Shown here: positions 1 to 64,000 of the stretch, piece after piece | Layout of the letters: every line of letters starts with the position of its first letter | How positions within the stretch are numbered: the first letter of the stretch is position 1 | IMG/VR virus record: IMGVR_UViG_3300021425_000025 | Coordinates: 1-64,000 of that record | Source of the DNA: a virus | Length of the DNA: 64,000 nucleotides | Reading direction: 5' to 3' (one strand) | Made by a program: the position numbers and the translations under genes | The notes under the pieces: generated by a model | What the model was told of the DNA's origin: nothing | Database searches by the model: none | Seen by the model: the letters and a program-made list of their open reading frames with translations, nothing else

Positions 1-44
1 AATAATATCAAGTTCATAGTCTTGTAAAAGTCGAAGCAACTCAT
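1..44 (-). CDS. Possible start of the next gene after the helicase, cut by window edge
   Basis: An ATG at 44 overlaps the helicase stop codon as ATGA, the coupling pattern used throughout this genome, and its frame stays open to the window edge. A competing frame with a TTG start at 39 reads LLRLLQDYELDII and looks more protein-like. The sequence is too short to choose between them or to name a product. Confidence 0.3.
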   Translation of the reverse strand, partial: MSCFDFYKTMNLIL

Positions 45-1456
45 TCGTCTCCCAGGTTGTTTAAAAAGTCTCTTAGTTTAGTTGAATCTGTTTCTGCTTT
101 AATTTTTTTAACAGGTGTTCCTTCATCAGGTGTCTCATTAGGAGTCACATTAGATCGTTTAAGTGCTTGAGCGATTGCACTTGCGCCGCCTGCACCTGCT
201 GTTGCAGCTTGTTCGTCTTCTTCACCTAAGTCTTCAATACGCAATGTATCTATATTAAATGCTAAATCAATTTTTTGTCCAACGCCGCTTGAACTTCTAG
301 TCTTCATTAATTGTATCTGATAGCGTCCACGTTCACGCATTGCTCTACTTGTAAAGATACCAATCAAGTTGTCTGCTGTATTAATCTTACTAATACCGCC
401 TGAAATATGCGAGTGATCAAATTCAATTTCTTCTACAGAACTTCTATTCAACTGCGATGCTGTAACAAAAATACAGTTTAGTTCCATAGCCAAGTTACGC
501 AACTCTTCCGATACATACTTGTCTTTGACAAATAAGTTTTCTGCTGATATCTTTTGTCCAATTGGATGCATCAAGTCTAGATAGTCAATTAGTAGTACGT
601 CTACTTTGCGTCCTGTTTTAATTTCATACTCTTTTAAATATGCTCTAATGTCGTTTGCATTTTTACCTGTAGGCATATACTTGACTTGGAAGGCGCCTGA
701 CTTCTTACCGATCATTTTAACTTTCATTTCAACATCGTCAATACTCTTAAACACTTCACGACTTGGAATCTCTGATGTCATACTATCAAGACGCATACTA
801 ACTAGATTCTCTGAAAGCTCAAACGTCAAGTACATAACGTTCATGCCCTGCAAACACCAGTTAACACCTAGGTTAGCCATGAACAAACTCTTACCTGAAC
901 CTGAACCACCTGCAAAAATGTTTAGCTCACCTCTGTTGAATCCACCAAACAGTTTTTTGTCTAGTGTAGGCCAGCCTGTACTTACTTGTCCGTTCTTGTC
1001 TTTGATTGCTTCTAGTCTAGCTCTCGGATCTGCAAAGTAGTCTGTGCCTAGATCTTTTTGCAAGCCAATCTGTACTGCTTTCTTAACCAAATCCTCAACC
1101 GGGCCATACTCCCCTTTCTCCAACAGATCTGCGCTATCAAGGATGGCCTTTTCCAAAGCCTTGTGTCTGGAGAAGGTTTCGAATTCTTGAAGTAACCAGT
1201 CATAATGGTTCTCCTGTAGTTGTCCTGGATCTTTAAGTTGTGCATCTGTTGCTGCATTAATCATGTCAAATGTAGGAATAGCATTATGCTCTTCTACATA
1301 ATCTTTTAGAAACGTCGCTGGCGCCTGTAAACGTCTATCAAATGTGTTTGGATCAAACACACCCTGACAGCGTACAAAGCTCTCAGCGTCTGTCATAAAC
1401 ATTTCTAGATATACCTTTTGTATATCATATCCGTAATCTGTATTTTGTCTGCTCAT
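41..1456 (-). CDS. 41: Replicative DNA helicase, DnaB/T4 gp41 family
   Basis: Predicted 5'-3' hexameric helicase that unwinds the fork and works with the primase encoded just upstream. The 471-residue protein has an N-terminal helical part, then a RecA-like core with the Walker A motif GGSGSGKS at about residues 183-190 and a Walker B stretch LLIDYLDLM near 287-295. The downstream region contains a conserved QLNRSS segment typical of DnaB-type helicases. The length agrees with T4 gp41 (about 475). The start overlaps the stop of a small membrane-protein gene as ATGA and is preceded by AGGAAAAG, so translation is probably coupled. Seen: motifs and length. Known: family role. Confidence 0.95.
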   Translation of the reverse strand: MSRQNTDYGYDIQKVYLEMFMTDAESFVRCQGVFDPNTFDRRLQAPATFLKDYVEEHNAIPTFDMINAATDAQLKDPGQLQENHYDWLLQEFETFSRHKALEKAILDSADLLEKGEYGPVEDLVKKAVQIGLQKDLGTDYFADPRARLEAIKDKNGQVSTGWPTLDKKLFGGFNRGELNIFAGGSGSGKSLFMANLGVNWCLQGMNVMYLTFELSENLVSMRLDSMTSEIPSREVFKSIDDVEMKVKMIGKKSGAFQVKYMPTGKNANDIRAYLKEYEIKTGRKVDVLLIDYLDLMHPIGQKISAENLFVKDKYVSEELRNLAMELNCIFVTASQLNRSSVEEIEFDHSHISGGISKINTADNLIGIFTSRAMRERGRYQIQLMKTRSSSGVGQKIDLAFNIDTLRIEDLGEEDEQAATAGAGGASAIAQALKRSNVTPNETPDEGTPVKKIKAETDSTKLRDFLNNLGDE

Positions 1457-1602
1457 TCTTTTCCTATCGGCGGAAGTTCTTCTACTGTAATTATGCTTGG
1501 CACTTCATACGTAAAGGCCTTATCTGACTCTGTTGTTTGCTGTGCTTTGATACTCAAGTATAACACAAACAGCACAAAAAGTAAAGAAATCAATCGAACC
1601 AT
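1453..1602 (-). CDS. Small membrane protein between primase and helicase
   Basis: A 49-codon frame starts at an ATG inside the last 13 nt of the primase gene and ends in a TGA overlapping the helicase ATG. The product begins MVRLISLLFVLFVLYLSIKA, a single hydrophobic segment of about 16 residues that looks like an uncleaved signal anchor, followed by a polar, acidic tail ending in LPPIGKE. The exact coupling at both ends argues that it is a real gene. Its function is unknown. It could tether or modulate the primase-helicase pair at the membrane, but that is a guess from position only. Confidence 0.7.
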   Translation of the reverse strand: MVRLISLLFVLFVLYLSIKAQQTTESDKAFTYEVPSIITVEELPPIGKE

Positions 1603-2588
1603 TTCTTTGCCGTCAATCTTATTTTAAGGGGCGACTCTGTTGCATGTACAGCTATTGAGTGTAGTGTGTATAGCCTTCCGTAACGTGCAACAGCATCGCC
1701 AATATCGTTAATATCTTCTGCCCAGGGTGGCATGCTTACTGAATATCCTAGCTCAATTGCTCGCTCTACTAGCTTAGACCCTGCTTTGTCTCTGTCGGGT
1801 ACTACAATGATCTGCTTCTGCAGTCTGTTGAGTAACATAGCCTGTTGATCTGAAATCTCCGACCCTCCTAGTGCGCAACCTTCTACGTGTAGTGCATCGA
1901 GCTGACCCTCGCACACAATAGCAAACACTTTGGTATGACGTTGCTCATCTAAGTTGAATATGTATCCAGGTTGTACCTCTGTTAAGTACTTGGGCTTCTT
2001 ATCTGGTGTAATAGCTCTAGCAGTCCAACCCACTACCCTACCTTCGTAGTAGAAAGGTATGATCAATCTATCACGGTACCCTAGGCTTGGACTCCAGTGA
2101 TAGTCGATATCATCTATGCATAGATTACGTTCTAGCATATAGGCAAAAACATTTACCATACGTTCTGGTATAGTGCCCGCTTCGGCCCATTGATGATCTG
2201 CTAGTCTAACAGCATCGTCTGGCAACGGGACAGTGTTGAATGAGGGCAGTTCAGCTATGCGTGTTTTTGCCTCTACACCTTCATTCTCTCTCATCACTTC
2301 CAACGCCACCTTGTTGATTATATCGTCAGGCGCTCCTGTCCATTGTAGAAGTTTTCGTAACTTGTGTGAGAAATTTCTGCCCGGTTGCCAGCTTGCTTTG
2401 AAGCCGCAGTTAAAGCAATGATAACTAACGCCTCCATCTGGGTTACTTATAAGGCCACCACGGCCGCGAGTGTCTGCACTGTGACCATTGTGATGGCAAC
2501 ACGGTGCGTTAAAGGATAGCCAGCCACTAGGAGTTGTTTTCCTTTTAGCAGGCAAGTATGTCAGAACTGTATCGCTTACTACACTCAT
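1590..2588 (-). CDS. 61: DNA primase, T4 gp61-like
   Basis: Makes RNA primers for lagging-strand synthesis with the gp41 helicase. The 332-residue protein has an N-terminal zinc-binding module (C30/C31, H33, H36 and the later pair C58-x2-C61 in HCFNCGF), followed by a TOPRIM-type core with the acidic motifs IVCEGQLDALH and IIVVPDRDKAGS. The length matches T4 gp61 (342). The ATG at 2588 lies exactly at the predicted +1 of a perfect sigma70 promoter, so the mRNA may lack a leader. The 3' end overlaps the small membrane-protein gene. Confidence 0.92.
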   Translation of the reverse strand: MSVVSDTVLTYLPAKRKTTPSGWLSFNAPCCHHNGHSADTRGRGGLISNPDGGVSYHCFNCGFKASWQPGRNFSHKLRKLLQWTGAPDDIINKVALEVMRENEGVEAKTRIAELPSFNTVPLPDDAVRLADHQWAEAGTIPERMVNVFAYMLERNLCIDDIDYHWSPSLGYRDRLIIPFYYEGRVVGWTARAITPDKKPKYLTEVQPGYIFNLDEQRHTKVFAIVCEGQLDALHVEGCALGGSEISDQQAMLLNRLQKQIIVVPDRDKAGSKLVERAIELGYSVSMPPWAEDINDIGDAVARYGRLYTLHSIAVHATESPLKIRLTAKKWFD

Positions 2589-2594
2589 ACTATT

Positions 2595-2623
2595 ATTATA
2601 GCGTCAGTACAGTGTAATGTCAA
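2595..2623 (-). promoter_or_regulatory. Consensus sigma70 promoter of primase, leaderless geometry
   Basis: Perfect TTGACA (2623-2618), a 17-nt spacer and perfect TATAAT (2600-2595). Six nucleotides separate the -10 box from the primase ATG, so position +1 falls on the A of ATG and there is no room for a ribosome binding site. Confidence 0.85.
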
Positions 2624-3397
2624 TCAGTTTCTGACTAATATTTTTGTGATTTTATTTTCTGGATTTGCTGATGTTTTAAATCTTAGATAACTGTATACAC
2701 CATTAAAGTTAAACGGTATAGGTTGAGATTCAGATCCATCAAAATTGACTGATTCAATAGTTGCCCAGTTTGTAGCTTCATTTAAACTATTATCTAATGT
2801 TGCTTGAATTAAAATGTCGCCGTCATAATTATTTGTATAAAAAACCGCAGTGTGTAGTGCATCATTTCCGTTAAGTGCAGGTTGAGCTGTTACTGCTTCG
2901 CTTACGTATTCGTCACTATCGACACCAGCTTGTAAGAATGTTGTAATAGTATACGAGTTCTTTGGACCAGGAAATGCTTCACCTGAAAGATGTAGTGTAC
3001 CTTTTGCACCTAGTTGTTCGTCTGCATAAGTTAGTGTTTTTGTTGCTGCTGTATCAGTTAAATAAACACTGTAGGACAAATATTGTGAATCAACATTTAA
3101 AGTATCGTTTTCAGTGATAACAATTTTAAATAACCCTTTATTTGAAATAACTACTTCACCAGTATGCTCTATTACTTGATTGTTTTCAGAATCAAAAGCA
3201 ACAAAGTGTGCAGTTTGGTTTGTTAATGGAATAGGTTTTTGATCAGGATTTAAAATCTGAAACTCTAAGGTATTATCAATACCTTTGTAAATTGAAATTG
3301 TTTTTTGATACACTGGTCTATACTCCGTTACGAATCCTGCCACATTGGCTACAAGTTTGGTTCTGTTGTTGACTAAATATCTAGATATAAGTGACAT
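2624..3397 (-). CDS. Probable virion structural protein
   Basis: The 257-residue product (start MSLISRYLVNN) is predicted to be mostly beta. It contains phrases typical of baseplate or fibre-associated phage proteins, such as an N-terminal region ending YKGIDNTLEFQILNPDQKPI and a C-terminal segment FNGVYSYLRFKTSA resembling a lectin-like or jelly-roll domain. I cannot name the family. A longer frame runs upstream to 3466, but the ATG at 3397 sits 4 nt after a perfect late box TATAAATA and is the better start. A late promoter fits a virion role, which is inference. Confidence 0.6.
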   Translation of the reverse strand: MSLISRYLVNNRTKLVANVAGFVTEYRPVYQKTISIYKGIDNTLEFQILNPDQKPIPLTNQTAHFVAFDSENNQVIEHTGEVVISNKGLFKIVITENDTLNVDSQYLSYSVYLTDTAATKTLTYADEQLGAKGTLHLSGEAFPGPKNSYTITTFLQAGVDSDEYVSEAVTAQPALNGNDALHTAVFYTNNYDGDILIQATLDNSLNEATNWATIESVNFDGSESQPIPFNFNGVYSYLRFKTSANPENKITKILVRN

Positions 3398-3401
3398 ACT
3401 G

Positions 3402-3409
3402 TATTTATA
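3402..3409 (-). promoter_or_regulatory. Late promoter box TATAAATA, leaderless geometry
   Basis: Exact match to the T4 late consensus, four nucleotides before the ATG at 3397. Predicted transcription starts within one base of the start codon. Confidence 0.75.
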
Positions 3410-3428
3410 GGAATTAATTAATAAAAAC

Positions 3429-3800
3429 ATGATCCTAAAAGAATTTAAAGAAAATTTCCCATTCATAAGTATTGTTTCTTATGGCGGTACGGAATATGTC
3501 GGGATTATTATCAATCAAGACAATGTTGTCACCAGTATGTATGTTTATACTGATATTAAATCAGATAACGAAAAAGAATTATTTCTTGAACTTGGAGAAG
3601 TATGGTGGTGGGAATCAAATCGAACAATACCAATCAGTATCTTTTTACGTCAAGAAATGGAGGCGTTTGCATATTGCATTATAACAATGAATTCTAAAGA
3701 TGTAAGAATTGTTGACGGACCATGTGTAAACATAGGCAATTTAAACGTAAAACGTGTTAAGAGAAAAAACGTACAGTTAGTAAGAAAACTTAAGAATTAA
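3429..3800 (+). CDS. Conserved-looking hypothetical protein
   Basis: A 123-residue protein with a tryptophan-rich core (LGEVWWWESNR), a segment IFLRQEMEAFAYCI and a basic tail rich in Lys and Arg (VKRVKRKNVQLVRKLKN), which suggests nucleic-acid or acidic-partner binding. It has no signal peptide, membrane segment or known catalytic motif. It is transcribed divergently from the structural gene on its left and converges on the polymerase-relic gene, overlapping its end by 11 nt. No clear Shine-Dalgarno precedes the ATG. The function is unknown. Confidence 0.7.
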   Translation: MILKEFKENFPFISIVSYGGTEYVGIIINQDNVVTSMYVYTDIKSDNEKELFLELGEVWWWESNRTIPISIFLRQEMEAFAYCIITMNSKDVRIVDGPCVNIGNLNVKRVKRKNVQLVRKLKN

Positions 3801-4350
3801 TTTGTTCACATAACAGATTCATATGAACAACTACTGCAAAAGCGTAGCTCATGGCATGCGCCTTTTTAAAGTAGTACTCTCCGTTATCTGGTTTGACCCA
3901 AACTTCCTGCATTATCTTTTCCCAAGGTTCGTTCGCTAGGTGTCTCTTGGCTGGTCGAATAATTGCTAAAACTGCTGCCAGTTGTTCCACACTGGAGGGC
4001 TTTAATGTCTGCAATATATTCTCGTGTCCGTTTACGTGGAATAGAAGATCCGAAAATTCTTTGTGCTGTAAAAGTGTCCATTCGGGAGTCCTTTCTAATA
4101 GTTCTTGTAAATGTTGTTCGTCTCTTACATCTTTATATATCGAAACATTTAAAAAATCAAGTTTAAAGTATCCGCGTTCTTCTGCTGTCTTATGTTCAAT
4201 TGTAGATAACTTATCTATTGGATTATGAGGTATTTCTGTAACGTAAACACCTGTGTTGTGCTTTTTATCGCTATCTAATTTAGCTACACGGTGTTGTATC
4301 TTACTTAAGATAATATCTCTATCTGCAAAGTCTATATCAATATCAGGCAT
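3790..4350 (-). CDS. Miniature DNA polymerase III alpha-like protein
   Basis: A 186-residue protein with collinear matches to the palm and finger core of bacterial C-family polymerase (DnaE): PDIDIDF at residues 2-8 (family motif PDxDxDF), KHNTGVYV near 30-37 (cf. HxGGVVI), FKLDFLNV at 62-69 (cf. VKFDFLGL), LLFHVNGHE (cf. VFQLES), LKPSSVEQLAAVLAIIRP (cf. KP..FEDLIAL.ALYRPG) and FKKAHAMSYAFAV near the end (cf. FNKSHSAAYALVS). All three catalytic aspartates appear kept, although the PHP, beta-binding and tau-binding parts are absent and the loops are deleted; DnaE itself exceeds 1000 residues. It is the last gene of the 7.0-3.8 kb operon and is joined to the preceding gene by TAATG. Whether it polymerises DNA is unknown. 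Confidence 0.7.
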   Translation of the reverse strand: MPDIDIDFADRDIILSKIQHRVAKLDSDKKHNTGVYVTEIPHNPIDKLSTIEHKTAEERGYFKLDFLNVSIYKDVRDEQHLQELLERTPEWTLLQHKEFSDLLFHVNGHENILQTLKPSSVEQLAAVLAIIRPAKRHLANEPWEKIMQEVWVKPDNGEYYFKKAHAMSYAFAVVVHMNLLCEQINS

Positions 4351-4868
4351 TATTTTATATAATTTAAGTTTAGTACAACTCTACATTTTTGATCTGTACA
4401 TGTTGTACCTGTGTGAAAAGTTTTAGATGGAAAACTTACAAATCTGTTTTCAACACTAGCAACAGTGTCTCCATTATCAAATTTAGTATATCCATTATTT
4501 GTATTTAAGTATAACACAGCCGTAGTACAGATGTCAAGTAAATCTTCTCCTACTTGAATATCTTGATGCATACCTTGCTCTATTATTCTATCATTAGCAG
4601 GAGCAAAATTAAATTTTGCTCTTAGCAATATCCTTGGATTAATTTTATTAATAATAGGATTAATTAATCGAAACTGTTCCGATTGATGAGCAGGTGCTGC
4701 ATATACAGTATTGTATAGTTGATAATCGTATTTAGGTTCAGGTGCAAGATCTTTATCTAAATTTATTGCTTCAGAATAATACCAAGGAAATGCTTCATCC
4801 ATGATAGAAAACTGAAAGAATTTAAATTGCTCGTCATCTAAAAAATTGTCAATTACTTCAAGATTCAA
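4350..4868 (-). CDS. 2OG-Fe(II) oxygenase
   Basis: Predicted 2-oxoglutarate- and iron-dependent dioxygenase of the prolyl-hydroxylase-like fold, 172 residues. The metal triad H101-x-D103 (in GMHQDI) and H152 (in KTFHTGTT) is present, with R163 about eleven residues further on in the position that binds 2-oxoglutarate. Such enzymes are frequent in marine T4-like phages, where targets are mostly unknown (protein side chains or DNA bases are candidates). The gene overlaps its neighbours by ATGA upstream and TAATG downstream, so it is inside an operon. Confidence 0.85.
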   Translation of the reverse strand: MNLEVIDNFLDDEQFKFFQFSIMDEAFPWYYSEAINLDKDLAPEPKYDYQLYNTVYAAPAHQSEQFRLINPIINKINPRILLRAKFNFAPANDRIIEQGMHQDIQVGEDLLDICTTAVLYLNTNNGYTKFDNGDTVASVENRFVSFPSKTFHTGTTCTDQKCRVVLNLNYIK

Positions 4869-5269
4869 CCTAATTTACCTTTCTCTCTTAATTCTTTTCT
4901 AATTTTTGTAGCACTAATATTGTGTACTTCTTCGCCGAGATCGTGTTCTGTAAACGTATAACCTACTCCTCGACCATAGCTAATATCAACAATATTAGGA
5001 ACTTTAATTATAACATATTCTTTATAAAGAGTAAAGCCTTCTTTTTCTAACTCAATTTTAATATTATTCATTACTTGTTTAACAGTCCAAGGATTATCAT
5101 CTTGTCCAGGAACTCTTGCATTAGCTTCGGTATCTTTTGGTACCTGACGAATCATAATACATACCTGTCCAATTTCCGCATATGCTTTTTTAAACAATGC
5201 AGTATGGCCAGGATGCCACGGTTGCCAGCGGCCTAATAGTTGTGCTGTTGGTTTATCAAAATCAAACAT
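4865..5269 (-). CDS. Cytidylyl/adenylyltransferase-like protein
   Basis: A 134-residue protein with the nucleotidyltransferase signature HPGH at residues 19-22 (in GRWQPWHPGHTALF) and the C-terminal ISATKIRK motif (cf. ISSTxIR), which together define the HxGH superfamily that condenses NTP with a phosphorylated or acid substrate. The substrate cannot be read from sequence. It is encoded directly after a DUF2061 protein and an APS-kinase-like protein, so a role in nucleotide-sulfate metabolism is possible. Overlaps are 8 nt upstream and ATGA downstream. Confidence 0.8.
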   Translation of the reverse strand: MFDFDKPTAQLLGRWQPWHPGHTALFKKAYAEIGQVCIMIRQVPKDTEANARVPGQDDNPWTVKQVMNNIKIELEKEGFTLYKEYVIIKVPNIVDISYGRGVGYTFTEHDLGEEVHNISATKIRKELREKGKLG

Positions 5270-5480
5270 CTTTAACTCCGTATCTTATGTGTTTATACCA
5301 TACTCTTTCGTGTAGGTAGTATAACACAAATTTAATTATTAAATCAGCTACAAAAACAGCACCTACTGCTTTTGGTGGTAGGCCAAACATATACGCAATC
5401 GCTGCTGTAGTTATGCTTGCAATAATACGCCAAGTAACTGCTTTAGCTAAATGACGCTTTGGTGATACTTTATTTTCCAT
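5262..5480 (-). CDS. DUF2061 membrane protein
   Basis: A 72-residue protein with two hydrophobic segments (about 17-33 and 38-55) and the family pattern KAVTWRIIAS near the N-terminus and YYLHERVW near the C-terminus, typical of DUF2061. From memory, this family often neighbours adenylylsulfate kinase genes in bacteria and phages, and it does here (11-nt overlap with the upstream kinase-like gene). The role is unknown; an inner-membrane location is inferred. Confidence 0.85.
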   Translation of the reverse strand: MENKVSPKRHLAKAVTWRIIASITTAAIAYMFGLPPKAVGAVFVADLIIKFVLYYLHERVWYKHIRYGVKDV

Positions 5481-5898
5481 CTTCTAAAAACTTTGATACT
5501 ACTTGCATTAATTGAACGTGTGTGTCATCAAACCATTCACTAACGTGGTAATTAAATTCGTTTTTTGTTAGTGGCTGATACATTGCATTTGTGTCTGCAA
5601 ATCTTCCTTCTTTTATTGTATCCATCCATACAATATAATCAGCATCGAATTGTTTACGAGCTTCTTTAGTTGGTGCAATAAAATCTGCTACTACAACTTT
5701 ACCTGCTTTGACTACGCCGTCTGCTAAATGACGCATACGTTGCGCCTGTCTTAATCTACCTTGATCTGAGAAATCCCAGTCGTTATATTCTTCACGTATT
5801 TCGTCTGCATTTAGATGAATAGCACCGATCAATTTGGCAAACGGTGCTGCTAATGTGGTCTTACCGCTACCCGGTAATCCACAAATTAAAATTTTCAT
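5470..5898 (-). CDS. Adenylylsulfate (APS) kinase-like P-loop kinase
   Basis: A 142-residue P-loop kinase. Walker A GLPGSGKTT is at 7-15, followed by LNADEIREEYNDWDFS and an RLRQAQRMRHLADGV segment that align in order with the LDGDxxR, GFS and RxENxRR regions of CysC. VVVADFIAPTKEAR then matches the xxSPxRxxR region. It is shorter than typical CysC (about 200 residues). The likely reaction is APS + ATP to PAPS, but related small kinases with other substrates exist. Start and stop both overlap neighbours. A phage sulfotransferase gene at 14.9 kb could use the product. Confidence 0.7.
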   Translation of the reverse strand: MKILICGLPGSGKTTLAAPFAKLIGAIHLNADEIREEYNDWDFSDQGRLRQAQRMRHLADGVVKAGKVVVADFIAPTKEARKQFDADYIVWMDTIKEGRFADTNAMYQPLTKNEFNYHVSEWFDDTHVQLMQVVSKFLEDGK

Positions 5899-6584
5899 AA
5901 GTTTGATTCCTTTGCTACATCTTTGACCAGTTGGACATCTGATGGTTGCCTTTGAAATCTCATTGCCCAGTGCTGAGGATTAATAACATGATAAACCATT
6001 TCCAACTGTTCATCGTTAAACTTATTTAACATTTCTTTTCCTGCTTTACAGTTCAAAATGAGCCAAGGACTTACCTTACCATCTTTAATATCCCATACTG
6101 CTTTGTTTAAACTTACGTAATTAAAATAATGATTCCATGGCGCACTTTTATCTTCAGCCCATTCCATCATATTTTGTACACTACGTTCTAGTGCCGTAGT
6201 AACATCTTCCTTAAGAATAAATTCTAATGCATACTTTTCATACAATTCATCTCGTGCCCAATGATCTAACTTAACACCACTAGTAACAACATAATCTATA
6301 TATTTTTCAGGATATAGTGGCTTTACATTAGAAATAAAACTACCAAACTTAACAAACGCATTATAATACTGGCTGTCTACAAAGTCAGCATATGTTTTTT
6401 CTTTCTTAGCACCTGCACTTAATTTATAAAATCTTTGAAATGCGTACATGCCATATCTAACTCGTTTTTCATCTTTTTGTAACCAACGTCTCTTTTTTTC
6501 GCACATATGAGCTGCAAGAGTTTTTTCTCGCATGTATCCGTTACCGCAATATTCGCACTTATATGGTTTATCAGAGTTTGGCAT
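5895..6584 (-). CDS. Protein with N-terminal C2H2-like zinc finger
   Basis: About 229 residues from MPNSDKPYK; an alternative ATG lies 9 nt upstream at 6593. The frame also extends to 6641, but that would overlap the upstream gene by 71 nt. The N-terminus carries CEYCGNGYMREKTLAAHMC, a C-x2-C...H-x-C type zinc finger. The rest has no motif I recognise and is rich in aromatic residues and Lys. A nucleic-acid-binding role is plausible. It is the second gene of the operon starting at 7026. Confidence 0.7.
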   Translation of the reverse strand: MPNSDKPYKCEYCGNGYMREKTLAAHMCEKKRRWLQKDEKRVRYGMYAFQRFYKLSAGAKKEKTYADFVDSQYYNAFVKFGSFISNVKPLYPEKYIDYVVTSGVKLDHWARDELYEKYALEFILKEDVTTALERSVQNMMEWAEDKSAPWNHYFNYVSLNKAVWDIKDGKVSPWLILNCKAGKEMLNKFNDEQLEMVYHVINPQHWAMRFQRQPSDVQLVKDVAKESNL

Positions 6585-7026
6585 CGATGTCATGTTCTTT
6601 AGCCAATTCTTTGAGTTCTTTTTTTGTAGATAATCTAGCAAGTAATTCTACCTCGTCTTGTTTCATGTTTGGATAAATTTGTTGTAATAATTTTATAGCA
6701 TTGTTATTACCTGTTTTCTTTTTAAAACCTATCCAAACATGCTTTCTAATACTGCTGTCAGCGTTATGTGTAGAACAAAGTAACTGCCATTGTAACTGAG
6801 GATGTCTTGTTCCTAGTTCGTTCCAATTTTTATTATAAATTTCATTAGTCATTACTACTGCAAGTTCTTGTGCATCTCTGTTACCCGATACCGAACTTGC
6901 ATATCTATTAAGTAACCAAAAGTTTACACATTTTTTTTGCTCGTCTGTAAGTTCTTTCCATAGTGATTTAGCATTTGAATCTATACATGCTAGTACTTCT
7001 TTTACTGGAAATTCTTGATATGACAA
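6571..7026 (-). CDS. Possible clamp-loader small subunit (gp62-like)
   Basis: A 151-residue protein with a helical pattern compatible with T4 gp62: a block CVNFWLLNRYAS followed by an alanine- and methionine-containing helix, then LQWQLLCS, a basic RKHVWIGFKKK segment, then AIKLLQQIYP. This mirrors the order FMVENALSQFP, FNYLMAAVPRGKRYGKW and IIKLLAKRY in gp62, but identity is low and the assignment is tentative. The start codon is TTG, supported by AAGGAG eight nucleotides upstream and by a sigma70-like promoter; no ATG fits better. First gene of a seven-gene overlapping operon. Confidence 0.45.
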   Translation of the reverse strand: MSYQEFPVKEVLACIDSNAKSLWKELTDEQKKCVNFWLLNRYASSVSGNRDAQELAVVMTNEIYNKNWNELGTRHPQLQWQLLCSTHNADSSIRKHVWIGFKKKTGNNNAIKLLQQIYPNMKQDEVELLARLSTKKELKELAKEHDIDAKL

Positions 7027-7049
7027 CTTTTTGACTCCTTATACTTAAT

Positions 7050-7078
7050 AGTATACACTATATTTTCTTATAATGCAA
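7050..7078 (-). promoter_or_regulatory. Sigma70-type promoter of the 7.0-3.8 kb operon
   Basis: TTGCAT (7078-7073), a 17-nt spacer and TATACT (7055-7050). Predicted +1 is near 7043, leaving a 17-nt leader with an AAGGAG ribosome binding site before the TTG start at 7026. Confidence 0.65.
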
Positions 7079-7348
7079 TTAATTTTTAACTTCATCTCTT
7101 ATAATATAGTATGTTGTTACTAATTGATCCATTAACTTTTTAAGTGTTATATTTTCTTGTGACAGCTTGCATAGTAGTTGCCATTCACCGTAGTCTAACA
7201 GTTCTCCCTGTGCTCTAGCAACACCTGCAGGATCTCCGCCTATTATCCAACGTGGTTGTGAATTATATGGTGGATCTCTATATCTTGCATATACTACTCC
7301 GTCTGCACGTTCGTATATTAACGGTTGTCCAGGAACCAGTTTTCCCAT
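7079..7348 (-). CDS. Hypothetical protein
   Basis: An 89-residue protein beginning MGKLVPGQPLIYERADGVVYARY and containing a Pro- and Trp-rich patch (RDPPYNSQPRWIIGGDP), then a helical C-terminus. I do not recognise a functional family, though the style matches small proteins conserved beside UvsW in marine T4-like phages (memory, not verified). The start overlaps the preceding gene's stop as TAATG, so it is the last gene of the UvsW operon. Confidence 0.7.
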   Translation of the reverse strand: MGKLVPGQPLIYERADGVVYARYRDPPYNSQPRWIIGGDPAGVARAQGELLDYGEWQLLCKLSQENITLKKLMDQLVTTYYIIRDEVKN

Positions 7349-7854
7349 TATATCAGTAGCCCATAATCTATTATTTCACTTTGTCTACTAATGTCTTTTA
7401 CAAAATAAGCACATTGCGGTTGCGGGTCATCATTAATAGGCATTGTTAGTAATTGTCCTGTTTTCATTTTAGGAAAATACCATTTTACGTCATTATAAAA
7501 ATTTGTAATTTTTATTTCAGCAAAGTCCATTTTAAAACTACTTAAAGGATTGAACAAAAATGCTTCAAAGCCTCTATTATTTAAACTTGTTAAAGGTAGT
7601 ACTTCTAAATCCATTCCTGTTTCAGAATCGCCAACTGCAATATGCCAATCAACTGGCACTGTAATTTCGTTTCCGCCAATATCTAATACCATTGCAGGAG
7701 AGTTAAATGACTCTAAAAAAATTAATGGTATCCAATAAAAGTCAGGCTCTTTAGGGTTCGAGTTATCAAGAACACTAAAGCGTATATCTTCTTCGATTTC
7801 ATCAGGTAACTTATCTAAATGAAAGCACCTGTTTTCTAATGTTAATATTCTCAT
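7348..7854 (-). CDS. Conserved hypothetical protein downstream of uvsW
   Basis: A 168-residue acidic protein starting MRILTLENRCFHLDKLPDEI, predicted mainly beta, with conserved-looking phrases FYWIPLIFLESF, VLPLTSLNNRGFEAF, LFNPLSSF and WYFPKMKTGQLL. From memory, marine T4-like phages carry a similar gene near uvsW; its function is not known to me. A TTG five codons upstream (7869) is open but inferior to the ATG at 7854, which follows the uvsW stop by 5 nt. Confidence 0.75.
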   Translation of the reverse strand: MRILTLENRCFHLDKLPDEIEEDIRFSVLDNSNPKEPDFYWIPLIFLESFNSPAMVLDIGGNEITVPVDWHIAVGDSETGMDLEVLPLTSLNNRGFEAFLFNPLSSFKMDFAEIKITNFYNDVKWYFPKMKTGQLLTMPINDDPQPQCAYFVKDISRQSEIIDYGLLI

Positions 7855-7859
7855 TATTA

Positions 7860-9323
7860 TTAATTCCAATCTACCTTTTCTATGGTGAAGGGGTATTCTG
7901 CCTCCTTATAGAACTTCTTACGCTGTGTCAAGTGTCGCTTCGCAAACTTACACGTAGAAGTTAAATCCCATATTTGAACGAAGTCTTTATCTTTTGCCTT
8001 TCTTACGCCTCTGCCTATAGACTGAATTACCCTGACAAAACTTTTGCCAGGCTCAATGAGAACAAGATTAAAAATACGCGGTATATTAATACCCACAGCC
8101 GCGACCCCGTATGTTGCGATAACCACGTGGTTAGTTCCTTCATTGATTTCATCATATGCCTCCTTGCGATCTTTTAATTTAACATCGCCTTTAACAAAAA
8201 CACTACCTGGTATCCGTTCTTGTAACATTTCGCCTGCGCTAATTCTGTCAACAAGTATAAGAGTGTTTCCGTCTTGTTTTACTGTGTTTAATAATTTGCC
8301 TATGTAATCTATTCTAGCCTCATTTGTAACTAGATACTTTAATTCAGACTGATAGTCTGAAAATGCTTGTGTATCCATTAATTGTACTATATTAACATGA
8401 CAATTAGATAGTACGCCTTTATCTTGTAATTCTTTTGCAGTAATACTACCTATTACTGGACCTAAACTTGCGTGTATACTTTCAAATTCAAACTTTTCTT
8501 TAGGCACTGTGCCTGTTAGTCCCCAACGGATAGGAGCATTGCGTAGGTTGCGTGTAAGCAAGTTCTTAAGAACTTCTGCTTTTGCTTGGTGTACTTCGTC
8601 AACAATAATAGTGCTGACACCGTCTAAGAACTCTGCAAGGCTTAGTACTGCACTGCCGTCTTTGAACTTCTTATCTAGAATATTCAAACTCTGCCATGTA
8701 CAGATAGTGTGAGTCTTACCTAACTCTTTTCTGTCGCCGAAGTACACCCCTACGTCTAACCCACAATTGATATAGTCTTCTTCTGTCTGTGTAACTAACG
8801 ATTTGTTAGGCACAATAATAAGACTACGTCCGTACGGCTCACTTATATGCGACAGTGTTGCAGTTGTAATTGTCTTACCTGCACCTGTTGCAATCTCTTG
8901 CAAGCTCTGTGGGTTTTGTAAAAAGTTATTAATTGCTGTAACTTGATAGTCTCGGAGAATGATCTCTTCGCCTTCTGCTGGATGTCCTTTAGGCCAATGT
9001 ACTCCTTGATCTGCCCAGTAGCGTTCATTTATTGGCTGAAAGTCTAACTGTATTGGGTGTCTACGATCTTCAATATCTACTATTTGTACATTGTTTTTTG
9101 TAAGTACGTCCACAACAGTATCAAGATGGTTAACGTAACCAGTGCCGCCGATGCCAAAAAAAGCAACTTTGCCATCCCAACGCCCGAGCTTATACTGAGG
9201 CATATATCGTGCGTAAGGCACTTCGAATTTGAGTGCATTGCTAAGTTTACGTCTGACGTCAACTTCTAATCCTTCTAACTTTATGTTTACTTCATCTTCA
9301 ATTATTAATTTGCAACTAGGCAT
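7860..9323 (-). CDS. uvsW: UvsW-type SF2 helicase
   Basis: DNA/RNA-DNA helicase that in T4 remodels recombination intermediates and removes R-loops to switch from origin- to recombination-dependent replication. The 487-residue protein has an N-terminal small domain (YKLGRWDGKVAFF), the Q-tip RDYQVTAI, Walker A ATGAGKT, the Walker B variant VDEVHQA, motif III GLTGTVP, and motifs V-VI ending QSIGRGVRKAKDK. The length is close to T4 UvsW (503). The start overlaps the upstream gene by 8 nt. Confidence 0.95.
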   Translation of the reverse strand: MPSCKLIIEDEVNIKLEGLEVDVRRKLSNALKFEVPYARYMPQYKLGRWDGKVAFFGIGGTGYVNHLDTVVDVLTKNNVQIVDIEDRRHPIQLDFQPINERYWADQGVHWPKGHPAEGEEIILRDYQVTAINNFLQNPQSLQEIATGAGKTITTATLSHISEPYGRSLIIVPNKSLVTQTEEDYINCGLDVGVYFGDRKELGKTHTICTWQSLNILDKKFKDGSAVLSLAEFLDGVSTIIVDEVHQAKAEVLKNLLTRNLRNAPIRWGLTGTVPKEKFEFESIHASLGPVIGSITAKELQDKGVLSNCHVNIVQLMDTQAFSDYQSELKYLVTNEARIDYIGKLLNTVKQDGNTLILVDRISAGEMLQERIPGSVFVKGDVKLKDRKEAYDEINEGTNHVVIATYGVAAVGINIPRIFNLVLIEPGKSFVRVIQSIGRGVRKAKDKDFVQIWDLTSTCKFAKRHLTQRKKFYKEAEYPFTIEKVDWN

Positions 9324-10566
9324 ATAATTTCCATCTATTATTGCTACTAAACCTTGGTACTATATTAGGTTCTTCAGAATAATCAACTATTAAATCAAAG
9401 TTCTTAACCCAACTAGAAAGCTGCGACGAGGTTCTAAGATTTTTAAGCATTAAAGCAGTTACAGGTTTACATTTACTCTGTAACAGGGGTTTATTTACTT
9501 TATTTTTACTAGTATACACTACTTTAGTATTTTTGTCAAGAGGATTATTTAAATTTTTATCTCTAATAAATTCATTATAACCATTACTAACATCGTTTGG
9601 TAGTCTATATAAAACAGATATTTCTTCTGTAGGTATAAGATGACACATATGGTGATATGTAGTAGCTAATGTACTATAGGGATCGTTTTCATCTAAAAGT
9701 ATTAATAATGGAAATCTTTTTAAAACAAAAAAAGAATTAAAAAGTCTATCTAAAGTCCATTCTTTTGAGCTAATATGTATTTCGTTACTTTTTCTATTTG
9801 CAATATTTTTTGAAAGTATATCATGCTTTTCAATATCCAACTCAGCTTTGTTATCAAAAGAAGAAATTCCGTATAACAAACTTCTATCTTTATAACAAAT
9901 AACATTATCGGAATCTAATTTTCCAAGTTGTTCTTCAATAACTTTTTTTCCGTTTGGATGCATATTTAATAATTGATTGTTTTCTACCCTAATAGTATAA
10001 TTATTAACATCAATTTTTCTAATCTCGTTATATAATGACATTACGTCATCTGCTACTTCAAAACCGCAACCTTCGAATGAATTAACTAACCTAATAACAG
10101 ACTTTTCAGTTAGCAAGAAAAAGTGTTCATGAGTTCCTTTGTGATGAACATACTCATCTCTCTTATTTGTAATACCTTGTAGTTTTAAAATACTTTTTTT
10201 ACTAAACGGAAATCTAATTTTAAGATACTCGTGATTAGGACGTTCGTGTTGTTTATGTCCAATTGCTTCTTCTGCAGATACAATTTTAATATATTTAGAA
10301 CGATCGATTTTTCTTAGTGGGTGTCTTAAAGTATTAACAGCCTTATTAAAATCACAAATGTCTATAAATTGATCTTGATAAGATGACAATTTTTCTTGCA
10401 TAAGTGAATACTGTCTATCAGTTAATGGAACACCTTTAAACACTTGTCTAGCAATACTGTACATAATACTCATATCACTAGAATCAATTTTTATCTGTGG
10501 CACGTCAGCTCTCATGCCAGCGGTTACTTCTAAAAGATCTTCAATGGTAAGAATTATATTGTTCAT
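9316..10566 (-). CDS. UvsW-linked protein of unknown function
   Basis: A 416-residue protein with no catalytic motif I can identify. The N-terminus has KGVPLTDRQYSLMQEKL followed by LRHPLRKIDRSKYIKI. A central block reads PFLK-like basic and aromatic sequence, and the C-terminus alternates beta strands and helices (FPLLILLDEND, EISVLYRLPND, TKVVYTSKNKVN, FDLIVDYSEEP), a rhythm like the second RecA-like lobe of a helicase without its motifs. The 8-nt overlap with uvsW suggests joint action in recombination. Function is inference only. Confidence 0.7.
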   Translation of the reverse strand: MNNIILTIEDLLEVTAGMRADVPQIKIDSSDMSIMYSIARQVFKGVPLTDRQYSLMQEKLSSYQDQFIDICDFNKAVNTLRHPLRKIDRSKYIKIVSAEEAIGHKQHERPNHEYLKIRFPFSKKSILKLQGITNKRDEYVHHKGTHEHFFLLTEKSVIRLVNSFEGCGFEVADDVMSLYNEIRKIDVNNYTIRVENNQLLNMHPNGKKVIEEQLGKLDSDNVICYKDRSLLYGISSFDNKAELDIEKHDILSKNIANRKSNEIHISSKEWTLDRLFNSFFVLKRFPLLILLDENDPYSTLATTYHHMCHLIPTEEISVLYRLPNDVSNGYNEFIRDKNLNNPLDKNTKVVYTSKNKVNKPLLQSKCKPVTALMLKNLRTSSQLSSWVKNFDLIVDYSEEPNIVPRFSSNNRWKLYA

Positions 10567-10568
10567 GC

Positions 10569-11441
10569 TTATAATATAGCATGATTAAGCACCTTTGTCA
10601 ATCTTTTTAACGGCAAGCCTGCCTTAATTTCTTTGATTGAAAACTCTGTCCATGCATAGTCATTGAGCCATTGTGTTCTATCAGGTTTCAGTGGGTTTTC
10701 AATATTATGAAGAAAGTCTATGTCATTACCAACTTCGTATGCAAGAGAACTAGATCCTACAAAAGCAGGAACACCTTCTAGTATACTGTGTATGCCTGGA
10801 TTTGAATTATAACTAACTGTTGCCCAAATGTTTTTAAAATCCAAGTCATAGTTATCATTGTTGCGATCTGTTGATAGTCTTCGAGGCTCTTGTCTAAAAA
10901 CATTTTTGTATTGATGTTCTATTGACGGTAAAGGACAGCGAGGATGAGGTCTAAAAATTATAGGACGAGATGAATATTTTTGGATTGTTTCGATAGTATT
11001 CATTGCCCAATTACTCATACGAGGCATATCATGCCATTGCCAACTTCTTTCATGTTGTCCGCAGATTAAAATATATTCACCGTCTTCGCGCCAATCTTTT
11101 AATTTAAGTCTAAGAAAATTAGCACGCCTATCATCATTGCCAAGATCTCCAAAATATGCATCTCTATTAATGCCATTGAGTCCTACTTTCCATGTATTAT
11201 TTCTTTTGATGCCGCCGACTTCTAAAACTATAGTTGGTTTTGATTTTTTGTTATTGTTGTCCCATATACTTTTGTTTTTAGCCATTCTGCCATACCACAG
11301 TACGCTCCATATAACATCGATATCAGAATTAAGGTCATTATAAACAACGTCATGGCCAGCAGCCATGCAACTGTTAGCAAAGGCATCAAAAACAGGTTGG
11401 CTATTGAGTGCGCCATTATTTGTCCATAAACTAAATTTCAT
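10569..11441 (-). CDS. GT-B/capsule-synthesis-like protein, paralog 1
   Basis: A 290-residue protein with a C-terminal half typical of capsule-polysaccharide (Kps-like) GT-B enzymes: YILICGQHERSWQW, IIFRPHPRCPL (an R-x-H-P motif for nucleotide-sugar phosphate) and VSYNSNPGIHSILEGVPAFV. Two more copies of the architecture are at 12326-13261 and 13255-14052. It probably transfers or modifies a sugar on phage DNA, protein or host surface; the substrate is unknown. It heads the transcript running into uvsW and overlaps no upstream gene. Confidence 0.65.
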   Translation of the reverse strand: MKFSLWTNNGALNSQPVFDAFANSCMAAGHDVVYNDLNSDIDVIWSVLWYGRMAKNKSIWDNNNKKSKPTIVLEVGGIKRNNTWKVGLNGINRDAYFGDLGNDDRRANFLRLKLKDWREDGEYILICGQHERSWQWHDMPRMSNWAMNTIETIQKYSSRPIIFRPHPRCPLPSIEHQYKNVFRQEPRRLSTDRNNDNYDLDFKNIWATVSYNSNPGIHSILEGVPAFVGSSSLAYEVGNDIDFLHNIENPLKPDRTQWLNDYAWTEFSIKEIKAGLPLKRLTKVLNHAIL

Positions 11442-11448
11442 ACGTTAA

Positions 11449-11477
11449 ATACTACCATACACTATCTGTATTTACAA
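11449..11477 (-). promoter_or_regulatory. Possible sigma70 promoter of GT-B paralog 1
   Basis: TTGTAA (11477-11472), a 17-nt spacer and TAGTAT (11454-11449). Predicted +1 is 11442, one base before the ATG at 11441. The match is weaker than that of the primase promoter. Confidence 0.4.
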
Positions 11478-11487
11478 AGGATTTAAA

Positions 11488-12333
11488 ATGTCAGCAATAA
11501 CTGTGGTAACTACATTTCATGCACCTGGACTAACCAAATATGGGCAAAACTTTTTAGACACGTTTTCAAGGAATGTAGACCAAAGAATTAAGTTAATAGT
11601 ATATGCAGAAAAATGCAAGCCAAGAAACCCTGATCCATCTAGAATTGAAATTTTAGATGCAGATCAAGAGCTACCTAAATTACAAAAATTCAAACAACGT
11701 TGGAAAAATGTTCCTAAAGCAAATGGTACACCTCCTCCTGAAATAAAAGCACGTAGACCGCGCGATTGGCACAAATCTTTTAAATGGGACGCTATACGCT
11801 TTGCTAATAAAACATATGCTGTGTATGACGCTTATATGCGCTCTAAGGGGTGGTTAGTATGGATAGATGCGGATACAATATTTCACAGTCACTGGAGTTA
11901 CGAAGATTTTATTAAGTTATTACCAAAGAATGTTTGGATAACATATGTAGGTAGAGGTAAAGGATCACAAACTTGGCCCGAGTGCGGATTTTATGGTATG
12001 AACTTGAATCATCCAGTGTGTCATGAATTTTTAAAAGAATTTGAACGCATGTACGAAGATGCAGAAAACGGAATATTTAAATTAGAGGAATGGCACGACA
12101 GTTATGTGTTTGGTCATATTCTAAACAAATATAGAAAAGATTTTCCTAAAGTATTAGACTATACTGCTGCTGTAACATTACGCACTGCTAAAACAGGTGG
12201 CGGAGGACATCCGCTTATTAATACCGAGTTAGGTAAATGGATAGATCATTTAAAAGGTGATCGAAAAAATTACGGCAAAAGTTTACAAAAAGATTTAATT
12301 CATTCAAGAACAGAAAGTTATTGGTCTAGTTAG
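11488..12333 (+). CDS. GT-A family glycosyltransferase
   Basis: A 281-residue protein with an N-terminal Rossmann-like strand (AITVVTTF), a DxD motif D127-A-D129 in WLVWIDADTIF for divalent metal and sugar-nucleotide binding, and a downstream acceptor-side block containing ECGFYGMNL and EEWHDSYVFG. It should transfer a sugar from a nucleotide donor. It is preceded by AAAGGATT as ribosome binding site, lies alone on the plus strand between minus-strand glycan genes, and its end overlaps the next minus-strand gene by 8 nt. Confidence 0.8.
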   Translation: MSAITVVTTFHAPGLTKYGQNFLDTFSRNVDQRIKLIVYAEKCKPRNPDPSRIEILDADQELPKLQKFKQRWKNVPKANGTPPPEIKARRPRDWHKSFKWDAIRFANKTYAVYDAYMRSKGWLVWIDADTIFHSHWSYEDFIKLLPKNVWITYVGRGKGSQTWPECGFYGMNLNHPVCHEFLKEFERMYEDAENGIFKLEEWHDSYVFGHILNKYRKDFPKVLDYTAAVTLRTAKTGGGGHPLINTELGKWIDHLKGDRKNYGKSLQKDLIHSRTESYWSS

Positions 12334-13261
12334 ATGCCCACTTTCTCATCCAACGCCAGCAATTACCGTTAAACAAATCATCTTGATTCCAATGCATTTG
12401 GGACATCTTTAATATCCACTGTGATCTATCGTAGTCAGCCGGCATTGTGATTCTTCTTAAATCAGTATGTGCAACTCCGTATGCTTGACAGTTTTGTGGT
12501 TCAGGATCTGTTATAAAAGTTGGTACTCCTTCTATTACTCCTGCAACTGCTGGGCTTGAATTATATACAACTAAACTATGTGCGTCTTGTAAGTCTTCTA
12601 ATAAAGATATCTTTTTAGAGTCAGCTACATCAACATTTAATCTTCGTATTTTACTTTCATATCTATAAGACTGTCCGTCGCCTGGATGTAATCTTACTCT
12701 AATAGGCATCGGTGTAACGCCTCTTATTTTTTGTACTGTTTGTGTTACCCAGTCTACAACACTTTTGCCATTCATGCTCCAGCCGCCATCTCTTTGAGCA
12801 CATATTAATATATAACTACCTTTATTCAGTTTCCATGGTTGTAGATCAAAATTTAAATCACTTTTAATTTTTTCCCACCTTGAAGGATCAACAGTCTTAT
12901 TACAATATTCTCCAGTAGTTGGAAAAACACCATCATAACTATAACGTAAATATTTTTGAGTATTTCCTGGATCTCTATATAAAAATAAATTGCTATCAAT
13001 TATTATAGTTCTTTTATTGTTAAATTTTTGTAAATTTAAAACATCTTTTCTTAATCTTAGATGTTTTGTATTTTTACTATTTTTATGAACAAAGCCTTGC
13101 AGTATAGCAACGTCACAAGCCATAGGTTGCCATTGACGAGAAACCTGTCCTGTATCTAATCCAACACGATTTACTCCTGCTATAAACTTTTTTAGTATTG
13201 CAGGTTTTTCTGGATTTTTATTACCCGGAGGGATGCCGTTTAAATAACTTACTACTAACAT
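12326..13261 (-). CDS. GT-B/capsule-synthesis-like protein, paralog 2
   Basis: A 311-residue homolog of the protein at 10569-11441, sharing YILICAQRDGGWSM, the phosphate-binding-type motif IRVRLHPGD, VVYNSSPAVAGVIEGVPTFI and a C-terminal DRSQW box. The N-terminal domain (GIPPGNKNPEK...) differs in sequence. The start overlaps the stop of the next paralog by 7 nt, consistent with tandem duplication and co-translation. A glycosyltransferase role is likely; donor and acceptor are unknown. Confidence 0.65.
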   Translation of the reverse strand: MLVVSYLNGIPPGNKNPEKPAILKKFIAGVNRVGLDTGQVSRQWQPMACDVAILQGFVHKNSKNTKHLRLRKDVLNLQKFNNKRTIIIDSNLFLYRDPGNTQKYLRYSYDGVFPTTGEYCNKTVDPSRWEKIKSDLNFDLQPWKLNKGSYILICAQRDGGWSMNGKSVVDWVTQTVQKIRGVTPMPIRVRLHPGDGQSYRYESKIRRLNVDVADSKKISLLEDLQDAHSLVVYNSSPAVAGVIEGVPTFITDPEPQNCQAYGVAHTDLRRITMPADYDRSQWILKMSQMHWNQDDLFNGNCWRWMRKWASN

Positions 13262-14052
13262 AAATTAAATTCTTCTTGTATCTTATATGCTGTGCCGTCC
13301 TTCAATTCTGACGTAGTGTATTGACAATATGCTAACCAATGTAGCCAGTTGTCTACTTGTGTTCTATCAGGATAATATGGATCTTCTATTTTTGTAAAAT
13401 CATTTGAGCATACACTCTTTGCTGCATTTATAGGAGCATCTGCAAAAGCAGGTATTCCGTAAGACACTGCTTCAGTTGCAGCAATACTATTGTATGTTAC
13501 AACTGCATATATATCATCTTCATCTAACTGATTGAATATACTTTTATTACCGATACGTTCTCTTCTTATTGGTTTATCTCTCACAATAATTTTTCTATCA
13601 GTATGATTTTTTAATTTTTCTAATGTATTTTTGACCCAGTTGTCTCTTGTTATTCCATAAAATTTACACGGTTTTTCTGATGGAGTAACTAATAAAATAT
13701 TTGAACCTTGTTTATTCCACTGTCGTTTATAAAAAGATTTTGTTGATACTTTTAATATTTTTTCAAATCTATCTGAAGGGACTAATATAGGTGATGTGTG
13801 TTGTACATCGTTTTTAACAACTCTATGATAATTTTTTCTCTTACCGCAATTACCTAAATAACCAGTATCAATATAATAAAAATCACGTCCTGATATTCTA
13901 CACTCGTTTACTACTCTAAATTTGGTCATTCCTCTAAATGCTACAGGGTTATCAAGTGGCAAGTCTTTAAAAGAATCAGGGTCTGAAATACCTGCTTCAG
14001 TTCCGTATCTCCACAGTGTTAATATAGCATCATCTTCGTCAAGTATTATCAT
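13255..14052 (-). CDS. GT-B-like protein, divergent paralog 3
   Basis: A 265-residue protein from MIILDEDDAILTLW; the ATG at 14052 overlaps the upstream TGA, so a longer frame to 14079 is rejected. It shares the order of motifs with paralogs 1 and 2: ILLVTPSEK, a basic stretch KIIVRDKPIRRE, VVTYNSIAATEAVSYGIPAF and a DRTQ box. The R-x-H-P histidine of the other two is replaced (RDKP), so activity may be altered or lost. Its neighbours suggest the same glycan pathway. Confidence 0.6.
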   Translation of the reverse strand: MIILDEDDAILTLWRYGTEAGISDPDSFKDLPLDNPVAFRGMTKFRVVNECRISGRDFYYIDTGYLGNCGKRKNYHRVVKNDVQHTSPILVPSDRFEKILKVSTKSFYKRQWNKQGSNILLVTPSEKPCKFYGITRDNWVKNTLEKLKNHTDRKIIVRDKPIRRERIGNKSIFNQLDEDDIYAVVTYNSIAATEAVSYGIPAFADAPINAAKSVCSNDFTKIEDPYYPDRTQVDNWLHWLAYCQYTTSELKDGTAYKIQEEFNLC

Positions 14053-14810
14053 AGTCGTTCGATATCTTCTTCTATACAATTTTCACCATATTGAATTTCA
14101 ATAAGTTTTAGTGACTCTGTTGTTTCGTTTGCTAGTTGATGCCACATACCTACTGGAATATGTAATGATTGATGTTTGGTAAATTTTCCATATAATTCAA
14201 AGTCTGTAGATACGTTTAAAGTATAAACAGTAGCAGTTCCTTGATCAACAAACCAGTGTTCTGATCTATCTTTGTGCCGTTGCATAGATAATTTCTGCCC
14301 AGGCTCAACGGTTAATTCTTTCACTTTAACTTCCTTTCCTGATTCGTGCAATACACGGTAGTATCCCCACGTGCGATTTGTTTTTGGTGCTTTCCACTCT
14401 TGTAGTATCCAACTAGAACTATTCTTTTTGTCTTCTCCGCCAACACCAAATACATAATTTACATCACTGTGTGATAGCATTTCTGGTATGTTATGTTTTG
14501 TCCGATCGCCACCGTTGGCAAATATAATTTTATGATCATTGCCCCAATAACTTTTTACTTTATTAATAGCATCTATTGCTGTGTTATCATTATCATTAAA
14601 AGTAATAACTTCGTTGACTACTTCTAACATTTCGATTATTTTTACACGCTCTTGCAAATTCATAAACGGTTTGCCTTTTTTACGCATTAACCATTCGTCA
14701 GAATTAACACCTACTATTAAGTATTGTCCCAATGCCTTTGCTGCTTTAAAATATTCAATATGACCAGAATGAAGAGGATCAAACCCTCCAGTAACTATTA
14801 CTATTTCCAT
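14049..14810 (-). CDS. Nucleotidyltransferase fused to a cupin
   Basis: A 253-residue two-domain protein. Residues 1 to about 130 form an RfaE/TagD-type cytidylyl- or adenylyltransferase domain with HSGH at 14-17 (in GGFDPLHSGHIEY) and VGVNSDEWLMRKKGKP. Residues about 145-253 resemble the mannose-6-phosphate isomerase/ManC C-terminal cupin: TWGYYRVL, LTVEPGQKLSMQRHKDRSEHW and IPVGMWHQLAN, with the metal-type histidines H198, H204 and the later MWH. It probably makes an activated sugar or polyol for the transferases nearby. Start lies 5 nt after a late box. Confidence 0.75.
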   Translation of the reverse strand: MEIVIVTGGFDPLHSGHIEYFKAAKALGQYLIVGVNSDEWLMRKKGKPFMNLQERVKIIEMLEVVNEVITFNDNDNTAIDAINKVKSYWGNDHKIIFANGGDRTKHNIPEMLSHSDVNYVFGVGGEDKKNSSSWILQEWKAPKTNRTWGYYRVLHESGKEVKVKELTVEPGQKLSMQRHKDRSEHWFVDQGTATVYTLNVSTDFELYGKFTKHQSLHIPVGMWHQLANETTESLKLIEIQYGENCIEEDIERL

Positions 14811-14815
14811 ATAGA

Positions 14816-14823
14816 TATTTATG
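14816..14823 (-). promoter_or_regulatory. Late-type box CATAAATA, leaderless geometry
   Basis: The box is followed by the five nucleotides TCTAT and then the ATG at 14810. Predicted +1 is the A of ATG. It faces away from the neighbouring plus-strand box at 14838. Confidence 0.65.
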
Positions 14824-14837
14824 TGCGCAGTTAACTA

Positions 14838-14845
14838 CATAAATA
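14838..14845 (+). promoter_or_regulatory. Late-type box CATAAATA, leaderless geometry
   Basis: CATAAATA plus CTATC leads straight into ATG at 14851, close to the T4 late motif TATAAATACTATT. Forms a divergent pair with the box at 14816-14823. Confidence 0.65.
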
Positions 14846-14850
14846 CTATC

Positions 14851-15468
14851 ATGAGCATATATCTACCGCACAATGACACAGTTTTTATACATATACCTAA
14901 AACAGGTGGAACAAGTATACTACACTGGATGCAAGAAAACTTTGAACATGAAAAAAGAGGTGAAAAACATTTTGACTATAAAATGTATAAAAAGAAATTT
15001 GGAGATCCAACACACCACTTTGCATGTGTTAGAAATCCGTATGCAAGATTATTAAGTTGGTTTCACTATATGGGCGAACAGGCAAATGCTAGACTATATG
15101 CTGTCCAACAAGGAACACTTGACAAACCTCAGCCTTGGGACAAGTATGCATATAGAGCTTACAAAAGAGGATTTAAAACTTGGGTTAGAGAAGCAATTCA
15201 TGAGCCAGCAGATAGAATATGGTCTTTTAATATCTTACAAAATCAAGTTGACTGGTATAATACAGAAACAGTAGATTTTGTTTTAAAGACAGAAACATTA
15301 GATAAAGATTTTGTACAGGTTCAAGATTGGCTCGATTGCCATGTACCGTTAGGTCATCTTAATAAAAGCAATCACGGTGACTACAGAGAACAATACGATT
15401 TTGAAATGAAATTAGTTGTACAAAAATATTTTGAAAAAGATTTAGATACCTTTAAGTACATTTTTTAA
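14851..15468 (+). CDS. Sulfotransferase family protein
   Basis: A 205-residue protein with the 5'-phosphosulfate loop HIPKTGGTS at about 14-22 and the 3'-phosphate-binding block ACVRNPYARLLSWFHYM near 58-74, both hallmarks of PAPS-dependent sulfotransferases (sulfotransfer_2-like). Predicted to move sulfate from PAPS onto a carbohydrate or other acceptor. The frame is open to an ATG at 14821, but the late box at 14838-14845 makes 14851 the natural start. The end overlaps the convergent methyltransferase gene by 17 nt. A phage APS-kinase-like protein at 5.5 kb could supply PAPS. Confidence 0.8.
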   Translation: MSIYLPHNDTVFIHIPKTGGTSILHWMQENFEHEKRGEKHFDYKMYKKKFGDPTHHFACVRNPYARLLSWFHYMGEQANARLYAVQQGTLDKPQPWDKYAYRAYKRGFKTWVREAIHEPADRIWSFNILQNQVDWYNTETVDFVLKTETLDKDFVQVQDWLDCHVPLGHLNKSNHGDYREQYDFEMKLVVQKYFEKDLDTFKYIF

Positions 15469-16006
15469 GTAATACAACATACTTTACAATATCTCGAAGC
15501 GGACCTTTTTTTACTTTTGCTGTCCATTCTCTAACTTCTTCGTGTACTATTTCCCAATTTGATAATTTAGATATTTTTTCTTTCCACCACTTAGGCGGCT
15601 TAATAATTAAATGAGCATTACGTCCGTCACTTAGTGATTTTTTTGCAGGATGACACGCTATTAAATGATACTGATATAGTTGCGCTCTATGTGAAAGGTC
15701 TTTTAATGTGTTATCAATAAGATTAGGTTCAACATGTTCTAGTACATCACTGCTGTATACTAAGTCAACTTGATCTGGAAGTTTTATTGGGAATGTTACT
15801 GGATCGTATGTGTATACATTAATATTGTAATTAGACTTTAATGCAGAAGAAGTTAGTCCTTTTCCTGCACCAAAGTCTAATATACTATTAACTGATTGAT
15901 TTTCTATAAGCTCTTTTACTTCGTTTGGAATATTTGATGCAGTTCCAAATGTTTTTTTGTTGTGTAAAAGTTTTAATTCTTCTAGATAATCATTTGAATG
16001 AGACAT
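15452..16006 (-). CDS. SAM-dependent methyltransferase
   Basis: A 184-residue class I methyltransferase. Motif I is ILDFGAGKG, followed by an acidic strand end YTYDP, the motif IV-like VDLVYSSDVLEHV and the post-motif HLIACHPAKK. The target could be a sugar or small molecule given the neighbouring glycan genes; a DNA or protein target is not excluded. The start at 16006 overlaps the uvsY stop as TAATG, so an in-frame extension to 16066 is rejected. Confidence 0.8.
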   Translation of the reverse strand: MSHSNDYLEELKLLHNKKTFGTASNIPNEVKELIENQSVNSILDFGAGKGLTSSALKSNYNINVYTYDPVTFPIKLPDQVDLVYSSDVLEHVEPNLIDNTLKDLSHRAQLYQYHLIACHPAKKSLSDGRNAHLIIKPPKWWKEKISKLSNWEIVHEEVREWTAKVKKGPLRDIVKYVVLLKKCT

Positions 16007-16461
16007 TACAACGTTGCGTCTTCCATACCTGCTACACGTAATTTGACTACGTTTGTAATTTGCCACTGTTTTTGATCAAGTGCTTTTAAAACACCCAACC
16101 ATTTGTTACGCATGAGAGCAAATTCATTAATAATTTTTTCATAATCAACTACATCACTCTCACCGTCAACATATTTTTCAACATCACGACTTGATAAAGC
16201 TCTTTGATAGTTTTCAAGATATTTTTTAAAGTATGAGCTACGCAATCTACGTAATTCAATATTAAGGTAGTTAAGTATAGCTTCGATTTCTTGTAACTGA
16301 TTAAAACGGTGTTCCACTATACCAGGCATAGCAGCCGCTGCCTTTTCAACATTACCTGAAAGTTTACATTCAATTTTTGCATCATTCAGTTCACGTTCAA
16401 AATGTGCTACTGCATCTGGTATTCTACCTACATCACGAGATATTTCGCTATACCAACCCAT
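16006..16461 (-). CDS. uvsY: UvsY-like recombination mediator
   Basis: A 151-residue, mostly helical, charged protein. The C-terminal part (NKWLGVLKALDQKQWQITNVVKLRVAGMED) parallels the C-terminus of T4 UvsY (YWGILLDFCSGALDAIKSRGF...), and the middle RSSYFKKYLENYQRA fits its DNA-binding helix. UvsY loads UvsX on gp32-covered single-stranded DNA, and all three genes are adjacent here. ATG 16461 overlaps the upstream stop as TAATG; a GTG at 16470 is a weaker alternative. Confidence 0.7.
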   Translation of the reverse strand: MGWYSEISRDVGRIPDAVAHFERELNDAKIECKLSGNVEKAAAAMPGIVEHRFNQLQEIEAILNYLNIELRRLRSSYFKKYLENYQRALSSRDVEKYVDGESDVVDYEKIINEFALMRNKWLGVLKALDQKQWQITNVVKLRVAGMEDATL

Positions 16462-16691
16462 TAATCCCACTCATCTTCTTCATCAACATAATCTTCTGAA
16501 TCAATATCTAAATAATAACCTATCGCTTCATCAAGTGCGCTGTCAATTCCAAATAAATCTTTAAGTTGATGATCTTCGACGCCGTAATCGGCTAAGTGAT
16601 CAACAAACTTTTCAGCAACTATTTCAATTTGTTTTTTATCTAAATATTCTTTAAATAAAATCCAAATATCAGCAATTTGTTCTTCATTCAT
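16461..16691 (-). CDS. Small acidic protein between uvsX and uvsY
   Basis: A 76-residue, very acidic protein (start MNEEQIADIWILFKEYL; tail rich in Asp and Glu ending DEEDEWD). ATG 16691 overlaps the uvsX stop by 8 nt, and the frame extension to 16742 would lie deep in uvsX and is rejected. It has no recognised domain; acidic helical proteins at this position may act with the recombination proteins (inference). Confidence 0.75.
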   Translation of the reverse strand: MNEEQIADIWILFKEYLDKKQIEIVAEKFVDHLADYGVEDHQLKDLFGIDSALDEAIGYYLDIDSEDYVDEEDEWD

Positions 16692-17784
16692 TTGTGGTAA
16701 GTTCCTCGATTGGTTGCACGTTATCAACATCTTCGTTGACATCGTCGTCAGAGGTATTTACCATATTTGCCTCTTTTTCAAGATAATCTGACATAACCGT
16801 ATCGAGTAATTCACCCGTCCATTTTTTACGATATTCTAAAATCTCTTCACCTGCATTAGTTACGTACTTGAGTCTGTTACCACTTTTTTCAATAACACCT
16901 TTTGCTTCAAAAAGTTCTAGTAATCCGCTATATGGATTCATTCCTGTTTCATAAGGAATTTTAACTTGTACGCCTTCGAAAGGTTTTGCGTAACGTGTTT
17001 TCATCACTTTACAACCTGCACGAATGCCACGCACTTCACTAATCTTATTACCGTCTTCATCTTCTTTTAGTTTCAACTTCTTCATTGCAACTACAATAGA
17101 CGATGCATAGATAAATCCTTGACCGCCTGAGATTTTATCATCTGGATCAAACATATCTTGTGATGCGTAAGTGTGATTAGTACATACAAGACCTACATTA
17201 TGTGAACCAATCATGTTTACAGTGTTACGAACAAGTGAAGTTAGTGCCTTAGGCTTACGACCCATATCACCTTTCATATCACCTTTGTTAAACTGATCTA
17301 CATCTGTAGGTGTTAACAACATACCTAAACTATCAATTACAAACATTACTTTAGGACGATCTTCCTCTGGCATTGCTTTATAATCTGTCATAAATGTACT
17401 AATAGTTTTAGCAACATCGTCAATCATTGACATATTAAGTTTAAGTAGTTTTTCTTCTGACGTGTCTACGTCTAATGCATGTAGCCACGATTCGTCAAGT
17501 GCATTCTCTGAGTCAATAAGAACTACAAAGATTCCTTGTTCTTGAGCGTATTTTACAATGTTACCTGCACAGATATATGATTTACCTGCGCCAGATTCAC
17601 CTGCAAATACAGTTACCTTACCCATCGGAACGCCTCGGTTAAAGTCGCCGCTGATAAGATAGTTAAGTGCAAAGTTGCCTGTACTAACCCAATCTGTAGG
17701 ATCGTTAAATCCTGCACTCATACCTTGAATGGATTTTGTCAACGAGTTTCGAAACTTCGTTGGATCGAATGCTTTATTCGCCAT
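16684..17784 (-). CDS. uvsX: UvsX RecA-like recombinase
   Basis: Strand-exchange recombinase of 366 residues. Walker A GESGAGKS is at 62-69, FVVLIDSENALD follows as the RecA-type acidic motif, Walker B is KVMFVIDSLGML, and the L2-like region holds KISGGQGFIYASS. The length is close to T4 UvsX (391). The acidic C-terminus ends DNVQPIEELTTNE. GGAGATATAT precedes the ATG, after a terminator hairpin that separates it from gp32, so transcription probably arises by readthrough or from a promoter I did not find. Confidence 0.95.
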   Translation of the reverse strand: MANKAFDPTKFRNSLTKSIQGMSAGFNDPTDWVSTGNFALNYLISGDFNRGVPMGKVTVFAGESGAGKSYICAGNIVKYAQEQGIFVVLIDSENALDESWLHALDVDTSEEKLLKLNMSMIDDVAKTISTFMTDYKAMPEEDRPKVMFVIDSLGMLLTPTDVDQFNKGDMKGDMGRKPKALTSLVRNTVNMIGSHNVGLVCTNHTYASQDMFDPDDKISGGQGFIYASSIVVAMKKLKLKEDEDGNKISEVRGIRAGCKVMKTRYAKPFEGVQVKIPYETGMNPYSGLLELFEAKGVIEKSGNRLKYVTNAGEEILEYRKKWTGELLDTVMSDYLEKEANMVNTSDDDVNEDVDNVQPIEELTTNE

Positions 17785-17799
17785 ATATATCTCCTATCT

Positions 17800-17826
17800 A
17801 AAAAGCATGGGGGATTGCTCCCCCAT
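17800..17826 (-). terminator. Rho-independent terminator after gp32
   Basis: ATGGGGGA, loop GCAA (a GNRA tetraloop), TCCCCCAT, followed on the minus strand by GCTTTTTAGA. Lies between gp32 and uvsX and should lower uvsX expression relative to gp32. Confidence 0.85.
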
Positions 17827-17833
17827 AATGTTA

Positions 17834-18814
17834 TTACTGTCCTTGACGTGCTCTAATCATTGCTAGAATGTCTTGAGCATTGCCACCTTCTGCAGGAGCC
17901 GCTTCAGCTGCTGGCGCTGGTGTTGGCTCTGGTGCTGCTTCTGCTACTGGAGCAGTTGGTGCTGGAGTAGGTGTAGGAGCAGGAGTACTTGCCGCAGGTG
18001 CTACAGGATCTCCTGTTGCTGCTGACATGCCTGCTGGACGGAAGTAGTTGCTCCAACGATTTGGATCGTATGCTTCTCCGTCAACACTTGCTTCAAACAT
18101 TTCAGTCAATACTTTAACTGCTGTTTCGTCTGGCTTCTTAGGTAGGAAGTCATTTAGATTAAACAAGCCGTGTGTATTAATTGCATTCATCTCTGCATCA
18201 CTTAATGGACGCTCTCTACGAGCCCAATTTGATGTTGAGTAGTCTGCATAGCCGCCTTTTGAACTCTTGTTCAAACGGAAGTCTACACCAGCAGTATAAT
18301 CTGTTGGCAACTCTTCCATGTCTGGATCCATTAATGCTTGCTTAATGATCTGGAAGATTTGTGGACCAATGATAAAGCGTCTAATTGGATTTTCAGGTGC
18401 TTCGTCATCGGATAGTGGATTATCGGTTACAAAACCTTGGAACAAGTATGAACGCTTTTTCCAATACTTACGACCCATATCTTCTAGACTTGGATCTTTG
18501 AACCAGCCACGTACCTCTTGTAAGATAGGGCATGATTCACCATACATTTCCATACATGGAACTTGTACTTGTACTGGACGTGAATCAGTTTGTCCTTTAA
18601 TACCCGAAAACGGAAGTTTGATCATCAAACGTTCTGCCCAGAAAAAAGTATTATCTGGATTACCGTCAGGAAGGAAACGTAGAGTTGAACTCTCGCCTTC
18701 TTTCATATTCCAAAATGGGTAAATTGGGTTTGGACCGCTTGGGCCATTTGAACCGCCTGAAGTGCGGTTTTCTTGTTCTTTGAGCTTTGCTCGAATTTCT
18801 GCTAATGATGCCAT
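17834..18814 (-). CDS. 32: gp32 single-stranded DNA-binding protein
   Basis: A 326-residue ssDNA-binding protein. The N-terminal LAST-like region reads MASLAEIRAKLKEQE, followed by PFWNMKEGESSTLRFLPDG, the start of the OB fold, and a zinc-region candidate CMEMYGESCPILQEVRGW. The C-terminus is an Ala/Pro/Glu-rich flexible linker (about 255-310) ending QDILAMIRARQGQ, the usual end in marine T4-like gp32 as I recall. A strong Shine-Dalgarno AGGAGGC, a consensus promoter and a following terminator point to high, independent expression. Confidence 0.95.
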   Translation of the reverse strand: MASLAEIRAKLKEQENRTSGGSNGPSGPNPIYPFWNMKEGESSTLRFLPDGNPDNTFFWAERLMIKLPFSGIKGQTDSRPVQVQVPCMEMYGESCPILQEVRGWFKDPSLEDMGRKYWKKRSYLFQGFVTDNPLSDDEAPENPIRRFIIGPQIFQIIKQALMDPDMEELPTDYTAGVDFRLNKSSKGGYADYSTSNWARRERPLSDAEMNAINTHGLFNLNDFLPKKPDETAVKVLTEMFEASVDGEAYDPNRWSNYFRPAGMSAATGDPVAPAASTPAPTPTPAPTAPVAEAAPEPTPAPAAEAAPAEGGNAQDILAMIRARQGQ

Positions 18815-18860
18815 AATTATGCCTCCTATATTTTTGCCTTATAGCTTTGTGCCTAAATTA

Positions 18861-18888
18861 AGTGTAGCACATTGTATATACTACACTC
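18861..18888 (-). promoter_or_regulatory. Inverted repeat over the gp32 promoter/start
   Basis: AGTGTAG and CTACACT are perfect inverted 7-mers around a 13-nt centre, overlapping the -10 box and the first transcribed bases of gp32. It could be an operator or part of an autoregulatory leader structure; T4 gp32 represses its own translation through a leader pseudoknot. Confidence 0.4.
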
Positions 18889-18906
18889 TATTATTTATCC
18901 TGTCAA
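18878..18906 (-). promoter_or_regulatory. Composite early and late promoter of gp32
   Basis: TTGACA (18906-18901), a 17-nt spacer and TAGTAT (18883-18878), with a late box GATAAATA (18899-18892) lying inside the spacer. Both would give leaders of about 60-70 nt before the ATG at 18814. Expression in both phases fits the need for gp32. Confidence 0.65.
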
Positions 18907-18941
18907 GTCTTTTTTGACAGAAATATGAATGAATTAGCTGA

Positions 18942-20882
18942 TTATCTTAAACCAGCTAATTCACGCATTCTTTCATACTCTGTATCAACTTCCATTTGTT
19001 GTGGTTGTGTTTTCATTTGGAAATCGTCGAATAGAGCATTAACTTGTTCGATAAACGCCTTAGCAGGTTCTATGAACTGCTCGCCGTAATCTTTCTCTAC
19101 CATGGTAAGTACAGCGGTTTCGCCTTTTGGGAACTCGCCTATTTCTCTATCGTAATAAGATAAAATAAACTCGCCTAGTGGTGTCTTTTTGTCTTTTTCT
19201 AATGTAATTTCATCACCGTCTGGGCCTTGAATCTTATCGCCTTTTTTCTTACCGTCTTTCTTTGCCTGACGTACAGCGTTAGCATATGCATTGCCTTCTT
19301 TTTCACCTGCTGGGTTTTTTACATTACGACGGTTTGTTTGTCCGCCTGGCATAGGTAGTTCGCCTTGCTCACGATCTTTAATACGATCTGGGTTGTCTCT
19401 ATCTTTGTCAAGAATCATAAATTCATCGTGTGAACTATATGTATTTGTTACAACTTCGCCAGTTTCGTTGTCTTTGAATTTTACTTTCCACTGTTGTCTG
19501 CCTTCGCCTTGACCAACAATAACACCTACTGCATTGTCAGGCTTTTCATCAGTTGAAGTATAGAACACTTCAACTTTGTCGCCTACTTTAGGATAGATAG
19601 TTGTACCATCGTGGAATACTTCTGCGCCTGCTTCGCTTTCTGGTTTTTCGCTAAACTGACCCATCATTTCTTCAAAGCCTCTTTCTATTTCTGCTTCGGC
19701 CTTAACGCATGATCCTTTTTCGCCACGCTTCTTGCCTGGTACTTTTTTGTAACCGTCCCAGCATTTGTCATACATTTTATCGTTGCCGTGTCTTTCGCCT
19801 TCGTTTGTTTTTTTGTATTCTTCTGGATCACCAGTGCCGCCGCAATCTGGACAACTTTTAGGACAAGTTTCGTCACAATCGTTTTTTGCTTCTCCTAATA
19901 AATCATCTGGTCCTAATTCTTTTGCTTTAGTAGCCTCTGAAACTAGATTATAGATATAAGGAAATACGTCTTTAAGTTCTTCGTTAAACTGTCTAATAGT
20001 TAGTTGATCAATCCAGTTTTCTGCAACATCACTTGGAACATCTTCTAGTACTGGGGTTTCAAATGCTTCAAATGTTTGCTTGTAAAAACTTGGTTTTTGG
20101 AGACTTTCGACTGTTTTCTTAACTGTTTGTATACGCTCTTTAACAATGTCCATATACTCGCTAAGACTTTCTGCCATTACTGCTGAACGACCCATATAAG
20201 TTTTAAACTTACGTAGTTTTGATAATTCTTCGCTTAGTCCGGTAATATGCTTGCCAAAGTCATCGTAAGGTTTGCCACCTTCAGCAACATGACGTGCCAT
20301 TGCTCTTGCGCCAGTTAAATGCTTATACGGATATCTAAATCTTTCTCCGTCTGCACTTTCAATATAAATCGTACCAATCTTTTGTGTACGACCCGATGCA
20401 AGTTCTTGATTAACACTTTCAGTGTGTTTAATTACAAGTCTTGCATTATCAACGTCTTGATAACTTATACGTGATGTGCCGTATAGTTTTGATTCATTCA
20501 TTTTATCGTCCCCAGTTTTTGTTGCAAGGTATTTATAGTCTCTTTTTTCTAAATTTGATTTTGTAATATCTCTAGTATTAAATCCTAACATTCTTTTTTT
20601 AGAAAATGTTCTTAATTCTTTTAAAAACTCAAACCATAAACTTTTTGATACAGCATTTTCTACTACTTCTTTATTAAACATTACAACAACACCATCATCA
20701 GCTGACAATGATATACTTACATTTCCAAAATCTTGATTTTTATCATTATATGCAAATTCAAAAAATCTTGCTTCTTTTGGATCGTTAACTACGTTTCCTT
20801 CGCCGTCGCCAATAGTTACATTGGAAAAACGTCCACGTATTTTTGAAAATAGTTCTTCTGCTGTTTGATCAAGTTTATCCAT
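18942..20882 (-). CDS. Large conserved-type phage protein with zinc-like Cys cluster
   Basis: A 646-residue, acidic, multi-part protein that I cannot name. Visible parts: an N-terminal alpha/beta domain (to about 215) including NLEKRDYKYLATK; a helical region; a Cys cluster CDETCPKSCPDCGG near 338-353; a CWDGYKKVPGKKRGEKGSCVK motif that I have seen as a recurrent tag in marine phage proteins; an SH3-like segment (VGDKVEVFYTSTDE...QQWKVKF); and a C-terminal helical domain with TPLGEFILSYYDRE. Its place after the terminase gene and its late leaderless promoter suggest a head or packaging-related role (inference). Confidence 0.7.
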   Translation of the reverse strand: MDKLDQTAEELFSKIRGRFSNVTIGDGEGNVVNDPKEARFFEFAYNDKNQDFGNVSISLSADDGVVVMFNKEVVENAVSKSLWFEFLKELRTFSKKRMLGFNTRDITKSNLEKRDYKYLATKTGDDKMNESKLYGTSRISYQDVDNARLVIKHTESVNQELASGRTQKIGTIYIESADGERFRYPYKHLTGARAMARHVAEGGKPYDDFGKHITGLSEELSKLRKFKTYMGRSAVMAESLSEYMDIVKERIQTVKKTVESLQKPSFYKQTFEAFETPVLEDVPSDVAENWIDQLTIRQFNEELKDVFPYIYNLVSEATKAKELGPDDLLGEAKNDCDETCPKSCPDCGGTGDPEEYKKTNEGERHGNDKMYDKCWDGYKKVPGKKRGEKGSCVKAEAEIERGFEEMMGQFSEKPESEAGAEVFHDGTTIYPKVGDKVEVFYTSTDEKPDNAVGVIVGQGEGRQQWKVKFKDNETGEVVTNTYSSHDEFMILDKDRDNPDRIKDREQGELPMPGGQTNRRNVKNPAGEKEGNAYANAVRQAKKDGKKKGDKIQGPDGDEITLEKDKKTPLGEFILSYYDREIGEFPKGETAVLTMVEKDYGEQFIEPAKAFIEQVNALFDDFQMKTQPQQMEVDTEYERMRELAGLR

Positions 20883-20887
20883 ACTAA

Positions 20888-20895
20888 TATTTATC
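20888..20895 (-). promoter_or_regulatory. Late box GATAAATA, leaderless geometry
   Basis: GATAAATA plus TTAGT leads directly to the ATG at 20882; predicted +1 is its A. The box also lies between the terminase stop and this start, only 8 nt apart. Confidence 0.7.
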
Positions 20896-22477
20896 CAAAG
20901 TTGCTAGATATGAAGATTGGCATAGGTGCTTCATAATCTTCATCTTGTTCTGCCTGATTAAAAGAATTATAAATTCTAGGATCCCAATCTTTGAGAACAC
21001 TCATCATTCTAATACATAATAGTGTAGCACTAACTAGATCGTCACTCATACCCGACTTTGCTTGAAAACTTGATCCAGTTGCAACAAAACCTTTTAATTC
21101 AGATAGCAATGGTTTACTTCTAACTATCATTTTATCATTTTCAACCATAGTTTTTAATCGACTACATGCTGTAATTTTAGTGCTGTGTGTAGTATTAAAC
21201 CCTTTACGGAACTTGCGCACATGTCCTTTTCGAATAGGTTCAGACACAAATAGTCCTGGTATATTCTCTTCCCCAAAATCGTTTATAACGATTAGTGCTG
21301 CTTCTCCAATGCCGTTATTTTCTACACTCCAATATATACTATTATCGTTTTTTGTTTGATCTGCGATATACTTACATATGTCAGCAAGTACTCTAACCTG
21401 TCCAGGTATACCTGTTTGATTATGTTGCCATTCTGCTACTTGCTCGTAGCTTGGTAATTCAAAAACTTGTATAGCTGCATTATCACCACCAGTACCCATG
21501 CTAGGATCTAAACCAACTGCATACGTAAATTCACTTGTAGGTTTTTTATACCAACGTGTTTGACCCATATTAAGAATTGGACTTTCGCCTTCCATTGCTG
21601 CCAGTTTTATACTGTTAATAAGTGTTTCGTCAAATACTAAAAATTCACAACCATATTCACGTCTAAACTTTTCCTCGCCTATACGACCAATTTCAGCTTC
21701 TTTCCATTCTTCATCTCTATCAGGATGTTCTTCCCACTCTGCTCTAAAACTATGGAATCCATTTATTCCAACTTCTTGTTCATTACCGTGTGCATCAAAC
21801 TTGTCTTCAGCTTGTTTCCAAATAGTAGCAAATGTATCTTCGTCCGAGTTTGGTGTGCTTGTAATAATAGCACGACCACCTGTTGCTAGTGTAGGTGATA
21901 TTGAAGTCCAAAACTCTTCTGCAATGTTAGGTTGCACAAATGCAAACTCGTCACAGTATAGTAATGATATAGACATACCACGTCCTGTGTTGCCCGTTGT
22001 TGTTTGGCTTACAATACGTGAACCATTTTCAAACTCTATGCTACCTTTGTTGTAACTTGTAACACCGGCTCTAATATGGTCTGGACATGTTTCATACACA
22101 TATCGTATACGTGCCATAATCTCTTGTGCGCCTGTGTACTTGTGTGCAGCAATAAGAATTGTTTGATCTGAATTAAACATTGCATACCATGCAAGATAGA
22201 TAGCAGCACAGGTTGTTTTACCTGTTTGTCTAGGCATCATGTTAATATTAAATCTATAACTATGATAACTGTGCATCAATCGCAATTGATACTCAAAAGG
22301 ATCAAACAATAGTTTGCCTTTTACAGGATGTTGGATATATGCAAAACTTCTTGCGAAGTGTAAGTAACCCTCGTCAGGATCCATGCACTTTGCAAGATCT
22401 TCAATTTGTGCATTAGTATATGTTTCTTTTGTATTTGCCTTTTTAGTTAAGACACCATCTAAACTTTTACTTGCCAT
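20891..22477 (-). CDS. 17: Terminase large subunit, gp17
   Basis: DNA-packaging motor ATPase and headful nuclease, 528 residues from MASKSLDGVL. Walker A is MPRQTGKTT, Walker B LLYCDEFAF, and the coupling motif TSTPN follows. The RNase H-like nuclease domain keeps its acidic residues in AVGLDPSMG, WSVENNG and GMSDDLV. It is shorter than T4 gp17 (610). The frame is open to 22504, but that extension would run through a terminator hairpin, and the ATG at 22477 lies 4 nt after a late box. Confidence 0.95.
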   Translation of the reverse strand: MASKSLDGVLTKKANTKETYTNAQIEDLAKCMDPDEGYLHFARSFAYIQHPVKGKLLFDPFEYQLRLMHSYHSYRFNINMMPRQTGKTTCAAIYLAWYAMFNSDQTILIAAHKYTGAQEIMARIRYVYETCPDHIRAGVTSYNKGSIEFENGSRIVSQTTTGNTGRGMSISLLYCDEFAFVQPNIAEEFWTSISPTLATGGRAIITSTPNSDEDTFATIWKQAEDKFDAHGNEQEVGINGFHSFRAEWEEHPDRDEEWKEAEIGRIGEEKFRREYGCEFLVFDETLINSIKLAAMEGESPILNMGQTRWYKKPTSEFTYAVGLDPSMGTGGDNAAIQVFELPSYEQVAEWQHNQTGIPGQVRVLADICKYIADQTKNDNSIYWSVENNGIGEAALIVINDFGEENIPGLFVSEPIRKGHVRKFRKGFNTTHSTKITACSRLKTMVENDKMIVRSKPLLSELKGFVATGSSFQAKSGMSDDLVSATLLCIRMMSVLKDWDPRIYNSFNQAEQDEDYEAPMPIFISSNFG

Positions 22478-22481
22478 ACTG

Positions 22482-22489
22482 TATTTAAC
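22482..22489 (-). promoter_or_regulatory. Late-type box GTTAAATA before gp17, leaderless geometry
   Basis: The box plus CAGT precedes the ATG at 22477; the same CAGT spacer is used at 3397. It follows directly on the U-tract of the preceding terminator. Confidence 0.6.
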
Positions 22490-22490
22490 C

Positions 22491-22517
22491 AAAAAAATAG
22501 GCACCGAAGTGCCTATT
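22491..22517 (-). terminator. Rho-independent terminator before gp17
   Basis: Minus strand AATAGGCAC, loop TTCG, GTGCCTATT, then an uninterrupted T run: a 9-bp stem with a stable UUCG tetraloop. Ends the transcript of the 22538-23161 gene. Confidence 0.9.
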
Positions 22518-22537
22518 GAGTAGTCTAGGGAAGTGTG

Positions 22538-23161
22538 TTACTTTTCTTTAACTTTTTTCTCTTCTTTGTCTTTGACTGCCTTTTTCATTGGCTCTTTTTT
22601 GTCGCCATCACCGTCAATGTCAATATAATCTGGCTTTGCTTTCTTTTCGCTTAGTGCAGCATAAAGGTCTGCTTTAATATTTTCTAATGCTGGATCATTA
22701 GTGCGAATTGCTTTACGATCCTTTGAACGATGTAGATCATCACCGTCCGGTGTTACATCTTCGATATCACCAACTCTAGGCTCTGGTTCATTTTCATAGC
22801 CTTCTTCGTATTCAATGTCGTCGTTGCAGCCCATCGCTGTAATGTCTTTGTCGCCGTCAACATCGTCTTTGCCTGGAATCTCTGGATCGTCCATCGGTGA
22901 ATCAACAATGTCACGTAACCTTTCCATGTCTAAACGTGGTGCAAGCATTTTAGCGTCTACAGGTTTTGCATCACCTAGTCCTGCATTTTTCATCATGTTA
23001 AGTAAATCTTCGACATGGTCTTTACCACTAGCATTAATTGACACGTTCATAGATACAGGATTTCCTTTATCTACTTCTTGTGGTGGCATTGCTGGTGGCA
23101 TACCTGGCATCTCGTTCATGCCACACTCGTCTAATGATTCTAATAATTTTTTCATTTCCAT
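22538..23161 (-). CDS. Acidic head-region protein of unknown function
   Basis: A 207-residue, very acidic, low-complexity protein. It begins MEMKKLLESLDECG, has a Met/Pro-rich stretch (MNEMPGMPPAMPP), a KDHVEDLLNMMKNAGL helix, a DNP-like acidic centre and a C-terminus with YIDIDGDGDKKEPMKKA followed by Lys/Glu repeats. The DxDxDG spacing resembles a calcium-binding loop. Its position between terminase genes suggests a scaffold or core role, and the LLESL start resembles head-protease-processed leader peptides (inference). Confidence 0.65.
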   Translation of the reverse strand: MEMKKLLESLDECGMNEMPGMPPAMPPQEVDKGNPVSMNVSINASGKDHVEDLLNMMKNAGLGDAKPVDAKMLAPRLDMERLRDIVDSPMDDPEIPGKDDVDGDKDITAMGCNDDIEYEEGYENEPEPRVGDIEDVTPDGDDLHRSKDRKAIRTNDPALENIKADLYAALSEKKAKPDYIDIDGDGDKKEPMKKAVKDKEEKKVKEK

Positions 23162-23165
23162 TTTA

Positions 23166-23723
23166 TTATCCTCCTACTACCGATGTAGCATTTTCTGTGT
23201 TATCAATATCACTGCTTTCACCAACAGGTGCAGCGGCAGCTGGATCGTGTTCTCTTTCTTTGCGAGCAACTTCTAGTTCTTTTAATAGGTCCATTACTCT
23301 GTTGCCTGCTACGGAGTCTTGCGCACTTTCTCCGCCCATCTCTTCTTGAGTAAGTTTTACTTCGTATGCATCATCGGCTGCTTCTTCTTGATAAAGTTCA
23401 AGTGGATCAGCAGCATTACGCACAACAATATGGCCTGCTGGGCAATCGCAACAAGCATCTAAATATTCACCCAATACTTGTGCAGTTGTTGGATATAATA
23501 GATCTGCTTCAAAATGCGTAACTTCCATATTGTGTAAATTAGGAAAATCTAAAGGACGTTCTTGTATTGGTGTCTTTTTACCACTTGACAATTCTGATAC
23601 TTTAAATCGTTCTAAACAAGTTTTTAGATAATCGTTAAAACCGTCTGGCAACTCGCCAGCGATTGCTATTTTAAATGGGTAAGTCTTTTTAGACTCTGTT
23701 AAATATTCTTTAAAAGATTTCAT
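23166..23723 (-). CDS. Head-region protein of unknown function
   Basis: A 185-residue protein starting MKSFKEYLTESKKTYPFKIAIAGELP: a short amphipathic leader of the type found on T4-like prohead core proteins, then a small alpha/beta domain with KKTPIQERPLDFPN, which I recall as a conserved phrase in marine T4-like phages. The C-terminal third is acidic and disordered. It is preceded by AGGATA and a late box, and lies between gp16 and the acidic protein. Exact role unknown. Confidence 0.7.
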   Translation of the reverse strand: MKSFKEYLTESKKTYPFKIAIAGELPDGFNDYLKTCLERFKVSELSSGKKTPIQERPLDFPNLHNMEVTHFEADLLYPTTAQVLGEYLDACCDCPAGHIVVRNAADPLELYQEEAADDAYEVKLTQEEMGGESAQDSVAGNRVMDLLKELEVARKEREHDPAAAAPVGESSDIDNTENATSVVGG

Positions 23724-23744
23724 TGCGCAATATCCTATTATATA

Positions 23745-24248
23745 TTATTTATCTTTATCAAGTCCTTTTAGCTTCTCTAGTAGGCTATTTCTGTCAGTGA
23801 CTACATAGTTTTCGCCGTTAATAATATCACCATCGTTTACATTAGAATCATTATCTAGCTTCTGTTTTTTGAGCTGTAATTCAATCATTTTTAGTTTTTT
23901 ATCTAACTTTTGCGTTTTAGCATCTAAACTAGTCTTGAGCATATTACCTGCTACTTCAAAAACTCTGCCACTATACCGACTTTCTACATTCATTCCTAAG
24001 TCCATTAGATCATCATATGCTTGCATTGCTTTATCTGCAACTTCGTTTAGCTCTTTATCTGCTAAATCTCCTAGTCCTTTTACAGCAGGTAGTGCAGCAC
24101 TAATTTTATCAAATTCTGCTATATCTCGAAATGTGTCTTTTTGACGCTCTATTTCGTGAGCTTTTTGATCTTGTTCTTGTGACTCAGCCTTTTCAATAAT
24201 TTCTTTTGATTCAGGCAAGTCTAATAATTCTTCTAATTTTTTTGTCAT
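23745..24248 (-). CDS. 16: Terminase small subunit, gp16-like
   Basis: A 167-residue helical protein matching the size (164) and build of T4 gp16: N-terminal LEELLDLPESKE, central helical hairpin containing ADKAMQAYDDLMDLG and SRYSGRVFEVAGNMLKTSLDAKTQKLDKKLK, and a disordered C-terminus. It regulates DNA recognition and gp17 activity during packaging. Its location next to gp4 and two genes upstream of gp17 supports the call; sequence identity to T4 is low. Confidence 0.75.
   Translation of the reverse strand: MTKKLEELLDLPESKEIIEKAESQEQDQKAHEIERQKDTFRDIAEFDKISAALPAVKGLGDLADKELNEVADKAMQAYDDLMDLGMNVESRYSGRVFEVAGNMLKTSLDAKTQKLDKKLKMIELQLKKQKLDNDSNVNDGDIINGENYVVTDRNSLLEKLKGLDKDK
23746..23753 (-). 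promoter_or_regulatory. Late box GATAAATA before the 23166-23723 gene
   Basis: Predicted +1 near 23740, giving a 17-nt leader with AGGATA as ribosome binding site before the ATG at 23723. The box lies inside the 3' end of the gp16 gene. Confidence 0.55.
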
Positions 24249-24275
24249 AATTTTCCAACCATTAACTGCTACTAT

Positions 24276-24283
24276 TATTTATC
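24276..24283 (-). promoter_or_regulatory. Late box GATAAATA before gp16
   Basis: Lies at the 3' end of the gp4 gene; predicted +1 near 24270 gives a leader of about 22 nt to the ATG at 24248. Confidence 0.5.
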
Positions 24284-24716
24284 TTCTTTTACCATTGTGA
24301 AAAATATCATTCTCTGTAACAATTCTAAAATAAATGCCTTTTTGTTTACACCAAGCTCTTGCTGCTTCCCATTTTGCTTGATTAATAATCCAATGAGCTT
24401 GGTTTGCACGACTGCGTCCTGTTTTTTCTTTTAATGATTGATTTTCTGGTTTAACTTCTATAAGTTCAACTTTTTGCTTTCCTGTTTTACTTGCATATGC
24501 AATAAAAAAGTCAGGAACATATACAGTATGTTTTCCTGTAAATGGATGTCTATAAGGTATTTTTACTGCCTCACTTGCCCATTGACTGACGCTAGGATGT
24601 TCATCACAGAATCTCATAAAGGCAAATTCCCAGCTGCTTCTATAAGTTGGTGTTGTATTTCCTAGATACTTATCAGGATTTTTTAGTTTAAATTTACCTT
24701 GAGCAAATTTTGGCAT
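24279..24716 (-). CDS. 4: Head completion protein, gp4-like
   Basis: A 145-residue protein with the gp4/gp50 pattern: KFKLKNPDKYLGN, YRSSWEFAFMRFCDEHPSVSQWASE, IPYRHPFTGKHTVYVPDFF and VELIEVKPENQS. The PDF...EVKP arrangement resembles a PD-(D/E)xK nuclease-like fold. In T4, gp4 is needed for head completion before tails attach. The length is close to T4 gp4 (150). Confidence 0.85.
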   Translation of the reverse strand: MPKFAQGKFKLKNPDKYLGNTTPTYRSSWEFAFMRFCDEHPSVSQWASEAVKIPYRHPFTGKHTVYVPDFFIAYASKTGKQKVELIEVKPENQSLKEKTGRSRANQAHWIINQAKWEAARAWCKQKGIYFRIVTENDIFHNGKRR

Positions 24717-24720
24717 GGCA

Positions 24721-26628
24721 TTATTCTTCCGTGCCGATGATAATTTGCCCTACCATTGATCCGTGGAATTGACAAATATAATAATAAGTGCCAGGAGTAA
24801 CACCTGCCGTATTCCATGTGCATGTTCCAGACTGTTGTCCGTTATTAGTAACACCAGTTGAAACTGTACTTCCAGTTCCTGTTACTGCGGCTGTTTTAAT
24901 CCAAAACGGATGTCCACTAACTGACAAGTTAAATTCAATTATATCACCTACTAAAATTTCTATAGTAGGATCATTTCCTGAAACTGCTCCATTTCTATCT
25001 GAGCCTGATAAAACGTAAGACGACGAGCCGCTACTAGTAACTGATATATTATATGTTGTAACTACAGGTGCTACAGACTCTGTAGTAATTGTAAATGGAT
25101 TTAATACACCGTACTTACTATATAAATGCCTGTTAGGAGATCCCATTATACTAAGTGTAAAAGACCTATAATCTGAATCATTGTTTGCAGTTTGATTGAT
25201 AACTGATTTTGAATCAGCATTCATAATGTCTTTTAATTGTGCTGGTGTTAGGTATGGGCGAGATTGTAAATATAATGCCGCAACGCCTGCTACTTGCGGT
25301 GATGCCATTGATGTACCGCCAATACTCATTATTTTATAATCTGTATTAGAAGGATAGTCTAATGGTGTGTAACTGTTAGTATTATAGTTCAAACTACAAG
25401 TACTCATTATATCTGTTCCGGGTGCCCACATATTTACTGCTGGTCCTTTTTTACTAGAACCAGCAGTTCTGTCAGTTACCGTTGTAGGTGTAGAATCTAT
25501 ATTTCCAACTATAAATGCATTTGAACTATAAGGTGAGCTTGGTCTATGATAATATCTTGTAATACCGCCAAAAACTACTGCATTATCATAATCTGTTCCG
25601 CTTGGTATATCTGCTTTATAATAATCATTACCTGCGGCAATGCAGATGTGTATTCCATCTGCAATCATATCTTCTACTTCAGCATCAACGAATGCTACTT
25701 GTGAAGGTATTCTTCTAAAGTCTGGATCATCACCGCCACTAAATTTTGACACTATGCCATAATCGTCCCAAAGTTCGGTATCTGTTTGAGCTGCGAATGT
25801 CCACGGTGTACCTCGATAAGTTCCGTTATCAGGATCTTGTGTATAAACTGCACTATATCCCCAACTCATATTTACTATAGTTGGCCTACTGTCTGTTTTT
25901 GCATTATGCCAAAGTCGGATTGCATCAAAAGAGTCTGAAATAGATATTCCATTTCCGGGATCAGCTGTTCCTTCTAGACCTGCTAACTTCTGTGCATATA
26001 TGCGGGCACCTTTGGCCCATCCATAAGTTTTACCTGCGGCAATACCTGCACAATGTGTACCGTGTCCATCATAATCGTTGTAGAAGAATGCATCTTGTGT
26101 TCCCGAAATACCTGATTCTGTATACCAATCAATGGCTTGAAATCTGCTAGTGCCTTCTGCATCTTCCCATTCAGGATGATCTTGATCAACTCCACTATCT
26201 TGAATAACTACGTCTACCCCTGTGCCATCAAGTGCATACAAATAACCACCAGGAGCAAGTTCACTCGAACCGTAAATATTAGTTTCTTCAATACAACGTC
26301 TTAGTCCCCAATTAACATTTACCGAAGATCCATCTTCTCCTCTTCTAAACACCACACCTTCACTTTGTTCTGCGTTTAGACCTATTTTAATATCATCTCT
26401 TTGATCTGGAGGAATTTCTACAGCACGTACTCTTGGGTCATTACGTAGTGCTTCTGCTTCTTCGTCAGTAAGCATAAAGTGTGTTTGTATTTTAGATCCA
26501 GGCCTAGCATTAGCAACGTCTACAGCTCTATTAGGAATAGGACCTGCACCGCTACTAGCAGTAATTTCTGCTTCAAGATCAGATAAGTGTTCCCTTGCTG
26601 TTGCTATTACGGTGTATTCTTTTTCCAT
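24721..26628 (-). CDS. Subtilisin-family (S8) protease with C-terminal cupredoxin domain
   Basis: A 635-residue protein. Residues 1 to about 110 look like a propeptide-type N-terminal domain. The S8 catalytic domain has Asp144 (IQDSGVD), His189 (DGHGTHCAG), oxyanion Asn334 (AAGND) and Ser440 (GTSMASP), all intact. Residues about 525-635 form a plastocyanin-like fold with the candidate type 1 copper ligands His573 (GHPFWI), Cys619, His622 and Met625 (YICQFHGSM). No signal peptide is seen. It sits among tail structural genes, so a virion-borne protease is likely; its substrate is unknown. AAGGTAG precedes the ATG. Confidence 0.85.
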   Translation of the reverse strand: MEKEYTVIATAREHLSDLEAEITASSGAGPIPNRAVDVANARPGSKIQTHFMLTDEEAEALRNDPRVRAVEIPPDQRDDIKIGLNAEQSEGVVFRRGEDGSSVNVNWGLRRCIEETNIYGSSELAPGGYLYALDGTGVDVVIQDSGVDQDHPEWEDAEGTSRFQAIDWYTESGISGTQDAFFYNDYDGHGTHCAGIAAGKTYGWAKGARIYAQKLAGLEGTADPGNGISISDSFDAIRLWHNAKTDSRPTIVNMSWGYSAVYTQDPDNGTYRGTPWTFAAQTDTELWDDYGIVSKFSGGDDPDFRRIPSQVAFVDAEVEDMIADGIHICIAAGNDYYKADIPSGTDYDNAVVFGGITRYYHRPSSPYSSNAFIVGNIDSTPTTVTDRTAGSSKKGPAVNMWAPGTDIMSTCSLNYNTNSYTPLDYPSNTDYKIMSIGGTSMASPQVAGVAALYLQSRPYLTPAQLKDIMNADSKSVINQTANNDSDYRSFTLSIMGSPNRHLYSKYGVLNPFTITTESVAPVVTTYNISVTSSGSSSYVLSGSDRNGAVSGNDPTIEILVGDIIEFNLSVSGHPFWIKTAAVTGTGSTVSTGVTNNGQQSGTCTWNTAGVTPGTYYYICQFHGSMVGQIIIGTEE

Positions 26629-26639
26629 TCATTTCTACC

Positions 26640-28169
26640 TTAATATAGAGGCTGCCAAACAGCACCGTCATAAAATACCGGATACGGTCTTGGTGTAGAT
26701 GATGATGCTGGATCCCAGTTATTATAATCCGCAACAGCAAACGTTCCGGCTACAGGATTTAAAGGTGCAGCACTTAATGGTGTTAATTTAAATATGCTAT
26801 CAAAATTTGCTGTGCCATTGATGTTTACATCATCTGCTGCTGTGATATTTACGCTGGCTGCACTAGTAAATCCTAAGTTTCCTGTGCCTACACTTGCTAA
26901 ATTTGCAATTTCAAGTGTACCTGTAAATGTACTTGTTCCTGAACTTGTGATATCACCAGTTACATCACCAGTTACATCACCAGTGTACATTGCTGTGCCG
27001 CTGCCGCCGGCATCTACATCAAGGATAACTGATCCACCATCTGCTGTTTTTACATCGCCATGTACTTCGCCCATTACATTACCTGTAAAGGTAGGAGTTT
27101 CGGCGCCTATATCTAATACTACACTTGTAGTAGGATTGGCAGGATCTGATACTACATCACCGTAGTACCATGCTGTATCAGCTTCTATGCCTGCATTTAA
27201 AACTTCACTGGCACTAGGATCTGCTAAGTTCCACACTAAACGACTACCGTAGTCTACAGGTCCGTTATCATCTGCAGGAAGCCATTTGCTTTCACTATCA
27301 TTCCATTTTAAAACTTGATTAGCAGTAGGCGGTGTTGTTGATGTATCTACATCTGTTAAGTCATTAATATCAGATACATCGCCGCCGCCTAAGTCAGAAC
27401 TGTTAGCAAGTTGTACCCAATTGCCGCCATGTGCAAAATATGCTGCGCCAGTGGCATGAACATGGGCAAACATACCGTGATAATTCGTAGCATTAGGTAA
27501 ATCGCCTACTTCACTATACACGTTTCCAAATAATACTTTATTACCGCCCATGTCTAAATCAGAGCTAGTTACAGCACTAATGGCGTCAGAGTCTGTATAC
27601 GATGTGCCTGAGCCAGCGTTTGCTACCCACGTATAGTTTGCCCCATCCCAACTTAACACTTCAGATGCTTGTGCTTCACTAACATTTAGATGAGTATCAA
27701 CATCGGAATTAGTATAAGATCCGCCACCGCCACTAGAAAGTAAACTGTCGATGTCTGTAAGTTGATTAATATCTGTAGGTATTGTAGGTTGTTGTGTTAA
27801 ATCATTATAACTGCCACTAAACAATACTGGCTTGTCGGTTAGATCATCATAACTACCACTAAATGCACTGTCAGACACTGTTGCTGGAAACCATTCTGTA
27901 CCAGACCATTCTAAAACTTGTCCAATACTCGGAACATTACTTGAAACATTATTTAAGTCGCCTATGTTAACAGGAACAGCTGGAGCATTTTCTAAAGACG
28001 AATAATCACCATCAAACAATTCTGGTTTACCTTGTATATTATTCCAAACAACAGGTGTTTCTGCAATCGTTGTTGCATTTGTAACTCTAACATCTAAGTC
28101 GGTAAAGTTTCCATCTAATTCTGCATAAGTTAACTGAGAACCTTTGTCTGTTCTTAAAATTATTGCCAT
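26640..28169 (-). CDS. Fibre-like structural protein
   Basis: A 509-residue protein with the common phage fibre N-terminus MAIILRTDKGSQLTYAELDGNF and repeated phrases such as SGSYDDLTDKPVLFSGSYNDLT, WSGTEWFP and GDVTGDVTGDI, typical of trimeric fibre stalks. The C-terminus ends FYDGAVWQPLY, resembling the fibre end segments encoded further right. Role in adsorption is inference. Confidence 0.75.
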   Translation of the reverse strand: MAIILRTDKGSQLTYAELDGNFTDLDVRVTNATTIAETPVVWNNIQGKPELFDGDYSSLENAPAVPVNIGDLNNVSSNVPSIGQVLEWSGTEWFPATVSDSAFSGSYDDLTDKPVLFSGSYNDLTQQPTIPTDINQLTDIDSLLSSGGGGSYTNSDVDTHLNVSEAQASEVLSWDGANYTWVANAGSGTSYTDSDAISAVTSSDLDMGGNKVLFGNVYSEVGDLPNATNYHGMFAHVHATGAAYFAHGGNWVQLANSSDLGGGDVSDINDLTDVDTSTTPPTANQVLKWNDSESKWLPADDNGPVDYGSRLVWNLADPSASEVLNAGIEADTAWYYGDVVSDPANPTTSVVLDIGAETPTFTGNVMGEVHGDVKTADGGSVILDVDAGGSGTAMYTGDVTGDVTGDITSSGTSTFTGTLEIANLASVGTGNLGFTSAASVNITAADDVNINGTANFDSIFKLTPLSAAPLNPVAGTFAVADYNNWDPASSSTPRPYPVFYDGAVWQPLY

Positions 28170-28171
28170 TG

Positions 28172-28630
28172 TTATTCTCCCACGTATCCCGGCTCTACAT
28201 ATCCAAGAGTTACATAATTTTCTTGATTTGATATAATTGTTTCTTCTGGTGTTTCAAAAACTTCTACATTTCTTGATTCTAATAAAGTTTGTTGACTTTC
28301 TAATCTAAAACCCAATGTACTAGTTTTAGATCTATTATAGTTTAAAATTTCTGTTACTAACGTACTAAGTTGTAGTTCGTTAAATCCTTTTAAGCTATCT
28401 AACAATTTAAAAATAGGTACGTTGTCGATCTTTGCTTGCTGCATTAAGATAGTGGAAACACTATAAGCGGCTGTCTTTTCAAAACCTCTTTTTTCAAAAA
28501 AAGCAATTACTGCATCTACTTCGTTAGATGAAAATTCTAATTTTGCTGTATAAAAATTATCAAAAAATTCTCTAACTGATTCGTCACTTGATGTAAATTT
28601 TGTTTGCGGTATATTTCCTGTAACTGCCAT
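28172..28630 (-). CDS. Structural-region hypothetical protein
   Basis: A 152-residue protein. The N-terminal half contains YTAKLEFSSNEVDAVIAFFEKRGF and a helix-rich SVSTILMQQAKIDNVPIFKLLDSLKGF; the C-terminus carries LLESRNVEVFE and ends YVEPGYVGE. I recognise no catalytic motif. Packed 2-3 nt from both neighbours in the tail-tube transcript, so a baseplate or tail role is plausible. Confidence 0.65.
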   Translation of the reverse strand: MAVTGNIPQTKFTSSDESVREFFDNFYTAKLEFSSNEVDAVIAFFEKRGFEKTAAYSVSTILMQQAKIDNVPIFKLLDSLKGFNELQLSTLVTEILNYNRSKTSTLGFRLESQQTLLESRNVEVFETPEETIISNQENYVTLGYVEPGYVGE

Positions 28631-28632
28631 TT

Positions 28633-29772
28633 TTAAGTTCCTGTTGTATTTGGTAAGCCATTAGCTTCTTGTGCTTGTCCTATTTTTTGTGCTTTAGCTT
28701 CTTGCGAGGTATTATCATTCTTACTTACTGCTTGTGTTGTTTCAGTACCTTTGCCACTATTCTTGCCAAAGAATGTACCTGTAATTCCGCCTGGTGAAGG
28801 ATCTTGTCCAGCACTTACTATTGCATTAGTTAGTATACTAAAACCTTCTCTTTTAAGACTGTCTTTTGATAAATCTCCTGCATTGCGTACTGTATTTGCC
28901 GCAGTAAGTAATGTTCCTAGACCAACATTACCACTAGTAATATCACCTAATACACTAGAAGCACCGTCTAATATGCCGCCACCGCCGAAAAGATTAGCAA
29001 CGCCGCCGCCTTGTACACTTAAAGGACTTGGTGTTTTATCATAGTGACTAGATGCAAAAGTTGCTGGATCGTCTTCGCCTACTACACCGTCTGAATATAA
29101 AACTGCTTCGTAATTTAAAGCCATTTTATTTTCTACTATGCCGGCGCCGTCTGTTTGGTCCATAGTATCATGGCCCCATGCTGTAATTATTGGATTAATT
29201 AATGTATATTCTTGATATTGATGTCTACTAAATTGATATAATTTTATATTCTTAAAGAATGGTTCAAGTTTATCGTTGTCTAAACCAAACCTATAACCTC
29301 TTCCGTTACTTTCTTTATATGTACTTCGAGGATCATATGTTGCACTAATATCTGAAATATTGCCGTCTCTATAGTAATATCTATAGTATGCTTGCATTAA
29401 AGAATTAGTAATTCCCAAATTATCGTCGTGCATAAGAATGTTAACCGGAGAATAATCAATTCTAGTTTGTATATTCTTTTTTCTATTATATTGATTTTTT
29501 GTATCTACAGTAGCAGTATATTGTGGCAAATCAATTTGCTTACAAAGCATATTCATTTCTGCTCTATGCCTTTGTGCCATCTTTGGAAAAGCCCTAATTA
29601 CTGAATCTGTAAAATTAAAATTTACAAAGTAAAGGAATTTTACCTTAGGTGCAAGACGAAATGCATTGTCAACATATAAACGCTGAGCATGTTGGAAGTC
29701 GCCTACTATTCCTTTTGGATTAGTAACTCCACCGAAAAAATTATCTAAGAATCCGTTTAACTTGTTTGCCAT
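28633..29772 (-). CDS. Tail-tube-like baseplate protein (gp54/gp48-like position)
   Basis: A 379-residue protein with a tube-fold style core: KVKFLYFVNFNF, MLCKQIDLPQYTATVDTKNQYNRK, YSPVNILMHDD and LINPIITAWGHD, like gp19 and the tube-initiator proteins. A disordered, Gly-rich tail starts near residue 250. It may be the tail-tube initiator or cap on the baseplate, which I infer from fold-like pattern, size (T4 gp54 320, gp48 364) and location next to gp19. Start lies 5 nt after a late box. Confidence 0.55.
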   Translation of the reverse strand: MANKLNGFLDNFFGGVTNPKGIVGDFQHAQRLYVDNAFRLAPKVKFLYFVNFNFTDSVIRAFPKMAQRHRAEMNMLCKQIDLPQYTATVDTKNQYNRKKNIQTRIDYSPVNILMHDDNLGITNSLMQAYYRYYYRDGNISDISATYDPRSTYKESNGRGYRFGLDNDKLEPFFKNIKLYQFSRHQYQEYTLINPIITAWGHDTMDQTDGAGIVENKMALNYEAVLYSDGVVGEDDPATFASSHYDKTPSPLSVQGGGVANLFGGGGILDGASSVLGDITSGNVGLGTLLTAANTVRNAGDLSKDSLKREGFSILTNAIVSAGQDPSPGGITGTFFGKNSGKGTETTQAVSKNDNTSQEAKAQKIGQAQEANGLPNTTGT

Positions 29773-29777
29773 ACATA

Positions 29778-29785
29778 TATTTATC
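29778..29785 (-). promoter_or_regulatory. Late box GATAAATA, leaderless geometry
   Basis: GATAAATA plus TATGT leads straight to the ATG at 29772; predicted +1 is the A of ATG. Follows the gp19 terminator. Confidence 0.7.
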
Positions 29786-29805
29786 CATAAGAAAAACCAC
29801 GCAGA

Positions 29806-29835
29806 TAATAAAAAAGGAGACCGAAGCCTCCTTTT
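29806..29835 (-). terminator. Terminator after gp19
   Basis: Minus strand AAAAAGGAGGC, loop TTCG, GTCTCCTTTTTT: an 11-bp stem including one G-T pair with a UUCG tetraloop, followed by T-rich sequence. Confidence 0.8.
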
Positions 29836-29860
29836 TCGTTTGACAATCTACTTTTTAAGT

Positions 29861-30493
29861 TTACTGTGCGCCGCCGCCGCCAGTTACTAGAGTGTTAACT
29901 GTACGACCAACTGCTGTACCAATACCAGTACCTTGTGGTGTTTGAATAGCATTATCGTATCTAATTGATAGTGCGATAGTTGCTGGATCATTGGTAGCAT
30001 ATGCCATTGTGTTATAGTTTGCATTAGTTAAGAAGCAACCATAGCACTCCCAAGTCTCTAATACACCGACTTCGTTTGCACCGTTGCCACCGTCAAGCAT
30101 TTCAATACGAGTTAAGAACTTGTAATCAATACCTGATGCTGCACTTGACTGTTCAAAGAAGTCAAATTGCTTCTGAAGTTGCTCGCCAACTTGCTTAGTA
30201 ACGTTGTTGCTTACATCGTCTCTTACGTTAAGAGTAATTGGTTCCCAAGTGTGCTTACCTGCTAGGTAACTTCTTGAGTTGTAAACATCTAAAGTAATTT
30301 CTTCAAAAGTTAAGTTAGGACGAGTTACGTCTACTACTTGTTTTGTTAGTTCTGTTGTATTACCACTTACGCCAAAGTTTTCTAGTGTCACTCTAAAGCG
30401 ATACTGTAACTTAGGCATTAACAAGCCTTGGTTACTTGCACTAGAATCACTAGCTAGTGGTACTGTAATTTTTGATAATGTTGAGATTGCCAT
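29861..30493 (-). CDS. 19: Tail tube protein, gp19
   Basis: A 210-residue protein matching the contractile-tail tube family: MPKLQYRFRVTLENFG, QVVDVTRPNLTFEEITLDVYNSRSY, HTWEPITLNVRDDV and WECYGCFLTNANYNT. The length is near T4 gp19 (163) with a longer C-terminus. It polymerises inside the gp18 sheath. GGAGAAAATATAA precedes the ATG, and it has its own late promoter and terminator, as expected for a high-copy protein. Confidence 0.92.
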   Translation of the reverse strand: MAISTLSKITVPLASDSSASNQGLLMPKLQYRFRVTLENFGVSGNTTELTKQVVDVTRPNLTFEEITLDVYNSRSYLAGKHTWEPITLNVRDDVSNNVTKQVGEQLQKQFDFFEQSSAASGIDYKFLTRIEMLDGGNGANEVGVLETWECYGCFLTNANYNTMAYATNDPATIALSIRYDNAIQTPQGTGIGTAVGRTVNTLVTGGGGAQ

Positions 30494-30515
30494 TTATATT
30501 TTCTCCTGTTGCTAG

Positions 30516-30523
30516 TATTTATC
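30516..30523 (-). promoter_or_regulatory. Late box GATAAATA of gp19
   Basis: Followed by CTAGC, matching the T4 late context. Predicted +1 near 30510 leaves a 17-nt leader holding GGAG, so this late gene is conventional rather than leaderless. Confidence 0.7.
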
Positions 30524-30530
30524 AAAGTAA

Positions 30531-30552
30531 GGACCCCTTTTTTCAGGGGTCC
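30531..30552 (-). terminator. Hairpin after gp18, possible terminator
   Basis: GGACCCC, an 8-nt loop and GGGGTCC form a perfect 7-bp stem between gp18 and the gp19 promoter. The trailing sequence is only weakly T-rich, so it may be a processing or attenuating hairpin. Confidence 0.55.
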
Positions 30553-30562
30553 TAGCCCTCAT

Positions 30563-33500
30563 TTAAAGTCCTGCAATTTCTCCTGTATTCTTAAGTCTTA
30601 GTGGAATGTAAATAAATTCTACTGCTTTAACTGGTTCAATTGCAATGTCTAAGTATAGCTCATTACGATCTATTCTTCCTGGAGTATTGTTTGATTCATC
30701 ACAAACAACTAAGAAGTCATAAAGTGCTCTTTGTCCTACTAGCTCTAAACATAAGCTCTCTGCTGCTGCTTTGATTTGATCTCTAGTAATCTTATCATTT
30801 GGTTCAAACAAGTAAGGTTTTGCTAGTTTGTTTAGCTGGCTTCTTAAGTAAACAACTAAACGTGCTACGTTCACTCTATCAAGTGAGCTTGCATTTCTTG
30901 CACGAGTTTTTTGTCCAAATACAACAAGGCCTGCGCCTGCTAGTGTTGTAATTGGGTTAACTGCGTTTGAATACAATGTATCGCGTTGACCTTCGTTAAG
31001 TGCAACACTTACAAATTCTCCTTCGTCACTAATATAACCTGTTGCTGTTGCATTAGTTACACCGCCACGTCTTGTACCTGCGGGTGCAAACCATGGATAA
31101 GAAACTTGATCACTTAGTGCAATAGTGCGAAGTGCCATATGACTTGGTGGAACAACAATGTTGTTACCTACGTTATCACTTGTAAATCCTGCTGGATAAT
31201 AAACACCCATGTACTCGTCTCTACTAACTAAGCCGTCGTCGTTATCTTCAACTGCTAGACGAACGTTAGTACCCCACTCATTAAGTGAAGTTGCATCTGG
31301 CTTCAATCTCATTGGACTGTCGCCTACAATAAATGCACTTAAACCTCTGTCATAGTTTAGACTTACCATTTCTCCAATTAGTTCTGGATAACCTGGTGTT
31401 GCCATTACATTGAATAGTCTAGTTTCGTCATCTCTTAATTCGTCAACTCCGCTAACCATTGCTTGTAGTCCAGTAATAACAATTTGACGCTGTGCTTTAC
31501 GGCCAAAACTACCTGATCCATCTGCTTGGTTAGCTGATGCTGTTACCCAACGGTGTGGATAGTAATTTGCTTGGCTTTCGCCGCTAACTGCATTGTCTGC
31601 GTTAATGTCAACATAATTACGTACAAAACGCTTAACATTAAATCCACTTCTACGTAGGTTCCATAACAACATACCTCTTGGATATAGTGCTGCTTGTGGA
31701 GCATCGCCGTCTACATAATCTGAACTTAGCAAGTCTACAATATCACCTGCTGTTCCACTGTTTGCGCCTGCTGTGTTGTAACGTGCATCTGCAAATAGTA
31801 CACCGTTTTCTGTAGTTTGATCTGAGCTATCTAGTAATACCCACTTTAGAGTAACGCCATTATAGCGATAAATTAATGGATAGTTTTCAATATCAGCAGT
31901 GCTTACCCAAAGGTCGCCTTCAACTAGTGGTGAACCGTCGCTTTGCTTTTCTGGTTCTGTTGCACTAACTATTGGACCCATTGGATCTGAATCAGGATAT
32001 GCTACACGATAACCTCTCCAGCTATTACCGTCATGTACCATAATGTCAACTTCGTCAACAACTGAGTTATACCATAGTTGGCCGTCTGCTGCTAAACTTG
32101 ATGGTGCATCATCGCTTGCTGTTAGTGTTGCTTTTTTCCAGTTACTTGCTGTTAATGTAAGCGGGTCATCTGAACCCGAAGTTCCTACTTTAACATAAAG
32201 GTTTGCTGTTCCTGAACCGTCTGCATAATCGTATGCTGTAAAGCCTGCGCCTGATAGTGCTGCTGAAGTATCAACAAATTCCATTTCGCCGCCAGCGGTA
32301 TGTTCAATAACAACTCTATCACCAACTACACTTGCAACAACATAGTTTAGTCCTGCTGAGTTGATAGCACCTGCCATAACGTCAGCATCATCTGAGTTTC
32401 CTGCTACTGCAAATGAAACTGTTACAGGATCACCAACACCTTGTACGCCTGGTGCAGATTCTGCAATAGTAAATGATTCATTACCAGGAGTAAATGTTGC
32501 TCCAATTACGCCGCCTTCGATTCTTGTAGTTCCTGTGCCTACTCTTTCGTATACAGTAAATGCTGCTCTTGCTGGTGATGTGCCTTGTGCATTTGATAGT
32601 ACATAAGAATCACCTGCTGCAAGACCAAGGCCGCCACTTGAGCGATCTAAATCAAATAATGCGCCTGCTGCTGATGCATAAATTGGTAATTCAACAGCAT
32701 CAAAAAGTTCTGTTTCTGAATTCCAACGCTTGTATCTCCAACGGGCACCTTGATTTGGTTCTGTAGTCTTAACCCAAACAGATCCTGTTGGACGTGGGCT
32801 TGTGTCGTTCATTTTAAATTCTGGAACACTTGTATGTGGGCTAACTTGTAGTGCAGGACAAAGTTTTGTCTGTACTGAAAGTCCTAGTAAAGGAAGTAAG
32901 TCACCGCCTACGCCGGCGCCAGCTGCTAATGAAATAGTTGAGTCTGCTGAACCATCATTAAAAATATGAACTTTGCCGTCAATTTTTTCTAATCTTACGC
33001 CTGTGTTTGCATTAGCTAGTTGAATATTTGCTGCTGAAATAGTTGCGTCTAGTGTTGCATCTTCTGCAATGCTATAATCAGCTGCTCCAACTGATAACGT
33101 AAATGTAGCCGAACCGCCTACAAAACTTGCTTCGTTTGCTGATGAATCAGCAACTATTGTTGGATGACTATCAACCCAATCATTGCTTCCTACTTCTACC
33201 CATTCGCCTAAATAATTCTTGTAGAAAACTTTAATTACGTTTGTTGTTGCTTTAATAGCATATTCGCCTTTTTGTCCAACTGATGTTTTTGGAGATCCGT
33301 TTGGTGCAATTTTTGTAGTATCAGTAATAACAATAGGTGTTTTAACTTGGAATGTTTGCCCGTCTGTTTGTGCTGCTGATGCACCATTCCATTCAAATAT
33401 GCCCCATGCTGTATTTTGTGTATCAAGCCAGTTAGTTCCGCCTGCTGGATTTGCACTTGGTGCTTCTGCTGTAGGCTGTAGTTGACCTAAGTCAACGTCT

Positions 33501-33835
33501 GCTCTTGTAACATATACTGCATTGCTTACGCCTAAAAGTGAGTATGCTGCTTGTAAGCCGTACTCGTTTAGTTCTCCGCCGTGTACTGGGTTATTGTTTG
33601 CATCAGTATAAAAAATTGGATCGCCGAACTTATCTGCAAGATCTCTTTGCGATGTTAGTAATACTGGTTTTTCAGCATTAGCTTTTGTTGTTGCTTCTGC
33701 TGTTGCTGTTCCGCTACCGTTTGTTTTATTTTCTGCGGTAGCAACGAATATCATTGGTACAGTTCCTGGTTCTGCCGGAGTGTAAAAACTCTCGTCAATT
33801 ACCTTGACCTCTACGCCTGGTGATGTTAATGCCAT
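30563..33835 (-). CDS. 18: Tail sheath protein, gp18, enlarged
   Basis: A 1090-residue contractile sheath protein, against 659 in T4. The N-terminus (SPGVEVKVIDES, FGDPIFYTD, GLQAAYSLLGVSNAVYVTRADV) and C-terminus (PWFAPAGTRRG, LYSNAVNPITTLAGAGLVVFGQKTRA, DRVNVARLVVYLRSQL) are typical. Roughly residues 120-700 are extra, surface-domain-like sequence with repeated GxLWVxTxE and W-rich segments (GSVWVKTTEP, GDLWVSTADI). The extra domain would decorate the sheath exterior. GGAGATCAAAA precedes the ATG. Confidence 0.92.
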   Translation of the reverse strand: MALTSPGVEVKVIDESFYTPAEPGTVPMIFVATAENKTNGSGTATAEATTKANAEKPVLLTSQRDLADKFGDPIFYTDANNNPVHGGELNEYGLQAAYSLLGVSNAVYVTRADVDLGQLQPTAEAPSANPAGGTNWLDTQNTAWGIFEWNGASAAQTDGQTFQVKTPIVITDTTKIAPNGSPKTSVGQKGEYAIKATTNVIKVFYKNYLGEWVEVGSNDWVDSHPTIVADSSANEASFVGGSATFTLSVGAADYSIAEDATLDATISAANIQLANANTGVRLEKIDGKVHIFNDGSADSTISLAAGAGVGGDLLPLLGLSVQTKLCPALQVSPHTSVPEFKMNDTSPRPTGSVWVKTTEPNQGARWRYKRWNSETELFDAVELPIYASAAGALFDLDRSSGGLGLAAGDSYVLSNAQGTSPARAAFTVYERVGTGTTRIEGGVIGATFTPGNESFTIAESAPGVQGVGDPVTVSFAVAGNSDDADVMAGAINSAGLNYVVASVVGDRVVIEHTAGGEMEFVDTSAALSGAGFTAYDYADGSGTANLYVKVGTSGSDDPLTLTASNWKKATLTASDDAPSSLAADGQLWYNSVVDEVDIMVHDGNSWRGYRVAYPDSDPMGPIVSATEPEKQSDGSPLVEGDLWVSTADIENYPLIYRYNGVTLKWVLLDSSDQTTENGVLFADARYNTAGANSGTAGDIVDLLSSDYVDGDAPQAALYPRGMLLWNLRRSGFNVKRFVRNYVDINADNAVSGESQANYYPHRWVTASANQADGSGSFGRKAQRQIVITGLQAMVSGVDELRDDETRLFNVMATPGYPELIGEMVSLNYDRGLSAFIVGDSPMRLKPDATSLNEWGTNVRLAVEDNDDGLVSRDEYMGVYYPAGFTSDNVGNNIVVPPSHMALRTIALSDQVSYPWFAPAGTRRGGVTNATATGYISDEGEFVSVALNEGQRDTLYSNAVNPITTLAGAGLVVFGQKTRARNASSLDRVNVARLVVYLRSQLNKLAKPYLFEPNDKITRDQIKAAAESLCLELVGQRALYDFLVVCDESNNTPGRIDRNELYLDIAIEPVKAVEFIYIPLRLKNTGEIAGL

Positions 33836-33871
33836 TTTTGATCTCCTATCGAATGAGCTGTATATTACTAT

Positions 33872-33879
33872 TATTTAGC
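33872..33879 (-). promoter_or_regulatory. Late-type box GCTAAATA of gp18
   Basis: Predicted +1 near 33866 gives a leader of about 31 nt with a GGAG site before the ATG at 33835. One base from the consensus octamer. Confidence 0.5.
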
Positions 33880-33934
33880 AGATAATATAAAAATCACCCT
33901 ATTAAATCACCAATAAAAGGGGCCGAAAAGGGCA

Positions 33935-33942
33935 GCTAAATA
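33935..33942 (+). promoter_or_regulatory. Late-type box GCTAAATA, leaderless geometry
   Basis: GCTAAATA plus AATGT leads directly into ATG at 33948 on the plus strand; predicted +1 is its A. Confidence 0.6.
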
Positions 33943-33947
33943 AATGT

Positions 33948-39802: not shown

Positions 39803-42601
39803 TTATCCGTTTAGAATCCAATTTTTATTTAGAGCTATATCTCTATCAGTTTGTGTTAGTGTTTGTAATCCTAAGTTACCGCCTATAAACAACGTATACG
39901 CTGTAGCTTCGACTCTTCCGTCTGGCTTAGTTTCTGCAACACTGTTGTCCCATAAGTTATTAAACATGTTTACAATCTGAGCTCTATCAAAACTACAGTT
40001 TCTAAAATACATCTGTCTACGTACATTAGTAACATTAATTTCTTGCAGAGAACTACAATCTATAATAAACTGATTAATTCCTGCTGTTGCACTTGTTGAT
40101 TCAGTAGTAACATTTTGTAAATTATATGTGCCTGGTAGTTTTGTAAGTGCTCTACAATAACCCCACATACGTGCAACGTTTGTTGCGTTACTAGTATCAA
40201 ATGTAGCATCTACAACTGTAAGAGTTTCACTACCATAGAACATATAACGGAAGTCTGAACACGAACTGCCAGGGCCATTTAGGTCTGGAATATAATGCAT
40301 AGCTCTTGGGTTAATTGCAAATGCATAAGCATTTGTGCAGCTCGATAGATCAACACCTGCTGGGAATTCTCTAAGAGCATACATATATGCAAAGGCATAT
40401 CTCATATCGCCGCCCTGTGAAGTATCCATTGTTGGTAGATATTCAATATTACGGCAACTTTGTAAAAACTGATAAAATCTAAAAATCTGTCCAAAGCTCA
40501 TAGGCGGTATTGTGTTTAGAGCAAAACAGTTAGTAAACAGCCTATATCCGTCAAAGCTTCTTGGATTACCATCAATGTCTAAATATGTTTTGTTAAAGAA
40601 GTTTGTTGGAATCTCTGCTAGGTTATAGCAACCGTAGAATATGTAATCAAGGTTTGTGTTTTGGCTGTCAGTGTGTGCAAAAATTTCAAAATTTGGCACA
40701 CTAGGTAAGTTGTGACAATCCCAGAAAATAGCATCATAGTTACGCAATTCTGTAGTAATAAACTCGTCATTAATTTGATTAAACTTCTCTAATACTCGAC
40801 AGTATCTAAACATACCACGCATGTCTGTTGCTGAACTTGTATCTAAGTGGAATGGTATTTCTGTTAAACTCAAGCAGTTATAGAACATGTAGTAGAAGCT
40901 AGTAGCGTATTGTGTGTCTAGTGTAATGTTAGTAAACTCTGATAGTGAGTTACAGTTATAAAATAAATCACGGAATTCTGTAGCCTGATTAACTTGGTTA
41001 ATGTTACGCAGTGCTGGTGCTTTAATGAGCGAAATACAACTATGGAAAATACCACGTAGTCGTGTAGCACTTCTACAGTCAAGTTCCCAGTCAAGACCTG
41101 TCAGTGAAAAACAGTTAATAAACATACGATAGAAGTCAGTAACGCTCTGTGTGTCAATATAACCAATCTCGCTCAAGTAGTAACAACTAGTAAACAGGTT
41201 ATCTAAGTCAACTACTTGACTTGAATTAGATAGTGTAGGTGCAACACGTAGTTGGTTCATACCAGCAAACATACCGTTAATCCGTGTACATGCGCTTAGA
41301 TCAAATGTATCTTGTGTTAGACGTTTAATATTAATACAACCATTAAACATGTTATCCATACGTGTTACACCGCTAGTATCTAGTGATGGCAAGTATTCTA
41401 GTCTATAACATGCTAAGAACATTCTGTCCATACGTGTAATCAAGTTATTTGAACCAATAAATCTTGTATACTTAACTTTAGTACACGACTCCATTAGACG
41501 ATATGCATTGGTACACGAACTTGTATCAATTTGTGGCATTTCTGTTAATGATCTTAATGAAAGGAACATACCGTCCATACGTGTTACTGCACTAGTATCC
41601 ATTGCTGGTAAAAATCTAAGAGCATAACATCCTGAGAACATGTATTCACAACGTTGAACATTACTAAAGTTCCAAGATGTATCACTAAACAATTCTAAAT
41701 TAAAACAGTTTTGGAACTGATACTGCGAATACACATTGTTTTGAAATTCTAAAGGAGGTATATATTTTAATCGATTACAAAGTCGAAACATATAACTCAT
41801 GTTTGTTCCATTCGATGTATCTAGTGCAGGAGCATTTTGTAATTGTCTATTGTAATAGAACATGTAATGGAAGTTGTTAACTGTAGATGTTGAAGGCAGT
41901 GTTGGATAACCATCGTCGCCCATATTATCACAATGACCAAACATAAAGTAACAATCTGTTAGTGTAGCAAACGGTAAGTTAGGTACTGAACGCAGTCCCC
42001 AGCAGTGTCTAAACAATTGGTTTCCGCTTGTTTGAGATGAAGCACTAGCAACCCAGTGAATTCTTTCAAGTACACTATGTCTCCAGTTCCACTGATATTG
42101 ATAAAATGTACCAGTGTTATTCATAGCAAACTTGATATCTAACCAACCAGTTGAAGTGTAGTTTGTTAAGCCTGCTGCATTGTGTTTGTTATTTAGGTTA
42201 ATAGCAGTTAGCGACTGTCCACTTTGCGGTGTTACAGTTACCATAACCTGTCTATATCCTCTACTTGTTAGTGTAGTTGATGAAACATTATTCCAATCAT
42301 AATCATGATATGCTGTTGAGTTACTTGCAATATTTTCTACAGGACTTCCGTCACCCCAGTCAATAGTGTATGCACCCGTAGCTCTAAATGTTAAAAAGTT
42401 ATGAGGGGTATCATAAATTGCAACTAGTCCGTAAAAAACTTGGTCTGTTTCAACCACGTTTGGCATAGCTAACCAATCGGATTGTCTAGTCCAGCTAGAC
42501 GGATTAGTTGGTTTTACATTACCCGAAGCCGGGTCTGCCGTTGGTGGCGTTGTTATCGGTGGCAAATTGCCTGTAGGTCTTGGTCCGTAATGTACGCCCA
42601 T
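39803..42601 (-). CDS. BspA-like repeat surface protein, likely adhesin
   Basis: A 932-residue protein. An N-terminal PKD-like part with ITDWGDGS-type sequence (TIDWGDGSPVENI) near 95-115 is followed by about 700 residues of BspA/DUF285-style repeats of about 23-27 residues. The consensus is MFxxCxxLxxLPxLDTSxxTxM, seen for example as YMFSGCYALRFLPAMDTSAVTRM. Such repeats form curved surfaces in bacterial and protist surface proteins and bind host matrix. In a phage this is probably a receptor-binding fibre component. GGAGGAGATATTTAA-type Shine-Dalgarno precedes the start. Confidence 0.8.
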   Translation of the reverse strand: MGVHYGPRPTGNLPPITTPPTADPASGNVKPTNPSSWTRQSDWLAMPNVVETDQVFYGLVAIYDTPHNFLTFRATGAYTIDWGDGSPVENIASNSTAYHDYDWNNVSSTTLTSRGYRQVMVTVTPQSGQSLTAINLNNKHNAAGLTNYTSTGWLDIKFAMNNTGTFYQYQWNWRHSVLERIHWVASASSQTSGNQLFRHCWGLRSVPNLPFATLTDCYFMFGHCDNMGDDGYPTLPSTSTVNNFHYMFYYNRQLQNAPALDTSNGTNMSYMFRLCNRLKYIPPLEFQNNVYSQYQFQNCFNLELFSDTSWNFSNVQRCEYMFSGCYALRFLPAMDTSAVTRMDGMFLSLRSLTEMPQIDTSSCTNAYRLMESCTKVKYTRFIGSNNLITRMDRMFLACYRLEYLPSLDTSGVTRMDNMFNGCINIKRLTQDTFDLSACTRINGMFAGMNQLRVAPTLSNSSQVVDLDNLFTSCYYLSEIGYIDTQSVTDFYRMFINCFSLTGLDWELDCRSATRLRGIFHSCISLIKAPALRNINQVNQATEFRDLFYNCNSLSEFTNITLDTQYATSFYYMFYNCLSLTEIPFHLDTSSATDMRGMFRYCRVLEKFNQINDEFITTELRNYDAIFWDCHNLPSVPNFEIFAHTDSQNTNLDYIFYGCYNLAEIPTNFFNKTYLDIDGNPRSFDGYRLFTNCFALNTIPPMSFGQIFRFYQFLQSCRNIEYLPTMDTSQGGDMRYAFAYMYALREFPAGVDLSSCTNAYAFAINPRAMHYIPDLNGPGSSCSDFRYMFYGSETLTVVDATFDTSNATNVARMWGYCRALTKLPGTYNLQNVTTESTSATAGINQFIIDCSSLQEINVTNVRRQMYFRNCSFDRAQIVNMFNNLWDNSVAETKPDGRVEATAYTLFIGGNLGLQTLTQTDRDIALNKNWILNG

Positions 42602-42639
42602 TTAAATATCTCCTCTCAACAAATAATATTGTTTAATCA

Positions 42640-45600
42640 TTAGTACTTATACTCTGTCATTAATGGTGGAACATCCTTTCTGACTGCGGTAAAGTCCCAG
42701 AAGAACTTAAATTCGCCGTCTACATTGTCTGTTCTAACTTCAAATCTATTGTTAGCAACTTCAACTTCTTCGACCCAAAGAACTTGACCATGTTTTACAT
42801 TAGTTAGATGCACTGTAGCACCTTCTTCACGACACAATGCGCCAATGTATTCTGGAAGCTCAACGATAGCAGTACCGTTAACTACTGTTGCTTCACCTGT
42901 TAGTCTAACACCATGATATGGTGATTCAAGTGAACCATAAGATAGTTTGTATCCTGGTTTAGTTGGATGATTAATAACAAAGTTTTTAGCTGTAGCATTT
43001 AATGTGCCAGCTATTGTAACATTACCAGTAAATACCGAAGCACCTGTAACTTGTAATCTGCTAACACCGTCGTTTGATGTTTGACCAACTAGTAAGTAAC
43101 TGTTACTTGAAGGAACTGCAATAAGTTCATTAGTATCATTACCTTCAAGTAGTGTTTTAGTATCATTGTTTACAGAGAACACAGTACCAACTAGTGTATC
43201 TGTAATTGTTAACAACTGACCTGCTGCACCGTCAAATCTTAAACCACCTACTACCTGATCCATTCTTGCAGTAATCTGCTGAATGCCATCAACAGCCTGG
43301 AATTGCAAGCTAGATCTAACTTTCATTGCAATGTTATTACTTGGATCTGTATTGATAACGTTTAGTGTTTCGGTGTTAAGTGTACCAGTTTGATACATAT
43401 CTCCACCTAGACCAAGACCGCCTGCAACACGTAGCGCACCAGTTGTTGAACTTGTTGCTGCTGATGTACTGTTAATAGCAGTAATACCACCAATTGTTAG
43501 CGCACCGCCAAATGTTGGCGATGTTGTCCACTGTGGTACTGAACCGTCACTAAACAGTACTGAGTTGTTAGGTCCAATTGCTAGGTTTGTTAAGCTGTCT
43601 GTAGCACCTGAGTAAATCAAGTCACCTGCTGTGTAACTTGCTAGACCTGTACCACCTTTGTTAGTTGGTACACTTGATGATAAGTTAGCTGGGTTAGTAT
43701 AATAGTTACCTGCTTGGCCGCCTAAGAAACCAGCATCAATAACACCACTCTTAATACTAACTTGTCCATTAGTTGTTGTAAACTGTAATTTGTTAGTTCC
43801 AATAACACCTAGGTTAGTATAGTTAGTATCACCGCTGCCGTCATCTGCTCTTGCAACATCTAGTGCTAGTTCTGCATAATACTTGTTAAATCCGTCATCT
43901 GGATCAGTAAAGAAGTCACCAGTTACTGATATTGGACTATCTACTACTGGTCTAACATTCTGTACTGCAAGTACCCAAGCACTGTTACCGTTTAACAATC
44001 TTAAGAATGATTGATCAGTTGCAGTACCTTCTGGTGCAAGTCTTGATGGATCAATAACACCCGAAACAATAGCACTTGCATCAAAGCTACTTGAAGCAAG
44101 TATACCCCAGTTTAAGATATCAGTTGAACTTGTGTTTACTGTCCCAACAATAGCAACGTTTTGTAGTGTAAATGTTGCTGCTCCTGTTCCTGTATCTGTA
44201 ACATCGATCGGGTTAATTGTAACACCATTTGTACTTGCTAGTGCATCGCCGCCGCCTTCGTGTAATGTAAATGTATTAGTTGTTACACTACCAACAAAGT
44301 AAGTTGTTTCATCTAACAATCCTTCTGGAGCATCAGTAGCACTTAGTCTAATAATATCGCCAGTTTGGAATGTGTGTGCTGGAACATTAAACACATTACT
44401 ATCAATAGCAACAGTATCGTGTATAAACACATGGTTACCTGATGTTGAACCGCCTAGTAATATTTGCGAACCTGCTGTAAACGCATAGTTTGCATAAAGT
44501 TCAAATGTATCTACATCAAGAACTTTAACAAAGTAAGTAGTTCCGTCTACTAAGTTACCTACTACTGGGTTACCATTTCTGCTATACTTAACAGCTTCAC
44601 CGCTTACAAGTCCATGGCCTGTAATTTCAAATTCACTGTTTAAGTAATCAACGTCACCGCCTGCGCCAATGTCAGAACCATTAAAGATAACGTTTGTAGT
44701 TGCTGTTAAATCTGCAATAGTTTTAACTGTTGCATTAGCATCTTGTATGTAGTCTGGTGATCCTTCGTTAGCACTAAACTTGAGGAAGCCTCCTGTTAGA
44801 TCAATAAACAATCTAGTTTGTACAGTAGCAACATTAATGCTAAAGTTTGTACCAGTACCGCCGATATTTGATGGTGCTGCACTTAGCGTATCGCCTGCTG
44901 TATAGTTAACACCGCTTGCTGTAAGTTGTACACTTTCAACTACGCCTGTAGTAACTGTAATGTCTGCAACTGCGCCAGTACCAGTGCCGCCTGTTAGAGG
45001 AACATCTTTATATGTTTGTGTTCCAGTGCCTGGTGTATAACCACTACCAGCATTAAATGTTGCATAGTTAAGTGAAGCAATATTACCATATGTTGGTCCT
45101 GCTGTGATATCACCCTGCGCACCTGCGTTAGCACCAATTACTTCAGTGATCCCTGTGAAGTCATATGTTATACCACCTTCAAGAATTAGATACTGACTAA
45201 TTGTATCACTCTTCATAAAGTAGTTGTCAACAATTTCTTGTGTTGGGTTTACTGTACTTGGAATAATGCCTGTTTGTGCAGAACCATTAACTTCAATTTC
45301 ACCTGTAGTGTTAAATGTGCCAGTTGTATCTGCTAGTGTAATAACGGTATTAGCAATAACTGTTTCTTGTAAGTAACCAAATGCACCCGAATTACCAACC
45401 TGAGTAATTTCATCACCCTTGTTAGCAGTAATATTATTATTAAGAGAAATAATTACTTGATCATAAGTTTCACTTGCGTTATCACCTGCAATTACTTCAA
45501 TTGGAGGAACACGATCTGAAAGTCTTAGTCTTCCTTCCCACTCATTAACGTTATATGTTGTAATACCACGTGCTGGTGGTAACAAGTCTGCATTAATTTG

Positions 45601-48600
45601 ACCCGCTGAGTTTAACTGTACAACAGCACCTGGAACTGCGTTAGAACTAACGTTTTTATCTAGTACGTTACCAAGTCTGTTAGCAATAAAGCTACGTACA
45701 GCAAGCTGAGTAGATATACGTTCATTTTTTGCACCGCCAATTTCGTTATCACCTAATCCAACGTCTGTTGAGAACTCTTCAATTTCAACATCTGTTAAGC
45801 TCAAACGTAGAACAGCAAGTTCACTAACTGTAACTGTTGCGTTAAATGTAATCTCACCTGATTTGTTTTCAGCAACAATAAACGAACCAACTTTAAAGTC
45901 ACCAAGTTCGTTAGTACCTGAAGCGTAAACTCGTCCTGGTAATTCTGAATACTGTTCAAAGTCTGTACCTCTACTATCGCCACCGTTTTGTGGTAGTGCG
46001 TTATAGTCGATACCTGAACCTGAATATTCCCAAGTGTGTGATGAACTGTTAACAATTGACGGTCTGTGGAAACTAATCTTGTTACCTACTGCCTGACTTG
46101 GGTTTTGAATAACATTATCCGGAACAGTTGAATCAATTGTAAATGTTGCTGTCCAATACTGTGTTGTATTTTCAACAGTGTCAATTGTAATCGCAGGTGC
46201 CTGTAATGCGCCAGCAATTTGTGTAATTGTTGAAGTAGTTTCAAAACGTACTGTAATTGGATCTTCAGCACCTACGTTAGTACCTTCGTTAGATACAATA
46301 AGTGTTCTTGTTAAATGATCCCAGTCATATACAAATGCTGTGTTTTCAAATCCTGATGTATCACCAAGTAGTGCATCACCTGTTGTAAAGCTATTTGCAT
46401 TTAGACCTTGTCCATCAGTAAGTACAAGTATTTGATAATTATTGTGTTCTGATTTAATTTCTTCTACAATAAACTCTTCTGCGTTTAGTGTAAACGAGTG
46501 TGTGCCTATACCAGCAGCCTGTAAATCTACAATAAATGATAATGAGTTATCTTGATATAGGTAGAATGTATCTGTATCAATAACATTTACATAGTATTGA
46601 CCTTGATCAAACAATCCTAAAATATTCTCATTACCGTTAGAGTTATAGTAAACTGATTGATTGTTAGTAAATCCATGATCTACAATAGTAATAATGTTTG
46701 TATCTATATCAATAGATGTCGCAGCATCAAATGTAACTTCTGAAGTTGCTTGTTTGTAATCTGCTGTAATATCTGTATTATCATCAATGTCACGTACACG
46801 AATAACAAACTGTTCAACTGGTGAACGTCCAGTACCGATTGATGTAAATGTATTACCTCCATCAAAGCCGCTTGCTACAATAAATCCTCTATCAAACAAG
46901 AATGCGTTCTGTGAAAAACCACTTGCTCTAAGTGCATACAAACCAAAGTTTGATGCAGAGTTGGTAATTGACAAATAACCACCTGACTGACAGTAACTAC
47001 CGTTAAGCATAAAGATTTGGAAACACGAAACGATCTGTGCATAAGCATCGTTAATAACTAACCAACCTGTACCACCAAATGATAGTGTAGTAAAGGCGTT
47101 TGAAACCATTGACTTACCTTGTTCTGGTATGCCATCTCCAAAGCTAACTGGTGTTTCAACTTCTTCTAGTATTCCTGGAATGTTTGGAGATTGGATTTTA
47201 CTACCATCAACTAATGCACCGTTTGCACCCAAGAACGAAATAATTGAACAGTTCTGAATATACGGTGATGTAGTAATGATTGGTTTAGTATTACCAATAC
47301 CAAAGTATTCTGTTCTATCTACTGAAGTATCTGCTGGGTCGTCAAACGCAACTGCCCAATCAAATGTATATGTTGGGATGTTGTTTTCGTCTAGTGCATC
47401 TTTAAATGTTACACCAAAGATATATGTACCGTTTCGTGTACGGAACATATCCTTGCCTGAGTTAAGTGGTCTAATAACAACCGAACGAATCGAGTCACCA
47501 ACGATTGTTACAAAGTCTGGAACAATAATTGGGTTATTAATGTAGAAGTCACCTGCAGAAATACTAACAGTAATCGGAATAATATCAAAACGTGCTTCAA
47601 CAATATCTGGAATATCACCTTCGTTAATAATTACAAATACATCGTCAAACAAACTTGTTATTTTTGTTTCAGTGTCTGCACCTGTAGAATCAGCAATCAT
47701 TAAGTTACGTAAGTATCTGTATGATTCAACCGTTGCTTCTTTTTCAGCTACACTACCTAATTGTAGTACACCAAAACTATAATATGCATCAGCAGCAATG
47801 TAAGATTGCACATTACCATTATACATAACATCATGACATATAGCATCAATTAAGAATCCTGTATCACGTTCACATGTTGCAACATCATATGTTAATGTTG
47901 GATAGTTAGTAGAAATATAACTAGTAACTGCTGCAATATATGTGTCTTTGTTAGTTTGGAATGCAGTTACAGATGTTGCTGCATCAATTGGTGTATAATT
48001 ATTGCTTGGGAATGCGTTAGCAATATTATTATCAATCCATGTAGTAACACCAGAAGAAACAGTTTGTTGTCCTGTTGTTCCTAGTGCTGCATATTCTGAC
48101 TGGAATGTTGCACTTGTCCAACTAATATCAGGTTCTGATCTTACGGGTAGTGTGCCGTCATTGTCAATAGTGTCTACAATTTGCTGTACTAGTGTTGCTG
48201 CCTGTGTACCTGCTGCTGCACTACCTGCAGTACCTGCTGTATCTTGTGTTTCTAAGTTACCTGGTGATACAACAACTGCTGTTTCAATAATAACTTCCTC
48301 AACAACAGTTTTTAAACGCCCGTATGCTGCAACAGTTTCTTCTTTTTCGCCTGAACCTAACTGACTTACTGCTCCTACAAAATATGATGCAGCAGCGTCA
48401 TAAGTTTGTAAGTTACCACCATATGTGATATCGTAAACAAGAGCATCTACAATTAGACCTACGTCTCTTTCGCACTTATCAACATCATATGAGAAGTCTG
48501 CTGCAAATGGAGGTTGTTGGGCTCCTACTTGCCCTGCAATCCATGCTGTAATTTCTTTTTGTATAAATGTTCTGTTAGCAACTAATTGTGCTGCTGCATT

Positions 48601-51600
48601 TAAGTAGCCTGCATCGCTTGCATTTCCTGAGCCGCCAGTTGGTGTTGGATAAGAATATGCATCTGCTGCCGAGTCTCCATTCTGAATAACATCAATAATC
48701 TCGTCCCACAATGCATCTGATCTACTAATCAATGTTGCATCACTTAGCTCTGCTGCTGTTAGTGTTTTAGCTTGACCAAACGCTGCAATAGTTTGCGGCT
48801 TTTGACTTTCTTGAACAACACTAGCATCACCTTGTAAGTAACGTTTTGCACTTGCAATAGATCTATAATTACTGTTGAATATAGCATCTAAACGTACAGC
48901 GTCAACTAGATATTCAGTATCTCTTTCACACTTAACAGAATCATATTCAAATCCTAACCAAATGTTACCTTTATCAGTTACACCGGTGCTAATTAGATCA
49001 ATTACAATATCCCAAAGAAGTGCAACTTCTGCTTGTTCTATTGTATCAGTATAGTCTAATGATAGATTTTTAGCATATCCAAATGCTGCTATAGTTTCGT
49101 CTTTTTGATCTGCATTTACAACACTTGCTGTGCCTCTTGCATACGATCTTCCTGCAACTGTTGATGCAAAATATGATCCTGTAATTAAGTCATAACAAAC
49201 TGCGTCAATAATTAAACCAATATCACGCTCACAAGTTGCAACATTATAGATAAATCCTGAGAATGTACCTTTAATAAATCTTGTTGTTGCTGTTTGAATT
49301 ACCTCTTTGGCATCTTGTAATGCATTATAAGTAGAAATCTTTGTACTTACACCTACTAAATCTGGTTCAACTTTTGCTGGTCTAGTTAAAACTAGTAGTA
49401 ATTCGTCAAACCTTTCTCTAACAGTTGCTTGTGCAGATGTTGTTGTAAGATTTCCGTAAACTTTCTGGAATGGTGCAACATTAGTATAAGATGGAACAAA
49501 TTGAACGTTGTTTAAGATTCCTTCTACACATAAGTCACGAGTAAATTCAATAGCTTTAAGTGTTTGGAATAACTGTTGCTTCATTACCTTTGCAATGGTA
49601 AGATAGCTTAAACCGCCTTCAACAGATTTTTGGTTACCACCTAGTACAATATCGTATGCTACTGCATCAACAATTAGACCAACATCTCTCTTACATGTGT
49701 CTCTATTGTAGTCAAATGTAATAGTATTTAGATAGAACAATGTTTCAGTAATTATTGCTGATTCGTTGCTAGTTAAGTCGCTTGATGCATCTTGTAGATC
49801 TTGTACTGCCCAAGTTATAGCAGGATCAACTGCTGCTGGAAGATTAGTTAAATCGCCGTCGCTAATTGTATCTTCGATAACTTGTACTAGTGTTTGTACT
49901 GCTGCGGCAGTTGTTGCATCTGCACCATTATATGTTACAGTATCTTGAACTTCAGTATTTCCTGTAGATGCTGATACTGCGATACCTTGTACTACTTGTC
50001 CAATTACAGATTGTAGTCTGTTGTATGCTGCTTGTGTTGCTGTAACTTCTGTGCCTGAAAGAAGATTTTCGCCAAAGAAGTATGCACCAGCTGCATATCT
50101 TGTTGCTGTATTGCCGCCGTATAAAATGTCATAACTTAGTGCATCAATAACACGACCTGCATGTTCTCTTGTGATGCGGGGCTTATATCTTAGAGTTGAA
50201 TAGTTAACACCTAACCATGCAATCATTTCTTCTACTAAGAACGCTCTGTTAACTTGGATTTGATCTTTTGCATATTCTAAGTTAGCATCTGCACCTGTTG
50301 GTGTTGTAAATGTTAGTGCTGATGCTGCCGAATCTCCATTTTGAAGTATATCAATGATTTCATCAAATGTAGCAGTTACACTATTAGTTGCTGCTACAAA
50401 GTCTGCAACGTTCGTAAGTGCAAGTGCTCTTGTTTTTAAGTCGCCTATTGCAAGAATAAACTCACGTAATTGATCAACATATTTTACAGGATCACTTACA
50501 ATATTGTATCCTTTTGCTACTGCTATAGCATTATAGTTAGTACCAAGAGCAACATCTAATGCTGCTGCTTCAACAAAATTACCAAACTTATTAGTAAAGT
50601 CTGTTGTGTCATATTCGTAGCCTGTAAAATTATTTTCAATATATTCAATAACAGACTGTTGAATATTAGCAGTATCATTTACTAATGCTGTTGCTGCTGT
50701 TTGAATTGTACCAGCAACCCATGTAATGTCAGGATCAATAACGTTTGGTAACGCCGATGTACCTTGATCAATTACGTTAATAATAATATCAATAAGATCT
50801 TGCATTGCCTCGTATGCTGCAATCAAATCTGGGTCTAGCTCTTCTGGTGGTGCACCAGTTGGCTCTGTACCAGTTGTTCCGCCTGTCGGTGGAGCTGCTG
50901 TTGGTGTGCCGCCACCGCCTGTGCCAGTACCTGGTGTTGTTCCACCGCCTGTGCCAGTACCAGTTGGTGTGCCTGTTGGTCCTGTTCCTGTTGTTGGATC
51001 TGGATTAATTGGCTCACCTTGTTCATTAGTTGGTTCTTGGAAGTCAGTACCTGAAATTGCACCTTCAACCCAAACTTTTAATTCTGCATAAAGTAATGAT
51101 GTTATAACTCTTTGGTTTGGTGGTAATTGGTTTACTGCGTTTTCATAATACATTGATGCATTATAATGTGTAGCACTGTTACCGCCATAAACAATATCGT
51201 AACATAGCGCATCAAGTACATAACCTACATCTCTACGACATTTTGCACTATCGTATACTAAATCTGGATAGTTAAGTGTTAACCAGCTAATTGCTCTGTT
51301 CTGGATAAGAATTCTTTTATCTTGAATAATATCTTTTGCTTCAACCTTTTCCGGAACTACTCCTACAGGTGCTGGATATTGCATTGGACGAGTAGAACCA
51401 TCTTCTGTTTCACCGTTTTCAATAATATAAATTACTTCGTCCCATGCTTCGTCATTACGGAACTGTGCTAGTGCATCTGTGCTAGTAAGTGTCGATGCTA
51501 GTCCTTTAGCATGTTTTAAACTTTCTACTGTTTGAATATTTTGATAATTGTTAAGATATTCACTTGTACCTCTAGTATATGCTAGACCGGCTGTAACTTG

Positions 51601-53352
51601 ATTATAGTTGGTACCTAGTAGTATATCCCAGTATGCTGCATCAATAATTAAGCCTGTATCTCTACGACACTTTTCTTCAGCATATGCACCTGGATATTTT
51701 TGATCTAAATAGATCAAAGAGTTTTGTTTAATCGCTGCGGTTTCAGTGCGTATTGTAGTTCTATCTGTAGCACCAGGATCTTCGTTAACACCTGCTACAT
51801 AAGAAGGATTTGTAATTGTTACAGGATAATTAACGTTATCTTGGTATGTTCTTTCGTTAAATTCAGCTAAAAGTGTATTAAGTGTTGCTGCTTCTGTTGC
51901 ACTACCGTTAGCTGCGTCAGTAACTTGTGCTACTGATGTTTGACTTGGTGCTGAAATTGTATTACTTTGAATAACATCATCAATATATGTTTGAAGATGT
52001 GTAATTGACTCTCTAAACTGTGCTTCTGCACCAACAATATTATCATCGCCAGTAATCATCCAGTCAGCTTTATCTATAGTTGCAGTATTACCGCTATAGT
52101 ATAAGTCATAGCTCATTGCATCAATCAAGTCTCTATAAAAGTCTCTCCAAACTTCTTGATTATATGTTAAACCGTCTTGGAATGGAGAATTACCTGCTGT
52201 AATCTCTGCTTCAATCCATGCAATCTGTTCTGCTGCAATAAATTCTTTGTTTCTTCTTAGAAGATCAACACCTTGTGTAAGTGTAATAATTGATGTTGGA
52301 TTTGGAGTATAATAGAGTTCAGTCATTACAACTGGATCTAACAATTCTTTCCAAATTATGCTAACAATATCATCCCATAGCCCACTAATATAGTCAAGGC
52401 TTGCAGCATTTAGTGGTGTTACAAGTTCTATTCTAGTTAGAACATAGATAATAAAATCAATATACTTTGCTTTTTGTCCGTCTGTTGGAAGTGCAGAGTA
52501 TTTTTCGCCTAGTTCTAGCGCAAGTACTGTAGATTTATAGTTTGTTTGGAATACAAGATCATCTGTTACTGCATCAATTAGTCTTTCTGCATCATTGCCA
52601 AAGTCTGTTTGATCGAATGTTGGAAAGAAGTTAACAAAGTTTGCTTCAATAAATGCAATCGCTTCTTCTTTAATATATGGCTTGTTGTCACGCAATAACT
52701 TCTTAGCGTTGAAGAATTCTCTACCTGGATCAACTTTCGGACGGTAAGATAAATCTGCCGCAATTTGTGTAGCTCTTGTGATAGACTTAACTGGTTGGCT
52801 AGTACCATCGTTTTCGTCATCACCATATTTGTCCGATACATATACTCGGTTGCCGCCAAATGCATCTGGTCTGCCCCAGAATGTATTGCCTGCTCCGTCT
52901 GTTGATAGTACCGCAGGATCGATTGAATCTTCGGGTGGAAGTTTAATAATATAGCTAAAGTTAACATCGTCGGGTGCTTGTATACCCACGTACTTGTTAT
53001 TGTCTGCATCATTAAAGAATAAAGTTTCTGCTGCATTTACAGTAATTGGTCCGTTAAATTCAGTACCGTCTGCTTCAATAACAACTTTTGGTGCACCGTC
53101 AACACTTGCAGTAACACTTGCTTTTGTACTGTCTTGATTGTCAACGATTGTTAATGAAGTATCTCCTTGGAAAATACTTGATGATGCAAAATCTGGATCG
53201 ACTGCTTGTAACGCAACAATTTCACCGTTATCTTTTTTAGTGAAAATCTTACCATCTGCTGTGTTAATTGCAATTTGACCTGGTTCGATCTGTGAATCCG
53301 TAGGTACTCTTCCTGGTACACTACTTCTAATGTGTTTTAATTTGCTAGCCAT
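42640..53352 (-). CDS. Giant fibre protein with eleven helical repeats in a beta-helix
   Basis: A 3570-residue protein. The N-terminus is fibre-like (RVPTDSQIEPGQIAINT), followed by a pectate-lyase-like start GNRVYVSDKYGDDENDGTSQPV at about 167-188. About 1,700 residues (roughly 52.7-47.6 kb) are then inserted before the beta-helix resumes at DFYINNPIIVPDFVTIVGDS. The insert holds eleven modules with consensus C-x-R-D-x-G-x-I-[IV]-D-A-x-x-Y-D-I-x-x-G-x-N. A Gly/Thr/Pro hinge lies near 50.84-51.01 kb. The C-terminal domain (PLMTEYKY end, with VINHPTKPGYKLSYGSLESP) is a type common at fibre ends. Strong Shine-Dalgarno AGGAAG. Confidence 0.85.
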   Translation of the reverse strand: MASKLKHIRSSVPGRVPTDSQIEPGQIAINTADGKIFTKKDNGEIVALQAVDPDFASSSIFQGDTSLTIVDNQDSTKASVTASVDGAPKVVIEADGTEFNGPITVNAAETLFFNDADNNKYVGIQAPDDVNFSYIIKLPPEDSIDPAVLSTDGAGNTFWGRPDAFGGNRVYVSDKYGDDENDGTSQPVKSITRATQIAADLSYRPKVDPGREFFNAKKLLRDNKPYIKEEAIAFIEANFVNFFPTFDQTDFGNDAERLIDAVTDDLVFQTNYKSTVLALELGEKYSALPTDGQKAKYIDFIIYVLTRIELVTPLNAASLDYISGLWDDIVSIIWKELLDPVVMTELYYTPNPTSIITLTQGVDLLRRNKEFIAAEQIAWIEAEITAGNSPFQDGLTYNQEVWRDFYRDLIDAMSYDLYYSGNTATIDKADWMITGDDNIVGAEAQFRESITHLQTYIDDVIQSNTISAPSQTSVAQVTDAANGSATEAATLNTLLAEFNERTYQDNVNYPVTITNPSYVAGVNEDPGATDRTTIRTETAAIKQNSLIYLDQKYPGAYAEEKCRRDTGLIIDAAYWDILLGTNYNQVTAGLAYTRGTSEYLNNYQNIQTVESLKHAKGLASTLTSTDALAQFRNDEAWDEVIYIIENGETEDGSTRPMQYPAPVGVVPEKVEAKDIIQDKRILIQNRAISWLTLNYPDLVYDSAKCRRDVGYVLDALCYDIVYGGNSATHYNASMYYENAVNQLPPNQRVITSLLYAELKVWVEGAISGTDFQEPTNEQGEPINPDPTTGTGPTGTPTGTGTGGGTTPGTGTGGGGTPTAAPPTGGTTGTEPTGAPPEELDPDLIAAYEAMQDLIDIIINVIDQGTSALPNVIDPDITWVAGTIQTAATALVNDTANIQQSVIEYIENNFTGYEYDTTDFTNKFGNFVEAAALDVALGTNYNAIAVAKGYNIVSDPVKYVDQLREFILAIGDLKTRALALTNVADFVAATNSVTATFDEIIDILQNGDSAASALTFTTPTGADANLEYAKDQIQVNRAFLVEEMIAWLGVNYSTLRYKPRITREHAGRVIDALSYDILYGGNTATRYAAGAYFFGENLLSGTEVTATQAAYNRLQSVIGQVVQGIAVSASTGNTEVQDTVTYNGADATTAAAVQTLVQVIEDTISDGDLTNLPAAVDPAITWAVQDLQDASSDLTSNESAIITETLFYLNTITFDYNRDTCKRDVGLIVDAVAYDIVLGGNQKSVEGGLSYLTIAKVMKQQLFQTLKAIEFTRDLCVEGILNNVQFVPSYTNVAPFQKVYGNLTTTSAQATVRERFDELLLVLTRPAKVEPDLVGVSTKISTYNALQDAKEVIQTATTRFIKGTFSGFIYNVATCERDIGLIIDAVCYDLITGSYFASTVAGRSYARGTASVVNADQKDETIAAFGYAKNLSLDYTDTIEQAEVALLWDIVIDLISTGVTDKGNIWLGFEYDSVKCERDTEYLVDAVRLDAIFNSNYRSIASAKRYLQGDASVVQESQKPQTIAAFGQAKTLTAAELSDATLISRSDALWDEIIDVIQNGDSAADAYSYPTPTGGSGNASDAGYLNAAAQLVANRTFIQKEITAWIAGQVGAQQPPFAADFSYDVDKCERDVGLIVDALVYDITYGGNLQTYDAAASYFVGAVSQLGSGEKEETVAAYGRLKTVVEEVIIETAVVVSPGNLETQDTAGTAGSAAAGTQAATLVQQIVDTIDNDGTLPVRSEPDISWTSATFQSEYAALGTTGQQTVSSGVTTWIDNNIANAFPSNNYTPIDAATSVTAFQTNKDTYIAAVTSYISTNYPTLTYDVATCERDTGFLIDAICHDVMYNGNVQSYIAADAYYSFGVLQLGSVAEKEATVESYRYLRNLMIADSTGADTETKITSLFDDVFVIINEGDIPDIVEARFDIIPITVSISAGDFYINNPIIVPDFVTIVGDSIRSVVIRPLNSGKDMFRTRNGTYIFGVTFKDALDENNIPTYTFDWAVAFDDPADTSVDRTEYFGIGNTKPIITTSPYIQNCSIISFLGANGALVDGSKIQSPNIPGILEEVETPVSFGDGIPEQGKSMVSNAFTTLSFGGTGWLVINDAYAQIVSCFQIFMLNGSYCQSGGYLSITNSASNFGLYALRASGFSQNAFLFDRGFIVASGFDGGNTFTSIGTGRSPVEQFVIRVRDIDDNTDITADYKQATSEVTFDAATSIDIDTNIITIVDHGFTNNQSVYYNSNGNENILGLFDQGQYYVNVIDTDTFYLYQDNSLSFIVDLQAAGIGTHSFTLNAEEFIVEEIKSEHNNYQILVLTDGQGLNANSFTTGDALLGDTSGFENTAFVYDWDHLTRTLIVSNEGTNVGAEDPITVRFETTSTITQIAGALQAPAITIDTVENTTQYWTATFTIDSTVPDNVIQNPSQAVGNKISFHRPSIVNSSSHTWEYSGSGIDYNALPQNGGDSRGTDFEQYSELPGRVYASGTNELGDFKVGSFIVAENKSGEITFNATVTVSELAVLRLSLTDVEIEEFSTDVGLGDNEIGGAKNERISTQLAVRSFIANRLGNVLDKNVSSNAVPGAVVQLNSAGQINADLLPPARGITTYNVNEWEGRLRLSDRVPPIEVIAGDNASETYDQVIISLNNNITANKGDEITQVGNSGAFGYLQETVIANTVITLADTTGTFNTTGEIEVNGSAQTGIIPSTVNPTQEIVDNYFMKSDTISQYLILEGGITYDFTGITEVIGANAGAQGDITAGPTYGNIASLNYATFNAGSGYTPGTGTQTYKDVPLTGGTGTGAVADITVTTGVVESVQLTASGVNYTAGDTLSAAPSNIGGTGTNFSINVATVQTRLFIDLTGGFLKFSANEGSPDYIQDANATVKTIADLTATTNVIFNGSDIGAGGDVDYLNSEFEITGHGLVSGEAVKYSRNGNPVVGNLVDGTTYFVKVLDVDTFELYANYAFTAGSQILLGGSTSGNHVFIHDTVAIDSNVFNVPAHTFQTGDIIRLSATDAPEGLLDETTYFVGSVTTNTFTLHEGGGDALASTNGVTINPIDVTDTGTGAATFTLQNVAIVGTVNTSSTDILNWGILASSSFDASAIVSGVIDPSRLAPEGTATDQSFLRLLNGNSAWVLAVQNVRPVVDSPISVTGDFFTDPDDGFNKYYAELALDVARADDGSGDTNYTNLGVIGTNKLQFTTTNGQVSIKSGVIDAGFLGGQAGNYYTNPANLSSSVPTNKGGTGLASYTAGDLIYSGATDSLTNLAIGPNNSVLFSDGSVPQWTTSPTFGGALTIGGITAINSTSAATSSTTGALRVAGGLGLGGDMYQTGTLNTETLNVINTDPSNNIAMKVRSSLQFQAVDGIQQITARMDQVVGGLRFDGAAGQLLTITDTLVGTVFSVNNDTKTLLEGNDTNELIAVPSSNSYLLVGQTSNDGVSRLQVTGASVFTGNVTIAGTLNATAKNFVINHPTKPGYKLSYGSLESPYHGVRLTGEATVVNGTAIVELPEYIGALCREEGATVHLTNVKHGQVLWVEEVEVANNRFEVRTDNVDGEFKFFWDFTAVRKDVPPLMTEYKY
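50838..51010 (-). repeat. Low-complexity Gly/Thr/Pro hinge in the giant fibre gene
   Basis: About 57 codons almost entirely Gly, Thr, Pro and a few Ala, with tandem GTG-TG-like motifs at DNA and protein level. It sits between the fourth and fifth helical modules and should act as a flexible linker. Confidence 0.7.
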
Positions 53353-53405
53353 TTATTTTCTTCCTATATAGGTAAAGGGTTGAAACACTTGTCTTCCCTT
53401 ATTTT

Positions 53406-53421
53406 TAGCATATATATGCTA
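53406..53421 (-). promoter_or_regulatory. 5'-terminal hairpin of the giant fibre mRNA
   Basis: A perfect 16-bp palindrome TAGCATATATATGCTA starting at about +2 of the transcript predicted from the late box at 53428-53435. Might protect the mRNA 5' end. Confidence 0.4.
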
Positions 53422-53427
53422 TATTTT

Positions 53428-53435
53428 TATTTATC
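53428..53435 (-). promoter_or_regulatory. Late box GATAAATA of the giant fibre gene
   Basis: Predicted +1 at about 53422, giving a 70-nt leader that begins with a palindromic hairpin and ends in an AGGAAG ribosome binding site. Confidence 0.6.
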
Positions 53436-53436
53436 C

Positions 53437-54813
53437 TTAAAAGGTTCCTTCGTCGATTACATCGGTCCAAACTGGAACATTATTTTCATCTGTTGTTAAA
53501 ACTCCGTAACTTGTAGTAGCATTGAAACCTGGATTTGAAACACCGGTATTTCCTAATGCGCCTGTATCATTACCGTATACAATACTGTTTGCTGGTATAG
53601 TTGTTAAACCAGTACCACCATATTGTGGCATAAGTTGATTGCCTAGTTCTAAGTCGCCGTCTACAATTACAGTTGTTCTAAATGTTGTTTCACCGTTAAC
53701 ATCACCAATAGTAATAGTTGATGCTGCACCAAATGCATTAATAACTGTTGCATTAGTGTTAATAATATCTACAGTACCAATTGCAGAAGTAGTTAAAGCA
53801 TTTTCTATTCTAATATTGTTAGAATAAATGTGATTCCATTGCTTAGTTGTGCTACCTAAATCATATGTATTATTAGCATCTGGTACTAAGTTAGAAGTAA
53901 AGTCTGCAATAACTTCGACAGTGTCAACATCTTGGTCACCAATCCTTAGATTGCCGCCTAGTGTAATATCGCCTGTAACATCTAAGTTACCTGTTACATT
54001 TGTATTAGCTTCTAAATTAATAGCTCCTGTACCGCTTGTGCGTACATCAAGATCGGAGTTTGAATTAATAGTTTCAAGTACATTACCGATGATTTGTATA
54101 TCACCGTTTTCGATTGCTTCTGTACCACCTAAGTCAAAACCACCAAGTGCTGATATTTTACCGTCTGCATTAACACTAAGTTGAGTTGTACCAAGATAAA
54201 TTGTGCTGCCACTTAGATAAAGATCGCGCCATTTATTAACTGCACTACCAAGATCGTATGTTTCATCAGCGTCAGGGATAAGGTCTACGCCAATTGTGTC
54301 ACCGTCTTGAAGTCCTAGTGAACCTGTTAAACGTCTCCAGTCTAACGGGGAAACATCTGGATCTGCTCCGATATTATCTCTTAGTGCAATGTAAAGTCTA
54401 TCACTTTGTACTACAAGTTCGTTTGCTTGATATTGGATTCCTGCACCCCAGGTATCTCTCCAGTTTAAACCTGCAACTAAAATTTCCCAGTTTGCACCGT
54501 CATTTTCAAAAGTAGTAGGATCTGCAGTATGTCCTGTATTACAGTAATAAACTGTAACGCCGTAACGAACAACGTTTCCGACTTTGTAGTAAGTACCACC
54601 TACCCATTCAGAGGCCCATTCGAAGCCTCCCGCCATTATTTCCCAACTGCCTAGATCTCGATCGGCATAAAAATTTGACTGAGCTGTGTGTCCTGCTTTA
54701 CATACGTATGATGTACCACCATAGCGTACAACATCATCTCTGAGGTATGCAGTGCCGGTAACCCACTCTCCTTTCCATACAAATCGTAATCTACCTAGAT
54801 TAAATTCTGCCAT
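53437..54813 (-). CDS. Fibre protein with N-terminal CBM5/12-like repeats
   Basis: A 458-residue protein. Three N-terminal repeats of about 45 residues (W-x-TGTAYLRDDVVRYGGTSYVCKAGHTA; YYKVGNVVRYGVTVYYCNTGHTA; IQYQANELVVQSDRLYIAL) resemble carbohydrate-binding modules of families 5/12. The rest carries the DADETYDLGSAVNKWRDLYLSG and TSNSDL/LDVRTSGTG phrases shared with the 2510-residue protein. Probably a trimeric fibre element. AAGGAAAA precedes the ATG. Confidence 0.75.
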   Translation of the reverse strand: MAEFNLGRLRFVWKGEWVTGTAYLRDDVVRYGGTSYVCKAGHTAQSNFYADRDLGSWEIMAGGFEWASEWVGGTYYKVGNVVRYGVTVYYCNTGHTADPTTFENDGANWEILVAGLNWRDTWGAGIQYQANELVVQSDRLYIALRDNIGADPDVSPLDWRRLTGSLGLQDGDTIGVDLIPDADETYDLGSAVNKWRDLYLSGSTIYLGTTQLSVNADGKISALGGFDLGGTEAIENGDIQIIGNVLETINSNSDLDVRTSGTGAINLEANTNVTGNLDVTGDITLGGNLRIGDQDVDTVEVIADFTSNLVPDANNTYDLGSTTKQWNHIYSNNIRIENALTTSAIGTVDIINTNATVINAFGAASTITIGDVNGETTFRTTVIVDGDLELGNQLMPQYGGTGLTTIPANSIVYGNDTGALGNTGVSNPGFNATTSYGVLTTDENNVPVWTDVIDEGTF

Positions 54814-54850
54814 TTTTCCTTATCCTTTAATTCAGCACATGCTTTGCATG

Positions 54851-54858
54851 TATTTATC
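54851..54858 (-). promoter_or_regulatory. Late box GATAAATA of the 53437-54813 gene
   Basis: Predicted +1 at 54845, giving a leader of about 32 nt. A CATGC-AAA-GCATG inverted repeat spans the predicted start site. Confidence 0.6.
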
Positions 54859-54868
54859 TTTTTCTATC

Positions 54869-55231
54869 TTAACCCAACGGATCAATTTTTAATATGAACT
54901 CCCCGTCGGCATTAACTTCATAGTCAATGTTTTTAGAGTCCCATCTATACTGCTGATATCTCATATTTTCAATATCAGGATCGTCTTCTTTGTTCGGTAG
55001 TCTTTTATCAAAAAAATCTACTCCAAATTCAAAATTTTCAAAGTCCTTTGTACTATCAGGACCTGATTCGTTTATACGAATTTCTGCTGTCTTGTCCAGT
55101 ACCATATCAATTTTTGTCAAATATAAAAACTGATCTTCATCTATTCTTAGTGCATAAAAATACCTAGAGCCGTTATATTGATCATAGATTATATCTGGAC
55201 TGTTTCCTAAATAATAATTTCCGCTACTCAT
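54869..55231 (-). CDS. Structural-region hypothetical protein
   Basis: A 120-residue acidic protein (SSGNYYLGNSPDIIYDQYNGSRYFYALRIDEDQFLYLTKID) with no motif I recognise. Preceded by AAGGAGAAAAC and placed 11 nt from the next gene in the fibre operon. Possibly a small fibre connector or baseplate protein (context only). Confidence 0.65.
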   Translation of the reverse strand: MSSGNYYLGNSPDIIYDQYNGSRYFYALRIDEDQFLYLTKIDMVLDKTAEIRINESGPDSTKDFENFEFGVDFFDKRLPNKEDDPDIENMRYQQYRWDSKNIDYEVNADGEFILKIDPLG

Positions 55232-55242
55232 TTGTTTTCTCC

Positions 55243-55575
55243 TTATACAATCTCAACAAAGCTCATTAGTACGTCTACACTGTCATCTACACTAGACACT
55301 ACCATTAATTCATTACTAGCAGCAACAATTAGTTTTTCACCTCCATTAACTGCTCGTAAACTTCCCCCTGGAGGAATCATTACGTCTTTTAGGTAATACC
55401 CTGTTGTGCTTGTTTCGTCTGTTAACATTACGCTAACCATTACTGCTTTGTCAGCAAGTAAATTTGTAAGGCTGAGTCCAATTACAGTTGCTCTAGAATT
55501 GCCTGCTGTCTGAGCAATTTGTACAGGGGTTGTCCCAACCTGTGTTAATACTTTATTTTTAAATAATGTTGCCAT
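55243..55575 (-). CDS. Small structural protein
   Basis: A 110-residue protein, predicted as a compact beta-sandwich (TLFKNKVLTQVGTTPVQI, YYLKDVMIPPGGSLRAVNGGEKLIV). From memory, proteins of this size and style occur beside fibre genes in marine T4-like phages, but I cannot name one. AGGATAA precedes the ATG, six bases after the giant fibre gene. Confidence 0.65.
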   Translation of the reverse strand: MATLFKNKVLTQVGTTPVQIAQTAGNSRATVIGLSLTNLLADKAVMVSVMLTDETSTTGYYLKDVMIPPGGSLRAVNGGEKLIVAASNELMVVSSVDDSVDVLMSFVEIV

Positions 55576-55581
55576 TTTCTT

Positions 55582-58500
55582 TTATCCTAAACTTAATACA
55601 ATTTCTAGTGCTAAATCTTCTGCATCTGCTCTTGAAATACCACTTGCAGAACCTGCAACTGATACCCAGTTTTGTCCATCATATACTTCAACACGACTGT
55701 CTGTAGTGTTAAATCTTGTAACACCTGTTTGCGGTGTTGCTGGTCTTTCTACACTTGTTCCTACTGGAATTACAAATCCTTCTGCATCACCAAATTTAAG
55801 GTAGCCTGTACCAGTTTGCACAATTTCCATATTTGAAGCAGGTGCAGTATTAGTTATCGTACTTTCATTAATTGCAAAGTTTTCAAGAATAACACTGCCT
55901 GTTCCATTTGCTTGGAAACTCATATCAGTATTTGTATTTACTGCACTAATGCTAGTATTTTCAATTAAAATGTTATCTATTTCAATCCTTGGTGTGTTTA
56001 ATCCAGTACTGTCTAATGATGCTGCTAACGATCCGTTGGAATAGAATCTTATAACGCCATCGTTTGCACCAGGTGTTAATTCAGCAGTAATATAAGTGTC
56101 TCTATCGTCATCAAATACGCCACCTAAGCCACTCCAACTAGTGCCATCATATCCTTCGTAATCGCCTATGTCAGTATTAAATCTTACCATGCCTGCTACT
56201 GGTGTTGCAGGTCTGTCAGCAGTTGTACCTGCTGGTAAAACAATACTTTCTGTGCTATCAAAATTAACAATGTTTCCTGCACCTAAACTAATATCTAAGT
56301 CGTTGCCCGGTGCTACTGTTATCGTAGATTGATTGATTGAAATATCACCAAAATCAATTGACCCAGTACCACTTGCACGAAGTTCTAAGTTGCTATTACT
56401 ATTAGTTGTAGTAATATAATTGTCTTCAATTATGATATCACCTGTACTAAATGTATCACTAGATACTAAAGAATTTGAAGATATCAAACTATTTGTAAAC
56501 AATGTGCCTTCTACTGTTAGGTCTTGTAGAATTCTAACATTGTTATTTGGAACTAGTATTTCGCCTGTTCCATTAGCACCTAGTTCTAAATTTGCATTTG
56601 ATCTTGTAGTTGTAATAAAGTTATCATCAATTAATATTTCTTCAAATTGGAATGCTCCTTCGACATCAAAACTTCCACCTACATTAATATTACCATTAAT
56701 AGTTGTATTTCCAGTTTGTGTATAATCTCCGTTGTGTGTTAGTGTTCCGTTAACATTTAAATCATTTAAAGTAGTAGTTCCGAGAACAGTTAAGTCTTGA
56801 TCAAATTCTACATCAGCAAGTTGTACTCTAACAACGTTTCCTGGATTTGCTTGTAAAATAATATCGGAAATAGAAGTAACATAGTTTCCTACTAGTGTTA
56901 TAGTACCAGTACTGAATTGAGATGCTGATACAAATCCAGTGTTATTAATGGTGTTTGAATTAATAGTAGAAGTTGGTGCTAATATATCTCCAGTTACTGA
57001 TAAATCATTTTGATCAATAATAACTTCACCGCCTGGTTGCGGTCTTAATATAAGATCAGTATTTGTTACGGTTGGGTCTATAGATATCACGTTATTTGCA
57101 ACAACTATGTCATCTAGTGTTGAAGTTCCCTGAACATTTATGTTGCCATTAAATATAGCAGACCCTGTTACAGTATATGTGCCTGTTTGTTGTGTATTAC
57201 CTATGTGATTAATTAATCCAGTTGCAGTGATATCTCCAGTCGTAGTTGTACCAACAACAGTTAAATCGTTACTAATGTACACATCGCTGTTTGGTACAAA
57301 AATTCTGCCTGTGCCACTTGCACGTAGTTCTAAATCACTATTACTTTGAGTAGTTGTGATAGTATTAAAAATAAGAGAAATATCGCCAGTGCTAAACGAA
57401 GAACTTGAAATGCTTCCGGAGTTTACAATAGCACCACTATTAATTGTTCCACCAACTGTTAAATCATTAGTAATTTCAACATCGTTGTTTGGAATAAGAA
57501 CTACACCAGTGCCGTTTGCTCTTAGATCTAAATCACTATTACTTAAAGTAGTTGTAATAAAGTTATCGTCAATTAAAATATCTTCAAACTGTGCTTGCGA
57601 CAATGCTGTTAAATTACCGTCAATTGATAAATTTCCTGTTAAATCAAAATCACCAGTTTGTGATGTGCCGCCAATCTGAGTTAAAGTTCCAGTTATTGTA
57701 GTATCTTGTAAATCTGTATTTCCAGTAACTGTCAAATCATTTAATACTCTTAGATCCGAGTTTACTTGAATTATACCAACACCATTAGCTTCTAGTATTA
57801 AATTATCACCCGGATTAATTGTTTTAATAAGATCATTAATAATTCTAATGTTAGCAGTTTCAAAAGAACCTGACGTAATTAAACCTGCATTATTAATATT
57901 TTCAGTTGTAGTTGCTCCAAGAATTTCTAAGTTATTATTAATTAAAACATCATTAGTTGGTACTAAAACTACACCAGTACCTGCTGCACGTAACTCTAGG
58001 TCGCTGTTACTTGCAGTAGTTGTAATAAAGTTATCATTAATTAAAATATTTTCAAACTGCATTTCTGCATTGATTGAAAACAATCCATTAATAGTATAAT
58101 CACCATTAATTGTTGCATCACCAGTTTGGAAATAATTCCCTGTATGGGTAATTGTTCCGTTTATTACAGTATTATCAAGTGTAGTTAATCCGCTAACTGT
58201 TAAGTCATTTGTTATTGATACATTACTAGTTGGTATTACTACAGATCCAGTTCCACTTGCATCTAGTATGAGATCTGAATTACTTAAATTTGTTGATATA
58301 GTATTATTAAAAATAGCAATATCACCAGTACTGAAAAGATTAGCAGTAATAGACATACTATTAACATCTTGTGTTGTTAATGTTCCAGTTAAAATCTCAA
58401 CGTTTTGTAAAAATTCAACATCATTGCTTGGTACAATTACTTTACCTGTGCCGGCGGCACGTAGATCTAAATCGGCATTACTTGAAGTAGTTGTAATAAA

Positions 58501-61500
58501 ATTATCTTCAATTAATATTTCTTCTAATTGAACTGCTGATTGTACATCTAATATTCCGCTAATAGATAAATCACCAATAAGGTCGTAGTCACCAGTTTGA
58601 TTTGTGTTACCAATATGTGTTAATAGCCCATTAATATTTGTAGTTGATAACTGAGTTGTACCGTTTACTGTTAAATTATTATCAAATTGTACATTATTAG
58701 AATCAACTAGTATTGCGCCAGTTCCTGCTGCACGTAATTCTAAATTTGAATTAGAAGTTGTTGTTTCTATTACATTATCGAAAATATTAATATCGCCAGT
58801 TGTAAATAATGGAGATGTTATTGATGTAACTGCTATCAAGTTAGGCGTAGTAACTGTTCCGTTAACAGTTAGATTATTTTGTATTGTAACATCGTTATTT
58901 GGAACAATAACTTCACCAGTGCCTACTGCACGTAATTCTAAATCAGCGTTGGTTGTTGTAGTTGTAATATAATTGTCGTCTATTAAAATTTCTTCAAACT
59001 GTGCTGCTTGTGTAACGTCTAAAGTACCTGTTGTAGATATGTTACCAGTAACAGTTAAGTTGCCAGTTTGTGTAGTATCGCCTGCATGTGTAATTGTTCC
59101 TACAACAACAGTGTTTAATAAATCTGTATCGCCGCGGACTTCTAAACCAAGTTGCATTACTACGTCATTGTTAGCAACTATATTTCCTACACCTGCTGCT
59201 GCAAGTTCTAAGTTTGCGTTTGATGACGCTGTAGTAATTACATTATTAGTAATTGTAATATCACTAACGTTGTATGTAGTTGCATCTACTGTAGTTGTTA
59301 CATCAACTGTATCTGCATTAATTTGATTAGTAACACTTAAATCGTTTGTGATTGTAACATCGTTGTTTGGTATTAAAATAATACCAGTACCACTTGCTCG
59401 AAGCTCTAAATCACTGTTACTTACAGTAGTTGTAATATAATTGTCGTCAATTAAAATATTTTCAAATTGTACTTGCGACTGTATATTTGTTACTCCAGTT
59501 ACAGTTAAATCGCCTGTAATATCTGCATTGCCTACTTGTGTAACATTTCCGTTGTGTGTGATATCTCCATTTACAGTTAAGGCTTGTACATCTGTTGCAC
59601 CTGCTACTGTTAATGCTTGTCCAAGCACAACATTATTTGTATCAACGTGTATTTCGCCTGCACCATTTGCTCTTAATACTAAATCTGAGTTTGATAGTGT
59701 AGTTGTAATAGTATTATTATCAATTAAGATATCGCCAGTTGTAAATGTATCAGTTATAATATTATTATTAACAACTACGTCATGAGCAGATGTCAATCCA
59801 ATAACAGTTAGATTATTATTAATTATAACATCGTTGTTTGGTATTTGAATAAACCCAGTGCCATTTGCACGTAGTTCTAAATCACTGTTACTTAAAGTAG
59901 TAGTTACAACATTACCTTCAACTCTAATATCTTCAAACTGACCTGCACCGTCAACTGTTAAAGTTTCTGTTAGAGAAACATTGCCAGTAACATCAACATC
60001 GCCTGTTATATCAACTGCTCCGTTAACAGTTAGATCTGAATTAATTGTTAGATCTTGTACAGTTGTTGTACCTTGTACAACTAAATTGTTTGTTATTGTA
60101 ACATCGTTGTTAGGTACAATAACTTCTCCTGTGCCGTTTGCACGAAGTTCTAAATCTGCATTTGAGTCTATTGTTTGAATGTAGTTGTCATTGATTTCAA
60201 TGCTATCAATGTATAATCTATTAGCCCACAAATCTCTCCAACGTAAACTAGGGCTACCTAAATCATAGGTATCAGTTATATTTGGAAACATACCGCTATC
60301 AATGTTAGCAGTAAAACTAACTGAATCTGTGCTTTGATCACCTATTTGAATATTACCTGCAACAGTAACATCACCAACTACATCTAAATTACCAGTAATG
60401 TCTACATTATCTTGTAAATTAATTTGGCCGCTTGCTGCTGTAATGTTAGCGTCTCCTGATAATGTTTCAAGAGTGTTACCGCTTAAACGCCAATTACCTG
60501 TTTCAATTTTATCGCCTTTAATTAGTGTAGTATTTGTGCCGTCTGTAATTTCAATACCATTAGTTGTATCAATATTAAAACTTGCATTACTAAACTGAAT
60601 AGCACCATTTTCTTGGTCAATTACAAATAAATCGCCTACTCTAAAATCACCTTTATGGTCAACTGTTGAATAATAAATTTTTGCGTTATTAGTTTCTACA
60701 ATTTCGTTTGCTTGTATTACAGTGTTAGGATCGTTATCAACATCTTTACCGTTGCCTATGTATGCAACATTATGACCAATAGCATACATTATTACACCAG
60801 GACCGTCGCCTACTAAGCCTTCGTTGCCGTAAACACTGGCAGATCCAATCAAGCGTATTTCTGCACCAAAGTCTGAAAAGTCTACAAGTGAAATTCTTGT
60901 AGCGGTTGCTCCGCCACTAAATCTAACATCTTGTCCTGATACGCCATCATCAATAATATTAGTTGATCCGCTGATATCGTCAAAGTGTAACAGTAAAACT
61001 GTACCCGGTTGTTCTCCTAAAAACGGAGTAGTAGTAGGTGTAAAGTTTGCTGTATATTTGGCTTCACCTTTAACAACTCTTACCTCATCAATATTACCAT
61101 CTACAAAAGAAGTATCATTAAATCCTGCACCAATTCTTACGCCTGTTTCAACATATGTTGTATTATCAGTCCAAGTGCTACCTTCTTGTGTTCCGTCAAT
61201 AAAGAGTTTAGTATCTGTACCTTCTCTTGTTACAGCAACATGATACCAAGTACTTGTGGTAGGTGATGAAGTACCTGTGATTACTTCTGCACCATTTACA
61301 TAGTATGCAAAATTTCCTGAACCGTTAATGTAAATTACAGGAGCTGCTTGTGATGCTGTTGTTCTTTGATCATACAAGTTGCCTGCAACTGCATCAAAAT
61401 ACACAAACATTTCAATAGTAAAATCACCAGTGCCAAATTCAAAATCTTCTATGCTGGCCACTGTTATGTAGTCGCCAGTACCATCTAAAACTAAACTACC

Positions 61501-64000: not shown

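Follow-up and report, generated by a model that had tools for sequence, protein, structure and literature searches.

The minus strand of the window, as the whole stretch of DNA analysed here is called (64,000 nucleotides from a marine bacterial virus, positions 1 to 64,000 of the IMG/VR virus record IMGVR_UViG_3300021425_000025), encodes at 24721-26628 a subtilisin-like S8 protease fused at its C-terminus to a cupredoxin domain. The ORF is intact from ATG to stop, is 635 aa long, and matches the phage protein family phrog_9158. The reading slightly favoured here is that of a tail-associated protease, made as a zymogen and joined to a portable tail module that has a type 1 copper site and serves for docking or host contact.

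Location of the gene in a tail cassette

On one side the protease gene is flanked by fibre, tube and sheath genes; the other side holds genes for head completion and terminase. By its encoded position it is a member of the tail cassette, in agreement with the preliminary description, made from the sequence alone. Genes follow each other in the order sheath, tube, second tube-like, unnamed, fibre, S8-cupredoxin, head-closure/TnsA-like, and terminase genes. The adjoining upstream gene (26640-28169, minus strand) encodes a tail fibre-like protein of 509 aa devoid of cupredoxin, recognized by matches to phrog_9729 and phrog_677 and by synteny with locus L232. Genes for the unnamed protein, the tube-like protein, the tail tube and the tail sheath make up the remaining cassette (28172-33835, minus strand). 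The tube-like protein (28633-29772, minus strand; phrog_13438) is the larger of the two, and its gene lies beside the tail tube gene. The product of 24279-24716 (minus strand) is a head closure protein according to PHROGs, and features also a TnsA-like endonuclease N-terminal domain (PF08722, E 6.9e-24).

Four additional ORFs of the minus strand deserve mention. ORF 34834-35280, found within the tail gene region, encodes a NifU-like Fe-S cluster assembly protein (phrog_8429, E 1.5e-27). The 932 aa product of 39803-42601 includes seven DUF285 stretches and a weak BspA-type leucine-rich repeat match, which is odd for a tail region. Many stretches of the 3570-aa ORF at 42640-53352 match the tail fibre families phrog_5342 and phrog_4527. 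The 2510-aa baseplate wedge protein encoded by 55582-63114 hosts a Laminin_G_3 lectin-like domain, as well as a bactofilin-like stretch slightly under the Pfam cut-off.

The large terminase (20891-22504, minus strand) is closest to those of the jumbo phages PA5oct, Phosso and Atu_ph07 (44-55%), and not to those of cyanophages; the tail tube is similarly closest to those of Sinorhizobium phage Phosso and Atu_ph07. The protease and the adjoining fibre match cyanophages. The window thus belongs to a T4-like virus whose affinities are mixed.

The protease and its N-terminal domain

The catalytic domain extends approximately from aa 101 to aa 505 (25114-26328, minus strand). Residues 135-473 of the window sequence match Peptidase_S8 (PF00082, E 1.7e-31), the best PDB sequence match is the keratinase 5wsl (7.9e-17), and the catalytic fold matches keratinase, aqualysin and proteinase K in Foldseek comparisons. 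An Asp-His-Ser triad and an oxyanion Asn are all found in S8 sequence context and fold; the corresponding codons, on the minus strand, are located at 26197-26199 (D144), 26062-26064 (H189), 25627-25629 (N334) and 25309-25311 (S440). H189, N334 and S440 are conserved in 153/153 complete relatives, D144 in 152/153, and the triad D144, H189 and S440 pointed out in the preliminary description is thereby confirmed. Purifying selection acts on the protease part, where dN/dS is ~0.09; in the cupredoxin part synonymous changes are too few or saturated for the ratio to be interpreted. The protein is predicted, with little doubt, to be an active S8 enzyme.

The whole protein was modelled by AlphaFold with 37 sequences (mean pLDDT 84). 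Two stretches, 80-85 and 511-520, were poorly predicted, and divide the protein into N-terminal, S8 and C-terminal domains. The second stretch (pLDDT <50 at 511-520) corresponds to a flexible linker between protease and cupredoxin, which spans about aa 506-520 (25069-25113, minus strand). The N-terminal domain (aa 1-80, boundary approximate; 26389-26628, minus strand) is folded in the model as strand-helix-strand-helix-strand, the order being that of I9 propeptides, with low confidence at 80-85. Weak matches to Inhibitor_I9 (PF05922) at E<=1 were found in 17/33 relatives, the best having an E value of 6.1e-4. The window protein scored 0.049, under the cut-off, and a PDB profile search carried out with the N-terminal domain gave no match to an I9 propeptide.

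Fold and putative ligands of the cupredoxin domain

The cupredoxin domain covers approximately aa 521-632 (24733-25068, minus strand). Both Pfam cupredoxin matches of the window sequence are under the cut-off (Copper-bind, E 0.019), and family profiles and a fold search were used for this reason. PF00127 is matched by 24/27 family members at E<=0.1, with a best value of 6.7e-5. The best PDB matches of the family profile are rusticyanin, plastocyanin, auracyanin and amicyanin, and in the profile alignment the His, Cys, His and Met residues align with those of rusticyanin. The AlphaFold model of aa 510-635 is all beta, with a mean pLDDT of 93.2. Among the PDB fold matches listed, 50/50 have the cupredoxin fold and nearly all are copper proteins; they include rusticyanin, AcoP, plastocyanin, pseudoazurin and copper nitrite reductases, as well as laccases and further multicopper oxidases, and the related coagulation factors V and VIII. 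Against solved structures of cupredoxins the TM-scores reach only moderate values (0.37-0.53 on query).

The putative ligands are H573 (24910-24912), C619 (24772-24774), H622 (24763-24765) and M625 (24754-24756), all encoded on the minus strand, the last three residues forming a short CxxHxxM loop. The domain features therefore what distinguishes type 1 copper proteins, namely the cupredoxin beta-sandwich and an ordered, family-conserved His-Cys-His-Met set. In classical cupredoxins the first ligand is followed by Asn or Ser. H573 is followed by Pro (P574), and the site may thus not be a standard blue one. AlphaFold modelling of both domains had been proposed as a check in the preliminary description; it yielded a confident cupredoxin fold at the C-terminus and a subtilase fold matched by known enzymes, and, along with the family profile and the conservation of the ligands, it substantiates the C-terminal cupredoxin with the His-Cys-His-Met set that had been described.

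Conservation of the ligand set

The 162 distinct complete copies of the domain were reduced to 56 representatives less than 60% identical to each other, the mean identity being 38%. Only six columns are invariant in the 56 copies, and correspond to the four ligands, P574 and Y617. In sequences so divergent, a ligand set making up four of the six invariant columns is not a product of chance. Some copies had been found via the ligand motif, and conservation was hence rechecked on loci fetched by protease motifs alone. In these, 41 distinct copies carry H-C-H-M and two H-S-N-L, and one is cut at the edge. Phage genomes were also searched with the domain deprived of the ligand loop, and largely the same proteins were recovered; the motif is present in the matches inspected, except in S-CAM1, whose match stops before the loop. 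A few further tandem copies, found in loci L074, L080 and L136, have lost ligands. The conservation of the ligands is strong evidence for a metal site, and is not proof of copper. That the domain binds a metal is predicted with good confidence.

Distribution of the fusion among relatives

Residues 1-506 of the protein align to positions 4-547 of the profile of phrog_9158, a family of unknown function in PHROGs v4, with an E value of 1.1e-111, and the cupredoxin domain matches positions 579-695 of the same profile, both parts of the fusion being thus represented in the family. S8-cupredoxin fusions have been found in the Synechococcus phages S-H9-1, S-CAM4 and ACG-2014e/i/j, and in dozens of marine viral contigs. 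The notion that the fusion is unique to this virus was discarded, as the architecture is shared by phrog_9158, cyanophages and many marine contigs; the fusion, first thought to be unusual, denotes a family that recurs among the T4-like phages of the sea.

The protease-seeded scan retrieved at least 571 relatives. The cupredoxin is present on 11/71 complete distinct proteases identified in this way, and is missing in 60/71. In the pooled set, 83/153 complete relatives have a cupredoxin on the protease and 70/153 do not, the former figure being enriched through the cupredoxin seed used for part of the first scan. A tree built from the protease part with FastTree shows at least 13-15 switches between presence and absence of the domain; the exact number of gains and losses is soft, since the method is quick and branches are long. 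The window protein and two relatives fall inside a supported group of 15, 12 of which lack the cupredoxin, and on the protease tree the fusion seen in the window seems to have arisen by a gain of its own. At the place of the cupredoxin some relatives feature different C-terminal sequences, one of which is Calx-beta-like by eye. In the proteins compared, the protease is the constant part, and the cupredoxin is repeatedly gained or lost.

Cupredoxin domains on other tail proteins

The same domain is borne also by gp10-type connectors and tail fibres that have no protease domain. Twenty-one proteins, namely 20 cupredoxin ORFs lacking a protease and the window's fibre, were considered, and 20/21 match phrog_677, the family of the gp10-type baseplate connector. 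The C-terminal part of the phrog_677 profile itself matches the cupredoxin domain of the window. In L232 genes are ordered as in the window (tube, second tube, unnamed, fibre, protease, head closure, small terminase), and the cupredoxin is located on the fibre adjoining the protease, and is absent from the protease. Flanks were long enough in 79 loci; there, a cupredoxin gene next to the protease was found in 15/38 cases when the protease lacks the domain, versus 4/41 when the protease has it (Fisher p 0.003). This reciprocal pattern is not significant with phylogenetically independent pairs, which are too few, and the domain swap is thus reported as a trend, accompanied by one clear syntenic case. 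The gp10/tail-pin gene of S-CREM1 and S-H38 is directly followed by the protease gene.

Over 17,905 bases contig IMGVR_UViG_3300021373_001563 and the window are identical; its overlap with the left end of the window spans 2,292 bases at 99.96% identity. Beyond the overlap, a second S8-cupredoxin protein (57-61% identical) is encoded on this contig, beside a cupredoxin-bearing fibre. These two genes (L009:8380-10563 and L009:6441-8366, on the contig overlapping window positions 1-2292) belong to the same virus population. The same cupredoxin domain, 41-43% identical, was also spotted in longer proteins of Flavobacteria (L157:5104-6327 and L156:2-1870), which are a possible cellular source of the domain.

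Virion association and proposed role

The relative encoded by S-SCSM1, itself lacking the cupredoxin, is a virion protein by the depositors' label, and a distant relative in Atu_ph07 is tagged gp329. According to the Atu_ph07 study, most virion proteins detected by mass spectrometry are encoded by three clusters, one of which includes CDS 284-329 (PMC6102473); if the tag equals the CDS number, as assumed, the gp329 relative sits at the edge of this cluster. The S8-cupredoxin protein is likely to be a virion component.

We infer that the subtilase is associated with tail or baseplate and is made as a zymogen. The I9-like N-terminal domain would keep the enzyme inactive while the particle is assembled in the cytoplasm, and would then be removed through self-cleavage. 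The enzyme, built into the tail, could trim, around the time of adsorption, proteins of the host surface or fibres of the phage itself. A host surface protein as substrate has a nearly even chance. The portable cupredoxin would hold the enzyme on fibre or baseplate, or touch the host surface; it may bind copper outside the cell, and the metal may shape or stabilise its binding loop. Docking or contact, rather than control of the protease, is the probable role of the cupredoxin. Of the three functions contemplated in the preliminary description, that of docking domain fits best, since this module has shifted between tail connectors, fibres and the protease; degradation of host surface protein is plausible, and copper activation is disfavoured. 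The idea that copper-loaded cupredoxin tips on connectors, fibres and proteases work as a metal-dependent adhesin, a lure for uptake receptors or a redox trigger of the tail is quite speculative.

The protein might alternatively be a maturation protease that cuts tail fibres or baseplate proteins during assembly, the cupredoxin only recruiting it to substrates. Subtilases are able to process other proteins, the gene is found among tail genes and adjoins a fibre or gp10-type connector, and no signal peptide is evident by eye in the 635-aa protein. A free maturation enzyme is needless in the virion, yet relatives have been classed as virion proteins by label or by gene position. T4-like phages normally process their heads with gp21; we know of no cleavage site or precursor for the enzyme, and many relatives, to our knowledge, do without it. 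Maturation is on the whole a rather unlikely role. Less probable still is that the cupredoxin is a structural beta-sandwich only, its ligand set being a relic, or serving folding without metal. The few copies with lost ligands, and the different sequences, Calx-beta-like included, borne by other relatives at the same place would suit such a role, but that precisely the four ligands should be invariant at a mean identity of 38% is hard to explain without metal. Activation of the protease by a cupredoxin sensing periplasmic copper or redox state, suggested by the fusion of a complete conserved ligand set to a protease, is very improbable, because the triad is kept in the 70/153 relatives that lack the cupredoxin, 60/71 proteases of the protease-seeded scan have no such domain, the domain is found also on proteins without protease, and the flexible linker provides no fixed contact between the two parts.

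Comparison with known systems

The S8 proteins of phrog_9158, and those of S-H9-1, S-CAM4 and ACG-2014e/i/j, have the same architecture as the window's protein, S8 being followed by cupredoxin. Overall identity to the proteins from cultured phages is ~28-34%, and existing annotations of phrog_9158-type proteins name a protease at most; this unnamed family gains an architecture and a testable function. The gp10-type connectors of phrog_677 end with the same cupredoxin, but have no protease domain; in the window, unlike in these, the protease bears the domain and the adjoining fibre does not. Keratinase 5wsl and aqualysin 4dzt share the catalytic fold (target-normalised TM-score 0.85-0.86), but proteinase K-like subtilases are secreted cellular enzymes without cupredoxin, and the phage protein has insertions. 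Rusticyanin, plastocyanin and amicyanin share fold and His-Cys-His-Met set with the phage domain. They are electron carriers, whereas the phage domain is a fused tail module, differing from type 1 copper proteins also in the Pro after the first His and in the short Cys-x2-His-x2-Met loop.

Sullivan et al. 2010 mention an S8 peptidase in P-HM1 and P-HM2, and plastocyanin only as a separate petE gene (PMC3037559). No description of cupredoxin or plastocyanin-like domains in phage tails was found in the open-access literature searched. The movement of the domain among tail proteins of marine phages, its copper-binding residues staying unchanged, suggests a metal-site module of tails that has so far gone undescribed. 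Its most conserved feature is the complete type 1 copper ligand set, and it is spread over many such proteins. Should the site hold copper, phage adsorption would be tied to copper in the sea, and tail function could be tested simply, by chelation or ligand mutants. Discussion of metal sites in phage tails has concerned iron. According to the Trojan Horse hypothesis, tail fibres of marine phages carry iron in HxH sites, and such a metal site has been proposed for Alteromonas phage R22Y (PMC11705849). R22Y-type fibres hold iron in HxH motifs, while the window protein has the cupredoxin ligand set instead; the uptake-receptor lure, if at work in marine T4-like phages, would be the copper counterpart of the iron Trojan Horse.
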